From a virus, in the IMG/VR virus record IMGVR_UViG_3300030419_000880, positions 1 to 36,505 of that record: a stretch of 36,505 bases of DNA; one strand, written 5' to 3'. The notes beneath the pieces are model-generated. The model ran no database searches and was not told the DNA's origin. It worked only from the letters and a program-made list of their open reading frames with translations. Shown here in pieces: positions 1 to 36,505 of the stretch (positions are counted from its first letter, which is position 1; each line of letters starts with the position of its first letter). The translations under genes were made by a program, and so were the position numbers.

Positions 1-95
1 TGTAGTCTGTAATTTTCCATAAGAGAATCACAATATTTTTCTGTCCATCCTAAAACTCTTTCTGGTAAAGTTGTTTGAACTGGTGTTGCAGTCAT
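1..95 (-). CDS. Partial unknown protein (N-terminus only)
   Basis: An open reading frame begins with ATG at 95 on the minus strand and runs off the left edge without a stop, so about 31 N-terminal residues are visible. It starts MTATPVQTTLPERVLGW and continues with TEKYCDSLMENY. A purine-rich AAAGGGA lies about 10 nt upstream of the ATG. A late-promoter-type octamer at 168-175 stands upstream in the intergenic space and would drive it. The fragment is too short to assign to a family. The reading frame, start and promoter make a real gene likely, but the product is unknown. Confidence 0.55.
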   Translation of the reverse strand, partial: MTATPVQTTLPERVLGWTEKYCDSLMENYRL

Positions 96-138
96 AAATG
101 ATAAATCCCTTTGTACTCTTATATTATAACCACTACAG

Positions 139-151
139 ACCCTTCTAGGGT
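139..151 (-). other. Small inverted repeat in the leader of the left-edge gene
   Basis: ACCCT-TCT-AGGGT forms a five-base-pair stem with a three-base loop. It lies between the late-promoter octamer at 168-175 and the ATG at 95, so it would fall in the 5' untranslated leader. No T-run follows on the minus strand, so it is not a typical terminator. It could be a leader hairpin or chance. Confidence 0.25.
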
Positions 152-167
152 GCAATGGTAGACAGTT

Positions 168-175
168 TATTTATT
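168..175 (-). promoter_or_regulatory. Late promoter octamer AATAAATA
   Basis: Read on the minus strand this is AATAAATA, matching the NATAAATA form of the T4-type late promoter known from cyanophages. It lies in the 91-bp gap between the 101-aa gene (stop at 187) and the left-edge gene (ATG at 95), pointing toward the latter. The same octamer recurs before several tail-fibre genes in this window. Confidence 0.5.
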
Positions 176-186
176 GGCACACTCTC

Positions 187-492
187 CTACTTCTCTTTCA
201 ATAATTCTGTTAATTTATGTGTTTGATTTTGTAAGTGAATCATTTCTTCTTGCAATCTCCCAACCTTTTGATTAAGTTCTACTATCCACTCATATAATGC
301 TTTATTACTTAATTCTAAAGGTTGTTCGATATTTTCTTCTACTTGCCATTTATTATTCAAATGTCCTTCTTCTTTTACCCAAAATCCATCACCAGACATT
401 TCCCATCCATCTTCAATTAAATCGTCATAAGTTCTTTCATCAAAGAAATTTCTTTTCCATTTACCTAATGAGTGTTTTAATGACTTAAACAT
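187..492 (-). CDS. Hypothetical protein with C-terminal coiled coil (101 aa)
   Basis: I do not recognise the family. The N-terminal 20 residues are basic (MFKSLKHSLGKWKRNFF). Residues 20-45 contain a short aromatic segment, GDGFWVKEEG, and residues 62-101 form a clear amphipathic heptad pattern (LNQKVGRLQEEMIHLQNQ) that predicts a coiled coil, so it may oligomerise. A strong ribosome site, AGGAGG, lies just before the ATG at 492. It is the third gene of an operon after the SF2 helicase (699-1916) and the 64-aa protein (502-696), with a gap of only 9 bp, and probably shares the helicase promoter near 1940. No signal peptide or membrane segment is visible. Confidence 0.6.
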   Translation of the reverse strand: MFKSLKHSLGKWKRNFFDERTYDDLIEDGWEMSGDGFWVKEEGHLNNKWQVEENIEQPLELSNKALYEWIVELNQKVGRLQEEMIHLQNQTHKLTELLKEK

Positions 493-501
493 TTTAACCT
501 C

Positions 502-696
502 CTATTTAATAAGATACCAGTGTTGATCATTACTCTTTCTAATAACAAAAGAGCGATTCTTTTTGATGTTTTCTACATAATAACTATCAGAATCTTCTTC
601 CAATACTCTACAAGAATGAAGAGACATAAATTTATCCGTAAAATCTACTTTTGCTTCCGTACTTTTAGGGGAAACATAAACAAATTTGTTTTTCAT
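502..696 (-). CDS. Hypothetical small protein (64 aa)
   Basis: I do not recognise this family. It is a short, charged, soluble-looking protein starting MKNKFVYVSPKSTEAKVDF and ending QHWYLIK, with predicted alternating beta strands (SYYVENIKK, RSFVIRK). The ATG at 696 lies 2 nt after the helicase stop (TAATTATG), so translation is probably coupled to the helicase. The next gene starts 9 bp downstream. The position suggests an early-expressed accessory protein rather than a virion component. It is accepted as real because it fills the interval exactly between two good genes on the same strand. Confidence 0.55.
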   Translation of the reverse strand: MKNKFVYVSPKSTEAKVDFTDKFMSLHSCRVLEEDSDSYYVENIKKNRSFVIRKSNDQHWYLIK

Positions 697-698
697 AA

Positions 699-1916
699 TT
701 ACTTAGTAATAGTAGAAACAGCAGCATCACCTTTTTCAAACACAATGTCAACAACATTATGTAATTTACGAGAGGTGGTGATGCCAACCTTATCGTAAAC
801 TGGTACACAAATTAAACCATAAGTTTTAGTTGCATTACCCTTACGAATTACACGACCAATAGTTTGACTAATGGTGATGTAATCCATACTTCTAAGTAAC
901 ACAACTGATTCTAATCCTTTAACATTAATACCCTCAGATAATATACTGTGATGTAATACTACAAAAGATTTGCTACTATCTTCACCCCATTCATTAAGAA
1001 TATTAAAGAATTCTTGTCTGGATACTTTCTTACCATCTATAACTGCACCAGTCTTAGATGTTATATACATCCAAGAATATCCACGAGATTTTAACTGATA
1101 ACAGAAATCAGTTAATGATGTTAAACTAACAATTTGTTTGGTAGATCTTGCACAGATAAGTATTTTATTCTTAGCAGAATCATCAATAGTGTTTAATAGA
1201 TAATCACATTCTTTTTCATGCTTAAATCTGCTATCATCTACAACATCTACTTTATTAATAGACACTTTAGGGGGAAGAATATATCCTTGTTCTACTAACT
1301 GAGGTGCTGGTACTTGTGCAATAACTTTACCATAAATGTCCTCATCATTCATACCTATTCTAGTTGGAGTTTTAGAATGTTTAGGTGTAGCAGTAAAGAA
1401 ATAGCAACGATTAGAATATATTGAATAATACTCAACTGCCTCTACAAAGTTCTTCTGAATACTATTATGTGCTTCATCAAAGTATATTGTATCAACCTCA
1501 ATATCTGCCTCTTGTACTCTATTAAGAGAATGATATGTAGAGAAGATTAACTTATTGTATCTGTAATTCTGTTCAGTCCACGCACGAATATCATCAGGAT
1601 TTGTGGTAGATTGATGAGAAGTATCGCCAGAATGTACATGCAACACTTTATATTGAAGCATAGGATGTGTAGATAAATGTTCTACAAAATCCTCACACAA
1701 TTGCTGTGCTAATAGAATACGAGGGGCAACAATTACAATAGTTTTTCTATCAGGATCACTTAAAACTATATCCCAATTACAACTATTGAACTCTCTTTGT
1801 GTATCTTTAATCATACATAAAGTCTTGCCACCACCCGTAGGCACAAGAACCTGACCCTTCATATTACTACGAAGAGAATCAAGAACTGTGATCTGGTGTG
1901 GTCTTAATTGAACCAT
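699..1916 (-). CDS. SF2 DEAH-type helicase (UvsW-like or ResIII-like)
   Basis: A 405-residue superfamily 2 helicase/translocase. Visible motifs in order: N-terminal Q/RPHQ motif (RPHQITVL, residues 5-12), Walker A PTGGGKT (26-32), motif Ia IVAPRILL (62-69), DEAH box FDEAH (146-150), motif III FTATP (174-178) and motif VI QTIGRVIRKG (351-360) with its arginine finger. Both RecA-like lobes are complete. In T4-like phages this architecture is seen in UvsW, which remodels recombination and stalled-fork intermediates. The same fold (ResIII) also occurs in restriction-linked helicases, and here it lies next to two DNA methyltransferases. ATG at 1916 is preferred over the TTG one codon upstream. A sigma70-like promoter sits directly upstream. 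Helicase identity is secure; the biological role is inferred. Confidence 0.9.
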   Translation of the reverse strand: MVQLRPHQITVLDSLRSNMKGQVLVPTGGGKTLCMIKDTQREFNSCNWDIVLSDPDRKTIVIVAPRILLAQQLCEDFVEHLSTHPMLQYKVLHVHSGDTSHQSTTNPDDIRAWTEQNYRYNKLIFSTYHSLNRVQEADIEVDTIYFDEAHNSIQKNFVEAVEYYSIYSNRCYFFTATPKHSKTPTRIGMNDEDIYGKVIAQVPAPQLVEQGYILPPKVSINKVDVVDDSRFKHEKECDYLLNTIDDSAKNKILICARSTKQIVSLTSLTDFCYQLKSRGYSWMYITSKTGAVIDGKKVSRQEFFNILNEWGEDSSKSFVVLHHSILSEGINVKGLESVVLLRSMDYITISQTIGRVIRKGNATKTYGLICVPVYDKVGITTSRKLHNVVDIVFEKGDAAVSTITK

Positions 1917-1928
1917 CAAAATTTTATC

Positions 1929-1940
1929 AATACATGTATT
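1929..1940. promoter_or_regulatory. 12-bp perfect palindrome at helicase promoter (possible operator)
   Basis: AATACATGTATT is a perfect 12-bp palindrome. It overlaps the downstream end of the -10 hexamer (1938-1943) and the expected transcription start of the helicase operon. Symmetric sites in this position commonly bind dimeric repressors, so an operator is a reasonable inference. No candidate repressor gene is seen in the window. Confidence 0.35.
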
Positions 1941-1966
1941 ATAATGGAAAAAACACCTAATGGAAA
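1938..1966 (-). promoter_or_regulatory. Sigma70-like promoter for helicase operon
   Basis: On the minus strand a perfect TATAAT (1943 down to 1938) is preceded, after exactly 17 bp, by TTTCCA (1966 down to 1961), which matches four of six bases of TTGACA. The helicase ATG is at 1916. This fits early transcription by unmodified host RNA polymerase, unlike the NATAAATA octamers used by the structural genes. Confidence 0.5.
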
Positions 1967-1967
1967 T

Positions 1968-2888
1968 TTAATGTGCCACTACGCTCACTGGCACACGATC
2001 TATTATCAAATTACCATAGTCCTCATGCAGTTCACATCCTATGTAATACCTATCCAACATTTTTGATACCATTGCAGTAGTTCCAGATCCCATAAATGGA
2101 TCTAAAATGATATCACCAACTTCTGAACCTGCCTTAATACATGGTTCTACTAAATCAGGTGGGAAAGTAGCAAAATGAGCACCCTTATATGGTTTGTTAG
2201 TTATACTCCAAACAGACCTTTTATTCTTCTTTGGATATGATTTAGTGAGTCCAGAATGGGGTTGTAATCCTGTACCTTTATTGTGATATTTTCCTTTAGT
2301 TCTATCACGAGTACCCCAATCTTTTGCTGGTTCTTTGATACTTTCATTATCATAATAATACTTCCTATTTTTACTTAGTAAAAACAAATATTCATGTGAT
2401 TTAGTACATCTATCCTTCACACTTTCAGGCATTGGATTAGGTTTATGCCATATAATATCCTGCCTTAAGTACCATCCATCTGCTCTTAATGCAAATGCTA
2501 ACATCCAAGGAATTCCAATCAAATCTTTCTCTTTTAATCCATCTAATTTGTTTCCACGTTTAGAACATTTATCTGGTAAATCTTGCTTAGTAGCAGATAC
2601 AGTTTGTTTAGGATATGATTGACCTTTACCAGGTCTATAGTTATAATAACTATCACCAATGTTTAACCATAATGTACCATCCTCAGTTAGCAGATTACGC
2701 ACTTCTCGGAATACTTCTACTAATTTTTGAATATACTCTTCTGGAGATGATTCTTGACCTATTTGGTTATCCTCCCCTCCATAATCTCTTAAACCATAAT
2801 AAGGTGGAGAAGTAATGCAACACCTTGCTTTTTCATCGAATTCTTTAAGAGTTTGAAGACAATCTCCAAATAAAATAGTATCTTTCAA
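1968..2888 (-). CDS. DNA methyltransferase, beta-type (SPPY ... DPFMGSGTT)
   Basis: A site-specific amino-methyltransferase of about 306 residues. The catalytic motif TSPPYYGLRDY is near the N-terminus (SPPY at 27-30) and the SAM-binding motif DPFMGSGTT is near the C-terminus (from 263). This order (IV before I) defines the beta group, which methylates N6 of adenine or N4 of cytosine. Other blocks are NIGDSYYN and WHKPNPMPESV. An upstream GTG would add 42 residues that overlap a membrane-protein gene out of frame, and the ATG at 2900 lacks a ribosome site. TTG at 2888 is preferred because GGAGGG lies 4 nt upstream and it overlaps the upstream stop as TTGA. Target sequence cannot be told. It probably pairs with the neighbouring methyltransferase and possible nuclease. 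Confidence 0.88.
   Translation of the reverse strand: MKDTILFGDCLQTLKEFDEKARCCITSPPYYGLRDYGGEDNQIGQESSPEEYIQKLVEVFREVRNLLTEDGTLWLNIGDSYYNYRPGKGQSYPKQTVSATKQDLPDKCSKRGNKLDGLKEKDLIGIPWMLAFALRADGWYLRQDIIWHKPNPMPESVKDRCTKSHEYLFLLSKNRKYYYDNESIKEPAKDWGTRDRTKGKYHNKGTGLQPHSGLTKSYPKKNKRSVWSITNKPYKGAHFATFPPDLVEPCIKAGSEVGDIILDPFMGSGTTAMVSKMLDRYYIGCELHEDYGNLIIDRVPVSVVAH
1972..1995 (-). terminator. Weak hairpin at end of the methyltransferase gene
   Basis: TGTGCCA and TGGCACA form a seven-base-pair stem with a ten-base loop over the last codons of the beta methyltransferase gene. On the minus strand it is followed by AT-rich sequence and, some 20 nt later, a T6 run. It may end or attenuate the methyltransferase transcript before the helicase promoter, but the T-run is too distant for a standard intrinsic terminator. 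Confidence 0.25.
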
Positions 2889-3139
2889 GATGCCCTCCAT
2901 GCAACATAAAGTATATACAATAATCCTAATAACATCATAAAAGTAATAGGAAAGAATGGTATGATTGTAATTACATGAATTACTTGTATTATTACTATAC
3001 CATAAAATATCCACATTATAGTCATTCCTACTTTATTATGAAATGAACCACGTTTATACTCTGGTGGTGATATATTTTGTTTCCATATATCACTAGACAT
3101 GTATTCATCTTCATGTATTTTTCTTTTCATTTTAATCAT
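2885..3139 (-). CDS. Small two-helix membrane protein (84 aa)
   Basis: The first 37 residues are charged and probably cytoplasmic (MKRKIHEDEY, PPEYKRGSF). Residues 38-60 (TIMWIFYGIVIIQVIHVITI) and 64-81 (PITFMMLLGLLYILYVAW) are two hydrophobic segments long enough to span the membrane, separated by a short turn (PFFP). The start overlaps the upstream methyltransferase stop as ATGA, with an AGAGGT ribosome site. Its last codons (W-R-A-S-stop) encode the GGAGGG ribosome site and TTG start of the beta methyltransferase. I recognise no family. Its place between two methyltransferases suggests it belongs to that cassette, perhaps acting at the membrane in exclusion or as a small effector, but nothing in the sequence proves this. 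Confidence 0.6.
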   Translation of the reverse strand: MIKMKRKIHEDEYMSSDIWKQNISPPEYKRGSFHNKVGMTIMWIFYGIVIIQVIHVITIIPFFPITFMMLLGLLYILYVAWRAS

Positions 3140-4059
3140 AATAATACCTCTAAAAAATTGTTTGGGTTAATAACACTATCACATATCCATCTTACTTCCT
3201 TAAATGATATTCTCTTTCTATACTTACCACTCTTTTGTAATGATTTAAAAGATGTAAGATAGAAATCCTTAGTTGATAGTCTATAAGATGTAATTGCATC
3301 ATTAATTAATGATAAATGTTCATCCCCTATATGTGGAGAATTTATAGAGAATATATTTCTATTTGTATTCTTATACTCTACACTTCCCACTTTAACATGT
3401 ATATTATCTCCATCAATTCTATCAATTCCATTCACAATATGTCTATATGAATCACGAGGATTAAATGTCATTTCAAATGGTACACTTCGAGGAGTATTAC
3501 GATAATCTAAAATAATTTCTTCACCGTTAATATATGTTCTTTTCTGATCAACCTTATAGGGCACGAAGTATGCTACGCCAGCAGGATTATCAGTATCAGA
3601 GAATAGTTTCATATCAAACTTGTCCCACGCATATAATCTATCTTTAAATAGATTTTGATTCCAAAAAGTACTAGGAATAATTGCTGCTACATAATCACAA
3701 TTATCAAGACATACTTGTAGTGCATCAAGATACAAATCCTCATGTTTTAACACTACTGGTAGTTTCTTTCTTGATACTACAGTTTTAGCAAGATAAGGTG
3801 GATTAGTGATACACACTTTATATCCACGAGGAAAATCTCTAATAGTATTTCTTTCAACAACTTTAGGATGATTTGGTGCTATATCATAACCATCCCAGTC
3901 TACATCTATGTACTTAAAAAGATGCCCTGCACCAGCAAATGGTTCCAAGAATGTAACATCCTTTGGAACCATCTTATACCAATCTTTAAAAGCACCAGAC
4001 CTATTAAAAGGGTCAGTCGTTGTATAATACTGACCCAGTAATTGTTTAGTTAATACCAA
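3136..4059 (-). CDS. Adenine-specific DNA methyltransferase (gamma-type, NPPY)
   Basis: The protein begins LTKQLLGQYYTT, the usual N-terminus of gamma-class N6-adenine methyltransferases. SAM-binding motif I FLEPFAGAGHLF (37-48) is followed by acidic motif II (GYDIAP) and catalytic motif IV CITNPPYL (83-90). The C-terminal third should carry target recognition. The frame is open up to 4155, but that extension lies entirely inside the upstream gene in another frame and has no ribosome site. I chose TTG at 4059, which puts motif I at the expected distance from the start and gives a 14-nt overlap; the exact start is uncertain. The next gene overlaps its stop by ATGA. It is likely the modification partner of the possible nuclease encoded just upstream. 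Confidence 0.85.
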   Translation of the reverse strand: MVLTKQLLGQYYTTTDPFNRSGAFKDWYKMVPKDVTFLEPFAGAGHLFKYIDVDWDGYDIAPNHPKVVERNTIRDFPRGYKVCITNPPYLAKTVVSRKKLPVVLKHEDLYLDALQVCLDNCDYVAAIIPSTFWNQNLFKDRLYAWDKFDMKLFSDTDNPAGVAYFVPYKVDQKRTYINGEEIILDYRNTPRSVPFEMTFNPRDSYRHIVNGIDRIDGDNIHVKVGSVEYKNTNRNIFSINSPHIGDEHLSLINDAITSYRLSTKDFYLTSFKSLQKSGKYRKRISFKEVRWICDSVINPNNFLEVLL

Positions 4060-4744
4060 GACGTTGTTGAAATTCAGAATGATTAACGACCCAAATATTA
4101 TCAGAATCGTATGATTTCTTAAGTTCATTATACTTAGAATCAAGATCTGTGTCAATTAATAGGACATAAATCTTACCATCTTCACCATATTCTTGTGCCC
4201 ATTGTCCAAATGCTGCTGCTTCATGAAATACATTATCTTGATGTCCTCCTTCACCAAATACAATCTTGGCAAAGATATAACCTTCAAAGTTTCCAGAAAT
4301 TACACCATCTAAAGACTTAAGACAATCATATTTTCCTAATCCCTGCTCTTGAAGACGTTTAAACTCGTTTTTAGTTAATAATCTACCATCATGTGTAGGA
4401 CGTAGATCTTGATTATTTAAAGGACTAACATAAGTTCCAGTAGGTGCTGTTACTTTATTAATCTCGTTAAGAACAAAGAACTCATCTTTAGAACCTTGAC
4501 GAGATGCTTTAATAGAATTTCCATGAGCTACAGACTCAGCATAATCATAATTACCTTTACATTTACTATAAATGTCCTTACGATCTGTTCCTCTTTTTTC
4601 AACTAAACGATCAAGACTTTTGAAATTAAGGTAGGGACGTAAATCTTTCTCTACAAACTCACTGAAACAAAGAATTTCAGTAAGATTTTTATCCGTGGTT
4701 TTTTGACGAACATCACGAATCTTTGATAAATCTGCTGTGAACAT
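4046..4744 (-). CDS. Possible type II restriction endonuclease (232 aa)
   Basis: The protein is soluble, 232 residues, with no signal peptide or membrane segment. I do not recognise a named enzyme by sequence. Three observations suggest a nuclease of the PD-(D/E)XK fold. First, it is the leading gene of a cassette and overlaps an adenine methyltransferase, the usual R-M layout. Second, residues 146-170 (LDGVI, then GYIFAKIVFGEGGHQD) look like a core with D146, K160, E165 and Q169 as candidate metal-binding or catalytic residues. Third, the following hydrophobic strand IYVLLIDTD (192-200) and NIWVVNHSEF fit a central beta sheet, and the size is typical. The acidic residue normally two before the lysine is not evident (FAK), so an active-site variant or a different function remains possible. 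Confidence 0.5.
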   Translation of the reverse strand: MFTADLSKIRDVRQKTTDKNLTEILCFSEFVEKDLRPYLNFKSLDRLVEKRGTDRKDIYSKCKGNYDYAESVAHGNSIKASRQGSKDEFFVLNEINKVTAPTGTYVSPLNNQDLRPTHDGRLLTKNEFKRLQEQGLGKYDCLKSLDGVISGNFEGYIFAKIVFGEGGHQDNVFHEAAAFGQWAQEYGEDGKIYVLLIDTDLDSKYNELKKSYDSDNIWVVNHSEFQQRLGIN

Positions 4745-4755
4745 AATACTCGTTG

Positions 4756-4772
4756 CCCACTACTAAGGTGGG
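4756..4772 (-). other. Inverted repeat upstream of the possible endonuclease gene
   Basis: CCCAC-TACTAAG-GTGGG forms a five-base-pair GC-rich stem with a seven-base loop between the terminator (4802-4827) and the ATG at 4744. It could be a leader hairpin or a binding site controlling the cassette. No clear ribosome site is visible between it and the ATG. This is weak evidence on its own. Confidence 0.3.
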
Positions 4773-4801
4773 ACTGATTGATTACAATACTAATTTAACA
4801 T

Positions 4802-4827
4802 AAAAAAACACCCCGTCAAGGGGGTGT
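4802..4827 (-). terminator. Strong intrinsic terminator
   Basis: On the minus strand ACACCCC pairs with GGGGTGT across a six-base loop and is followed by seven T residues. It begins 8 nt after the stop of the 78-aa gene at 4835. It ends the leftward transcription unit of small genes and fibres and separates it from the methyltransferase/helicase cassette. It is the only strong intrinsic terminator I found in the window. Confidence 0.85.
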
Positions 4828-4834
4828 ATGACAC

Positions 4835-5071
4835 TTACGCAACTGGTACTTCAGATACTTCTATCTCTGCACCTTCCAGTTCTTTCATTCTTATAAACGA
4901 ACCTAACCTATTATAATATAAGGTATAATTTTCTGTTGTTAGGTAATAACCATCTATATCTTTTCCATCATCTGTATATCCATATGCTTTGACTTTCTCC
5001 TCTACTCCATCAATACGCAATTTTTTGGAACCATTTAAGTAAGAATGGTATCGTTCGTCTAGGTTAAACAT
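4835..5071 (-). CDS. Hypothetical protein (78 aa) before terminator
   Basis: I do not recognise this family. It is an acidic small protein with several predicted beta strands (LRIDGVEEKVKAYGY, GYYLTTENYTLYYN, SFIRMKEL) and a tyrosine-rich middle, suggesting a compact beta fold; no membrane segment or signal peptide. ATG at 5071 has no obvious Shine-Dalgarno sequence. It is preceded by a 97-bp non-coding stretch containing a seven-of-eight match to the late octamer (TGTAAATA, about 80 bp upstream of the ATG) and is followed 8 nt later by a strong terminator, which supports it as the last gene of a transcription unit. Confidence 0.6.
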   Translation of the reverse strand: MFNLDERYHSYLNGSKKLRIDGVEEKVKAYGYTDDGKDIDGYYLTTENYTLYYNRLGSFIRMKELEGAEIEVSEVPVA

Positions 5072-5168
5072 AGTTCTAAATGAGTTTGTGCGGAGATTCT
5101 AACATTATCTATAAGATTATGAAGTTTTCTTAAGATTGTCTTTAGACTCTATTTACACTTCTCAACTT

Positions 5169-5300
5169 TTAGTCCTCTTCACTTTCCTCTACTTCTAGAG
5201 TATCTTCCTCATTAAGGATACCAACACGTTTCTTATCATTCTTACTATCCCCTACAACTTCTCTTAATAAGTTGTCAACATCTTCTCGTAAGTTTGACAT
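5169..5300 (-). CDS. Tiny acidic protein (43 aa), translationally coupled
   Basis: A short frame starting MSNLREDVDNLLREVV and ending TLEVEESEED. The ATG at 5300 shares one base with the stop of the upstream 78-aa gene (TAATG), strong support for coupled translation. The N-terminal half is amphipathic helix-like, the middle is basic (SKNDKKR) and the tail is strongly acidic. The tail DNA (5180-5207) matches the tail of the upstream gene (5311-5338) over 28 nt with two differences, so the two genes share a duplicated end. Function unknown. Confidence 0.5.
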   Translation of the reverse strand: MSNLREDVDNLLREVVGDSKNDKKRVGILNEEDTLEVEESEED

Positions 5301-5536
5301 TACCCCTCCGCACTTTCCTCTACTTCTGGAGCATCTTCTACTACTTCTGCTTGTGCTTGTGCTTGATCAGCATTTATCTCTTCTTCAGTAGGTAATGTAA
5401 CTCCTAATCCCTGAAGATACTCAACTACACCTTGCAATTTAAGCAACAAAGCTCTTTGCTTATCAATATTTGTTTGAATTTCTTGTGCTTGTTGTACAAC
5501 TTGCTGCAAATGATTTTGTTGTTCTGTCATCTTCAC
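5300..5536 (-). CDS. Hypothetical coiled-coil protein with acidic tail (78 aa)
   Basis: Residues 3-45 form a glutamine-rich heptad pattern (QQNHLQQVVQQAQEIQTNI then RALLLKLQGVVEYLQ), a probable coiled coil or helical bundle. Residues 50-78 are acidic and low in complexity (EEEINADQAQAQAEVVEDAP). Small glutamine-rich coiled-coil proteins of this kind occur near tail-fibre genes of marine phages, but I cannot name this one. GAGTGAAG before the ATG is a plausible ribosome site. An imperfect late octamer lies at 5543-5550 (AATAAATT on the minus strand). The stop overlaps the start of the 43-aa gene by one base. A role as fibre chaperone or oligomerising accessory protein is possible but unproved. 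Confidence 0.6.
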   Translation of the reverse strand: MKMTEQQNHLQQVVQQAQEIQTNIDKQRALLLKLQGVVEYLQGLGVTLPTEEEINADQAQAQAEVVEDAPEVEESAEG

Positions 5537-5590
5537 TCAATGAATTTATTACTTATTATATAGGTCTTTATTTAAATTGTCAATGTTCGG

Positions 5591-5878
5591 TTATGGAGCA
5601 CTCTCATCAGCTATTAACTTATCCTTCCACGCATCCTTTACGGTTGTAGTCCAAACTGCATTACATACGGATTGAACTTCAGAACTCTCTCCCGAAATGT
5701 CTGTATCTACTAAATTATTACTACTATCCAGTTTACCAGGATTCAATACTCTACGATGAAAAGTACGACTTAGTTCTTTACCATCCTCTTTAATAATAGT
5801 AGCTTGTCTTATCTGAACTAACTTATAAGTTCCAACTATTTCCAAGCGATCTTCTTCAGTTGTTTTTGTTAATGCCAT
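5591..5878 (-). CDS. Conserved phage hypothetical protein (95 aa)
   Basis: The start (MALTKTTEEDRLEIVGTYK) and the segment LVQIRQATIIKEDGKELSR resemble a small protein that I recall next to tail-fibre genes in many marine phages; its function is not known. The N-terminal half is predicted to be beta-rich and contains a FHRRVLNPGK block. The C-terminal part (SEVQSVCNAVWTTTVKDAWK) looks helical with conserved tryptophans. There is no signal peptide or membrane segment. It lies 67 bp downstream of the 817-aa fibre gene on the same strand, so it is probably transcribed with the fibres and may be an accessory or assembly protein. Family recall is from memory and should be tested. Confidence 0.65.
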   Translation of the reverse strand: MALTKTTEEDRLEIVGTYKLVQIRQATIIKEDGKELSRTFHRRVLNPGKLDSSNNLVDTDISGESSEVQSVCNAVWTTTVKDAWKDKLIADESAP

Positions 5879-5945
5879 TAGGATAATTCTCCGAATTAAA
5901 CAGGTTTAGGCGTATTAGTTTAATGACGTAACGATTGGTCAAATA

Positions 5946-8399
5946 TTAACTAGCAGCAGTAAAGTATGTCCATACCATCCTTATATCATTATCATTACCA
6001 CCAGTATTTAAATCACTAATCGTCATTGCTCCATAATCTTCATCTCCATCTTTACGATGATATAGAGTACCTAAAGTTGAATTATTTGCCATTAAAATTG
6101 TTCCTGGAGCTTTATCTCCTAACCAAGCAGCACTATAAGCAATGTGACCTCCTCCTTGATTATCATTATTCCAACTAGCATAAGGTAAACCTTCTATTCT
6201 TAAATTACCACTTCCTCCACTTACACTATCAGTTCTCATTCTTATCATACACGTTACCTGATTACCAATTTTAATATAATCTCCATGTTGATTATCATAG
6301 GTACATGTTGGATCACCCGTTGAACCACCAAATGTAGGAGTAAATGTCCCTTGTTCATAGTCGTCAAGAACTGAACTAGTGGCATTACCACCTTGACTTT
6401 TACTGAAATCAATTCCTACACCATCAGTAGCAGGTTTGAAATTACTATTATCAAGTATTCTCCATGCTTCTGCTGATGCTCCAGCACCATCAGCACAAAC
6501 CTGAAAAACTAACGCAGTAGGATTATCATCAGTTGCATGAGTTCCTGTTGCAATGGCACCAATTCTTGCAGCTCTAGCAGGACCACCATCCCTACTCATA
6601 AAATCAATTATTCCCAACCAGTTATCTAATACAACAGAGGTGTCATCTCTAATCAACAACATCTTAGGAGTTGCTGTAGAAGTTAATTGAAGTTTTGCAT
6701 TTGTATCATCATCGATAGAATAGTCATTCGCAGCACCAGTACCAACACAGAAATTACCTATTTCATTAAAAAGTCCTCTTAGAGTAGTTCCTTGCATAAA
6801 ACCAAGTGGTTCACTACCGAACGATCTCAGATACCAAGTAGGATTAGTTGCATCAGTATCAGCTACTCTTATATTAAATGCACCACTTTGAGTTTTAATT
6901 TTAAAGCAATCTACATCTGTTCCACCACCATCAGGACTTATAGTTAATAGTTTGTCTGGATTACTAGTATTGATACCAACTTCACCACCATCTTCTATAC
7001 GAATAACTTCACCTCCCATACTCATTATCTTGAAATATGGAGAACCACCTGTAGAATCCCTATCAAACTCAAATACTGTTGCATTACCACTTTGCCACCA
7101 AGAAGTTCTATAATTATGATCTTCATCCCATAAACTAACGTGCGGAACAGTATCAACAATTTCCAAATCCTGATTTGGTAGATCAGTTCCTATACCAATT
7201 TTTTTACCGTAAATACTAAGTCTAGAAGTTGCATTACCACTTACATCAAACTCATCAATTCTAAATATACCTTCATCCCAACTACCCTGATCATAATAGA
7301 AACCAAATTGCTTGGTTGCTGTTCCCATTACATCTAAAAAATGTTGACCAGCAGCACCTTGTTTAATTGATAATGCAGCAGTTGGAGAACTATTTCCTTC
7401 TGTTCCTAGTCCAACATAACCACTACTTCCTATGATACGAACTCTTTCTGTACCATCAGTTCTAAATCTTATACTACTATCTGCACCTGCATTTGCTTCA
7501 TCAACAGAAATAGCTAAATTATCAGCATCATCTTCTAAACCAATCCAGTTATTTCTTAAATATCCAGTTCTACTAATTGTTATTCTTGCATCACTATTAG
7601 ATGTTCCATCCACATGAAGCAATGTCTGTGGATCATCTGTTCCGATACCGACTTTACCACTTGAATCAATTGTTACTCTATCAGTTTCGTCTGTTTGAAA
7701 TATTAAATCTCTACTACCAGCATTATGACCAACATACATTGCAGTTCCATCTGCTGCAATATACCCAGTGTATCCGAGACAATCGATTCTGAACTGTCCT
7801 GTGCCACTAGAACTAGGACTTACATCAGTATTATCACCAACTATAAGAGTTCCATATAATTGCGTATTTCCTATAACATCTAATGAATGTGATGGACTAT
7901 CAGTTCCGATACCAAGTCTACCTGTTGATGTGAGGCGAGCTTTCTCACTAGCATCAATTCTAAATCTTATACTACTAGCACCACCCTCATCCGATTCATC
8001 AGCAGCAATTACAAAGTCATCAGCTGAATCCAATCCAATCCAATTATTTCTAAAATTATCTGCTCTATCAAATCTTATCTTTGGATTTGATGCAGGATTC
8101 ACTAACTGTAATTTACTTTGTGGATCATCTGTTCCGATTCCAACTTTACCGTCTGCTTTAACTACAACTGCTGCGGTGATATCTGGGGTTGCTTCATCTT
8201 CTAATCTTAATATATCATAATCTCCTACCTGACGAACTAAGAGTGTAGTAGTTACTCCCGTCTGATTAAAAATATCTGTCAGTGCTAAAGGTGCAGTAGT
8301 TCCTATACCAATTCTTTTATTAACATTATCAATTTGCAAAGGACCAGTTCCTATGCCTGATCCCCAGTCTGCTAATTCAGTTGCGTTTGATAGTGCCAT
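5946..8399 (-). CDS. Tail fibre protein with VGIGT repeats and DYExGTFTPT end domain (817 aa)
   Basis: A modular fibre. Short stalk repeats of the form VGIGTxxPxxxLxV recur at about residues 30, 86, 162, 249, 401 and 473, as in trimeric fibres of marine phages. Residues about 84-165 and 247-335 are two diverged copies of one module (RNNWIGL, then SSIRFR, then GIGT or GLGT). Residues 575-650 (LLIRDDTSVVLDNWLG, then PTALVF) match a module in the 566-aa fibre gene at 9571-11271. The C-terminal domain begins DDYEQGTFTPTFGG (679-692) and contains HGDYIKIGNQV, a common distal domain of marine phage fibres, probably for receptor contact. A late octamer (8420-8427) lies 21 bp upstream of the ATG. No intramolecular-chaperone catalytic site was seen. 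Confidence 0.85.
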   Translation of the reverse strand: MALSNATELADWGSGIGTGPLQIDNVNKRIGIGTTAPLALTDIFNQTGVTTTLLVRQVGDYDILRLEDEATPDITAAVVVKADGKVGIGTDDPQSKLQLVNPASNPKIRFDRADNFRNNWIGLDSADDFVIAADESDEGGASSIRFRIDASEKARLTSTGRLGIGTDSPSHSLDVIGNTQLYGTLIVGDNTDVSPSSSGTGQFRIDCLGYTGYIAADGTAMYVGHNAGSRDLIFQTDETDRVTIDSSGKVGIGTDDPQTLLHVDGTSNSDARITISRTGYLRNNWIGLEDDADNLAISVDEANAGADSSIRFRTDGTERVRIIGSSGYVGLGTEGNSSPTAALSIKQGAAGQHFLDVMGTATKQFGFYYDQGSWDEGIFRIDEFDVSGNATSRLSIYGKKIGIGTDLPNQDLEIVDTVPHVSLWDEDHNYRTSWWQSGNATVFEFDRDSTGGSPYFKIMSMGGEVIRIEDGGEVGINTSNPDKLLTISPDGGGTDVDCFKIKTQSGAFNIRVADTDATNPTWYLRSFGSEPLGFMQGTTLRGLFNEIGNFCVGTGAANDYSIDDDTNAKLQLTSTATPKMLLIRDDTSVVLDNWLGIIDFMSRDGGPARAARIGAIATGTHATDDNPTALVFQVCADGAGASAEAWRILDNSNFKPATDGVGIDFSKSQGGNATSSVLDDYEQGTFTPTFGGSTGDPTCTYDNQHGDYIKIGNQVTCMIRMRTDSVSGGSGNLRIEGLPYASWNNDNQGGGHIAYSAAWLGDKAPGTILMANNSTLGTLYHRKDGDEDYGAMTISDLNTGGNDNDIRMVWTYFTAAS

Positions 8400-8419
8400 A
8401 TTACTAATCTATATAAGGT

Positions 8420-8427
8420 TATTTATC
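8420..8427 (-). promoter_or_regulatory. Late promoter octamer GATAAATA
   Basis: GATAAATA on the minus strand, 21 bp upstream of the ATG at 8399. It overlaps the last codon of the preceding fibre gene (stop at 8426), so this fibre may be transcribed independently. Confidence 0.6.
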
Positions 8428-9535
8428 ATACTGCAGAAGTACTTAGAGCACCGCCGTTAGCAACAACAAGTCTGTATCTTGTACCATCTGGAGATGTTAG
8501 GACAACTCCTGCTGCTTGTGATCCTCCCACATGAAGATCAGAAACAAAAGTAGAAACACCAGTTCTACCAATAGTAATTGCTGCTCCTACTAATATTTCG
8601 GCATCACCAGTGAATGTAGAAATACCAGCAACACTTATATTATCAAGATTAGTATGTCCATCTACGTCTAAATCACCATTAGCATCAATTGCACCAGTGA
8701 ATGTTGATACACCTGTGACTGCTAGTTGACCTGTAGTGGTAGTTCCAACAATATTAATTCCTGAACTTTCTGTGGTTAATTTTGTAGATCCATCAAACTG
8801 TAATGCTGTTGATCCACCATCTAGTGCGTATAGATAATCATTTCCACTTAAATCTTCAACTACAAAACCTGCAGCCTGAATAATTAATGAACCAGATCCA
8901 CTTTCCTTTATATAAGAATTTTGATTAGTTGAATTATGCCATATTTCTAAATCATCCGAAGTTCCAAACTGTATTTTCTTATCATCAGCAACAGTAATAT
9001 TATCATTGAATGTAGATACACCAGATACATTTACTTCCGCAACAGATACTCCACTAGAAGATGTGGTAAATCCAGTTATATTAACTTCTTGTAGTCTACT
9101 ACCAGCAGTTACAGTTAATCCTTTATCAGCATTAACCATCTTAGAAAGAGTAGTGACACCAGCAACATTTAGACCTCCTGATGTGATATTAACTCCTGAA
9201 GTTGTAGTAGTGAATCCAGTTATATTAACTTCATCAAATGTTGCACCAGCAATTACATTAGAACCTTTGTTTGCATCTAATAATCCACCAACAGTAGTTA
9301 TACCAGTTATATTAACTTCATCTAATGTTGAACCAGCAACTAAACTTGGACTTATGAGAGTACTTACTGTAGATATACCTGAGACATTTAACTGAGATGC
9401 TTTAATACATTCAGATACATCAAGCATCACTGTAGGATTAGTAGTTCCAATACCTACTCCTATAGTTCTAATTATATTGGCGGGTAATGAGTTAATTCCT
9501 ATTGCCCACTTTCCTAAATCTGATGCTTTTGTCAT
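8426..9535 (-). CDS. Tail fibre protein with DEVNITG repeats (369 aa)
   Basis: A repetitive, beta-rich fibre protein. After an N-terminal anchor-like region and one IGVGIGTTNPTVMLDV stalk motif, residues 65-158 hold three copies of a unit containing VAGSTLDEVNITGITT or a close variant, spaced by about 30 and 47 residues. Residues 186-222 (KKIQFGTSDDLEIWHNST, then GSGSLIIQ) are a widespread module of marine phage fibres, also present in the 404-aa protein at 14507-15721. More GISTFTG or GVSTFTG repeats follow (to about 330). The tail (TSPDGTRYRLVVANGGALS) is a known terminal motif of such proteins. The ATG at 9535 is 20 bp below an imperfect late octamer. A role as a structural fibre or adhesin segment is likely; its receptor is unknown. 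Confidence 0.8.
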   Translation of the reverse strand: MTKASDLGKWAIGINSLPANIIRTIGVGIGTTNPTVMLDVSECIKASQLNVSGISTVSTLISPSLVAGSTLDEVNITGITTVGGLLDANKGSNVIAGATFDEVNITGFTTTTSGVNITSGGLNVAGVTTLSKMVNADKGLTVTAGSRLQEVNITGFTTSSSGVSVAEVNVSGVSTFNDNITVADDKKIQFGTSDDLEIWHNSTNQNSYIKESGSGSLIIQAAGFVVEDLSGNDYLYALDGGSTALQFDGSTKLTTESSGINIVGTTTTGQLAVTGVSTFTGAIDANGDLDVDGHTNLDNISVAGISTFTGDAEILVGAAITIGRTGVSTFVSDLHVGGSQAAGVVLTSPDGTRYRLVVANGGALSTSAV

Positions 9536-9554
9536 CTTGATATTATTTTTTAGT

Positions 9555-9562
9555 TATTTAGG
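9555..9562 (-). promoter_or_regulatory. Imperfect late promoter octamer CCTAAATA
   Basis: CCTAAATA on the minus strand matches NATAAATA except for C at the second base. It is 20 bp upstream of the ATG at 9535, the same spacing as the better octamers. Accepted with caution because of this spacing. Confidence 0.35.
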
Positions 9563-9570
9563 TTGACCAT

Positions 9571-11271
9571 TTAAACTGAAAGCCTGAATCCCCCAAAGAA
9601 ACATCTGTTTTGTTCGGTTGGTTGAGTAGTACCAACGTTGTGCCAAATTTCAACTTCAACAGTGTCATTTGTACTTAACTGTATTATTGAAGTTACTCTG
9701 GCATCAGTAATTTGTCCAGCAAGATCAGTATTTCTACCCCTAGCGTATGGAGGTTCCGCAGTTCCATTAACAGCAAAGACTACTTGCATATAATCATTAG
9801 CATCGAGGTCATCAATACCTCCACCAGCATAAAATACGTAAGTTCCTCCTATAGGTGCCGTAAATATACCTAAAGATTCATTCCACCCACTAGCACCACC
9901 TCTATAACCTTTATTCACTACATTGTTCCCAAAATTATTAAGTACCGTATAAGTATTAGTAGGAATATTATGAGAAGTATCTTGTGTACCAAAGAAAGCA
10001 GGGCCATTAATACCTCTCCATTCAACTCCAGTACTATTACCTTGACTTGTTAAAACATGATTATTAGCTCCATAATCCGTAGATGCACTACCTACAGTAG
10101 CACTAGGAAGACCTAGACCACCAAAATTAGAAATTCGAATTCTTTCATAGTTATCGTCAGTACCATCCTTACAAGTTTTAAATATTATTGCTGTTGGTTT
10201 CTCACTATCATTTTGAGCAGCATCTACCTCAAATCGTATAGATGCCCCTACCTCAAAAACGCCGTTAGCATCATTCGCCAGTGCTGCAATTTCACCTAAC
10301 CTATTTGTTACTGCATTTGCTGTATCATCACGTCCTAGTAGAAGTTGAGCACCTGCTGTATGAACTGCCTGAATAGTATCTCTACGATCATTTGATCCAG
10401 TGGTCATAGCACTAGTTAGTCCTACTAACACACGACCAGTTGAGTCGATACGCATTCTTTCACTACTATTTGTTCTCAATGCTAAGTAGTTCTCACTATG
10501 GTTATAAGTCATCAATCCAATATTTACACTATCTTCATCTCCAAATCTAATTTGAGAAACACCATCACTCTTACCGTATAAATTTAATCTTCCATCTTTA
10601 CCAGCAGCAGTTGCTTCAACAGTGATATCAGCATCTAGGGTATCATCAAACACATGAAGATTTGAACTAGGATTATCAGTTCCTATACCAACAGAACCAC
10701 CTGATTCGATACGCATCCTTTCAGTAGGAGCAGAATCACTATTGTCTCCTCTTGTATAAAAAAGTAAATCTCTCCTTGGATCTGAAATGTCATATTCCAG
10801 AGAAGTTATTTGTGCTCCAGGCCATGTGTGGTCATTATTTGAGCACCAACTTATTCCAAATTCTTGTTGAGTATTAGCATCAACTGGTTGAGAGAGACGA
10901 ACTATCTCAGTGGTTCCTACACCAGCAAAAACATTTAAAGTCTTTTGTGGATTATTAGTTCCGATACCAGTTAGACCATCTGATGTGATGCGAATTTTTT
11001 CTGTTGCACCTGTTGTTGAACTATAATTTACAAATCTAAAATCATCTCCTTGAACTCCAAAATAAGGTTTTGAAGTACTAGAATTAATATCTGCAAGAGT
11101 TATATGGGCATATGCATCTCCACTCTCAAATCTTGCTACTCCATTATCTGTTGCATCATAAACATGCAACTTAGGACCAGGTTCTCCTGTTCCAATACCT
11201 ACATCATATGCAGAATCAATACTAATTGCACCTCTACTTACGAATCGAGATAATTGTCTTGCTCTTGTCAT
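9571..11271 (-). CDS. Tail fibre protein with C-terminal C1q/TNF-like domain (566 aa)
   Basis: Stalk repeats (VGIGTGEPGPKLHV, GIGTNNPQKTLNV, VGIGTDNPSSNLHV) alternate with globular inserts. A segment with LLLGRDDTANAVTNRLGEI and PTAIIFK matches a module in the 817-aa fibre at 5946-8399. The last 144 residues (from GPAFFGTQDT, about 423) look like a C1q/TNF-type jelly roll: IFTAPIGGTYVFYAGGG corresponds to the FxAPxxGxYxF core of C1q domains, followed by VFAVNGT and a final FFGGFRLSV strand. Such domains form trimers at the tip of phage fibres. TTG at 11283 is possible, but ATG at 11271 is preferred because it overlaps the upstream stop as ATGA. It is translated with the 180-aa gene at 11268-11810. 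Confidence 0.85.
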   Translation of the reverse strand: MTRARQLSRFVSRGAISIDSAYDVGIGTGEPGPKLHVYDATDNGVARFESGDAYAHITLADINSSTSKPYFGVQGDDFRFVNYSSTTGATEKIRITSDGLTGIGTNNPQKTLNVFAGVGTTEIVRLSQPVDANTQQEFGISWCSNNDHTWPGAQITSLEYDISDPRRDLLFYTRGDNSDSAPTERMRIESGGSVGIGTDNPSSNLHVFDDTLDADITVEATAAGKDGRLNLYGKSDGVSQIRFGDEDSVNIGLMTYNHSENYLALRTNSSERMRIDSTGRVLVGLTSAMTTGSNDRRDTIQAVHTAGAQLLLGRDDTANAVTNRLGEIAALANDANGVFEVGASIRFEVDAAQNDSEKPTAIIFKTCKDGTDDNYERIRISNFGGLGLPSATVGSASTDYGANNHVLTSQGNSTGVEWRGINGPAFFGTQDTSHNIPTNTYTVLNNFGNNVVNKGYRGGASGWNESLGIFTAPIGGTYVFYAGGGIDDLDANDYMQVVFAVNGTAEPPYARGRNTDLAGQITDARVTSIIQLSTNDTVEVEIWHNVGTTQPTEQNRCFFGGFRLSV

Positions 11272-11810
11272 AATACTACCCAATCTCCGTTAACAGTAAC
11301 TGTATATCCAACCCCAATAGTGATAGGTCCAGCACTCATTCCGTTGGTTCCTGAATCAATGGTCAGTGTTTCTGAAATAGTAGTCCTATTTGACTTAATA
11401 ACTCCATAAGTATCTAACCATTGGTCATCACCATTTGCTTGCAAAACAGATGTTGTAACTCCAGGAGCTCCTGCACCTTTATTTGCAATATCAAAATTAC
11501 CAGTGATAGTAGTATCTCCAGAAACTGTACCTCCAGAGTTTACATCTAATGCTGCAGCAACCTTAAAGTCATCAAAAACTTGAGCTTCAATTACATCTCC
11601 AGGAACGGCTGCAGACTGTAAATTAATTGTGGTACCATCTCTTGCTAATACGTCCCTACCATCAACTAACCGAACACCATTTCTATAAATGGCAATCTGA
11701 TTAATTCTATAACCGCCTGTAATAGTAAATGCAGTTTGACTTTGAGTGGCAGTGAAAGTAAGAACCTTCGATGCTACATTCTCTGTTTGGGTGACCTGAT
11801 TTCCAAGCAT
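11268..11810 (-). CDS. Short tail-fibre-like protein with NGVRL beta domain (180 aa)
   Basis: The N-terminal half (residues 15-85) is a compact phage fibre domain: QTAFTITGGYRINQIAIYRN, then NGVRLVDGRDVLARDGTTI, then VPGDVIEAQVFDDF. The same domain occurs in the 573-aa and 781-aa fibre genes of this window. The rest has GGTVSGDTTITGNF and an end (VGYTVTVNGDWVVL) resembling the closing strands of marine phage fibre proteins. An AAGGAA ribosome site precedes the ATG, and a late octamer (11830-11837) lies 20 bp upstream. The stop overlaps the next fibre gene start by ATGA, so the two are probably made in linked amounts; it may be the base-proximal or connector part of that fibre. Confidence 0.8.
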   Translation of the reverse strand: MLGNQVTQTENVASKVLTFTATQSQTAFTITGGYRINQIAIYRNGVRLVDGRDVLARDGTTINLQSAAVPGDVIEAQVFDDFKVAAALDVNSGGTVSGDTTITGNFDIANKGAGAPGVTTSVLQANGDDQWLDTYGVIKSNRTTISETLTIDSGTNGMSAGPITIGVGYTVTVNGDWVVL

Positions 11811-11829
11811 TTTATATCACTATTTCCTT

Positions 11830-11837
11830 TATTTATG
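11830..11837 (-). promoter_or_regulatory. Late promoter octamer CATAAATA
   Basis: CATAAATA on the minus strand, 20 bp upstream of the ATG at 11810. It overlaps the end of the preceding gene (stop at 11833), giving the fibre pair 11268-11810 and 9571-11271 its own late start. Confidence 0.6.
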
Positions 11838-12207
11838 AAGATGGCTCTGTAGGCCATGTAATATTATTAGGATCAGATTGAGTGGTTATATCCCTCAATG
11901 ATTGACGATAATTTTTCCAATCTGTAGAAACAGAACCACTAGATTCAAGTGATTTTGATACTACCCAATCCGTGCGAGAAAGTCTCTTATTTCTTTCTGC
12001 ACGAATAGCATCCCAAGTTATTGAGGGTGCTACAAAATTAGAAATTGTATTTCCATCTTTCTTTTCCCATTCTATTAATGAAGCATAATGACGATTTGAG
12101 AAACTAATAGGAACATCTAATGTTTTTCCATCTGATACTGCTTTAATAAAAGTCTTTTCAGCATCCCCATATACAGCACTTGTAAATTCTATTTCATCCA
12201 TTGACAT
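11833..12207 (-). CDS. Tail fibre assembly chaperone-like protein (124 aa)
   Basis: Residues about 63-124 match the phage tail assembly chaperone family (Phage_tail_APC) by recall: SITWDAIRAERNKRLSRTDW, an aromatic/serine-rich linker, DWKNYRQSLRDITTQ and the end NNITWPTEP. The family helps fold or attach fibres and lies next to fibre genes, as here. The N-terminal half (FISAV-like start, then FSNRHYASLIEWEKKDG) is more variable. A strong GGAGG ribosome site precedes the ATG at 12207, which lies 13 bp after the 573-aa fibre gene, so this protein probably serves that fibre. It has no membrane segment. Its fibre specificity is inferred only from position. Confidence 0.75.
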   Translation of the reverse strand: MSMDEIEFTSAVYGDAEKTFIKAVSDGKTLDVPISFSNRHYASLIEWEKKDGNTISNFVAPSITWDAIRAERNKRLSRTDWVVSKSLESSGSVSTDWKNYRQSLRDITTQSDPNNITWPTEPSS

Positions 12208-12220
12208 TGTTTATACCTCC

Positions 12221-13942
12221 TTAATAATCAGAATCTAATTCCCAACGGTTATCCTGAACCGTCCCACTAATTGTCCATACAACAGCATCTCCTGTTCCTG
12301 GATTCCAAGTAGCAGTTGGTCTCAAATCATAAGCAAGACAACTTCCCGTAAGATACAGTTGATCTGTGCTTTGTCCAGCAGTTATTGAAACAGAAGTTAC
12401 AGTCGTATAAGTAGGTGGAGATGCAGTTAAATCAAAGATACCACCAAAATTACTAGCACCAAGCCATGCACCAGTTGGAGTTGGTCTCATAGGAACACCA
12501 AGAATCTGAACTCCTTCTGCTACCTCAGTACCAGAGTTTCTTCCTACCCAAGGCATTCCAGTATAATTAGCACATGAAAACTTCTGATAATATCTCTGAC
12601 ATCTCTTTAATTGAACATCATAAGGTAAATGTTCAAATGTAGATGGTTGTGTTTGTCCTGGTTGTGCGACTTCAATCTGAGATCCAGTAAATGCAAAGGT
12701 TGCCCCTGCAGTATTTCTCATATCTTGTACATAATTAGGTGCAATAGTACTATTATCATGCTGATTCCATGTTTCAAGACTCATACCATTATCAGTAAAA
12801 GAACTACCCATATGAGGTCTGATGATTAACTTGAGTCCAAATTCATGTGAATTTGGTACTGAAGCATCCGTCAGAGTAGTTGAACCAGGAACAATATATG
12901 AATGTCGAGTCCAAGTATTTGCTGCTTGAACATGAGCAGGAGAAGTATAAGTTCTTCTTGCAGCACCAGTAGAATTTGAACTTAAAGTACTATAGAAAGT
13001 ACATGCAATTGAAGAACGAGAATAGAAAGAAACAATTAACTTAGAATTAGGATTATCATATTCCCAACTGGAATTCACTACATTAAATCCTTCAATAGCT
13101 TGATAGAATTGTATATAAGAATTAGTAGCAGATGCAACTGTTTCTACCTGAGACCAAGTAGAATTAGGGAATTGTTTCATTCCATTTGCTGTAGAACCAA
13201 TACCAATAACAGAGGCAGCAGTATCACTTTGTAAACACCATCTATCTGTTATATAAGCATTAGAATTAGTTGAGACTCCACTATTAACAGTCTTACGAAA
13301 TCCCCATCTTTGATTTATTTGTGTATCACCATTAATGAGCAAATTTCTAAATGTAGGTTCAGTTGCTGGTAATGATGCGAATGAACTAGTAATACCAATT
13401 GTACTTACACCAGCAATTACACCACTATCAATAGTTACAGATCCAATTGTACCAATACCACTTACATTTACATTTCCATCAGCAGTAAGTGCTTGATTTG
13501 CAGTTAATGTTCCAACAACTCGTGCATTACCTACCACCGTTACATCACTAATAACGGATCCTCCTATTCCTACATCTCCCGTACTTTCTATTGTTGTTCC
13601 TGCACCACTAATAGTTGCTTTCTGAGTTACAGTTAAATTACCACCAACTGTAAAATTACCAACAGAAGAAGGTGCAACAACATCATATGCTTTATATGCA
13701 ACTAGTTCTATAGCATCAGCATCTTGTGTTGCATCATTAAATGTTAACGTAGTTCCGTCTGTTGCATAATAATCTTCTCCTTCTAACTGTCTTACACCAT
13801 TAATATACGCATCAATATAACCTGGAGTATATCCAGCAGCAAAAGTGAAAGTAGTTACTACACCAGTATTACTATACTGCTGTCTTGCTATTACAACCGA
13901 ACTATCATCGGGTTTTCTTCCTAGATAACCACTTTTACTCAT
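12221..13942 (-). CDS. Tail fibre with INGDxxIxQR receptor-binding-like domain (573 aa)
   Basis: Residues 28-85 hold the fibre beta domain shared with two other genes (TFTFAAGYTPGYIDAYINGV, then DYYATDGTTLTF). A repeat stalk follows (about 95-190: NFTVGGNLTV, VGNARVVGTL, NVNVSGIGTIG). From about residue 198 a large globular domain begins with FRNLLINGDTQINQR and YITDRWCL and ends near IEVAQPGQTQPSTFEHLPY and QLKRCQRYYQKF. This arrangement is known from many phage fibre tips with a carbohydrate-binding-like jelly-roll fold, so it is a candidate receptor-binding protein. It follows the 178-aa gene by 1 bp and has an AAGGGG ribosome site. The chaperone-like gene downstream probably assists it. 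Confidence 0.85.
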   Translation of the reverse strand: MSKSGYLGRKPDDSSVVIARQQYSNTGVVTTFTFAAGYTPGYIDAYINGVRQLEGEDYYATDGTTLTFNDATQDADAIELVAYKAYDVVAPSSVGNFTVGGNLTVTQKATISGAGTTIESTGDVGIGGSVISDVTVVGNARVVGTLTANQALTADGNVNVSGIGTIGSVTIDSGVIAGVSTIGITSSFASLPATEPTFRNLLINGDTQINQRWGFRKTVNSGVSTNSNAYITDRWCLQSDTAASVIGIGSTANGMKQFPNSTWSQVETVASATNSYIQFYQAIEGFNVVNSSWEYDNPNSKLIVSFYSRSSIACTFYSTLSSNSTGAARRTYTSPAHVQAANTWTRHSYIVPGSTTLTDASVPNSHEFGLKLIIRPHMGSSFTDNGMSLETWNQHDNSTIAPNYVQDMRNTAGATFAFTGSQIEVAQPGQTQPSTFEHLPYDVQLKRCQRYYQKFSCANYTGMPWVGRNSGTEVAEGVQILGVPMRPTPTGAWLGASNFGGIFDLTASPPTYTTVTSVSITAGQSTDQLYLTGSCLAYDLRPTATWNPGTGDAVVWTISGTVQDNRWELDSDY

Positions 13943-13943
13943 T

Positions 13944-14480
13944 TTAGTTTACCCCTTGAAGGATTGATATAGATACATCTAAAGCATTTGCAGTATCACA
14001 AAGTATTCTTAATTCTTCTCCAGCAAGTAATGTAGTTTTTCCTGCATCACTTATAACAAATGAAGAACCTGAAGGAATTGGAACATCCCACATCAAATTA
14101 TAAGATGTACTTCCCGTAGCAATCTGAACTGATGCTCCTACTTGGTTTGTTGTATTATTAGTTAACGTTCCCCCAATTAAAATGGATTTAGTATTAGCAG
14201 GTGATGTATATGTAGTTGTAACTCCTAGTACTTTTACATGTTGATTAGTTACTGAAGATACGTTAAGAGAATATCGATCTAAAACTATAGTATCTGGAAC
14301 TACAATTGATGCTACCTTAGTTCCACCTATCCAATTCAAGGTGTCTAACATATCACCAACATTTACTCCAGTAGTTCCCACACCTGTAATTCTATCAGTA
14401 GAAGCACCAACAACTCCATTATCTGAAGATGTTACTATCCCCACCCCTCTTCCAAATGCGTTTGTAAACTTTTCTGCCAT
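13944..14480 (-). CDS. Virion-associated hypothetical protein (178 aa)
   Basis: I recognise a general resemblance to small structural proteins encoded beside fibres in T4-like cyanophages, without a known function. The protein starts MAEKFTNAFGRGVGIVTSSD and is beta-rich throughout, with small residues (G, T, V, S, N) dominating. A middle block (TTYTSPANTKSILIGGTLTN) and the end (FVISDAGKTTLLAGEELRIL) suggest a beta-sandwich of the kind used in capsid or fibre decoration or attachment. No signal peptide or membrane segment. A late octamer (14501-14508) stands 21 bp before the ATG, and the fibre gene at 12221-13942 begins 1 bp after its stop, so the two form a unit. Confidence 0.6.
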   Translation of the reverse strand: MAEKFTNAFGRGVGIVTSSDNGVVGASTDRITGVGTTGVNVGDMLDTLNWIGGTKVASIVVPDTIVLDRYSLNVSSVTNQHVKVLGVTTTYTSPANTKSILIGGTLTNNTTNQVGASVQIATGSTSYNLMWDVPIPSGSSFVISDAGKTTLLAGEELRILCDTANALDVSISILQGVN

Positions 14481-14500
14481 TTTCTTTTAATGCTTAATGT

Positions 14501-14508
14501 TATTTATT
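14501..14508 (-). promoter_or_regulatory. Late promoter octamer AATAAATA
   Basis: AATAAATA on the minus strand, 21 bp upstream of the ATG at 14480. It would start the unit 13944-14480, 12221-13942 and 11833-12207. Confidence 0.6.
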
Positions 14509-15721
14509 AACCGCCGAGGGCGATGACTAGTCCAATAGTTGCCGTAGCACTATTATTGACGCTAAGAGAACCATTTACATTTAAATCACCCTCAAAATTA
14601 GAATTACCATGAACTTCAAGAGTCTTTTGAGGATTGGTAGTACCAATTCCAACTAGAATTGTTTGACCACTTCCAACAGGTGATAATGTAGCATCTGCTC
14701 TTTCAAAAACAGTGAATGAAGAGTGAGCAGCACCAACCTGTAATGTATTTAGGGGTACACTAGTTCCTATACCTACATTGGCTTCTGGGAGAGCATGAAC
14801 ATCTCCTTCAAAGGTGGAAATACCTGTAATATTTAGATTTCTACCAGTAATTTCATCATAAGTTATATCTCCAGTTACATCTAAATTTCCACCAACTGTC
14901 AAATTACCACTAACTGTGGCAGCAGCAGAAACTCTTAAATCAACAGTAGTAGTAATTCCCGATACTACAGCTCCCATTAATGAGGTTTCAAAACGCTTTA
15001 CGTTTTTATGATAAAGCTCAACCTGCCCATTTTCTATAAATTTGGCTTGCGTTTGTGTAAGAGCTGCATTAGTAATATTTAATTGACTTGCACCAATACG
15101 AAAAACACCTGTACCAGAATCTACAAGATTACTTTCAGTTCCTGAATGATATATTTGGAGATCTGAACTATCTCCGAACAAAATTTTACCATTATCAGGT
15201 AATCTTACTTCAGCAAAAGTAGATACACCAGTTCTACCAATAGTAGCTCCTGTACCAACAACTAAGTCAGAAGAAAAAGTAGAGATACCAGAAGTAACTT
15301 GTAATCCATTATTAAAATCAGCAGCACCTACAAAAGTTGAAAGTCCAGATATATAAATGTTTCTACCAATTACCTCATCATAAGTAATATCTCCTTTAAC
15401 ATTTAGATTACCATCTATAAAAACATTACTTGCAAATGTAGCAATACCAGTAGCAGTAGTAACACCTGATATAAACAAATCACCAGTGCTAGTAAATCCT
15501 ATCGTAGATCCTGCACTAACTGATAAATTTGTTAATTGTGTATGACCTTTTACTTCTAATTTTCCTGAAGGGAATGCAGTTCCAAATCCAATCCAAGGAA
15601 GACCTGTTGATCCAATTCCTATTGCATTAGATGTTGAAGCAGCAGATACGAAAAAATTCTCCTTACCATCGCTAACATTAACGAAGCGTCCAAATTGTGA
15701 GAGTTCTCTGTTGTATGCCAT
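14507..15721 (-). CDS. Tail fibre protein with DITYDE repeats (404 aa)
   Basis: A modular fibre. Residues 104-130 (NLNVKGDITYDEV then GRNIYISGLSTF) and 279-305 (NLDVTGDITYDEI then GRNLNITGISTF) are two copies of one unit; a third copy lies in the 781-aa fibre gene (15753-18098). Residues about 176-210 carry the module GKILFGDSSDLQIYHSG, also found in the 369-aa fibre. Late VGIGT motifs (316 and 358) end the stalk, and the protein closes with ATATIGLVIALGG. An AGGGGA ribosome site and a late octamer (15741-15748) lie upstream. No receptor-binding tip domain is obvious, so it may be a proximal or linking fibre segment. Confidence 0.8.
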   Translation of the reverse strand: MAYNRELSQFGRFVNVSDGKENFFVSAASTSNAIGIGSTGLPWIGFGTAFPSGKLEVKGHTQLTNLSVSAGSTIGFTSTGDLFISGVTTATGIATFASNVFIDGNLNVKGDITYDEVIGRNIYISGLSTFVGAADFNNGLQVTSGISTFSSDLVVGTGATIGRTGVSTFAEVRLPDNGKILFGDSSDLQIYHSGTESNLVDSGTGVFRIGASQLNITNAALTQTQAKFIENGQVELYHKNVKRFETSLMGAVVSGITTTVDLRVSAAATVSGNLTVGGNLDVTGDITYDEITGRNLNITGISTFEGDVHALPEANVGIGTSVPLNTLQVGAAHSSFTVFERADATLSPVGSGQTILVGIGTTNPQKTLEVHGNSNFEGDLNVNGSLSVNNSATATIGLVIALGG

Positions 15722-15740
15722 GTTTAGTATCCCCTATTGA

Positions 15741-15748
15741 TATTTATT
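15741..15748 (-). promoter_or_regulatory. Late promoter octamer AATAAATA
   Basis: AATAAATA on the minus strand, 20 bp upstream of the ATG at 15721, in the 31-bp gap between two fibre genes. Confidence 0.6.
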
Positions 15749-15752
15749 GTAA

Positions 15753-18098
15753 TCATAATGGCATATACCTCACTACAATCTTCGAATCCGATATCGGAGT
15801 ATCGACAAATGTAAGTGAACTCAGACCGACCACACTATAGTCATCATCTGGAGTTAGAACGGAACCATTGAGGACAACAAAAATGTCATCAACACTTCTT
15901 CCTTCATAAGACAGAACCTCAGTTGTCTGTCCTGTAGAAACAATTTTTTGTGTTTCATATCTAGTAGAACCACTCAAATAAATGGTTCCACCCATACCAG
16001 CAGTTGCACCTGACTGATAACATAACTTATGAGGAGCATTAAACGGAACATCAAAAACTAACGTTGAATCTTCAGTTCCATTACCAGAAACTCCAGGGGT
16101 GAATAGTCCAGTTGCTCCTGTTACTCCTTTACTGCTATGATTCTTAATCCATAATGCTTGAGCACCAATACCATTAAAGAAATGATATCTCTTTCCTTTC
16201 TGTAAAAATAAAGTTGGATTTCTATTTGCTGATGTATCAGTAAATCCTAATCCCGTAAAGCTATAATAAGTATTACTTCCATCCTTAGAAAGAGTCCATT
16301 TAGTTTCGACTGTCTCAGATACATCTCCAAAATAAGTTGTTGCTGACATAATACCAGCAGTTGCAACTCCAACTAATCTACTAGTTCCTGCAACATAGAA
16401 GGAAGTATCACCACCACCAACACTTGCTGATGCTGCATTAGTTCCTACATAAAGATTCTTACTTGTAGAAAGTGCCGAAGCATTCTGGTCAAATTCAACA
16501 CCAGGAACATCTGTTAATCCAGTACCATCACCCCAGAAGGATGCTGCTGTCATACTACCAGCAATAGAAATGACCGATGGGAGTCGAGCATTTAATACTG
16601 TTCCTGTCAAACTTGCAGCACTCACACTACCATCAAAAACTCCACAAGTAAGAGTATTGGTAGCAGGTGCATATTGGAAAGCATTATCATTTAAAGCAGT
16701 ATGAATACCAGTTCCACTCGTAAAGAGTGGGAACATAGGACCGCCAGTATTATCTGACATCACATGGATTTCTGCTGCTGTAGATGCAAGACCTACAACA
16801 TTACCAGTCATAATACCAGAAACGATATTACCTGTTAAATCTCCTATCAAACTTCCAGTCATAATACCAGAAACGATATTACCTGTTAAATCTCCACTAA
16901 ATCCACCAGCAGCAGTTGCAACTCCACTAATATAAAGTTCTCTACCCGAAACTTGATCATATGTTATATCATCTTTTACATATAAATCTCCACCTACCCA
17001 TAAATCTCCACCAGTAGTTACAATTCCAGCAGCACTTGCTAAAGTAGTAATACCAGTAATATTTAAATTACTCGAAGCAGTAATTGCTGCTACACTAATA
17101 TCAGGAGTTCCCGTAAGTCCAGTAGCATCTCCTGTTACATTTCCTACTAATGCTCCACTAAAGGTTTTTGCAGTTATAACTCCAGAAGAAGTAATAAGAT
17201 CTGCAGCAGGAGTAATAGTTAATGCAGCTCCAACTGAAGGTCCAGTAATAGTTACAATTCCTGATACCGCAAGACCACCATTTATTTTAACTTGATTATT
17301 TGCCTCTTCTCCAATTTGACCAACTTCAAAGGGATAAGCTGGAGTGATAGTTCCAATTGCAACTGATTTGGCATCAGTGTATATACCAGCATTTCCTACT
17401 AATTCTTTCCATAATCCTGCTCCTCCTCCACCACCTGTAACAGTAACAGTTACTCCTAATCCTATAGGTGAGAAGGTAGAAACAGATGCACCAACGAAAT
17501 CAATTGTCTTAACAGTTCCTGTTGGTCCTATCTGTATTCCATCATCCTTAACAGTAATACCAGCAGTTGCACCTGCACCTACACTTGCTGCTTGTCCAAG
17601 TGCAACTGCTTCTACTTTTGTTCCTACAATAGCAGGTTCTTTTAATATAAATGTGTTTCCATTCGTTGCAGTAAATTCTGTTGTTTCTAACAGTTTAACA
17701 CCATTAACAAATATATCTAATAATCCAACAGTATATCCACCACTAATTGTGAATGTTGTTTGTCCATCTGTTGCTGTATATACCTGACTACTTCTTGCTG
17801 AAGGTAAAGTATACCACTCTAAACCTGTTCCCGTAGACTTTAATATTTGTCCATTAGCACCAGTTGTTGCACCAACACTTAACCAACCATCAATATAATT
17901 ATTCTTTGAAGTCGAAATACTAACAACATTCGACTCATACCCTTCTATACTTGTACCACCAATACTACCAACAACATCTAAATTATATCTTGCCGTAATA
18001 ATACCAACGCCAACCTCTCTAGTGACATCATTGGCATATATTAAATTTTCCGCAACTTCTAAACCATTACGAACGACAAAATTCTTATTTACTGCCAT
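15753..18098 (-). CDS. Large tail fibre with degenerate cupredoxin-like domain (781 aa)
   Basis: Domains in order: an N-terminal anchor-like region (NKNFVVRNGLEVAENLIYAN, 4-23); the fibre beta domain (QTTFTISGGYTVGLLDIFVN then NGNTFIL, 113-167); a glycine-rich linker (222-227); ISG/ITG stalk repeats with DDITYDQVSGRELYISG (376-392); a 17-residue direct repeat (DLTGNIVSGIMTG); a WGDGTGLTDVPG motif (522-533); a cupredoxin-like domain (about 600-710, with NPTLFLQKGKRYHFFN and APHKLCYQSG then GMGGTIYLSG); and a last beta domain (DIFVVLNGSVLTPDDDYSV). The usual copper-site Cys and His positions are S and T here, while the Met of GMGG (702) remains, so copper binding is doubtful. An AGGGGAG ribosome site and a late octamer lie upstream. 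It probably forms a structural fibre. Confidence 0.8.
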   Translation of the reverse strand: MAVNKNFVVRNGLEVAENLIYANDVTREVGVGIITARYNLDVVGSIGGTSIEGYESNVVSISTSKNNYIDGWLSVGATTGANGQILKSTGTGLEWYTLPSARSSQVYTATDGQTTFTISGGYTVGLLDIFVNGVKLLETTEFTATNGNTFILKEPAIVGTKVEAVALGQAASVGAGATAGITVKDDGIQIGPTGTVKTIDFVGASVSTFSPIGLGVTVTVTGGGGGAGLWKELVGNAGIYTDAKSVAIGTITPAYPFEVGQIGEEANNQVKINGGLAVSGIVTITGPSVGAALTITPAADLITSSGVITAKTFSGALVGNVTGDATGLTGTPDISVAAITASSNLNITGITTLASAAGIVTTGGDLWVGGDLYVKDDITYDQVSGRELYISGVATAAGGFSGDLTGNIVSGIMTGSLIGDLTGNIVSGIMTGNVVGLASTAAEIHVMSDNTGGPMFPLFTSGTGIHTALNDNAFQYAPATNTLTCGVFDGSVSAASLTGTVLNARLPSVISIAGSMTAASFWGDGTGLTDVPGVEFDQNASALSTSKNLYVGTNAASASVGGGDTSFYVAGTSRLVGVATAGIMSATTYFGDVSETVETKWTLSKDGSNTYYSFTGLGFTDTSANRNPTLFLQKGKRYHFFNGIGAQALWIKNHSSKGVTGATGLFTPGVSGNGTEDSTLVFDVPFNAPHKLCYQSGATAGMGGTIYLSGSTRYETQKIVSTGQTTEVLSYEGRSVDDIFVVLNGSVLTPDDDYSVVGLSSLTFVDTPISDSKIVVRYMPL
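16804..16895. repeat. 41-bp direct repeat, two copies 51 bp apart
   Basis: Copies at 16804-16844 and 16855-16895 are identical over 41 bp; the period is 51 bp, exactly 17 codons. They encode the repeated peptide DLTGNIVSGIMTG in the 781-aa fibre. Nucleotide identity in an otherwise diverged repeat protein suggests a recent in-frame duplication and a possible length-variation hotspot. Confidence 0.85.
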
Positions 18099-18135
18099 TG
18101 AGGTTCACTCTCCCCTCTTAATATTTCCTATAATC

Positions 18136-18143
18136 TATTTATC
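18136..18143 (-). promoter_or_regulatory. Late promoter octamer GATAAATA
   Basis: GATAAATA on the minus strand, 38 bp upstream of the ATG at 18098, in the gap after the giant virion gene. Confidence 0.6.
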
Positions 18144-18154
18144 ACATTTAATAA

Positions 18155-21100
18155 TTAGAACAAGACCATAAAGTGGAAGGCATTCGTCTGTAGAATTGGT
18201 GAATATTGGGTGGTTGCATATTTCTGACTCTTATTAATCATATTCATAATCATTGGATCAAGACACACCCATTCAAAACGATTACTATAAGTAGCTGTTA
18301 AATTGAAATAACTGTCTTTATCCTGTTGTGAGGAGAAAAATACAGAATATTTAGTATGTGGAAGATCTCGTTTGAAATATACTGTTCCATATCCTTGAGC
18401 AGTTGTTGTACAATAATCTACATTAGGTGTAGCCCTTATCTTATTCATATTCTTAGGAAAATCTCCAGAAACGTTAGTGAAATAACCAAATTCCCTAACT
18501 CCATAAATTGGATAATCAGCATACTGTGTAGACTCTGGCATTGCTGTATAAAGATTACTCTGTCTGACACCATTAGGCATTCCCAATGTTCCAGTAGTAA
18601 TACCAGAAGCAGGAACATCAGTTAAATTAGAACCATCACCCTTAAACTGAGCAGCAGTTATAACACCAGTAATATTTGCTCCCTCAAATTGACCATGCTG
18701 ACCATAAACTCTCTTAAACGTTCCAATACCTGCAGTAGCAATACCACTTGCACCCAAAGTTAAATTGGATTGTCCAATAATACTTCCACGGAATGTTACA
18801 TCATTACTATCATAAGGATAAGAGAATACACATTCATTAGCACCTGCATTCTTACGATATGCAATAACTGCATCAGCAACTTCTCCAGTAGCAAATGATG
18901 GGTTAAAGTCACCCTCAAATACTAGACCACCACCCCTTTCAGAGTTTCTACCAAGATATAGATAACCCGTTCCAGAGTTTTCACCCATTGCTTCAAATCC
19001 AGCAATGTTAGCATCACCAGCAAGAACAGTAGTTGTTCTATTTGTTTCTCCCGAACTCTCACCAATAGATACATTACCATCAAATCCAGTAGTTCCAATA
19101 ACACCAAATGTAGAAATACCAGCAACAAATAATTGATTTAAGTTAGTACCACCCATTACGGTAATACCTGTTCCTACTGTTAGGAAAGGTCCAGTCGTAT
19201 ATCCTGTACCTGCTGCAGTTCCGTGGAAAGTAACAATACCTGAACTCCAAGTAGGTCCATAAGACGTACTTAGACCCATAAAGGTAGATAATCCAGAAAC
19301 ATAAAGATTGGCAGGGGTTTCTGGGTCTGCAGTAGCAAAGTTAATAGTTGAAATACCACTAGTACTATCAAATGTTCCTGTTACAGATACACCAGCACCT
19401 ACAAACTGAACTAGACTTGATATACCGATAGATCCATCTCCAGTGGCAATACCTACAGTATTCGCAGGAAGTGTCTCAACACCAGCAGGAAGAATACGTC
19501 CAAACTTCTTCCACTCATTACTAGTTGTATAAACCCAACCAACAAAGTCTCCATCAAAAGGAGCAGAATAGTATACTACATCTCCTAAATTTCCTGCTTG
19601 TGTTGGTTTGGATGTTGCAACAGTGAACTTACGTGAAACTGTAGCATTACCTTGTATCTTAAGGTTATCAACTTCAATACCTTGAGAAGAAGTAGATACA
19701 ACTGGTTTGTTGAATAAAACTGGACCATCAAATTGTGATAGTACATTACCATCTGCTCCACCTTCTACACTAAGTGATCTTCTTACATTAACCTGTAATG
19801 GGTCAATAATATCAAATCCACCTTCTCCACTTGATTCCTTAGAAAGTCCCCCAGTGACTGCAGGAATAGGTATACCAAATGTCTCAACCTGACCTGTAGT
19901 AGAGCTAGTTTTCTTATTTCCAAAGTAGAAATTACCACTATCATCCATTCCACTATAGTTGGAAAGACCACCATCTTTTCTAAATGATTGTGAATCTAAT
20001 ACTTGCTGTTCACTAAGTTTAATTGTTTGAACTTGTGGAAGTGAAGTAGAATAATTACCTGGACCAAACCCAACATATTCAAATGTATGTCCTGATGCAC
20101 GAATTAAAGAGTTCCTTCTTAATTCAACAGGATGTGGTTGAATTTTCTTAACTACAGAACCATTAAGGTGTGTTTGACGTAAGGTTCCCATTACTCCACG
20201 GAAAACCTTAATTGGATCGGATCCACCTGTTGGAGGTGTCTGCTTGATTCTTACAATCTCATTATCAATCTTCAGATAATCACCAAGGGTGAATCTATTA
20301 CTATCCTGATTAACAATTGTAATTTCATCAATTGCCAGAGTAGATACTGCAGTAGATAACGTGGTTGTAATACCTGCATATTCAGGAACATTTCTTGTCG
20401 ATGTCTTATCATTATCTATAGTAAGGTTTCCACCTTCTGGTCTAAAGGTAGGAAGATATATACTCAAATCTTCATTCTCATTGAAATCTGGATTTGTAGA
20501 TCCAATACCAACCTTAGCAGTTAAACTTGTAAGTGTAGGTGCAGAATTAGTTAAGAAATAACCATTGAATATCTGTATTTCCTTTTTATTAGCAATTCCA
20601 TTAGCATTCGTAGTTGCAACACCAACAGCACCACCCATATAGAACTTATTACCAGCAATTAAACCATGAGCACCAAGAGTAGTAATAGTAGCAATACCTG
20701 TTGGATAATCATAAGTTAGAGTAGCAACACCAACAACTTGACCAGTCTGAACTATAGTTGCTTCGGCACCGATAGTTGCACCAATACCAGTAGGTTGATT
20801 TGCTTTTGAAGTAGTAGCAGTTCCTGTAAGACCCATCTTAATAGGATCAACAGGTGCAACACTATTTGCTGGTTTAGCAATGAATTTCTTAGGTGCTCCA
20901 ACTTCAACATTTACAATCTCATATAGAGTATTAAATGTCTCGTATGGATAAGGTAAGTTATCAATATCTAAAGAATCACCAGCATTATCATAAATCTCTT
21001 CAACTTTTACAACTGCTTGTGTGAATCCTGTTGTTGTAGCAGTTCCTGCAACAAACATGGTATTACCAATACCATATGCAGAACCACCATCCATTACTTC

Positions 21101-24100
21101 AATTCCTGTTAGGGTTCCACTTCCATTAACAGTAATTCTTGCAGTAGCATTACTTCCACCAGTAGAATTAGCACCACCTACCAATGTAGCATTATAAAGA
21201 GTTCCTGCAGCACCATTACCATATCCAGCTCCAGATTCACTAACACTTAACTTAGTAATACGATTAAGTCCATGATCAATTGAAGTAAAGAAGGTTACTG
21301 CTGTTCCTATAGTCTGAGCAGCTCCCACCCATGAAACTGGAAGACCTTGAATCTCTGAACCAATGAAGTCAGTAATAGCAATACCAACAACAAAATCATC
21401 AATACCTTTCTTCAGTGATTCTCTAGTAATACTCTTCTCTGGATCATTAACATTAGTTTGTCCAACAAACTCACTAAGAGCAAAGGTCTTAGAAGCAGGG
21501 AAATCACTAACAGTTTGGTCTCTATTTACTCTAGGATATAAATTCTTAATTGGTTGAGCAAATCTATCGCTAGTGAAAGGTGCTACTGTAGGACTATTAG
21601 AACTATTAGTAACAGTTAATTGGTAAATACCATCTGATATATTTTCCTTATATTCCTGTAAGGTTTGAGACTGATAGACACTAAATGTTCCACCATAAGT
21701 ATTTCTTCTAAAGTATGGAAGATTAGTATCACGAATACTTGTATCATTACTAAAGGTTCCTGGATCTGTAGTTAGTCCAACACTAAATGTCTTACTATTT
21801 GGAATACTTACAACAGTAAATGCTCCATTAAATCCAGTATTTGCAACACCAGTAGTATTAACATTACTTCTAATATTAAATAACTCAACATCACTTCCTA
21901 CAATCAAATCATGAGGAAGTTCAGTAGTAACAATACCAACATTAGATGCCCAAGATGCACTAGAAACAAAACGGAAATTTCTTAATTCAGAAGAATTAGA
22001 AAGATTTGCAGTGGTTACACTATAATACTTTTCAATTTCTGCATTTGTATCAGCAGTAGAATCTCCTGATGGTTGAAGAACAGAACCTACAAGAGGAGGT
22101 CTTGCATTAACACTATCTTTAGGTATAACATATCTCAATCTATAAATTGTATCTGCAAGGTTTCTATTATCAGGATGTCTCTTTAAGAAAGTTCTTGCAG
22201 TTGAATCTCCAAGAGTTGTAGTACCCATTCCTACTATTGTAGAATGAATATTATTCTCTGTAGAAGCAGCAGAAACATTAATATACCAATTACTTTCACT
22301 ACTATCCCACTGAACAGGGTGTCCAATATCTCCAGACTTCTTATCAGAAACTCTACTCTCAACAGTTAAAACACCACCTTTATTATTAATAGTGATTGGA
22401 TTTAAAGAAACCGCATCATTAAGAGTTTTAGCAACTTTTAATTGTTTATTATTACTAATTCCTGTTACTGCCTCATCAATAGTTGTAATAGCATAGTAAA
22501 CAATATCATTCTCTAATCCATCAGGAATTTCACCCGTATCACTTAAAATTCTAATACTTTCACCATTCTCAAACTGATGACTAGTATCTAATGTAATAAG
22601 ATTACTTACAATACTATTAATACCTACAGCACTACGAACAACATTATATTGTTTCTTAGAACTTACTTCTGCACCAGTAGATGCAGTAGGTGGCATAACA
22701 ATCCTGGCATTAAATTCTGTTGTGATTCCAGCGTTGTCAGTTAAAAATACATTTAAAGTATCATTATTTGCTGCACCAACTCTATATCCTTGTAATAAGT
22801 ATTCAGGTAAGGTAGACTGAGTAGTTTGATTATAAAGATATAATTTAGATGTAGATGCAATACCTACTCCAGTAGCATCACTAGATTTCTTAACATCAAG
22901 AGCATCATACTCAAAAGTTTGAGTTGTTACTTCTAAATTTTTTGGAGGAATAACATGAGAAATATATCCTCTATCATCTTGAGAGAATGCTCTCCTTCTA
23001 TATCCATCTGCAGTTAATGCCTTTGCACCAAAGTTTGAGTTAGAGTTAGTAATACTTAAATCACCACCCTTAGAACTCAAGAAATGAGATGCATATCCAA
23101 TAGCAAAGCAAGAAACTACTTGAATGAATGCATCATTAGTAGCATGAATATGATAATGTGAATATTCAGGTTTATATTGAGATCTAGGATCTGTACTTAA
23201 ATTCTCATTTCCTGATGCTGTTGAATCTTTATAGGTTCCACTTGTAGTGTCATACTTAACGAATGCTTTATTATCTTTCTGCAATGAAATACCCGTATAC
23301 TGGGCACAAACCATTGACTTAAATCCACTTGCTTTATCTCCATCAGCATAGAGACCATTCATACCAAATACTGATCTTAGAGTACAGTTAAAGACATATG
23401 GAGAAGATGAAGTAACTGTATCTTGTGCAATATTTAAAGTTGCATTAGTAATTGTGGGAAGAGGATCTGAAGGAGAATTTTGAACTTGATACTTAATTTG
23501 AGTTGTAGATACAACATCACTAATCACATGATTACCGTCATATCCAGTAACATCTACACCAGCAATTCTAATAGCAGTGTCTGTATCGAGTCCAGGAAGG
23601 ACTTTATCTGTAGTAACAGTAATTTCAGTAGAAGAAACTGTACCATCACCTGCTCTTATACTACTAATTCCAACAGAAGCACCTGTTGATCCAACAATTC
23701 TATATTCATTAACGTTAGTCTGAATATCAATTGCTGCAGATGGATAATCAGGAGAAATATCTCTTCCACTTGCTTGACCATATGCTAGACCAATCTTTTC
23801 ATAATACATGTCCAGATCAGTTCTACTTGTCTTATAAGTCTGGAAGTCATCATCAATAGTTACACCATTAACACCATCAGCAAACTCAAATACAGTTAGT
23901 TTATGATGAGAGAAATTAGGAACAAATTGGTTTGTAGTGTAATCAACATATGCTTTTCCATTTGGATTAGCATCATTAATAGTAAGTTGCCAAAAATAAC
24001 ACCCACCAGTTACACGGAAGAGGGCAGATTTTTCAATCTCATTATTAGTTGGGTTAGGTACATATAAAGGTCTTATCTTTGTCTTTCTTAAATCATATCC

Positions 24101-24526
24101 AACAATAGATACACCACGAGGTATTATTGCTCCACCGAAAACACTATTAAGTTTATAAAGTTGATTATTTGGGTTTGTTAAGTCAAATGAAGTTGTACTA
24201 TCAAATGGTGGAAAATCATTTGATATAGTACCATCTCTTAACCGATAGTTATTAACACCAGACGGTATCCATCCTGGTCTATTATCTACTAAGTGCTCTC
24301 CTGGATACAGAAGAATTGTTGTTTTTTCAAATCTATCATTATCAAGTCCTTTCTGGTAGGAAAACCGTGATGCTTCTATTAATGCCCTTTGAATAGTAAT
24401 GAACGGTCTTGCAAGAGAATTACCCTGATTCTCGATTGCATCCGTCGCATCTACGTCGTTTGGACTTACATAAAGAATGTTCCCACGAGTGTTCTTCAGA
24501 AAGTTATCTAGACGGCTAAGACCCAT
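18155..24526 (-). CDS. Giant virion structural protein (2123 aa)
   Basis: The largest gene in the window. The start GNILYVSPNDVDATDAIEN followed by ARPFITIQRALIEASRF and TTILLYPGEHLVD resembles the first turns of right-handed beta-helix (pectin-lyase-like) proteins. A stretch around residues 380-500 with repeated short strands (AFIQVVSCFAIGYASHFLSS, ITNSNSNFGAKALTADG) supports this. The middle is a long series of beta-rich modules with many GIxT motifs. The C-terminal region carries a YYSAPFDGDFVGWVYTTSNE segment and the FKGDGSNLTDVPASGITTGT motif also seen in the 781-aa fibre, then a unique end. Large homologues of this type occur in T4-like cyanophages as virion structural proteins, probably of the baseplate periphery or long fibres. 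No enzymatic catalytic residues were recognised. Confidence 0.85.
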   Translation of the reverse strand: MGLSRLDNFLKNTRGNILYVSPNDVDATDAIENQGNSLARPFITIQRALIEASRFSYQKGLDNDRFEKTTILLYPGEHLVDNRPGWIPSGVNNYRLRDGTISNDFPPFDSTTSFDLTNPNNQLYKLNSVFGGAIIPRGVSIVGYDLRKTKIRPLYVPNPTNNEIEKSALFRVTGGCYFWQLTINDANPNGKAYVDYTTNQFVPNFSHHKLTVFEFADGVNGVTIDDDFQTYKTSRTDLDMYYEKIGLAYGQASGRDISPDYPSAAIDIQTNVNEYRIVGSTGASVGISSIRAGDGTVSSTEITVTTDKVLPGLDTDTAIRIAGVDVTGYDGNHVISDVVSTTQIKYQVQNSPSDPLPTITNATLNIAQDTVTSSSPYVFNCTLRSVFGMNGLYADGDKASGFKSMVCAQYTGISLQKDNKAFVKYDTTSGTYKDSTASGNENLSTDPRSQYKPEYSHYHIHATNDAFIQVVSCFAIGYASHFLSSKGGDLSITNSNSNFGAKALTADGYRRRAFSQDDRGYISHVIPPKNLEVTTQTFEYDALDVKKSSDATGVGIASTSKLYLYNQTTQSTLPEYLLQGYRVGAANNDTLNVFLTDNAGITTEFNARIVMPPTASTGAEVSSKKQYNVVRSAVGINSIVSNLITLDTSHQFENGESIRILSDTGEIPDGLENDIVYYAITTIDEAVTGISNNKQLKVAKTLNDAVSLNPITINNKGGVLTVESRVSDKKSGDIGHPVQWDSSESNWYINVSAASTENNIHSTIVGMGTTTLGDSTARTFLKRHPDNRNLADTIYRLRYVIPKDSVNARPPLVGSVLQPSGDSTADTNAEIEKYYSVTTANLSNSSELRNFRFVSSASWASNVGIVTTELPHDLIVGSDVELFNIRSNVNTTGVANTGFNGAFTVVSIPNSKTFSVGLTTDPGTFSNDTSIRDTNLPYFRRNTYGGTFSVYQSQTLQEYKENISDGIYQLTVTNSSNSPTVAPFTSDRFAQPIKNLYPRVNRDQTVSDFPASKTFALSEFVGQTNVNDPEKSITRESLKKGIDDFVVGIAITDFIGSEIQGLPVSWVGAAQTIGTAVTFFTSIDHGLNRITKLSVSESGAGYGNGAAGTLYNATLVGGANSTGGSNATARITVNGSGTLTGIEVMDGGSAYGIGNTMFVAGTATTTGFTQAVVKVEEIYDNAGDSLDIDNLPYPYETFNTLYEIVNVEVGAPKKFIAKPANSVAPVDPIKMGLTGTATTSKANQPTGIGATIGAEATIVQTGQVVGVATLTYDYPTGIATITTLGAHGLIAGNKFYMGGAVGVATTNANGIANKKEIQIFNGYFLTNSAPTLTSLTAKVGIGSTNPDFNENEDLSIYLPTFRPEGGNLTIDNDKTSTRNVPEYAGITTTLSTAVSTLAIDEITIVNQDSNRFTLGDYLKIDNEIVRIKQTPPTGGSDPIKVFRGVMGTLRQTHLNGSVVKKIQPHPVELRRNSLIRASGHTFEYVGFGPGNYSTSLPQVQTIKLSEQQVLDSQSFRKDGGLSNYSGMDDSGNFYFGNKKTSSTTGQVETFGIPIPAVTGGLSKESSGEGGFDIIDPLQVNVRRSLSVEGGADGNVLSQFDGPVLFNKPVVSTSSQGIEVDNLKIQGNATVSRKFTVATSKPTQAGNLGDVVYYSAPFDGDFVGWVYTTSNEWKKFGRILPAGVETLPANTVGIATGDGSIGISSLVQFVGAGVSVTGTFDSTSGISTINFATADPETPANLYVSGLSTFMGLSTSYGPTWSSGIVTFHGTAAGTGYTTGPFLTVGTGITVMGGTNLNQLFVAGISTFGVIGTTGFDGNVSIGESSGETNRTTTVLAGDANIAGFEAMGENSGTGYLYLGRNSERGGGLVFEGDFNPSFATGEVADAVIAYRKNAGANECVFSYPYDSNDVTFRGSIIGQSNLTLGASGIATAGIGTFKRVYGQHGQFEGANITGVITAAQFKGDGSNLTDVPASGITTGTLGMPNGVRQSNLYTAMPESTQYADYPIYGVREFGYFTNVSGDFPKNMNKIRATPNVDYCTTTAQGYGTVYFKRDLPHTKYSVFFSSQQDKDSYFNLTATYSNRFEWVCLDPMIMNMINKSQKYATTQYSPILQTNAFHFMVLF

Positions 24527-24556
24527 TTTATTACACTATGAAATTCTATTTAGTTT

Positions 24557-24564
24557 TATTTATC
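24557..24564 (-). promoter_or_regulatory. Late promoter octamer GATAAATA
   Basis: GATAAATA on the minus strand, 31 bp upstream of the ATG at 24526 and 4 bp after the stop of the 61-aa gene. It gives the giant gene its own late start. Confidence 0.6.
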
Positions 24565-24567
24565 TTA

Positions 24568-24753
24568 CTAACCAGGTGCAGTATATACCAATTCATCAGT
24601 AAGTGTTTTTCTAATAAAAGAAAGAACATTCATAAACTCTTCCATATCTTCACAATGCACTTCTTTTGTATCCCCTTCGTTGGAATATAAGTAAAATGTT
24701 CTTTTAGTGGTATCAACAACACACTTAGTCAAATACTCGTCTTCTTTAGTCAT
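24568..24753 (-). CDS. Hypothetical small protein (61 aa)
   Basis: I do not recognise this family. It is a compact acidic protein with alternating strands and helix: KCVVDTTKRTFYLYSNEGD (beta-rich), KEVHCEDMEEFMNVLSFIRK (helical), and a short tail. It has two cysteines. It lies 46 bp after the 297-aa virion protein gene and before the late promoter of the giant gene, on the same strand. No strong ribosome site is visible before the ATG at 24753. Position suggests a late or virion-associated accessory protein. It is kept because it fills the gap, has sensible codon composition and lies in the dominant orientation. Confidence 0.55.
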   Translation of the reverse strand: MTKEDEYLTKCVVDTTKRTFYLYSNEGDTKEVHCEDMEEFMNVLSFIRKTLTDELVYTAPG

Positions 24754-24799
24754 AGGATACCTAGTCGTTTGAAAAATATAGCATAAAATTAATTATGTG

Positions 24800-25693
24800 T
24801 CAACTGCCATACGCACTAATAATACCGACTGCTGATGCAATTCCAACAATTCTATTAGTTACAATTACTTTAGAATTACGCATACTATGTTGAGACATCT
24901 GTTTATATCCTTTCTCAGCCTTAATGGTTGTAACAGGAGCAGATAGTGTTCCAATTCCAGTTCTAAGAGTATTAATGGTAGAAATATTAGATGCTATATT
25001 AGCAGGTAATGCATTCGCACAAGCAGATCCACTATTAGAATAATTAATAGTTGAACCATCATCAGTTTCAACAGAACTTACACGAGTATAAATCCATCCT
25101 ATTTGATTTGAGGTAGATGTAGTTCTAAAAAGACTATTAGTTTTACCTGCACTTCCAGAATAAGTACAATTTTCAAATAGAATAGTACTTAAACCAGCAC
25201 CAACATTAGCATTACCTGGTTTTATAGTTTTATATGTTGCTCCATCATTCATTGGAACTTGAGTGCTAGTAGTGCTCTCTATTCTAGGCCACTCCCATTC
25301 TCTTGCCTGATCAGCATATAAAGGAGCTCTAGCAACAGCAACTTGATTACTTCCTCTAGTTTGATTTGTTACAACTCCAACTGAAAAATTATCACCATAA
25401 GAAAGAATATCAGTTAATCCACTTGTACTAAAAGTTGCAGTTCCTGATGCAATACCACAAGTACTACTATTATACATTGCTGTCATAGCAGCAGCAATAA
25501 TTCTCTTCTGATCATTAATTAATAAAACTCTATCTAATATCTCATTATCAACATCAACAGTTATATCTTCCCACGCACTAACAATAGTAGCACCAATACC
25601 GAGCTCGGTGGTCATATCACCTACACCAGTTTCTAATCCTACTCTCTCTTGTTTTAGAAAACCTTTAGTAAATAAAATATCAGATTCAGCCAT
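24800..25693 (-). CDS. Virion structural protein (297 aa)
   Basis: It resembles by recall a conserved virion protein of T4-like cyanophages. Features: an N-terminal segment (MAESDILFTKGFLKQERVGL); an acidic beta segment (TVDVDNEILDRVLLINDQKR) followed by a helix (RIIAAAMTAMYNSSTCGIAS); and a serine/threonine-rich middle ending in CANALPANIASNISTINTLR, which may be a helical hairpin. It is rich in T, S, G and A and has no membrane segment or signal peptide. An AGGAG ribosome site precedes the ATG at 25693, 30 bp after the sulfotransferase-like gene. Function is not known; a tail or baseplate component is likely from its place in the structural operon. Confidence 0.65.
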   Translation of the reverse strand: MAESDILFTKGFLKQERVGLETGVGDMTTELGIGATIVSAWEDITVDVDNEILDRVLLINDQKRIIAAAMTAMYNSSTCGIASGTATFSTSGLTDILSYGDNFSVGVVTNQTRGSNQVAVARAPLYADQAREWEWPRIESTTSTQVPMNDGATYKTIKPGNANVGAGLSTILFENCTYSGSAGKTNSLFRTTSTSNQIGWIYTRVSSVETDDGSTINYSNSGSACANALPANIASNISTINTLRTGIGTLSAPVTTIKAEKGYKQMSQHSMRNSKVIVTNRIVGIASAVGIISAYGS

Positions 25694-25723
25694 ACTCCTA
25701 GAAGATATCTCCTATAGTATATA

Positions 25724-26269
25724 TTAAACTAACCTATAATCTTCAATATAATAATACTTCACATAATTTCTAATTTCAGAAGTACTTGATATTTTCTTAT
25801 AATTAGGTTCCATATATTCCAAAATTAACTTCTGTCCTACTTCATTGTAAATATAATTTTTATCCAATTCTTTTACTACAAAATCCATATCTAATACCTG
25901 CCCCATCCAATCACCAAAGTTCTCACCAAACCCATCTTCAAAATTCCAAAGACAAGTTTCTTCGCTAATATAATCCACTTGTTTCTTATACCATCCTTTA
26001 GAATAGAATGGATGAGAACTTAAAGACAAATATCTTTCCAAAGGATCTCTTATCACTGCAATATGAGGAATATTTTTTACATCTAAATGTTTCTCATATA
26101 ATTCTCTAGTAAAATGAGTAATTTCTGTACGATCAATCTCTTTCCATATAGGTTGTTCTGGTTCAAATCCATTCAACTTTATATTCTCTTGAATGAATCT
26201 ACCAGCAGTTTTGGGAATATGAATGAAAAGAAATCTCTTTCCAGTTTCTTTATGACGATAAGTAGGCAT
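25724..26269 (-). CDS. Sulfotransferase-family protein (181 aa)
   Basis: Residues 13-30 (FLFIHIPKTAGRFIQENI) contain the 5'-phosphosulfate-binding loop HIPKTAG of the sulfotransferase family, which transfers sulfate from PAPS. Residues 69-83 (HIAVIRDPLERYLSL) match the 3'-phosphate-binding motif, with R74 and a serine at 82. The protein is shorter than typical carbohydrate sulfotransferases (250-350 aa), so it is a minimal version or recognises a small acceptor. No membrane anchor, so it would act in the host cytoplasm. Its ATG shares a base with the stop of the upstream 2OG oxygenase (TAATG), so the enzymes are co-translated. The acceptor is unknown: a virion protein, a host glycan or a metabolite are all possible. 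Confidence 0.75.
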   Translation of the reverse strand: MPTYRHKETGKRFLFIHIPKTAGRFIQENIKLNGFEPEQPIWKEIDRTEITHFTRELYEKHLDVKNIPHIAVIRDPLERYLSLSSHPFYSKGWYKKQVDYISEETCLWNFEDGFGENFGDWMGQVLDMDFVVKELDKNYIYNEVGQKLILEYMEPNYKKISSTSEIRNYVKYYYIEDYRLV

Positions 26270-26856
26270 TAGATTGATTTATTAAACCAAAAAGATAGAA
26301 CATATCTGGTACCAGACTCAACTTCACTCACATGATGAAGATATTCTCTATTAGAAAAAATTAATAACTTTCCTGCTTTCGGTTTTACATCATACCATAC
26401 TTTATCATCTAAAGTATCGAATTGAGTATGTCCTCCAACATAGTCATCATTTAAATAAAGAAAAGATGCAAGAACATTAGGACTAAACATTTCAGATTTA
26501 TCATAATGTGGTTTCATAAAAGTTCCTTTTGGCCATCTTATGACACCACAATAATCTAATTGTATATCCTTATGAAATGTTTTACAAAGTTGAGTTACCT
26601 TCTTAATTACGTTAGCAAAAAGTTCATTAGATGTCAATTTAATATCGATAGGAGATACATCTCCACCCAAATAGATTGCACCATAATCACCATCAGGTTC
26701 TGGTATATCAGGACCATAACTCAAACTTTCATCAGAATTTGAATGAGTAACTGCTTCTAAGAATGTATCCTCCTTTTGATCTCCATGAAGATTGATAAAT
26801 GGTTTACACAAAGAAGGATTTAAAAATTCCTCTTCAACATAAATTAATTTTTTCAT
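26269..26856 (-). CDS. 2OG-Fe(II) oxygenase, prolyl-hydroxylase-like (195 aa)
   Basis: Double-stranded beta-helix dioxygenase using 2-oxoglutarate, oxygen and ferrous iron. The metal triad is visible: H117 and D119 (FMKPHYDK) and H174 (YLHHVSEV), with R184 (SGTRYVLSFWF) to bind 2-oxoglutarate. Other family blocks are SFLYLNDDYVGGHTQF and KPKAGKLLIFSN. Such enzymes are frequent in T4-like cyanophages; proposed substrates include protein side chains. It overlaps the upstream paralogue by ATGA and the downstream sulfotransferase by TAATG. Compared with the paralogue it has an insertion of about 30 residues after residue 25. The substrate is not indicated by sequence. Confidence 0.88.
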   Translation of the reverse strand: MKKLIYVEEEFLNPSLCKPFINLHGDQKEDTFLEAVTHSNSDESLSYGPDIPEPDGDYGAIYLGGDVSPIDIKLTSNELFANVIKKVTQLCKTFHKDIQLDYCGVIRWPKGTFMKPHYDKSEMFSPNVLASFLYLNDDYVGGHTQFDTLDDKVWYDVKPKAGKLLIFSNREYLHHVSEVESGTRYVLSFWFNKSI

Positions 26857-27350
26857 TTTTGATTATACCAAATACTAAGAGCAAATCTTTCTCCACCTTC
26901 AACCTGAGTAACATGATGTTTATAGATTGAATTAGAAAATACAAGTAGTTTTCCTTTTTCTGGTTTTATTTCATGTTCTTCAAATCCAGTATAACCACCA
27001 GTAAAATCATCGTTCAAATAAAGAACTGCTGCAAATAAATCAGGTTCTTGTCCTGGTCTTGATGGATCAATATGGGGTTTCATAAAAGTACCCTCTGGCC
27101 ATCTAACAACAGAAGCATAATCAATAATAACCCTGTCATCAAAGGTTTTACAAAGATCTGTTACTTTATCAACTACATTATTCTCTTGTGAATCAAAATA
27201 AATCCCATCCAAGGTAGTAAGAAAAGTATTACCACCCCTACCTGGATTTCCATAAGGAATTTCTTCTTTATTATCTTTAGAAAGTTTAATTAAATCATCA
27301 CACTCTTGAGGAGAAATAAAATTCTCTTCAAAGTAAATCAATTTTTTCAT
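26853..27350 (-). CDS. 2OG-Fe(II) oxygenase, second copy (165 aa)
   Basis: A paralogue of the next gene: both begin MKKLIY, and share DxxxVxRWPxGTFMKPH, LYLNDDxxGG and KGKLLVFSN-type blocks. The triad is H93, D95 (KPHIDP) and H145 or H146 (YKHHVTQV), with R155 (GERFALSIWY) for 2-oxoglutarate. It is complete and near the lower size limit of the family. The stop overlaps the start of the next oxygenase by ATGA. Two diverged copies side by side suggest different substrates rather than dosage. The gene begins 6 bp after a fibre/baseplate gene, so it is expressed with structural genes. Confidence 0.88.
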   Translation of the reverse strand: MKKLIYFEENFISPQECDDLIKLSKDNKEEIPYGNPGRGGNTFLTTLDGIYFDSQENNVVDKVTDLCKTFDDRVIIDYASVVRWPEGTFMKPHIDPSRPGQEPDLFAAVLYLNDDFTGGYTGFEEHEIKPEKGKLLVFSNSIYKHHVTQVEGGERFALSIWYNQK

Positions 27351-27356
27351 AAGAGA

Positions 27357-28358
27357 TCATAATATTTGAGTATTTCTTGGACCTTCGTATCTTGGATCTT
27401 TAAAGTTTGGATTATCAACATCATCCACCTTACCTGGATTAAAGTTAGGATCTGGATAATCCTTCCAAGTATCTCCTTCATACTCAGTAATCAGAGGATT
27501 TATATCTTTTCTTTCTCCATACACAGAATAGAAACAATCAATAGGACCACCAGCACCATTCTTTATTATTATCTTTTGACCCCATTCAATCTTATCCACA
27601 AAAAGTTCTTGATAACTTTGATAAGGGGTTAAATGAACTGAAAGACTATCTGTATATACCAAATCTTTCCAATAATAAGGGAGTTCAATTACATTATTAC
27701 CATTACTCAATCTTCCTCTAAAATAAACACCAACCTCTGGTCCCTCAATACATGCATAACGAAGTCTATGTCCATCTCCTTTAGTAGGATGCTTAATATC
27801 AAAAGGTTTTGGTTTACCATCAGCAGCACTAAATCGAGCAGATAAATCACCAATACCACCACCATTGAAATATGCATTTCCACCAACCCATAAAGGATGT
27901 CCTCCTGTTGCCATAAAGGTAGGAGCATTAACAGTAAGAACTCCTGTATTAACACTACCCAAAGATTTTACCTTTAGACTAGTTAAAATTCCACCACCAC
28001 CCCTCTCTAATGTGATATTAGAAACATCAGACCCTGTTCCACGGAAAACTGTATAATTATCTTTCGTAGTTACTAATGCAACACCATTATGAGGAGTATT
28101 TAAACCAGATGATTCTGTAGGTATTAAATCAAACCAAGGTGCTAATTTTCCCTCACTATCTTCATTCTCCACATAGTTATCTTCATAAGTATAATCCATA
28201 TCTGCTTTACCTGTAAACGTTCCATAGTTTACAAAGGTTAAGGGATAACTGGCAGGTTTTGGTTCATATGGATAAACCTTTTCAGGTGAAGGCTTTGATG
28301 TATTAGATGTAGAATGACGAGTCTTTTCTCCCGTTATCTTGTTTATTTCCATTGTCAT
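27357..28358 (-). CDS. Virion protein with shared EGPE/RGRL C-terminal domain (333 aa)
   Basis: Two parts are visible. Residues 1-190 are low in complexity and fibre-like (proline-rich start, then TVNAPTFMATGGHPLWVGGN). Residues about 195-305 form a domain shared with the next upstream gene (28364-29062): RLRYACIEGPEVGVYFRGRL, VIELPYYWKDLV, SLSVHLTPYQSYQELFVDKI, and GPIDCFYSVYGERKDINPLI. I recall this domain from fibre proteins of marine phages, with unknown function; it sits at the end of fibres like self-processing or capping domains, but I see no catalytic Ser-Lys dyad. A GAGGAG ribosome site is embedded in the end of the upstream gene. Probably a short fibre or baseplate appendage. Confidence 0.75.
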   Translation of the reverse strand: MTMEINKITGEKTRHSTSNTSKPSPEKVYPYEPKPASYPLTFVNYGTFTGKADMDYTYEDNYVENEDSEGKLAPWFDLIPTESSGLNTPHNGVALVTTKDNYTVFRGTGSDVSNITLERGGGGILTSLKVKSLGSVNTGVLTVNAPTFMATGGHPLWVGGNAYFNGGGIGDLSARFSAADGKPKPFDIKHPTKGDGHRLRYACIEGPEVGVYFRGRLSNGNNVIELPYYWKDLVYTDSLSVHLTPYQSYQELFVDKIEWGQKIIIKNGAGGPIDCFYSVYGERKDINPLITEYEGDTWKDYPDPNFNPGKVDDVDNPNFKDPRYEGPRNTQIL

Positions 28359-28363
28359 GGTAA

Positions 28364-29062
28364 TTACTCCTCAATTTTAAGTCTTGGAACATCTTTCCTT
28401 TCGGCAAAGATATGATAATAACAATCAATTGGCATTCCACCTTTAGATTGTAGAAATACCTTATTTTGACCTACTCGTTTGATAATAATATCTTGGTGAG
28501 CACCAATGGGTTGAAGTTGAACTGTAATACTTAACTCTTCTACCAAATCTACCCAATACTCAGGAAGATATATTACAGAAGTTCCTGTTAGTCTACCTCG
28601 ACAAAAAACTCCATTCTCTGGACCTTCTAAACAAGCATGAACTAACTTTCTACCAGGTTTACTTGGATGAGGAATAACGAAGTTTTTAACCCTCGCCATT
28701 ATAGTCTCAGCATAAATGACTTTCGACTTTATGGTTCGAACTGTTAATAATTCGTCCACCTTCAAGTAGCTTCTTATTCTAGCATAAGTTCTCACAAAAA
28801 GCGAATAAAAAGGAACAGGATGTGTTTCTCCTTGCATATCACTATTCTGTGTTTCAGCTATCATCACTGTACCCAATTCATTTTCTTTTATGGGTGTTTT
28901 AACTTGATGATCATAATATTGAGTAGGATCTCCCGTAACTGAAGGTCCTTCGGTATAGGATGTTCCTCTAACCTCATCATCTCCCCTACCTAAGATTTCA
29001 GGAAGTCCATTTCCAACAAATAATCTTTTTCCGACTGTTACGTCGTCCATCTCCATTGACAT
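28364..29062 (-). CDS. Virion protein, paralogue with EGPE/RGRL domain (232 aa)
   Basis: The C-terminal 105 residues (from KLVHACLEGPENGVFCRGRL, through VIYLPEYWVDLVEELSITVQ to MPIDCYYHIFAERKDVPRL) match the same domain as the neighbouring 333-aa protein. The N-terminal 125 residues are different: an N-terminal segment MSMEMDDVTVGKRLFVGNG, and a segment DELLTVRTIKSKVIYAETIM that looks like stalk repeat strands. The ATG at 29062 has a GGAGG ribosome site in the 13-bp gap after the spike-like gene; the same gap holds TATAAATT, one base off a late octamer. The shared domain with a different front end suggests duplication followed by domain exchange. Likely a fibre or appendage protein near the baseplate. 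Confidence 0.75.
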   Translation of the reverse strand: MSMEMDDVTVGKRLFVGNGLPEILGRGDDEVRGTSYTEGPSVTGDPTQYYDHQVKTPIKENELGTVMIAETQNSDMQGETHPVPFYSLFVRTYARIRSYLKVDELLTVRTIKSKVIYAETIMARVKNFVIPHPSKPGRKLVHACLEGPENGVFCRGRLTGTSVIYLPEYWVDLVEELSITVQLQPIGAHQDIIIKRVGQNKVFLQSKGGMPIDCYYHIFAERKDVPRLKIEE

Positions 29063-29075
29063 AATTTATACCTCC

Positions 29076-29786
29076 CTAAAACGGAAACTTAAATGGTAAA
29101 CCACCCAATCCCTGCTGGAAAGAAGGGATACTAGGTTTAGGTGGGAATGCATTTTCTGGTTTTTCAGCTCCTCTATTTGCAACCAATTCAGAAGTATCTT
29201 CTCCTCCAAGTTTAGAGGGTTTAGATGCAGATTGAGCACCTAAGAATTTATAAACACCTGCATAAAATTTAAGAGATGTCTGAGCAGAAACCTGAAAAGT
29301 ACCAGAACTAACAAATCTTACTGATGCTTTTCCATCAAGACTAAGATTCTTTGTTTTAACATTTACAGCTTCATTAGAAACTATATTAACTACTCCTCTA
29401 TCATTAGAAGGACCGTGAACATTTAAATCAAAATCTAATGCCTCCATTCTAATTCTACCATTAGTTGCTTTAATGACAATATCGCCATTTAAAGCCTCAA
29501 GAATCATAGCAGGTTCTTTACCACCTCTATTATCACCACATTTGATTTGATAAACTCCAGGACATCTATTGGTAGTCCATCCAGGTCTCTGTCCATTCTT
29601 ATCCATTGTCATATAATGGATTTTATCAGAACCCTGCAACATTACATCAGATATACACTCACCCTTAAAACCAGCAGTGGTTGTATGAATATGCCCGAAT
29701 CTTATTTCTCCATCATTATTTCCGTACTGAAGATTATAATAATTCTCAGTATCGGGATTATAATCAGGATTTAATTGATCTGCCAT
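29076..29786 (-). CDS. Spike-like beta-rich baseplate protein (236 aa)
   Basis: The central part (residues 25-175) is a regular alternation of short strands: GEIRFGHIHTTTAGFKGECI, AMILEALNGDIVIKATNGRI, RMEALDFDLNVHG, VNIVSNEAVNVKTKNLSLDG and ASVRFVSSGTFQVSAQTSLK. This recalls the C-terminal beta-helix spike of T4 gp5, VgrG and related proteins, which punctures the outer membrane, though without their VxGxxxxxV octad repeats. The C-terminal 40 residues are proline- and glycine-rich. It starts immediately after the stop of the gp5-like gene (TAAATG), so a partner of that hub is plausible. No enzymatic motif is visible. The fold assignment is inference. Confidence 0.6.
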   Translation of the reverse strand: MADQLNPDYNPDTENYYNLQYGNNDGEIRFGHIHTTTAGFKGECISDVMLQGSDKIHYMTMDKNGQRPGWTTNRCPGVYQIKCGDNRGGKEPAMILEALNGDIVIKATNGRIRMEALDFDLNVHGPSNDRGVVNIVSNEAVNVKTKNLSLDGKASVRFVSSGTFQVSAQTSLKFYAGVYKFLGAQSASKPSKLGGEDTSELVANRGAEKPENAFPPKPSIPSFQQGLGGLPFKFPF

Positions 29787-32756
29787 TTAAGTTACCTTTC
29801 CTACGCAATCTATTACCTGAAGAACAGGAGTACCTTTTAATCTATCAAGATTTCCTTCTTCATCGGATCCAATTCTTAATGGTTCAAATACAGGAATAAG
29901 TTTTGCATTTGTTCCGACTTCAGATTCCATCCATAATCTTGGAACCCTATTAAATCCTTGCCCTTTGGATATTATATTCACTTTAGTTACTGTTCCAAAA
30001 GGTCCAAATTTAGGTTCCAATACAGCACCATTATTATATTTAATAAAGATAGTGTCATTTGGATCATAATTAATTCCAGGATTTTCAATGTAAACATCTA
30101 CAAGTTGAAGAATTACAGGATAATCACCTAAAGCACTAGCAGGATCATTACTTGAAATCTTAGGTGCAGTATCTAAAGGATTAGGAGTAGTAAAACTACC
30201 TCCAGCAATTACTTTTCCAGTTCCGCATAAAGTTTGAACTGTAATTCCATCTTTCACAATATCTACACAAGTTCCTGGTGGTAATTCAACAGTATCTCCT
30301 GGATTAACATTCACAACTGTTCCTGGAGAATAAGGGAAATAACCTCCCAGTTGAGTTATATCAAAGAAATTGCCAGCATTTACATCTACATCAGAATCTG
30401 TATCTCCAGTTCCTGAACCACTAATAATAAACACTTGACCAACTTCATATCCAGAACCTCCCTGACATATAGTTGCTTGAGTTATTATACCATTTTCTGA
30501 AATATAATCAACCTTAAAATCTATACCACTAGAATTTTCAACTTTAGTACCTACACAACTACCACTCTCAGGATAAGTAGAACCTCCTGTAGATAGATCA
30601 AATGCACTTACTCCTCCATTATCATCTATTGCAGTTATTATACCTTGAGCAGGTAATCCAGGCAAAGGTGGTGGAGGTACACTAGTTATAAATTCTTGGC
30701 CAACTGTACTAATACCAACCCCACCAGTACCATATGGAGTATCACTTATTGTTATTGTACCACCAGTATTAGTTCCACCAAGAGGATCATATTCAATAAT
30801 AGTAGTACCTGAAGGAAAATTAATATCTGAGGGTATGTTTATAGGAATAACTGATTGACCAGCATTTATAGATCCTTCGGGATTAATCACATTATCAATA
30901 ACATTACTACCTGTAGTTACATCTCCCACAAATCCACCAGTTCCCAAACCTGCTTGATGATTTTCATTATCTAAAGTATTTAAAATTCCTGTAGGTTGAT
31001 AATTTACTATCGTATTACCAGGATCTGAGAATATCTGTCCATTTCCTCCTTTAGAACCATCAAAAATATTAGTATATCCAACTCCAGGTGAAACAGAAAT
31101 AACTTTTACTACTTGTCCCCATTTATTAATTACTGATATTAAATTTGCACCACCACCTTTACCACATTCATCTACAATCTTTACCTTTGGTGGAGTTTTA
31201 TATCCCCAACCAGATCCACCACTGGAACTATCTTTTACATATGCACCACCATTCTTAGGTCCTGCTAAAGGATCCCATCTATTATATACTAAATCAACTC
31301 CTATTACTTGTCCATATCCATTTACGATAGCATTTCCTTCTGCTCCACCTGCTAAGGGATGAACTACTTCATCTTTTATAAAAATAACTTTAGGTGGTCC
31401 ACAACTAGTCGGTCCAGAATTACAAGCAGAGTCTTCACTTTCTATAGCATCTAATACACCACCCAAAGCACCATGAAACTCACCCAATACTCCTCCACCA
31501 TTCCATGCAGACCAAGATTCAGTAGGAGGACATTCTGGTTGTGGATCACATCCAAAGAACTCAACAATACTAGTTACAGTATCTAATGCACCTGTAGGAT
31601 CTCCACCTGCCATACCAAATAAAGAACCAGCATTACCCCACTGAGGAAGATGACTAACAGAATTATCAATAAAATCTTGTATGCCACCTGCTGCTGTTCC
31701 CAATATTCCTACAACAGGTCCAAGTATCTTACTTAAAAGGGAACTTACAAAACTTTTAGCAGCACAAGTAGGAGAACTCACAAATTTCTCCACTACATCA
31801 TTCAATAATTCTCTAACTACACCACACATCATATCAACAACCCCATTCATCACACAAGTAACAGTATTAGTAACTTCTTCCTGTTTTTGTTGTAATGCAG
31901 GTCTTTCATTTGGCATCAATAAAGAAACCGCAGGTGTTATACTATTATTAACTTTCTTCAATACCAGAGCATTAACTCTTGACATTATACTTTTTACAAA
32001 TCCACATATAGCCTTCTCTGCTCTATCAATTGCTCTCTCCATATTATTCTTTTCACCTGCTGCAGCATAAGGAAATAGAGATGCAGCCTTCTTCATCCTA
32101 TTAACATCCCGCAATAACAAAGACATAACACCTTGAATACCTTGCATCTCAGTGTTTGCTGCTTCGCAGGAATTCTGCATTGTCATTTCATCAGCACCAT
32201 CATTTGCCTGAAATATATCAGCAATTGATCCCACTCTAGGATTCATTCCCTCTAATGCAGGAAGAGACCTAGGTGCTGTTGCCATATTCTGTGGATATAC
32301 AGGAACAGGTTCACTCTTTCCTTTATATCCTGTCCTAGCTTCAAATCCTTTCTCTGGATCTTTTCCCTTTAAAATCGTTTGAGAATTATTTCCAAAGGCA
32401 CCCATAATTACGGGTTGTTGTGCCTCAAATCCATCCTTAAAAAATCCCATAACAAAAGCACCTTGACAGAGGTTAGGAGACATTTTAGATCCCCTATGAC
32501 CACTACCAGCAGTTACTGGATAGAGAACCTCTGCCATTGGCAACTCTTCATCAGGCTCATCTTCTTTACTAAAAGTTTGATTGCCAAATATTCTTACCCT
32601 ATAACGATAACCCCATCCAGGATCATCTTCCTCTGAAGATTGTATCGCAGAAGGATTGGAATTATCTCTCCATGTAGAATCATCAGCAATTTGACCTATC
32701 CACCAATAAAAACCATTGGTTCCAAGAGCCTGACTATCAAATAAACTATTATTCAT
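29787..32756 (-). CDS. 5: gp5-like baseplate hub protein with OB fold (989 aa)
   Basis: Residues about 48-123 match the OB-fold domain of T4 gp5-type hub proteins: WGYRYRVRIFGNQTFSKEDE, LPMAEVLYPVTAGSGHRGSK, QGAFVMGFFKDGFEAQQPVI and MGAFGN. Residues about 190-370 are helical and cysteine-containing (MKKAASLFPYAAAG, AIDRAEKAICGFVKSIMSRV). The rest, from about 430, is glycine-rich with repeated strands ending in phrases such as SPGVGYTNIF, QGGSGYEVGQVFI, NPGINYDPNDTIFI and KGQGFNRVPRLWM, a possible beta spike. T4 gp5 is 575 aa and carries a lysozyme domain; no lysozyme catalytic motif is visible here, so cell-wall degradation must come from elsewhere or is not needed. ATG overlaps the upstream stop by ATGA. 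Confidence 0.82.
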   Translation of the reverse strand: MNNSLFDSQALGTNGFYWWIGQIADDSTWRDNSNPSAIQSSEEDDPGWGYRYRVRIFGNQTFSKEDEPDEELPMAEVLYPVTAGSGHRGSKMSPNLCQGAFVMGFFKDGFEAQQPVIMGAFGNNSQTILKGKDPEKGFEARTGYKGKSEPVPVYPQNMATAPRSLPALEGMNPRVGSIADIFQANDGADEMTMQNSCEAANTEMQGIQGVMSLLLRDVNRMKKAASLFPYAAAGEKNNMERAIDRAEKAICGFVKSIMSRVNALVLKKVNNSITPAVSLLMPNERPALQQKQEEVTNTVTCVMNGVVDMMCGVVRELLNDVVEKFVSSPTCAAKSFVSSLLSKILGPVVGILGTAAGGIQDFIDNSVSHLPQWGNAGSLFGMAGGDPTGALDTVTSIVEFFGCDPQPECPPTESWSAWNGGGVLGEFHGALGGVLDAIESEDSACNSGPTSCGPPKVIFIKDEVVHPLAGGAEGNAIVNGYGQVIGVDLVYNRWDPLAGPKNGGAYVKDSSSGGSGWGYKTPPKVKIVDECGKGGGANLISVINKWGQVVKVISVSPGVGYTNIFDGSKGGNGQIFSDPGNTIVNYQPTGILNTLDNENHQAGLGTGGFVGDVTTGSNVIDNVINPEGSINAGQSVIPINIPSDINFPSGTTIIEYDPLGGTNTGGTITISDTPYGTGGVGISTVGQEFITSVPPPPLPGLPAQGIITAIDDNGGVSAFDLSTGGSTYPESGSCVGTKVENSSGIDFKVDYISENGIITQATICQGGSGYEVGQVFIISGSGTGDTDSDVDVNAGNFFDITQLGGYFPYSPGTVVNVNPGDTVELPPGTCVDIVKDGITVQTLCGTGKVIAGGSFTTPNPLDTAPKISSNDPASALGDYPVILQLVDVYIENPGINYDPNDTIFIKYNNGAVLEPKFGPFGTVTKVNIISKGQGFNRVPRLWMESEVGTNAKLIPVFEPLRIGSDEEGNLDRLKGTPVLQVIDCVGKVT

Positions 32757-33010
32757 TCGTCGTAAACTCTACACTCTTCTGCGTCAGGATGATTATCACA
32801 ATACACTTCTAAGTGTTTATCTTGATGTCTCAAATGCCAATCATTAATACCAGTCTCTGGTTCATCATCCTTATGATATTCCTCATAATAAGCATGAGCA
32901 GATTCTAAATCTGCCTTAGTATATTCCATTTTACCATGATTAATGTGTTCCTTACCATCTTTAGGATCGAGATACACTTCATGGTCTAAGTCGTGTTTAA
33001 TTTTAGTCAT
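32753..33010 (-). CDS. cp12: CP12-like protein (85 aa)
   Basis: The C-terminus LEVYCDNHPDAEECRVYDE reproduces the GAPDH-binding tail of CP12, the small disordered redox protein that joins GAPDH and phosphoribulokinase and switches off the Calvin cycle. C71 and C80 have the C-x8-C spacing of the regulatory disulfide, with the P, the acidic pair and CRVYD. The rest is very acidic and histidine-rich, with a helical segment TKADLESAHAYYEEYHKDDE; the usual N-terminal cysteine pair and AWD-VEEL core are not seen. T4-like cyanophages are known to carry cp12 as an auxiliary metabolic gene. Here it lies in the baseplate operon, with a late octamer 22 bp upstream and ATGA overlap with the gp5-like gene. 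Late timing would be unusual. Identity rests on the C-terminal motif. Confidence 0.65.
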   Translation of the reverse strand: MTKIKHDLDHEVYLDPKDGKEHINHGKMEYTKADLESAHAYYEEYHKDDEPETGINDWHLRHQDKHLEVYCDNHPDAEECRVYDE

Positions 33011-33031
33011 AGGTTTACTCCCATACTCTAG

Positions 33032-33039
33032 TATTTATT
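33032..33039 (-). promoter_or_regulatory. Late promoter octamer AATAAATA
   Basis: AATAAATA on the minus strand, 22 bp upstream of the CP12-like ATG and overlapping the stop codon of the preceding hub-like gene (33035-33037). It could start a transcript covering the CP12-like, gp5-like and spike genes. Confidence 0.5.
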
Positions 33040-34423
33040 TTCCTTTTCTTCCAAAAGAATCTCTTACTACAATAAATTTAGAATAAGATCCTTGTGGATT
33101 CAAGTGATGACAAAGTTCGGCTACCATATATATACCACTATTTTTCTTACTCCCCTCTTTAGTTCCAGTAGATGCAGCAGCTTCGGGTAATTCACAAAAT
33201 ATCTGATCTCCTACTTCAATATCAAAAACTCCACCAGTAGTCATCGACATTTGTATTGTCATCATTTGATGATAACGCATCACAGCTTGTGCTGTAATAT
33301 CGGGATATCTTATATTTTGAACTTTACATTTTTCTATTTGTTCATTCAAATCTTTTCCTGGTGGCATTGAACCAATATCAAGTGATTGCATATACCATCG
33401 TGAAGGATATTTGCAAAATTCTTGATTAACCAAAGTTGTAGAAGGTTCTTTTCCTGTATGCTGAACTTGTTTACTAAGATCTTTTGATGTTAATTTTCTT
33501 TCATTAGATTCATTAGTATAAGGATCAAAGAAAGTTGCTTCATTATTATATACACCGTTCATTAAATCATTTTGAAAATCTATAGTCTTTAAGAAAGAAA
33601 ACTTCAAAATTTTTGCATCATAATTCTCAGGTCTATTGGAAGTATCACTAGCAATAAATTTCTTCTTATAATCTGAATTAAATAAAGTTTCAATGGATTT
33701 AAAAATAAATCCAGAATGATTTTCAAAAAACAAATACCCTGCAGAAGGATTGTATTGACTTTTATTATCATAATTCTCTACTGTAGTCTGCTTGGTTTTA
33801 GTTTTTGTAGCAGCAGGAATAGCTCTCTTAGCAAGATTAACACACCAATAAAATGGTTTTCTTCCATTACCAATAAAAGCCCATTCATTCACAGTATCTT
33901 CAACATCAACCTTCTTCTTACTTCCTAATCCATTCTTACCTTGAGCAGTTGGTGTAGTACTAACTATTTTTTGAATAGTCTCAGAAATCTTACCAGTAAA
34001 TCTTTTCCTAATAGAAGTCTGCTCATTATCCAAATATTCTTTACTTACAAAACTAATCATTGCAGCAAGATCCGTAGTAGATTCCTTAAAAGGTGTTATT
34101 GTATTCACATACATTGTTAACCTTCTGGTTCTATCACAAGAATCTTCAAAAGCTATTTCTGCCTTCTCTCCTCCTGCTAGATTAAGTTCTTCAATAAAAT
34201 TTTGCGACTTTCCCTTTCCCAATCCAGTCTTTTTATCTACCTCTTTATATCCAGCATCAGATACTGAAATCTGAAGTCTTACACTAGTATCAAAAATACT
34301 TTCCTGATAATAAAGGTCAACAATAGCTCCCGTTATATCACGTTTTTTCTTATTTTTATTGGAGGTAATAAGAAACTTAGTTATATTACCTTGGTCGGTT
34401 CTACTTGGGACTACTTCCGACAT
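33035..34423 (-). CDS. Baseplate hub protein, gp27-like (462 aa)
   Basis: Placed between a tape-measure-like protein and a gp5-like hub, the position of the gp27-type hub/adaptor that joins the tube to gp5. The N-terminal half is built as hub barrels: DITGAIVDLYYQESIFDTSV, RLQISVSDAG, then AEIAFEDSCDRTRRLTMYVN. A helical segment (AAMISFVSKEYLDNEQ, RFTGKISETIQKIVSTTPTA) follows. The aromatic-rich middle (FENHSGFIFKSIETLF) and the end (VGDQIFCELPEAAA, KFIVVRDSFGRKG) fit hub proteins that are much diverged in cyanophages. The start shares a base with the upstream stop (TAATG). Assignment rests on layout and general fold rather than strong motifs. Confidence 0.6.
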   Translation of the reverse strand: MSEVVPSRTDQGNITKFLITSNKNKKKRDITGAIVDLYYQESIFDTSVRLQISVSDAGYKEVDKKTGLGKGKSQNFIEELNLAGGEKAEIAFEDSCDRTRRLTMYVNTITPFKESTTDLAAMISFVSKEYLDNEQTSIRKRFTGKISETIQKIVSTTPTAQGKNGLGSKKKVDVEDTVNEWAFIGNGRKPFYWCVNLAKRAIPAATKTKTKQTTVENYDNKSQYNPSAGYLFFENHSGFIFKSIETLFNSDYKKKFIASDTSNRPENYDAKILKFSFLKTIDFQNDLMNGVYNNEATFFDPYTNESNERKLTSKDLSKQVQHTGKEPSTTLVNQEFCKYPSRWYMQSLDIGSMPPGKDLNEQIEKCKVQNIRYPDITAQAVMRYHQMMTIQMSMTTGGVFDIEVGDQIFCELPEAAASTGTKEGSKKNSGIYMVAELCHHLNPQGSYSKFIVVRDSFGRKGK

Positions 34424-36505
34424 TATGCTGCACCTGCACGTAAATGTTGAGTATCATTACTATTTACTCCAGAACTACTACCACTAGAACCAGAATTAAC
34501 TGGAATAACTTGTGTTTTTCCAGATTTTTCCATAATAATTGGTTGTATCATAGTTACTACATCACCTTCATCATCATAAGAAGGATATTCACTTACATTA
34601 TTAGATTTTAAAGAAACATCATTTTTAGGTTTAATACCATCAAAATCAAGCACACTTTGTGCATACTTACTACCACCCTCTGCTGCTTTTATTAATTTAT
34701 CATTTCTCTCTTTTACTTGTTTAGGTGTAAGTAGAACCCATTGATCACCAACTTTAGTCCAAGTTCCTCCTTTAGCCTCAGGATTATTTTTAATATATTC
34801 TTGCATTTCAGCATAATTATTTACTCTTGGTTGATCAATAGGATAATACTCAGACATTCCCTGTCTTCTTCTAGATCTAGAAGGTCTTTGCACCTCTTTA
34901 CCCCACCTTCTATCTCTTCCACCAAACAAAGGATTAACTTGTAAAGTTCCTCTTCCCCTCTTATCAAAATCAGTTAATCCTCCTGTCATTGCATCGGTTA
35001 TACCACCCATCATCCTAAGAAGTCCCCAATCCTTTGGACTTCCTGTAGGATTTTGCTTATCAAAATCAAAAGTACCTAATGTTGCAAAATCCAATGCCCC
35101 ACCAATACCTCTCTTGATTCCCATTCCAGATTGTTTTTCCTTTCTCTTTGCTTGCTCATTACGAGAGCCCCATGCTTTATCCTTACCACCAAACATAGGA
35201 TTAACTTGAAAATTACCTTTACCCCTCTTATCAAAATCAGTAATTCCCATTGTTGCCCAATCTGCAATTCCTCCTGCTATTCTTCTTATTCCCCAATCCT
35301 TTGGTGCTCCCTTGCGATTTTTCTTATCAAAATCCCATATACCCCCTGTAAGAAAATCAGCAACACCTCCAACAGTACCCTTTAATCCTCTTTCCTGAAT
35401 AGTATTTCCAATAGCAGCACCTGCCACAGCACCAAGAGGACCAGCAGTAGCACCTAATAGACCCCCAATAATAGCACCTTTCTTATCTTTTTGTTTATTC
35501 TTTCCTAAATCTAAATTAGATTGTGGAGATTTATTAATAATATCCTCAAGAGAAGATGTCAAATCACTAGAAGAAATGGTTGTACTTCTTTTCTTTGTCT
35601 TACCACCAATTCCCAAAAATCCCCCTACTTTCTTATCAGGATAATTTATTGCAATAATACGCTCTCCACCAACATTACCATAATCTTTAATCTCACCACC
35701 AGCAGCAATTATTTTATCATACCTAGTCTTCTTATCAACAGATTTACCGTCCTTAGTATATCCCATAGCATCCGTACCCTTCTCACCATATAAACTGCCC
35801 CATGATCCCTTATCATCACTAATCACACCAAGAAAATCAATAGCATTAATACCTTTTCTAAATTGTTCTCGAATTCTTGCATCAAACTTAGCAAGATTTT
35901 CTGCTTGTTTTTTCTTACCTGCTTCGTCAAGGAAGGGGAATCGTATTAACTCTATAATCATCCTGAAAGGAGCACCTATAATATCCAATAAACCACCAAG
36001 TACTCCAAAAAACCTATTCAATATGGTCATTATACCTGCTGCTGCAGCCCAGAAATATTTTCTAGGATCAGTCCACCACTTATCCTTAGCCTTTTTCTTC
36101 CAATTTTCTTCTCTTTTTAAACCCCATTTATTAAGTTGTGCTGCACCTTCTCCAAGACCAGATGCAAGAAGTCCAGCACCAGCAACAACACCAGCAGCTG
36201 CCCCTGTTCCTATTTTTGCAGTTCCTATTGCAAATGTTTTAGCAGTACCTGCTGCAGTACCTGCGGTTGTTGCTGCTGTTTTAGCTGCACTCTTTACAAA
36301 TAATTTCTTACCCCACTTGAGTATATTACCCATCACCCCCATTCTCATGGAGATTAAAGCAGCAATTACTGCTAATTTAGCTAGATTATTAAAAACACCT
36401 GTAAATTTTTCAAACGCTTTAGCTGCATCTTCACCAAAAGTTTTTTCTATATTATTGTATGCCCAATCATATACATTAGCACCTACATTAACAATTTCAA
36501 TTAAT
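34423..36505 (-). CDS. Tape-measure-like tail protein, 5' partial
   Basis: The frame is open to the right edge: 52 residues precede the first internal ATG at 36348 without a stop (including AAKAFEKFTGVFNNLAKLAV), so the true start lies outside the window. About 693 residues are visible. Numbered from that ATG, residues 17-65 are Ala/Gly-rich and hydrophobic, 99-142 hold hydrophobic helices (AAAAGIMTILNRFFGVLGGL) and 291-317 form a glycine-zipper segment (GAIIGGLLGATAGPLGAVAG). Residues 322-483 contain tandem repeats ending DFDKRGxGxxQVNPxFGGxDxxWG. The C-terminal 150 residues are polar and serine-rich. A protein of this type just before the hub genes is probably the tape measure or a tail-initiator protein, but size and full domain order cannot be judged. 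Confidence 0.6.
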   Translation of the reverse strand, partial: LIEIVNVGANVYDWAYNNIEKTFGEDAAKAFEKFTGVFNNLAKLAVIAALISMRMGVMGNILKWGKKLFVKSAAKTAATTAGTAAGTAKTFAIGTAKIGTGAAAGVVAGAGLLASGLGEGAAQLNKWGLKREENWKKKAKDKWWTDPRKYFWAAAAGIMTILNRFFGVLGGLLDIIGAPFRMIIELIRFPFLDEAGKKKQAENLAKFDARIREQFRKGINAIDFLGVISDDKGSWGSLYGEKGTDAMGYTKDGKSVDKKTRYDKIIAAGGEIKDYGNVGGERIIAINYPDKKVGGFLGIGGKTKKRSTTISSSDLTSSLEDIINKSPQSNLDLGKNKQKDKKGAIIGGLLGATAGPLGAVAGAAIGNTIQERGLKGTVGGVADFLTGGIWDFDKKNRKGAPKDWGIRRIAGGIADWATMGITDFDKRGKGNFQVNPMFGGKDKAWGSRNEQAKRKEKQSGMGIKRGIGGALDFATLGTFDFDKQNPTGSPKDWGLLRMMGGITDAMTGGLTDFDKRGRGTLQVNPLFGGRDRRWGKEVQRPSRSRRRQGMSEYYPIDQPRVNNYAEMQEYIKNNPEAKGGTWTKVGDQWVLLTPKQVKERNDKLIKAAEGGSKYAQSVLDFDGIKPKNDVSLKSNNVSEYPSYDDEGDVVTMIQPIIMEKSGKTQVIPVNSGSSGSSSGVNSNDTQHLRAGAA
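34900..35385 (-). repeat. Tandem DFDK/FGG repeats in tape-measure-like gene
   Basis: Two units of about 91 residues (from 35385 and from 35112), each made of two half-repeats. The first half has the pattern GGxxDFxTxGxxDFDKxNxxGxPKDWG; the second has GGIxDxxTxGxTDFDKRGxGxxQVNPxFGG. Four DFDK motifs are visible. The repeats are in frame and diverged at DNA level, so they are old and conserved, perhaps binding sites along a rod or for a partner. Confidence 0.75.

Follow-up and report, generated by a model that had tools for sequence, protein, structure and literature searches.

A stretch of viral DNA (IMG/VR record IMGVR_UViG_3300030419_000880, positions 1 to 36,505; hereafter the window, 36,505 nucleotides in length) carries five closely packed genes that an earlier note had described, from the letters alone, as a single restriction-modification-like (R–M) cassette with a helicase and a membrane protein. 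This raises the question of whether these genes indeed constitute one system and, if not, which of them act together and on which DNA. All five open reading frames that had been proposed are present on the minus strand, and together with two signals near them they are:

4808..4827, minus strand: intrinsic-terminator-like hairpin, a 7-bp stem (4827-4808) then six T, just after the upstream gene at 4835-5071
4046..4744, minus strand: R, candidate Type II restriction endonuclease, PD-(D/E)XK-like, 232 aa
4127..4155, minus strand: promoter within the R reading frame, TTGACA-N17-TATAAT, a 12/12 sigma-70 match, 67 nt before the Mγ start
3136..4059, minus strand: Mγ, gamma-class N6-adenine-type DNA methyltransferase, 307 aa, TTG start, with EPFAGAG and NPPY
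2885..3139, minus strand: membrane protein, 84 aa, with a hydrophobic C-terminal half by hydropathy
1968..2900, minus strand: Mβ, beta-class DNA methyltransferase, 'dam'/GC38 of cyanophages (PF01555, E 1.2e-55), with SPPY and DPFMGSG
699..1919, minus strand: SF2 helicase (ResIII/DEAD), GC36, a very common cyanophage gene

The junctions between these genes are largely as had been described. The 14-nt overlap of R and Mγ is exact with the Mγ start at TTG 4059, and Mγ and the membrane protein share an ATGA at 3139-3136; the TTGA overlap claimed for the membrane protein and Mβ holds if Mβ starts at TTG 2888, and becomes one of 16 nt if it starts at ATG 2900. The longest reading frame of Mγ spans 3136-4155; homology begins only at residue 33-34, and the start was therefore set at TTG 4059. 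The terminator that was said to bound the cassette is also there: since the hairpin directly follows the gene at 4835-5071, it separates the five genes from the preceding ones. The region has two such sites, against 1.1 ± 1.3 in shuffled sequences.

The 232-aa protein, R, had been considered a possible nuclease. Its AlphaFold2 model (pLDDT 91.5, pTM 0.82), when compared with the PDB using VIA-align, recovered BstEII (PDB: 9ibq) as the best structural match (Z 8.1, 136 residues, 3.8 Å) with 12% identity and without membership at the sequence level; the Z is within 1 of those of Upx, Cdn1 and other entries, and is about the level that VIA-align itself rates typical of models without clear relatives. 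About 41 of the 50 matches listed are PD-(D/E)XK-type nucleases, as classed from their titles, and ranks 1-23 contain no evident non-nuclease. Foldseek returned no match at E <= 0.001, its best being Can2 at 2.3e-3. These comparisons predict a nuclease-type fold, which upholds the earlier reading of R over the possibility, also raised there, of some other fold.

An alignment of 15 R sequences, with identities down to 21%, has as its only invariant columns E88, D146, K160, G166, G167, Q169, E175 and D198, among which E88, D146, K160 and E175 are the putative catalytic residues. The usual acidic residue two positions before the lysine is missing (F158-A-K160 in place of E-x-K), and so E175 or E88 would have to substitute for it in catalysis. 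In the CCGG-type enzymes (NgoMIV, Bse634I, Ecl18kI) a migrated glutamate gives an active site of the form D ... xxK-x(12-14)-E. When R is set against this pattern, D146, K160 and E175 are all invariant and the gap between K160 and E175 is 14 residues; BsaWI, AgeI, Bse634I, PspGI and SgrAI are among its structural matches with Z 5.1-6.8. R is also under purifying selection (median dN/dS 0.134 over 136 overlapping pairs with 0.1<dS<1.5).

At the level of sequence, R matches phrog_18366 'restriction endonuclease II' (E 2.1e-92), and it had zero matches at E <= 1 in Pfam, NCBIfam or PADLOC, for which reason the family might furnish a new enzyme reagent. Pfam searches with 27 R proteins gave weak matches to single members only, such as SmaI at 0.022 and Tsp45I (PF06300) at 0.0045, the latter for one divergent member (L037) of the 27 at 17 bits, below the cut-off of 25. 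BstEII and Tsp45I have the sites GGTNACC and GTSAC, respectively. Among sequence matches of R in the PDB, PNGF-II (E 0.093), citrate synthase (E 1.2) and an engineered repeat protein (E 2.8e-6 overall, per-repeat E ~10 or more, residues 15-67; judged to be chance) were set aside. An archaeal R protein had no sequence match in the PDB, and a search of plasmids for R and its archaeal kin recovered none.

The product of the overlapping gene, Mγ, matches phrog_18657 (E 5.7e-149). We assigned it to the gamma class by motif order, taking EPFAGAG to be the SAM-binding motif I and NPPY the catalytic motif IV; its homologs show the variants EPFAGGG (L010, L039), EPFAGSG (L044) and EPFVGAG with NPPF (L037), the sequence from L048 being incomplete in this comparison. 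The match to Eco57I (PF07669, E 0.0045) is below the cut-off, and a sequence search of the PDB gave only MetQ (E 0.024), judged to be chance. The median dN/dS of Mγ is 0.183 (153 overlapping pairs with 0.1<dS<1.5).

The two genes are tightly linked. Of 39 viral contigs with R, 37 have Mγ adjoining it or beyond an insert, and both misses are contig ends; of 23 contigs with Mγ, 21 have R upstream of it and the other two begin at the contig edge, so that R is present in 21/21 contigs with upstream room. These two counts concern largely the same contigs and are not independent. All 16 phage records with R also have Mγ, and an R-like gene adjoins a methyltransferase gene in 5 archaeal genomes from the order or phylum of genome G001. 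The conserved neighborhood by which the cassette was to be judged thus holds for the R–Mγ pair, whose homologs are not scattered. The R and M genes are separate and adjacent, the methyltransferase has motifs I and IV, and R is predicted to fold as a nuclease whose putative catalytic residues are conserved in the alignment; on these grounds the two very probably constitute a Type II R–M pair. RefSeq proteins named 'restriction endonuclease II' in P-SSM4, P-SSM3, S-RSM4, ACG-2014e/i and S-H38 belong to the same family as R (31-65% identical to that of the window) and have a methyltransferase of the same type alongside, with varying Mβ, helicase and membrane-protein neighbors; there, however, the name is a product name only. 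Within the literature searched, mostly outside subscription journals and bioRxiv, we found no paper on this cyanophage pair.

The promoter inside the R frame, the best in the region, went unremarked in the earlier note. In the entire window only two perfect sigma-70 matches (spacer 16-18, both strands) occur, the other starting at 5583 on the minus strand. The note had instead given the helicase its own promoter; a 10/12 match does lie at 1966-1938, but it is not evidence by itself because the region has 32 such matches against 28.0 ± 5.5 in shuffled sequences, i.e. no excess. The embedded promoter is perfect in 18/18 phage R genes whose amino acids permit it. It is absent from the remaining 26 of 44 complete phage R genes, which cannot encode it: 19 of the S-RSM4/ACG-2014e type (best scores 7-10 of 12), five divergent genes (8-9) and two that score 11/12; the archaeal gene at L049 also lacks it (score 8). 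It is kept in 8/8 R clusters, each with a chance of 0.043-0.064 given the protein, where the clusters counted as independent have common ancestry. A codon-conservation scan across R did not pick out the promoter stretch, its lowest window being codons 156-167; 13 of 88 columns are fully codon-identical against 6.05 expected, and four of the 13 are in the promoter. A promoter for Mγ inside R, with synonymous positions conserved among phage lineages, is newly described here.

Comparison with contig L039 revealed a further property of the pair: its Mγ is 98% identical to that of the window and its R only 42%. The flanks are near-identical, the switch in R between them is sharp, and the hairpin at 4808-4827 lies near the 5' breakpoint. 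That R gets replaced without Mγ is likewise new here. The R and Mγ trees also conflict, both when the window and L039 are held together in R (AU p 0.00125) and when the large R group is held together in Mγ (AU p 5e-8). Such shuffling of alleles seems viable only if the partners keep a compatible site, and an R replaced beside an unchanged Mγ is a naturally occurring test of how R retains its specificity.

The explanation that we consider probable as a whole is that lytic T4-like cyanophages (Kyanoviridae) carry in R and Mγ a complete Type II R–M system, with Mγ expressed from the promoter in R and host DNA being cut. Mγ would have a consensus sigma-70 promoter to itself, so that host RNA polymerase could make the methyltransferase independently of R, presumably in timing as well; this would be a simple way of achieving such independence in lytic infection. 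Mγ would methylate the adenine of a specific short site on the phage DNA, and R, as a PD-(D/E)XK nuclease, would cut the same site when unmethylated. The first target of R would be the host chromosome, for nucleotide supply and shut-off as in the chloroviruses, and unmethylated competitor DNA would be cut as a by-product. To our knowledge, the nuclease behind host-DNA degradation by cyanophages has not been settled, and an R–M pair carried by the phage itself is a concrete candidate. According to PMC7852597, cyanophage infections degrade host DNA within hours. We consider chlorovirus-like attack on the host the most likely main role of the pair, at roughly even odds.

The same pair could instead serve chiefly to exclude or degrade competing phages. 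That other cyanophages have a different candidate pair (R2–M2) would make sense if phages of unlike types attacked one another; however, chlorovirus R enzymes caused no mutual exclusion according to PMC7019647, and host DNA is there in every infection and, except in a host with the same mark, lacks the methylation, making superinfection exclusion a rather unlikely main job. Alternatively, R–Mγ could be above all a selfish module that cuts unmarked genomes and so spreads, homing-like, between phages in the same cell, with R alleles replaced by recombination. The sharp replacement of R, the conflicting trees and the presence of other modules at comparable places fit this reading. Yet it predicts that R and M move together, whereas in L039 R moved without Mγ, and purifying selection on both genes equally fits a used function; we regard it as improbable. 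Orphan methyltransferases are common in phages, and Mγ (with Mβ) might be the useful gene that shields phage DNA from host restriction, R being a dying or catalytically dead passenger, as its lack of the canonical ExK acid could suggest. Against this stand the purifying selection on R, the retention of its four putative catalytic residues down to the most distant sequences and its presence in every Mγ contig with upstream room, which leave a dead R very improbable.

The broadest alternative, that all five genes are one defense or exclusion system in which the helicase drives DNA processing and a membrane protein takes part, draws on the overlaps between the genes and on the order R–Mγ–Mβ–helicase, which recurs without the membrane protein in P-SSM4 and P-SSM3. 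The recurrence also means that the layout, presented as unfamiliar in the earlier note, is not unique; in P-RSM3, too, R, Mγ and Mβ lie side by side by tblastn coordinates. Nevertheless, the distributions differ in a manner that speaks against a single system: the helicase occurs in 418 phage records and Mβ, whose class we presume from its SPPY and DPFMGSG motifs, in 198 (82 of them from Mycobacterium phages), against 16 for R; neither Mβ nor the helicase is adjacent to R–Mγ in S-RSM4, ACG-2014e and S-H38; and the family of the 84-aa protein, which by its sequence likely has two membrane spans, is found in 40 contigs and beside R–Mγ in one, the other 39 having neither R nor Mγ in the stretch fetched. 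A five-gene system is hence extremely unlikely; the helicase and Mβ are independent genes outside the R–M pair, and the membrane protein is a roaming small gene, also outside it. A Type III R–M system (Mod and Res, with the helicase fused to a nuclease) was set aside as well, the helicase having ResIII/DEAD and Helicase_C with no nuclease-domain match, and the record counts given above. DISARM and BREX have as their signature proteins DrmB/DrmC and PglX/PglZ/BrxC, respectively; the one ground on which we consider them unlikely is that PADLOC gave no model of either among the matches listed for the five proteins (for Mβ the best 25 of 66, which are MTase models). For the helicase it gave weak DinG/DpdF matches.

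If R does degrade host DNA, the pair would parallel, in prokaryotes, the strategy of the chloroviruses. In PBCV-1 and its relatives (PMC7019647), the restriction endonuclease gene likewise adjoins its DNA methyltransferase gene, the virus DNA is methylated and degradation of host DNA by the R enzymes has been proposed; the chloroviruses, however, have a eukaryotic host and package R in the virion, whereas the present pair, with the methyltransferase promoter inside R, is carried by a T4-like phage that infects marine cyanobacteria. A second comparison is with the EcoRI system: judging by its title, a 2007 paper by Liu, Ichige and Kobayashi, cited in PMC3874152, reportedly places the ecoRIM promoters, with regulators, in ecoRIR. 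The R family there is a different one, and the promoter described here has synonymous positions that phage lineages conserve. In T4, the phage nucleases encoded by denA and denB act on host DNA while its own DNA is marked; the mark there is hydroxymethylcytosine and EndoII is of the GIY-YIG type, whereas R has a methyltransferase for a partner and a PD-(D/E)XK-like predicted fold.

Tentatively, and with somewhat less than even confidence, we extend this reading to marine T4-like cyanophages in general. These might carry exchangeable, unrelated Type II R–M pairs for destroying host DNA, of which the present one (R1–M1) and R2–M2 (P-RSM4/S-TIM4 type) would have independently placed the methyltransferase promoter in the terminal part of the R frame, which would free protection from any need for R transcription. 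Recombination could swap R but leave the methyltransferase, and with it the target site, unchanged, one mark being served by R proteins only ~40% alike. A search of viral_contigs for relatives of P-TIM68 gp050 found none. The fold of R2 (model pLDDT 80.6) is less sure, since restriction enzymes come top in a second structural aligner only, de novo proteins and histidine kinases outranking DpnI (rank 7) in Foldseek. For the best promoter site in the last 200 nt of R2, synonymous resampling gave p values of 0.017-0.63, below 0.05 in only 2 of 9 clusters.

The 36,505-base virus record consists for the most part of a row of minus-strand ORFs that look structural by eye, with three further minus-strand ORFs at 25724-27350, of which one appears by eye to be of the sulfotransferase type and two of the 2OG-Fe(II) oxygenase type. 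Matches to its DNA over positions 1-8000 come from Prochlorococcus myoviruses and from single-cell marine viruses. All five genes that an earlier note had grouped as a restriction-modification-like cassette are present:

4046-4744 (-): R, 232 aa, candidate Type II restriction endonuclease
3136-4059 (-): Mγ, gamma methyltransferase
2885-3139 (-): 84-aa small membrane protein
1968-2900 (-): Mβ, beta methyltransferase
699-1919 (-): SF2 helicase

The proposed 14-nt overlap of R and Mγ is found if TTG at 4059 is taken as the Mγ start, as are the ATGA overlap between Mγ and the 84-aa gene and a terminator-like hairpin (4827-4808) directly after the preceding gene; the overlap of the 84-aa gene with Mβ is either TTGA, as claimed, or 16 nt.

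R was recovered in 16 phage records at E <= 0.01, and Mγ, searched at E <= 1e-5, in 17; all 16 R records are also Mγ records, and the remaining one is an uncultured phage of 636 kb with a place 27% identical to Mγ. Mγ lies downstream of R in 37 of 39 viral contigs, counting two (L037 and L038) with a weak Mγ match (34% identity over 88 residues), and the other two (L033 and L043) end there. Reciprocally, R lies upstream of Mγ in 21 of 23 Mγ contigs, most of which are also among those counted above for R; the two exceptions start at Mγ. An archaeal MAG was also found to encode an R 42% identical to that of the window, at the extreme end of its contig, so that a partner is not visible there. Profile searches recovered R matches in 4 of 292 genomes of that archaeal order and in 2 of 389 genomes of the archaeal phylum, one of them new. 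In five archaeal places (genomes G001, contig C52, G242, G148, G216 and G080) the R-like gene adjoins a methyltransferase gene:

L146 (G001:C52), L143, L144, L145, L154: distant archaeal R with methyltransferase neighbor

The G001 neighbor matches Mγ (E 6.4e-19), those of G242 and G148 show matches under the cut-off to Eco57I (E 1.4e-4) and N6_N4_Mtase (E 0.0028) respectively, and those of G216 and G080 are putative methyltransferases, judged by eye from an NPPY motif and their resemblance to the others. At 181 aa the R-like proteins of G148 and G080 are short, and in both the GGHQDN motif is missing its H and N. These linkages support the likely reading of R and Mγ as a Type II restriction-modification pair in T4-like cyanophages.

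The AlphaFold2 model of R (27 sequences; pLDDT 91.5, pTM 0.82) recovered nothing from PDB at E <= 0.001 with Foldseek, the best matches being Can2 nucleases (2.3e-3), with BstEII, Ecl18kI and SgrAI lower down. VIA-align placed BstEII at the top (Z 8.1, 136 residues, 3.8 Å), followed by Upx, Cdn1, XisH, Can2, BsaWI and others. From the titles, we take about 41 of its best 50 rows to be PD-(D/E)XK-type nucleases, with Upx unplaced; clear non-nucleases (CpaE, Rab, succinyl-CoA synthetase) appear from rank 24. Thus, the predicted fold is nuclease-like, in agreement with the earlier suggestion of a possible nuclease. A Pfam scan of four of the five archaeal proteins (all except L154) gave no significant match. 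An alignment of 15 proteins, including four distant archaeal ones (21-25% identity) and omitting that of G080, revealed eight invariant columns: E88, D146, K160, G166, G167, Q169, E175 and D198. Among these D146, K160 and E175 fit the pattern of restriction enzymes in which the second acid is displaced onto the next helix, and might constitute the active site. Both genes are under purifying selection, with a median dN/dS of 0.134 for R (136 pairs; range 0.027-0.589) and 0.183 for Mγ (153 pairs; 0.073-0.362), for pairs restricted to dS 0.1-1.5.

Examination of R further revealed an embedded TTGACA-N17-TATAAT at 4155-4127, the sole 12/12 sigma-70 consensus within 400-5300 of the window, which overlaps the R codons I-D-T and Y-N and ends 67 nt ahead of the Mγ start. 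The only other perfect consensus of the window, at 5555-5583 (-), lies upstream of a small gene (5300-5536). We surveyed 44 complete phage R genes (35 plus 9 more, the incomplete L033 being left out) and found a perfect site at the homologous position in 18; no other gene has amino acids that would allow one. Of these, 16 are among the first 35 genes and form 8 clusters at less than 85% identity, some about a third identical. With the protein fixed and codon usage pooled, a perfect site has a chance of 0.043-0.064 per gene; the product, ~1e-10 if the clusters are independent, is overstated by shared ancestry. Synonymous positions beside the promoter have diverged (e.g. Thr199 as ACA, ACT and ACC). 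The 26 genes that cannot encode a perfect site comprise 19 of the S-RSM4/ACG-2014e type, with Phe replacing Tyr (best 7-10 of 12), five divergent R genes (8-9), and L006 and L044 (11/12); an archaeal R (L049) scores 8. Upstream of R the best promoter match is 8 to 12 of 12 across 12 loci, and 9 in the window. Expression of M before R is therefore plausible. The M promoters of EcoRI and their regulators lie within the R gene according to the title of a 2007 paper, which is cited in PMC3874152.

A natural exchange of R was found in a relative of the window:

L039:5974-6690: replaced R between near-identical flanks

Here Mγ is 98%, Mβ 97% (over a 90-residue part) and R 42% identical to the window proteins. 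DNA identity is 98% down to 4815, 38-65% over 4814-4095 and 90-100% over 4094-3075, with a milder second dip (65-85%) at 3074-2895, the 84-aa gene; by gene it is 56.7% for R, 98.5% for Mγ, 78.8% for the 84-aa gene and 95.6% for the part of Mβ. The exchange thus spans R and its leader and ends short of Mγ, the 84-aa gene differing separately, and the perfect embedded promoter is present in both R versions. The R and Mγ trees conflict beyond this case: in tests with 21 rows, L037 excluded, R data reject window+L039 (AU p 0.00125), window+L039+L010 (0.00375) and L006+L012+L034+L036 (0.0095), and Mγ data reject R-type groupings (6e-6, 5e-8), these p values being optimistic in that the groupings were picked after the trees were seen. 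Since exchange of a partner seems viable only with a compatible target, the family probably keeps one shared or compatible target site.

We propose that at phage entry Mγ could be expressed by the host RNA polymerase from the consensus promoter and would then methylate phage DNA, and that R would next cut unmethylated DNA, chiefly the host chromosome. Attack on host DNA by a viral restriction-modification system has a precedent in chloroviruses, for which published work favors this role over exclusion (PMC7019647). Host DNA is reported to be lost within a few hours in Syn9, P-HM2 and P-SSP7 (PMC7852597); none of these is in the 16-record R list, so other nucleases presumably act there. The label 'phage restriction endonuclease' is not new, being a family name in RefSeq and PHROGs. 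A literature search whose scope excluded most subscription journals found no paper on the R–Mγ pair. What seems new is the linked, selected pair with its nuclease-like fold and archaeal counterparts, the embedded, synonymously constrained M promoter, and the replacement of R without Mγ.

Other cyanophages carry further candidate modules:

L008:269-1371; L050-L077: R2 with 166-aa methyltransferase, a second, unrelated candidate pair
L007:4940-6026: 181-aa protein with 176-aa methyltransferase, a third candidate, in P-TIM68

In P-RSM4 and relatives R2 (201 aa, phrog_6892) and the 166-aa methyltransferase (phrog_799) stand in place of R–Mγ, often adjoining the same helicase and Mβ. The small methyltransferase accompanies R2 in 24 of 30 contigs; in three of S-SM1 type (L061, L063, L064) a helicase stands in its place, and three others (L062, L078, L079) end before its position. 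For the R2 model (pLDDT 80.6) the Foldseek ranking was poor; the second aligner matched it to Eco15I, NhoI, BcnI, SfiI, DpnI, MvaI and PvuII (Z up to 7.4), with rows 1-34 all nucleases by title. The R2 gene bears TTGACN, 18 nt, TANANT (9-11 of 12) 80-86 nt before its end in 8 of 9 clusters (p 0.004-0.045 at that position), but when the strongest match within the final 200 nt is taken instead, p is <0.05 in only 2 of 9. That marine T4-like cyanophages carry unrelated, exchangeable pairs for destroying host DNA, two of which independently acquired an M promoter inside R, with R replaceable beside a fixed methyltransferase, is possible, if on balance somewhat doubtful, and slightly less probable because the R2 promoter is weak under this stricter control. 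The P-TIM68 181-aa protein has a weak PvuII match below the cut-off (E 0.002), and its P-SSM2 homolog has no methyltransferase neighbor annotated within the 6.5 kb fetched. The phage records with R, R2 and the P-TIM68-type protein (16, 28 and 6, respectively) do not overlap, which at these numbers is not significant by itself.

The view of the five genes as a single unit was not borne out, the helicase, Mβ and 84-aa protein being distributed differently from R and Mγ. Helicase matches occur in 418 phage records (E <= 1e-40), all with Synechococcus, Prochlorococcus, Cyanophage or Marine as first name word, and Mβ homologs in 198 (E <= 1e-40), 82 of them Mycobacterium phages. The 84-aa family was seen with R and Mγ in only one of 40 viral contigs (L101, the same contig as L039 and L080; up to 4 kb fetched per side). 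P-SSM4 and P-SSM3 keep the order R–Mγ–Mβ–helicase without the 84-aa gene, and R, Mγ and Mβ adjoin in P-RSM3 by tblastn coordinates. In S-RSM4 and ACG-2014e, R and Mγ are separated by the gene for a protein without assigned function (phrog_2615, phrog_33124).

Window 2885-3139 (-), L102-L140: family of small two-span membrane proteins, common among marine viral contigs, some near helicase and Mβ
L004:6699-7736, L005:6694-7806: inserted 345-370-aa protein of S-RSM4 and ACG-2014e

A relative of this inserted protein adjoins the helicase in P-RSM4.

Follow-up and report, generated by a model that had tools for sequence, protein, structure and literature searches.

A probable auxiliary metabolic gene, cp12 of the T4-GC 63 type, between two tail genes of a cyanophage genome fragment

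The stretch of DNA analyzed here (the window) comprises the 36,505 nt of IMG/VR virus record IMGVR_UViG_3300030419_000880; it is a genome fragment, and a second cp12 elsewhere in the same genome is possible. An 85-aa open reading frame with an ATG start (minus strand, 33010-32753; translation MTKIKHDLDHEVYLDPKDGKEHINHGKMEYTKADLESAHAYYEEYHKDDEPETGINDWHLRHQDKHLEVYCDNHPDAEECRVYDE) lies between a tail-protein gene and a gp5-like gene, a junction referred to below as the slot. The features of this region are:

32753..33010, minus strand: cp12 gene, 85 aa, T4-GC 63 / PHROG 2603 type
32756..32830, minus strand: residues 61-85, the CP12 tail at the C-terminus; the cysteines of its CxxxPxxxxC are Cys71 and Cys80
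32831..33010, minus strand: N-terminal region, residues 1-60, His/Asp/Glu-rich, conserved in the family, unalignable to host-type CP12
32753..32756, minus strand: ATGA overlap of the cp12 stop and the gp5-like start
33032..33039, minus strand: AATAAATA, 29 nt ahead of the cp12 ATG, matching the late promoter of cyanophages, NATAAATA
33035..34423, minus strand: upstream neighbor, a tail protein in the T4-GC 15 position, PHROG 350
29787..32756, minus strand: downstream neighbor, a gp5-like baseplate hub/spike protein, PHROG 1922

The reading frame, its ATGA overlap with the gp5-like gene, and the late-type octamer (at 33039-33032) had all been noted in a preliminary description of the window, and all three are found at these positions.

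The same description pointed to a CP12-like C-terminal tail with C-x8-C spacing, and proposed a search with the CP12 profile. This search bears it out: Pfam CP12 (PF02672) matches with an E-value of 2.2e-7 and a score of 31.9 bits (cut-off 22.7) over residues 61-84 only, covering columns 47-70 of the 70 in the model. The PDB CP12 chains likewise match the tail, and the best PDB match of all is a CP12 peptide (3zdf, E 5.7e-4, residues 67-85). Since the Pfam score is above its cut-off and the best PDB match is to CP12 itself, the likeness is not a chance one. The tail (LEVYCDNHPDAEECRVYDE) has the CxxxPxxxxC spacing of the C-terminal GAPDH-binding hairpin of plant and algal CP12 (PF02672; solved with GAPDH). 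The C-terminal Cys pair and the YD terminus are both present, and Cys71, Pro75, Cys80, Tyr83, and Asp84 are invariant across 33 relatives. A weak Pfam match to DUF4913 (E 0.003) is under the cut-off and was set aside.

As a whole, the protein matches PHROG 2603 (E 2.7e-21), while its match to PHROG 627, the host-type family (T4-GC 337), is weaker and covers residues 40-85 (E 6.5e-4). Among annotated phage records, full-length relatives are found in P-SSM2 and P-SSM5 (68%) and in marine single-cell virus contigs (63-72%), and are followed in rank by tail-only matches to many Synechococcus phages; apart from one weak faecal match (E 0.06), all matches in this collection are cyanophage or marine. 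The P-SSM2 homolog, PSSM2_066 (68% identity across 88 aa), is annotated as T4-GC 63. Both T4-GC 337 and T4-GC 63 are listed as “CP12 = carbon metabolic regulator” by Sullivan et al. (2010; PMC3037559), and a 267-base member of the listed CP12 cluster has the length of PSSM2_066. Taken with the Pfam match and the homology to PSSM2_066, this listing indicates by sequence that the 85-aa gene is a member of an already recorded cyanophage CP12 cluster. In PHROG 2603 and most deposits, the family is labeled hypothetical or of unknown function. PSSM2_066 differs from the window gene in its surroundings, lying at 53.6 kb amid small hypothetical genes and away from the tail-protein/gp5 junction, and in having no ATAAATA in the 60 nt upstream. 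T4-GC 63 cp12 genes also occur in metagenome-assembled genomes assigned to Actinomycetota, Gammaproteobacteria, and Flavobacteriales (L118, L119, and L120), contigs that are most likely misbinned cyanophage.

Two canonical features of plant and algal CP12, the AWD_VEEL core and the N-terminal Cys pair, are absent from the 85-aa protein, and the remainder is rich in H, D, and E, as the preliminary description had it; several of the His residues are near-invariant in the family. Its judgment that the protein is unlike standard CP12 holds for the comparison with plant CP12, but not for that with the marine picocyanobacterial and phage proteins. The host CP12 of marine Synechococcus and Prochlorococcus (72 aa) has the same C-terminal tail and is also without AWD_VEEL and the first Cys pair, as are the T4-GC 337 phage CP12s, which can be aligned to it from end to end. 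The lack of both features is therefore not special, and such variation across cyanobacterial and cyanophage CP12 has already been described (PMC3906501).

The T4-GC 337 CP12s of S-SSM7, ACG-2014e, and S-SCSM1 share both slot and tail with the window protein, but their N-termini are of the marine host type, and the 70 nt upstream of their genes lack ATAAATA. When the T4-GC 63 family is compared profile to profile with the host/T4-GC 337 set, the last 24 columns alone align (probability 98.3%, E 1.6e-14), and whole-protein homology to T4-GC 337 / PHROG 627 CP12 was not found. NCBIfam has no match for the whole protein or for its N-terminal 64 residues. By these two approaches the N-terminal 60 residues are without a known relative, and the CP12 matches cover only 24 of the 85 residues. 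That the T4-GC 63 N-terminus appears unrelated to that of host-like phage CP12 with the same slot and tail is among the less expected details, together with the allele exchange described below and the late-type octamer. An AlphaFold2 prediction for the 85-aa protein is of low confidence (pLDDT 51), a value that fits a disordered protein but supports nothing.

The N-terminal region is nevertheless conserved within the family, with 17 invariant positions across 33 relatives in residues 1-60. Between the window and contig L008, cp12 shows 30 synonymous changes against 2 that are non-synonymous, which indicates strong purifying selection on the whole protein, beyond the tail; recent transfer as the cause of the 99% identity to L008 is ruled out, as synonymous sites are near saturation. 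A third form of CP12, 52 aa long and with the same tail and slot, is found in another contig:

L117:5843-5998: 52-aa open reading frame, CP12 tail only (PF02672, E 1e-9), with a gp5-like gene immediately downstream

One CP12 tail is carried by three different N-termini within the same slot, and in some relatives (L002 and L003) most of the N-terminus is gone and the tail is kept. The tail is the working part common to the CP12 forms, which fits its predicted binding to GAPDH.

The conserved N-terminus raises the possibility, which we consider doubtful, that the GAPDH-binding tail is joined to a His-rich domain with a non-classical role, for example in metal-dependent redox control, or in bringing a partner other than PRK to GAPDH. 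This would be a refinement of a metabolic role for cp12, and not exclusive with it. Besides the selection on residues 1-60 and their non-homology to host CP12, it finds some precedent in reports of CP12-like tails on other proteins (GAPDH-B, ADK3, and argininosuccinate lyase) and of Cu/Ni binding by algal CP12 (PMC9406205). The loci that have lost most of the N-terminus and retained the tail argue against it.

The cp12 allele has been exchanged between phage backbones as a single gene. Contig L065 and the window are 96% identical in DNA across 8.3 kb, but their CP12 proteins are merely 58% identical; identity falls at ATGACTA and returns at the stop codon, and dS is about 2.4 for cp12 vs. 0.08 for the two flanking genes. 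A third contig of the window backbone, L066/L075, carries the L065 allele within the same junctions. In contig L009, CP12 is 98% identical to that of the window, and the flanks are 31% and 47% identical. Over 33 slot loci, many of them found through CP12, which biases the values, a Mantel comparison gives 0.83 between tail-protein and gp5 distances, and 0.37 and 0.31 between these and CP12.

An assembly artefact, in place of a natural swap, is a very unlikely source of the allele difference between L065 and the window. Each is a single metagenome assembly, but a chimeric contig would have to be joined twice, a few bases at most from the start codon and from the stop codon, and return to the same backbone on the far side; L066/L075 has the L065 allele independently; and CP12 is decoupled from its flanks throughout the 33 loci. 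A natural swap within a near-identical backbone means that cyanophage accessory genes can be exchanged at the scale of a single gene.

A position within a structural operon had been described as unexpected for a metabolic gene, but this location is a common and already known one. S-SSM7, ACG-2014e, and S-SCSM1 are all annotated with CP12 between the tail protein and gp5, the genes lying 4 to 20 nt apart. In Syn9 the order is tail protein - gp17 (CP12 by profile) - cpeT - tRNA - gp5, and that of S-SSM5 is similar, with extra genes. Sullivan et al. (2010; PMC3037559) noted that cp12 is near gp5 in some genomes. In 33 of 57 IMG/VR loci the relative adjoins the tail protein and/or gp5, several of the others being cut by contig ends.

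The slot may also be empty. The two tail genes overlap by 4 bases in P-SSM2 and RB11-B and are 14 nt apart in P-TIM68; in all three phages both slot neighbors are intact and the sole CP12 is located outside the slot. Contig L076 similarly has an empty slot and a CP12 elsewhere, and an empty slot was accordingly dropped as a sign of a non-cyanophage genome. Each of ten isolate genomes searched has exactly one CP12, in the slot or elsewhere, and every slot contig tested has one. A baseplate component should be present wherever both of its neighbors are, and in P-SSM2, RB11-B, and P-TIM68 CP12 is absent from between them. CP12 is thus separable from the baseplate genes, which argues against a structural role.

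The preliminary description had offered two alternatives, a phage CP12 in a late structural operon or a tail component that has borrowed the CP12-like tail; the first is supported as far as the gene's position goes, and the empty slots of these three phages, each with its single CP12 elsewhere, speak against the second. That the protein is a baseplate or tail component with an acquired CP12-like C-terminus (a hub chaperone, for example, or a tail-tip part made with gp5) is highly improbable: its place between two tail genes, the ATGA coupling to gp5, the late-type octamer, and an N-terminus unrelated to host CP12 would suit such a part, but relatives have the same two neighbors with CP12 elsewhere, three unrelated N-termini occupy the same slot, and CP12 follows the flanking tail genes too weakly in the Mantel comparison for a protein that must fit gp5.

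The cyanophage late consensus is NATAAATA (PMC2984593). Of 36 slot loci, with the window counted, 18 have ATAAATA 28-32 nt upstream of cp12, a motif seen in about 1% of 60-nt stretches taken at random; of the non-slot loci, 3 of 21 have it upstream of the gene. All 8 occurrences of the consensus in the window are on the coding strand, 7 of them at 27-45 nt before gene starts; the total of 8 is no higher than chance, about 12 being expected. Six tail-fibre-like or structural genes in 8399-24564 have it 27-45 nt ahead of them. The 180 nt upstream of the window cp12 start contain no sigma-70-like site. The octamer is not proof of late expression: in P-HM2, whose CP12, studied by transcriptomics, is of the host-like type, cp12 is a member of the middle cluster (PMC5082946) even though ATAAATA lies 31 nt upstream of it. 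Late expression of the window cp12 is therefore a prediction, if a plausible one.

Cyanophage CP12 is central to a model in which carbon fixation is shut off and the pentose phosphate pathway is run during infection. The window gene is very probably an auxiliary metabolic gene of this kind, a cyanophage cp12 of the T4-GC 63 type encoding a GAPDH-binding protein that is no part of the virion. Its family membership (by the tail), its slot, the empty slots of relatives, the allele swap, and the motif are seen directly; GAPDH binding, metabolic effect, and timing are predicted from sequence. Host GAPDH is the most likely binding partner of the C-terminal CxxxPxxxxC hairpin, which may also help to hold PRK. 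Such binding would damp the Calvin cycle and direct NADPH and pentoses to phage nucleotide synthesis. The tail-protein/gp5 junction appears to be a landing site for small accessory genes in cyanophage genomes, and this, and not a role as a virion part, would account for the presence of cp12 there. In the window lineage cp12 comes first after a late-type promoter, and for this reason it would probably be made, at least partly, together with gp5.

In kind the gene is ordinary, as both this cyanophage CP12 and its slot were known before; what deserves retaining is its unrelated N-terminus, the exchange of this one allele by itself, and the promoter of late type. A broader proposal, unlikely in its entirety, is that the junction is a single-gene exchange site for whole cp12 alleles, even those with unrelated N-termini, and that T4-GC 63 is a distinct late CP12 that would hold the Calvin cycle off during virion assembly by means of a new His-rich domain and the GAPDH-binding tail. 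T4-GC 63 CP12 is a common find among marine contigs, often with a late-type promoter when the gene lies in the tail-gp5 slot, and the form thus lends itself to asking whether shut-off of the Calvin cycle is required in mid-infection alone or during assembly too.

Several other genes of the window may be mentioned. Two adjoining 2OG-Fe(II) oxygenase genes (26269-27350; Pfam PF13640, E 2e-14 and 1e-13) lie amid structural genes, and next after this pair is a sulfotransferase-like gene (25724-26269; PF03567). A ResIII/DEAD-type helicase is encoded beside two DNA methyltransferase-like genes (699-4155; PF01555, E 1e-55, and a weak Eco57I match). Two adjacent proteins (27357-29062) have a C-terminal module in common (HACLEGPENGVFCRGRL / YACIEGPEVGVYFRGRL), which is without a Pfam match and is probably a repeated tail-fibre domain.
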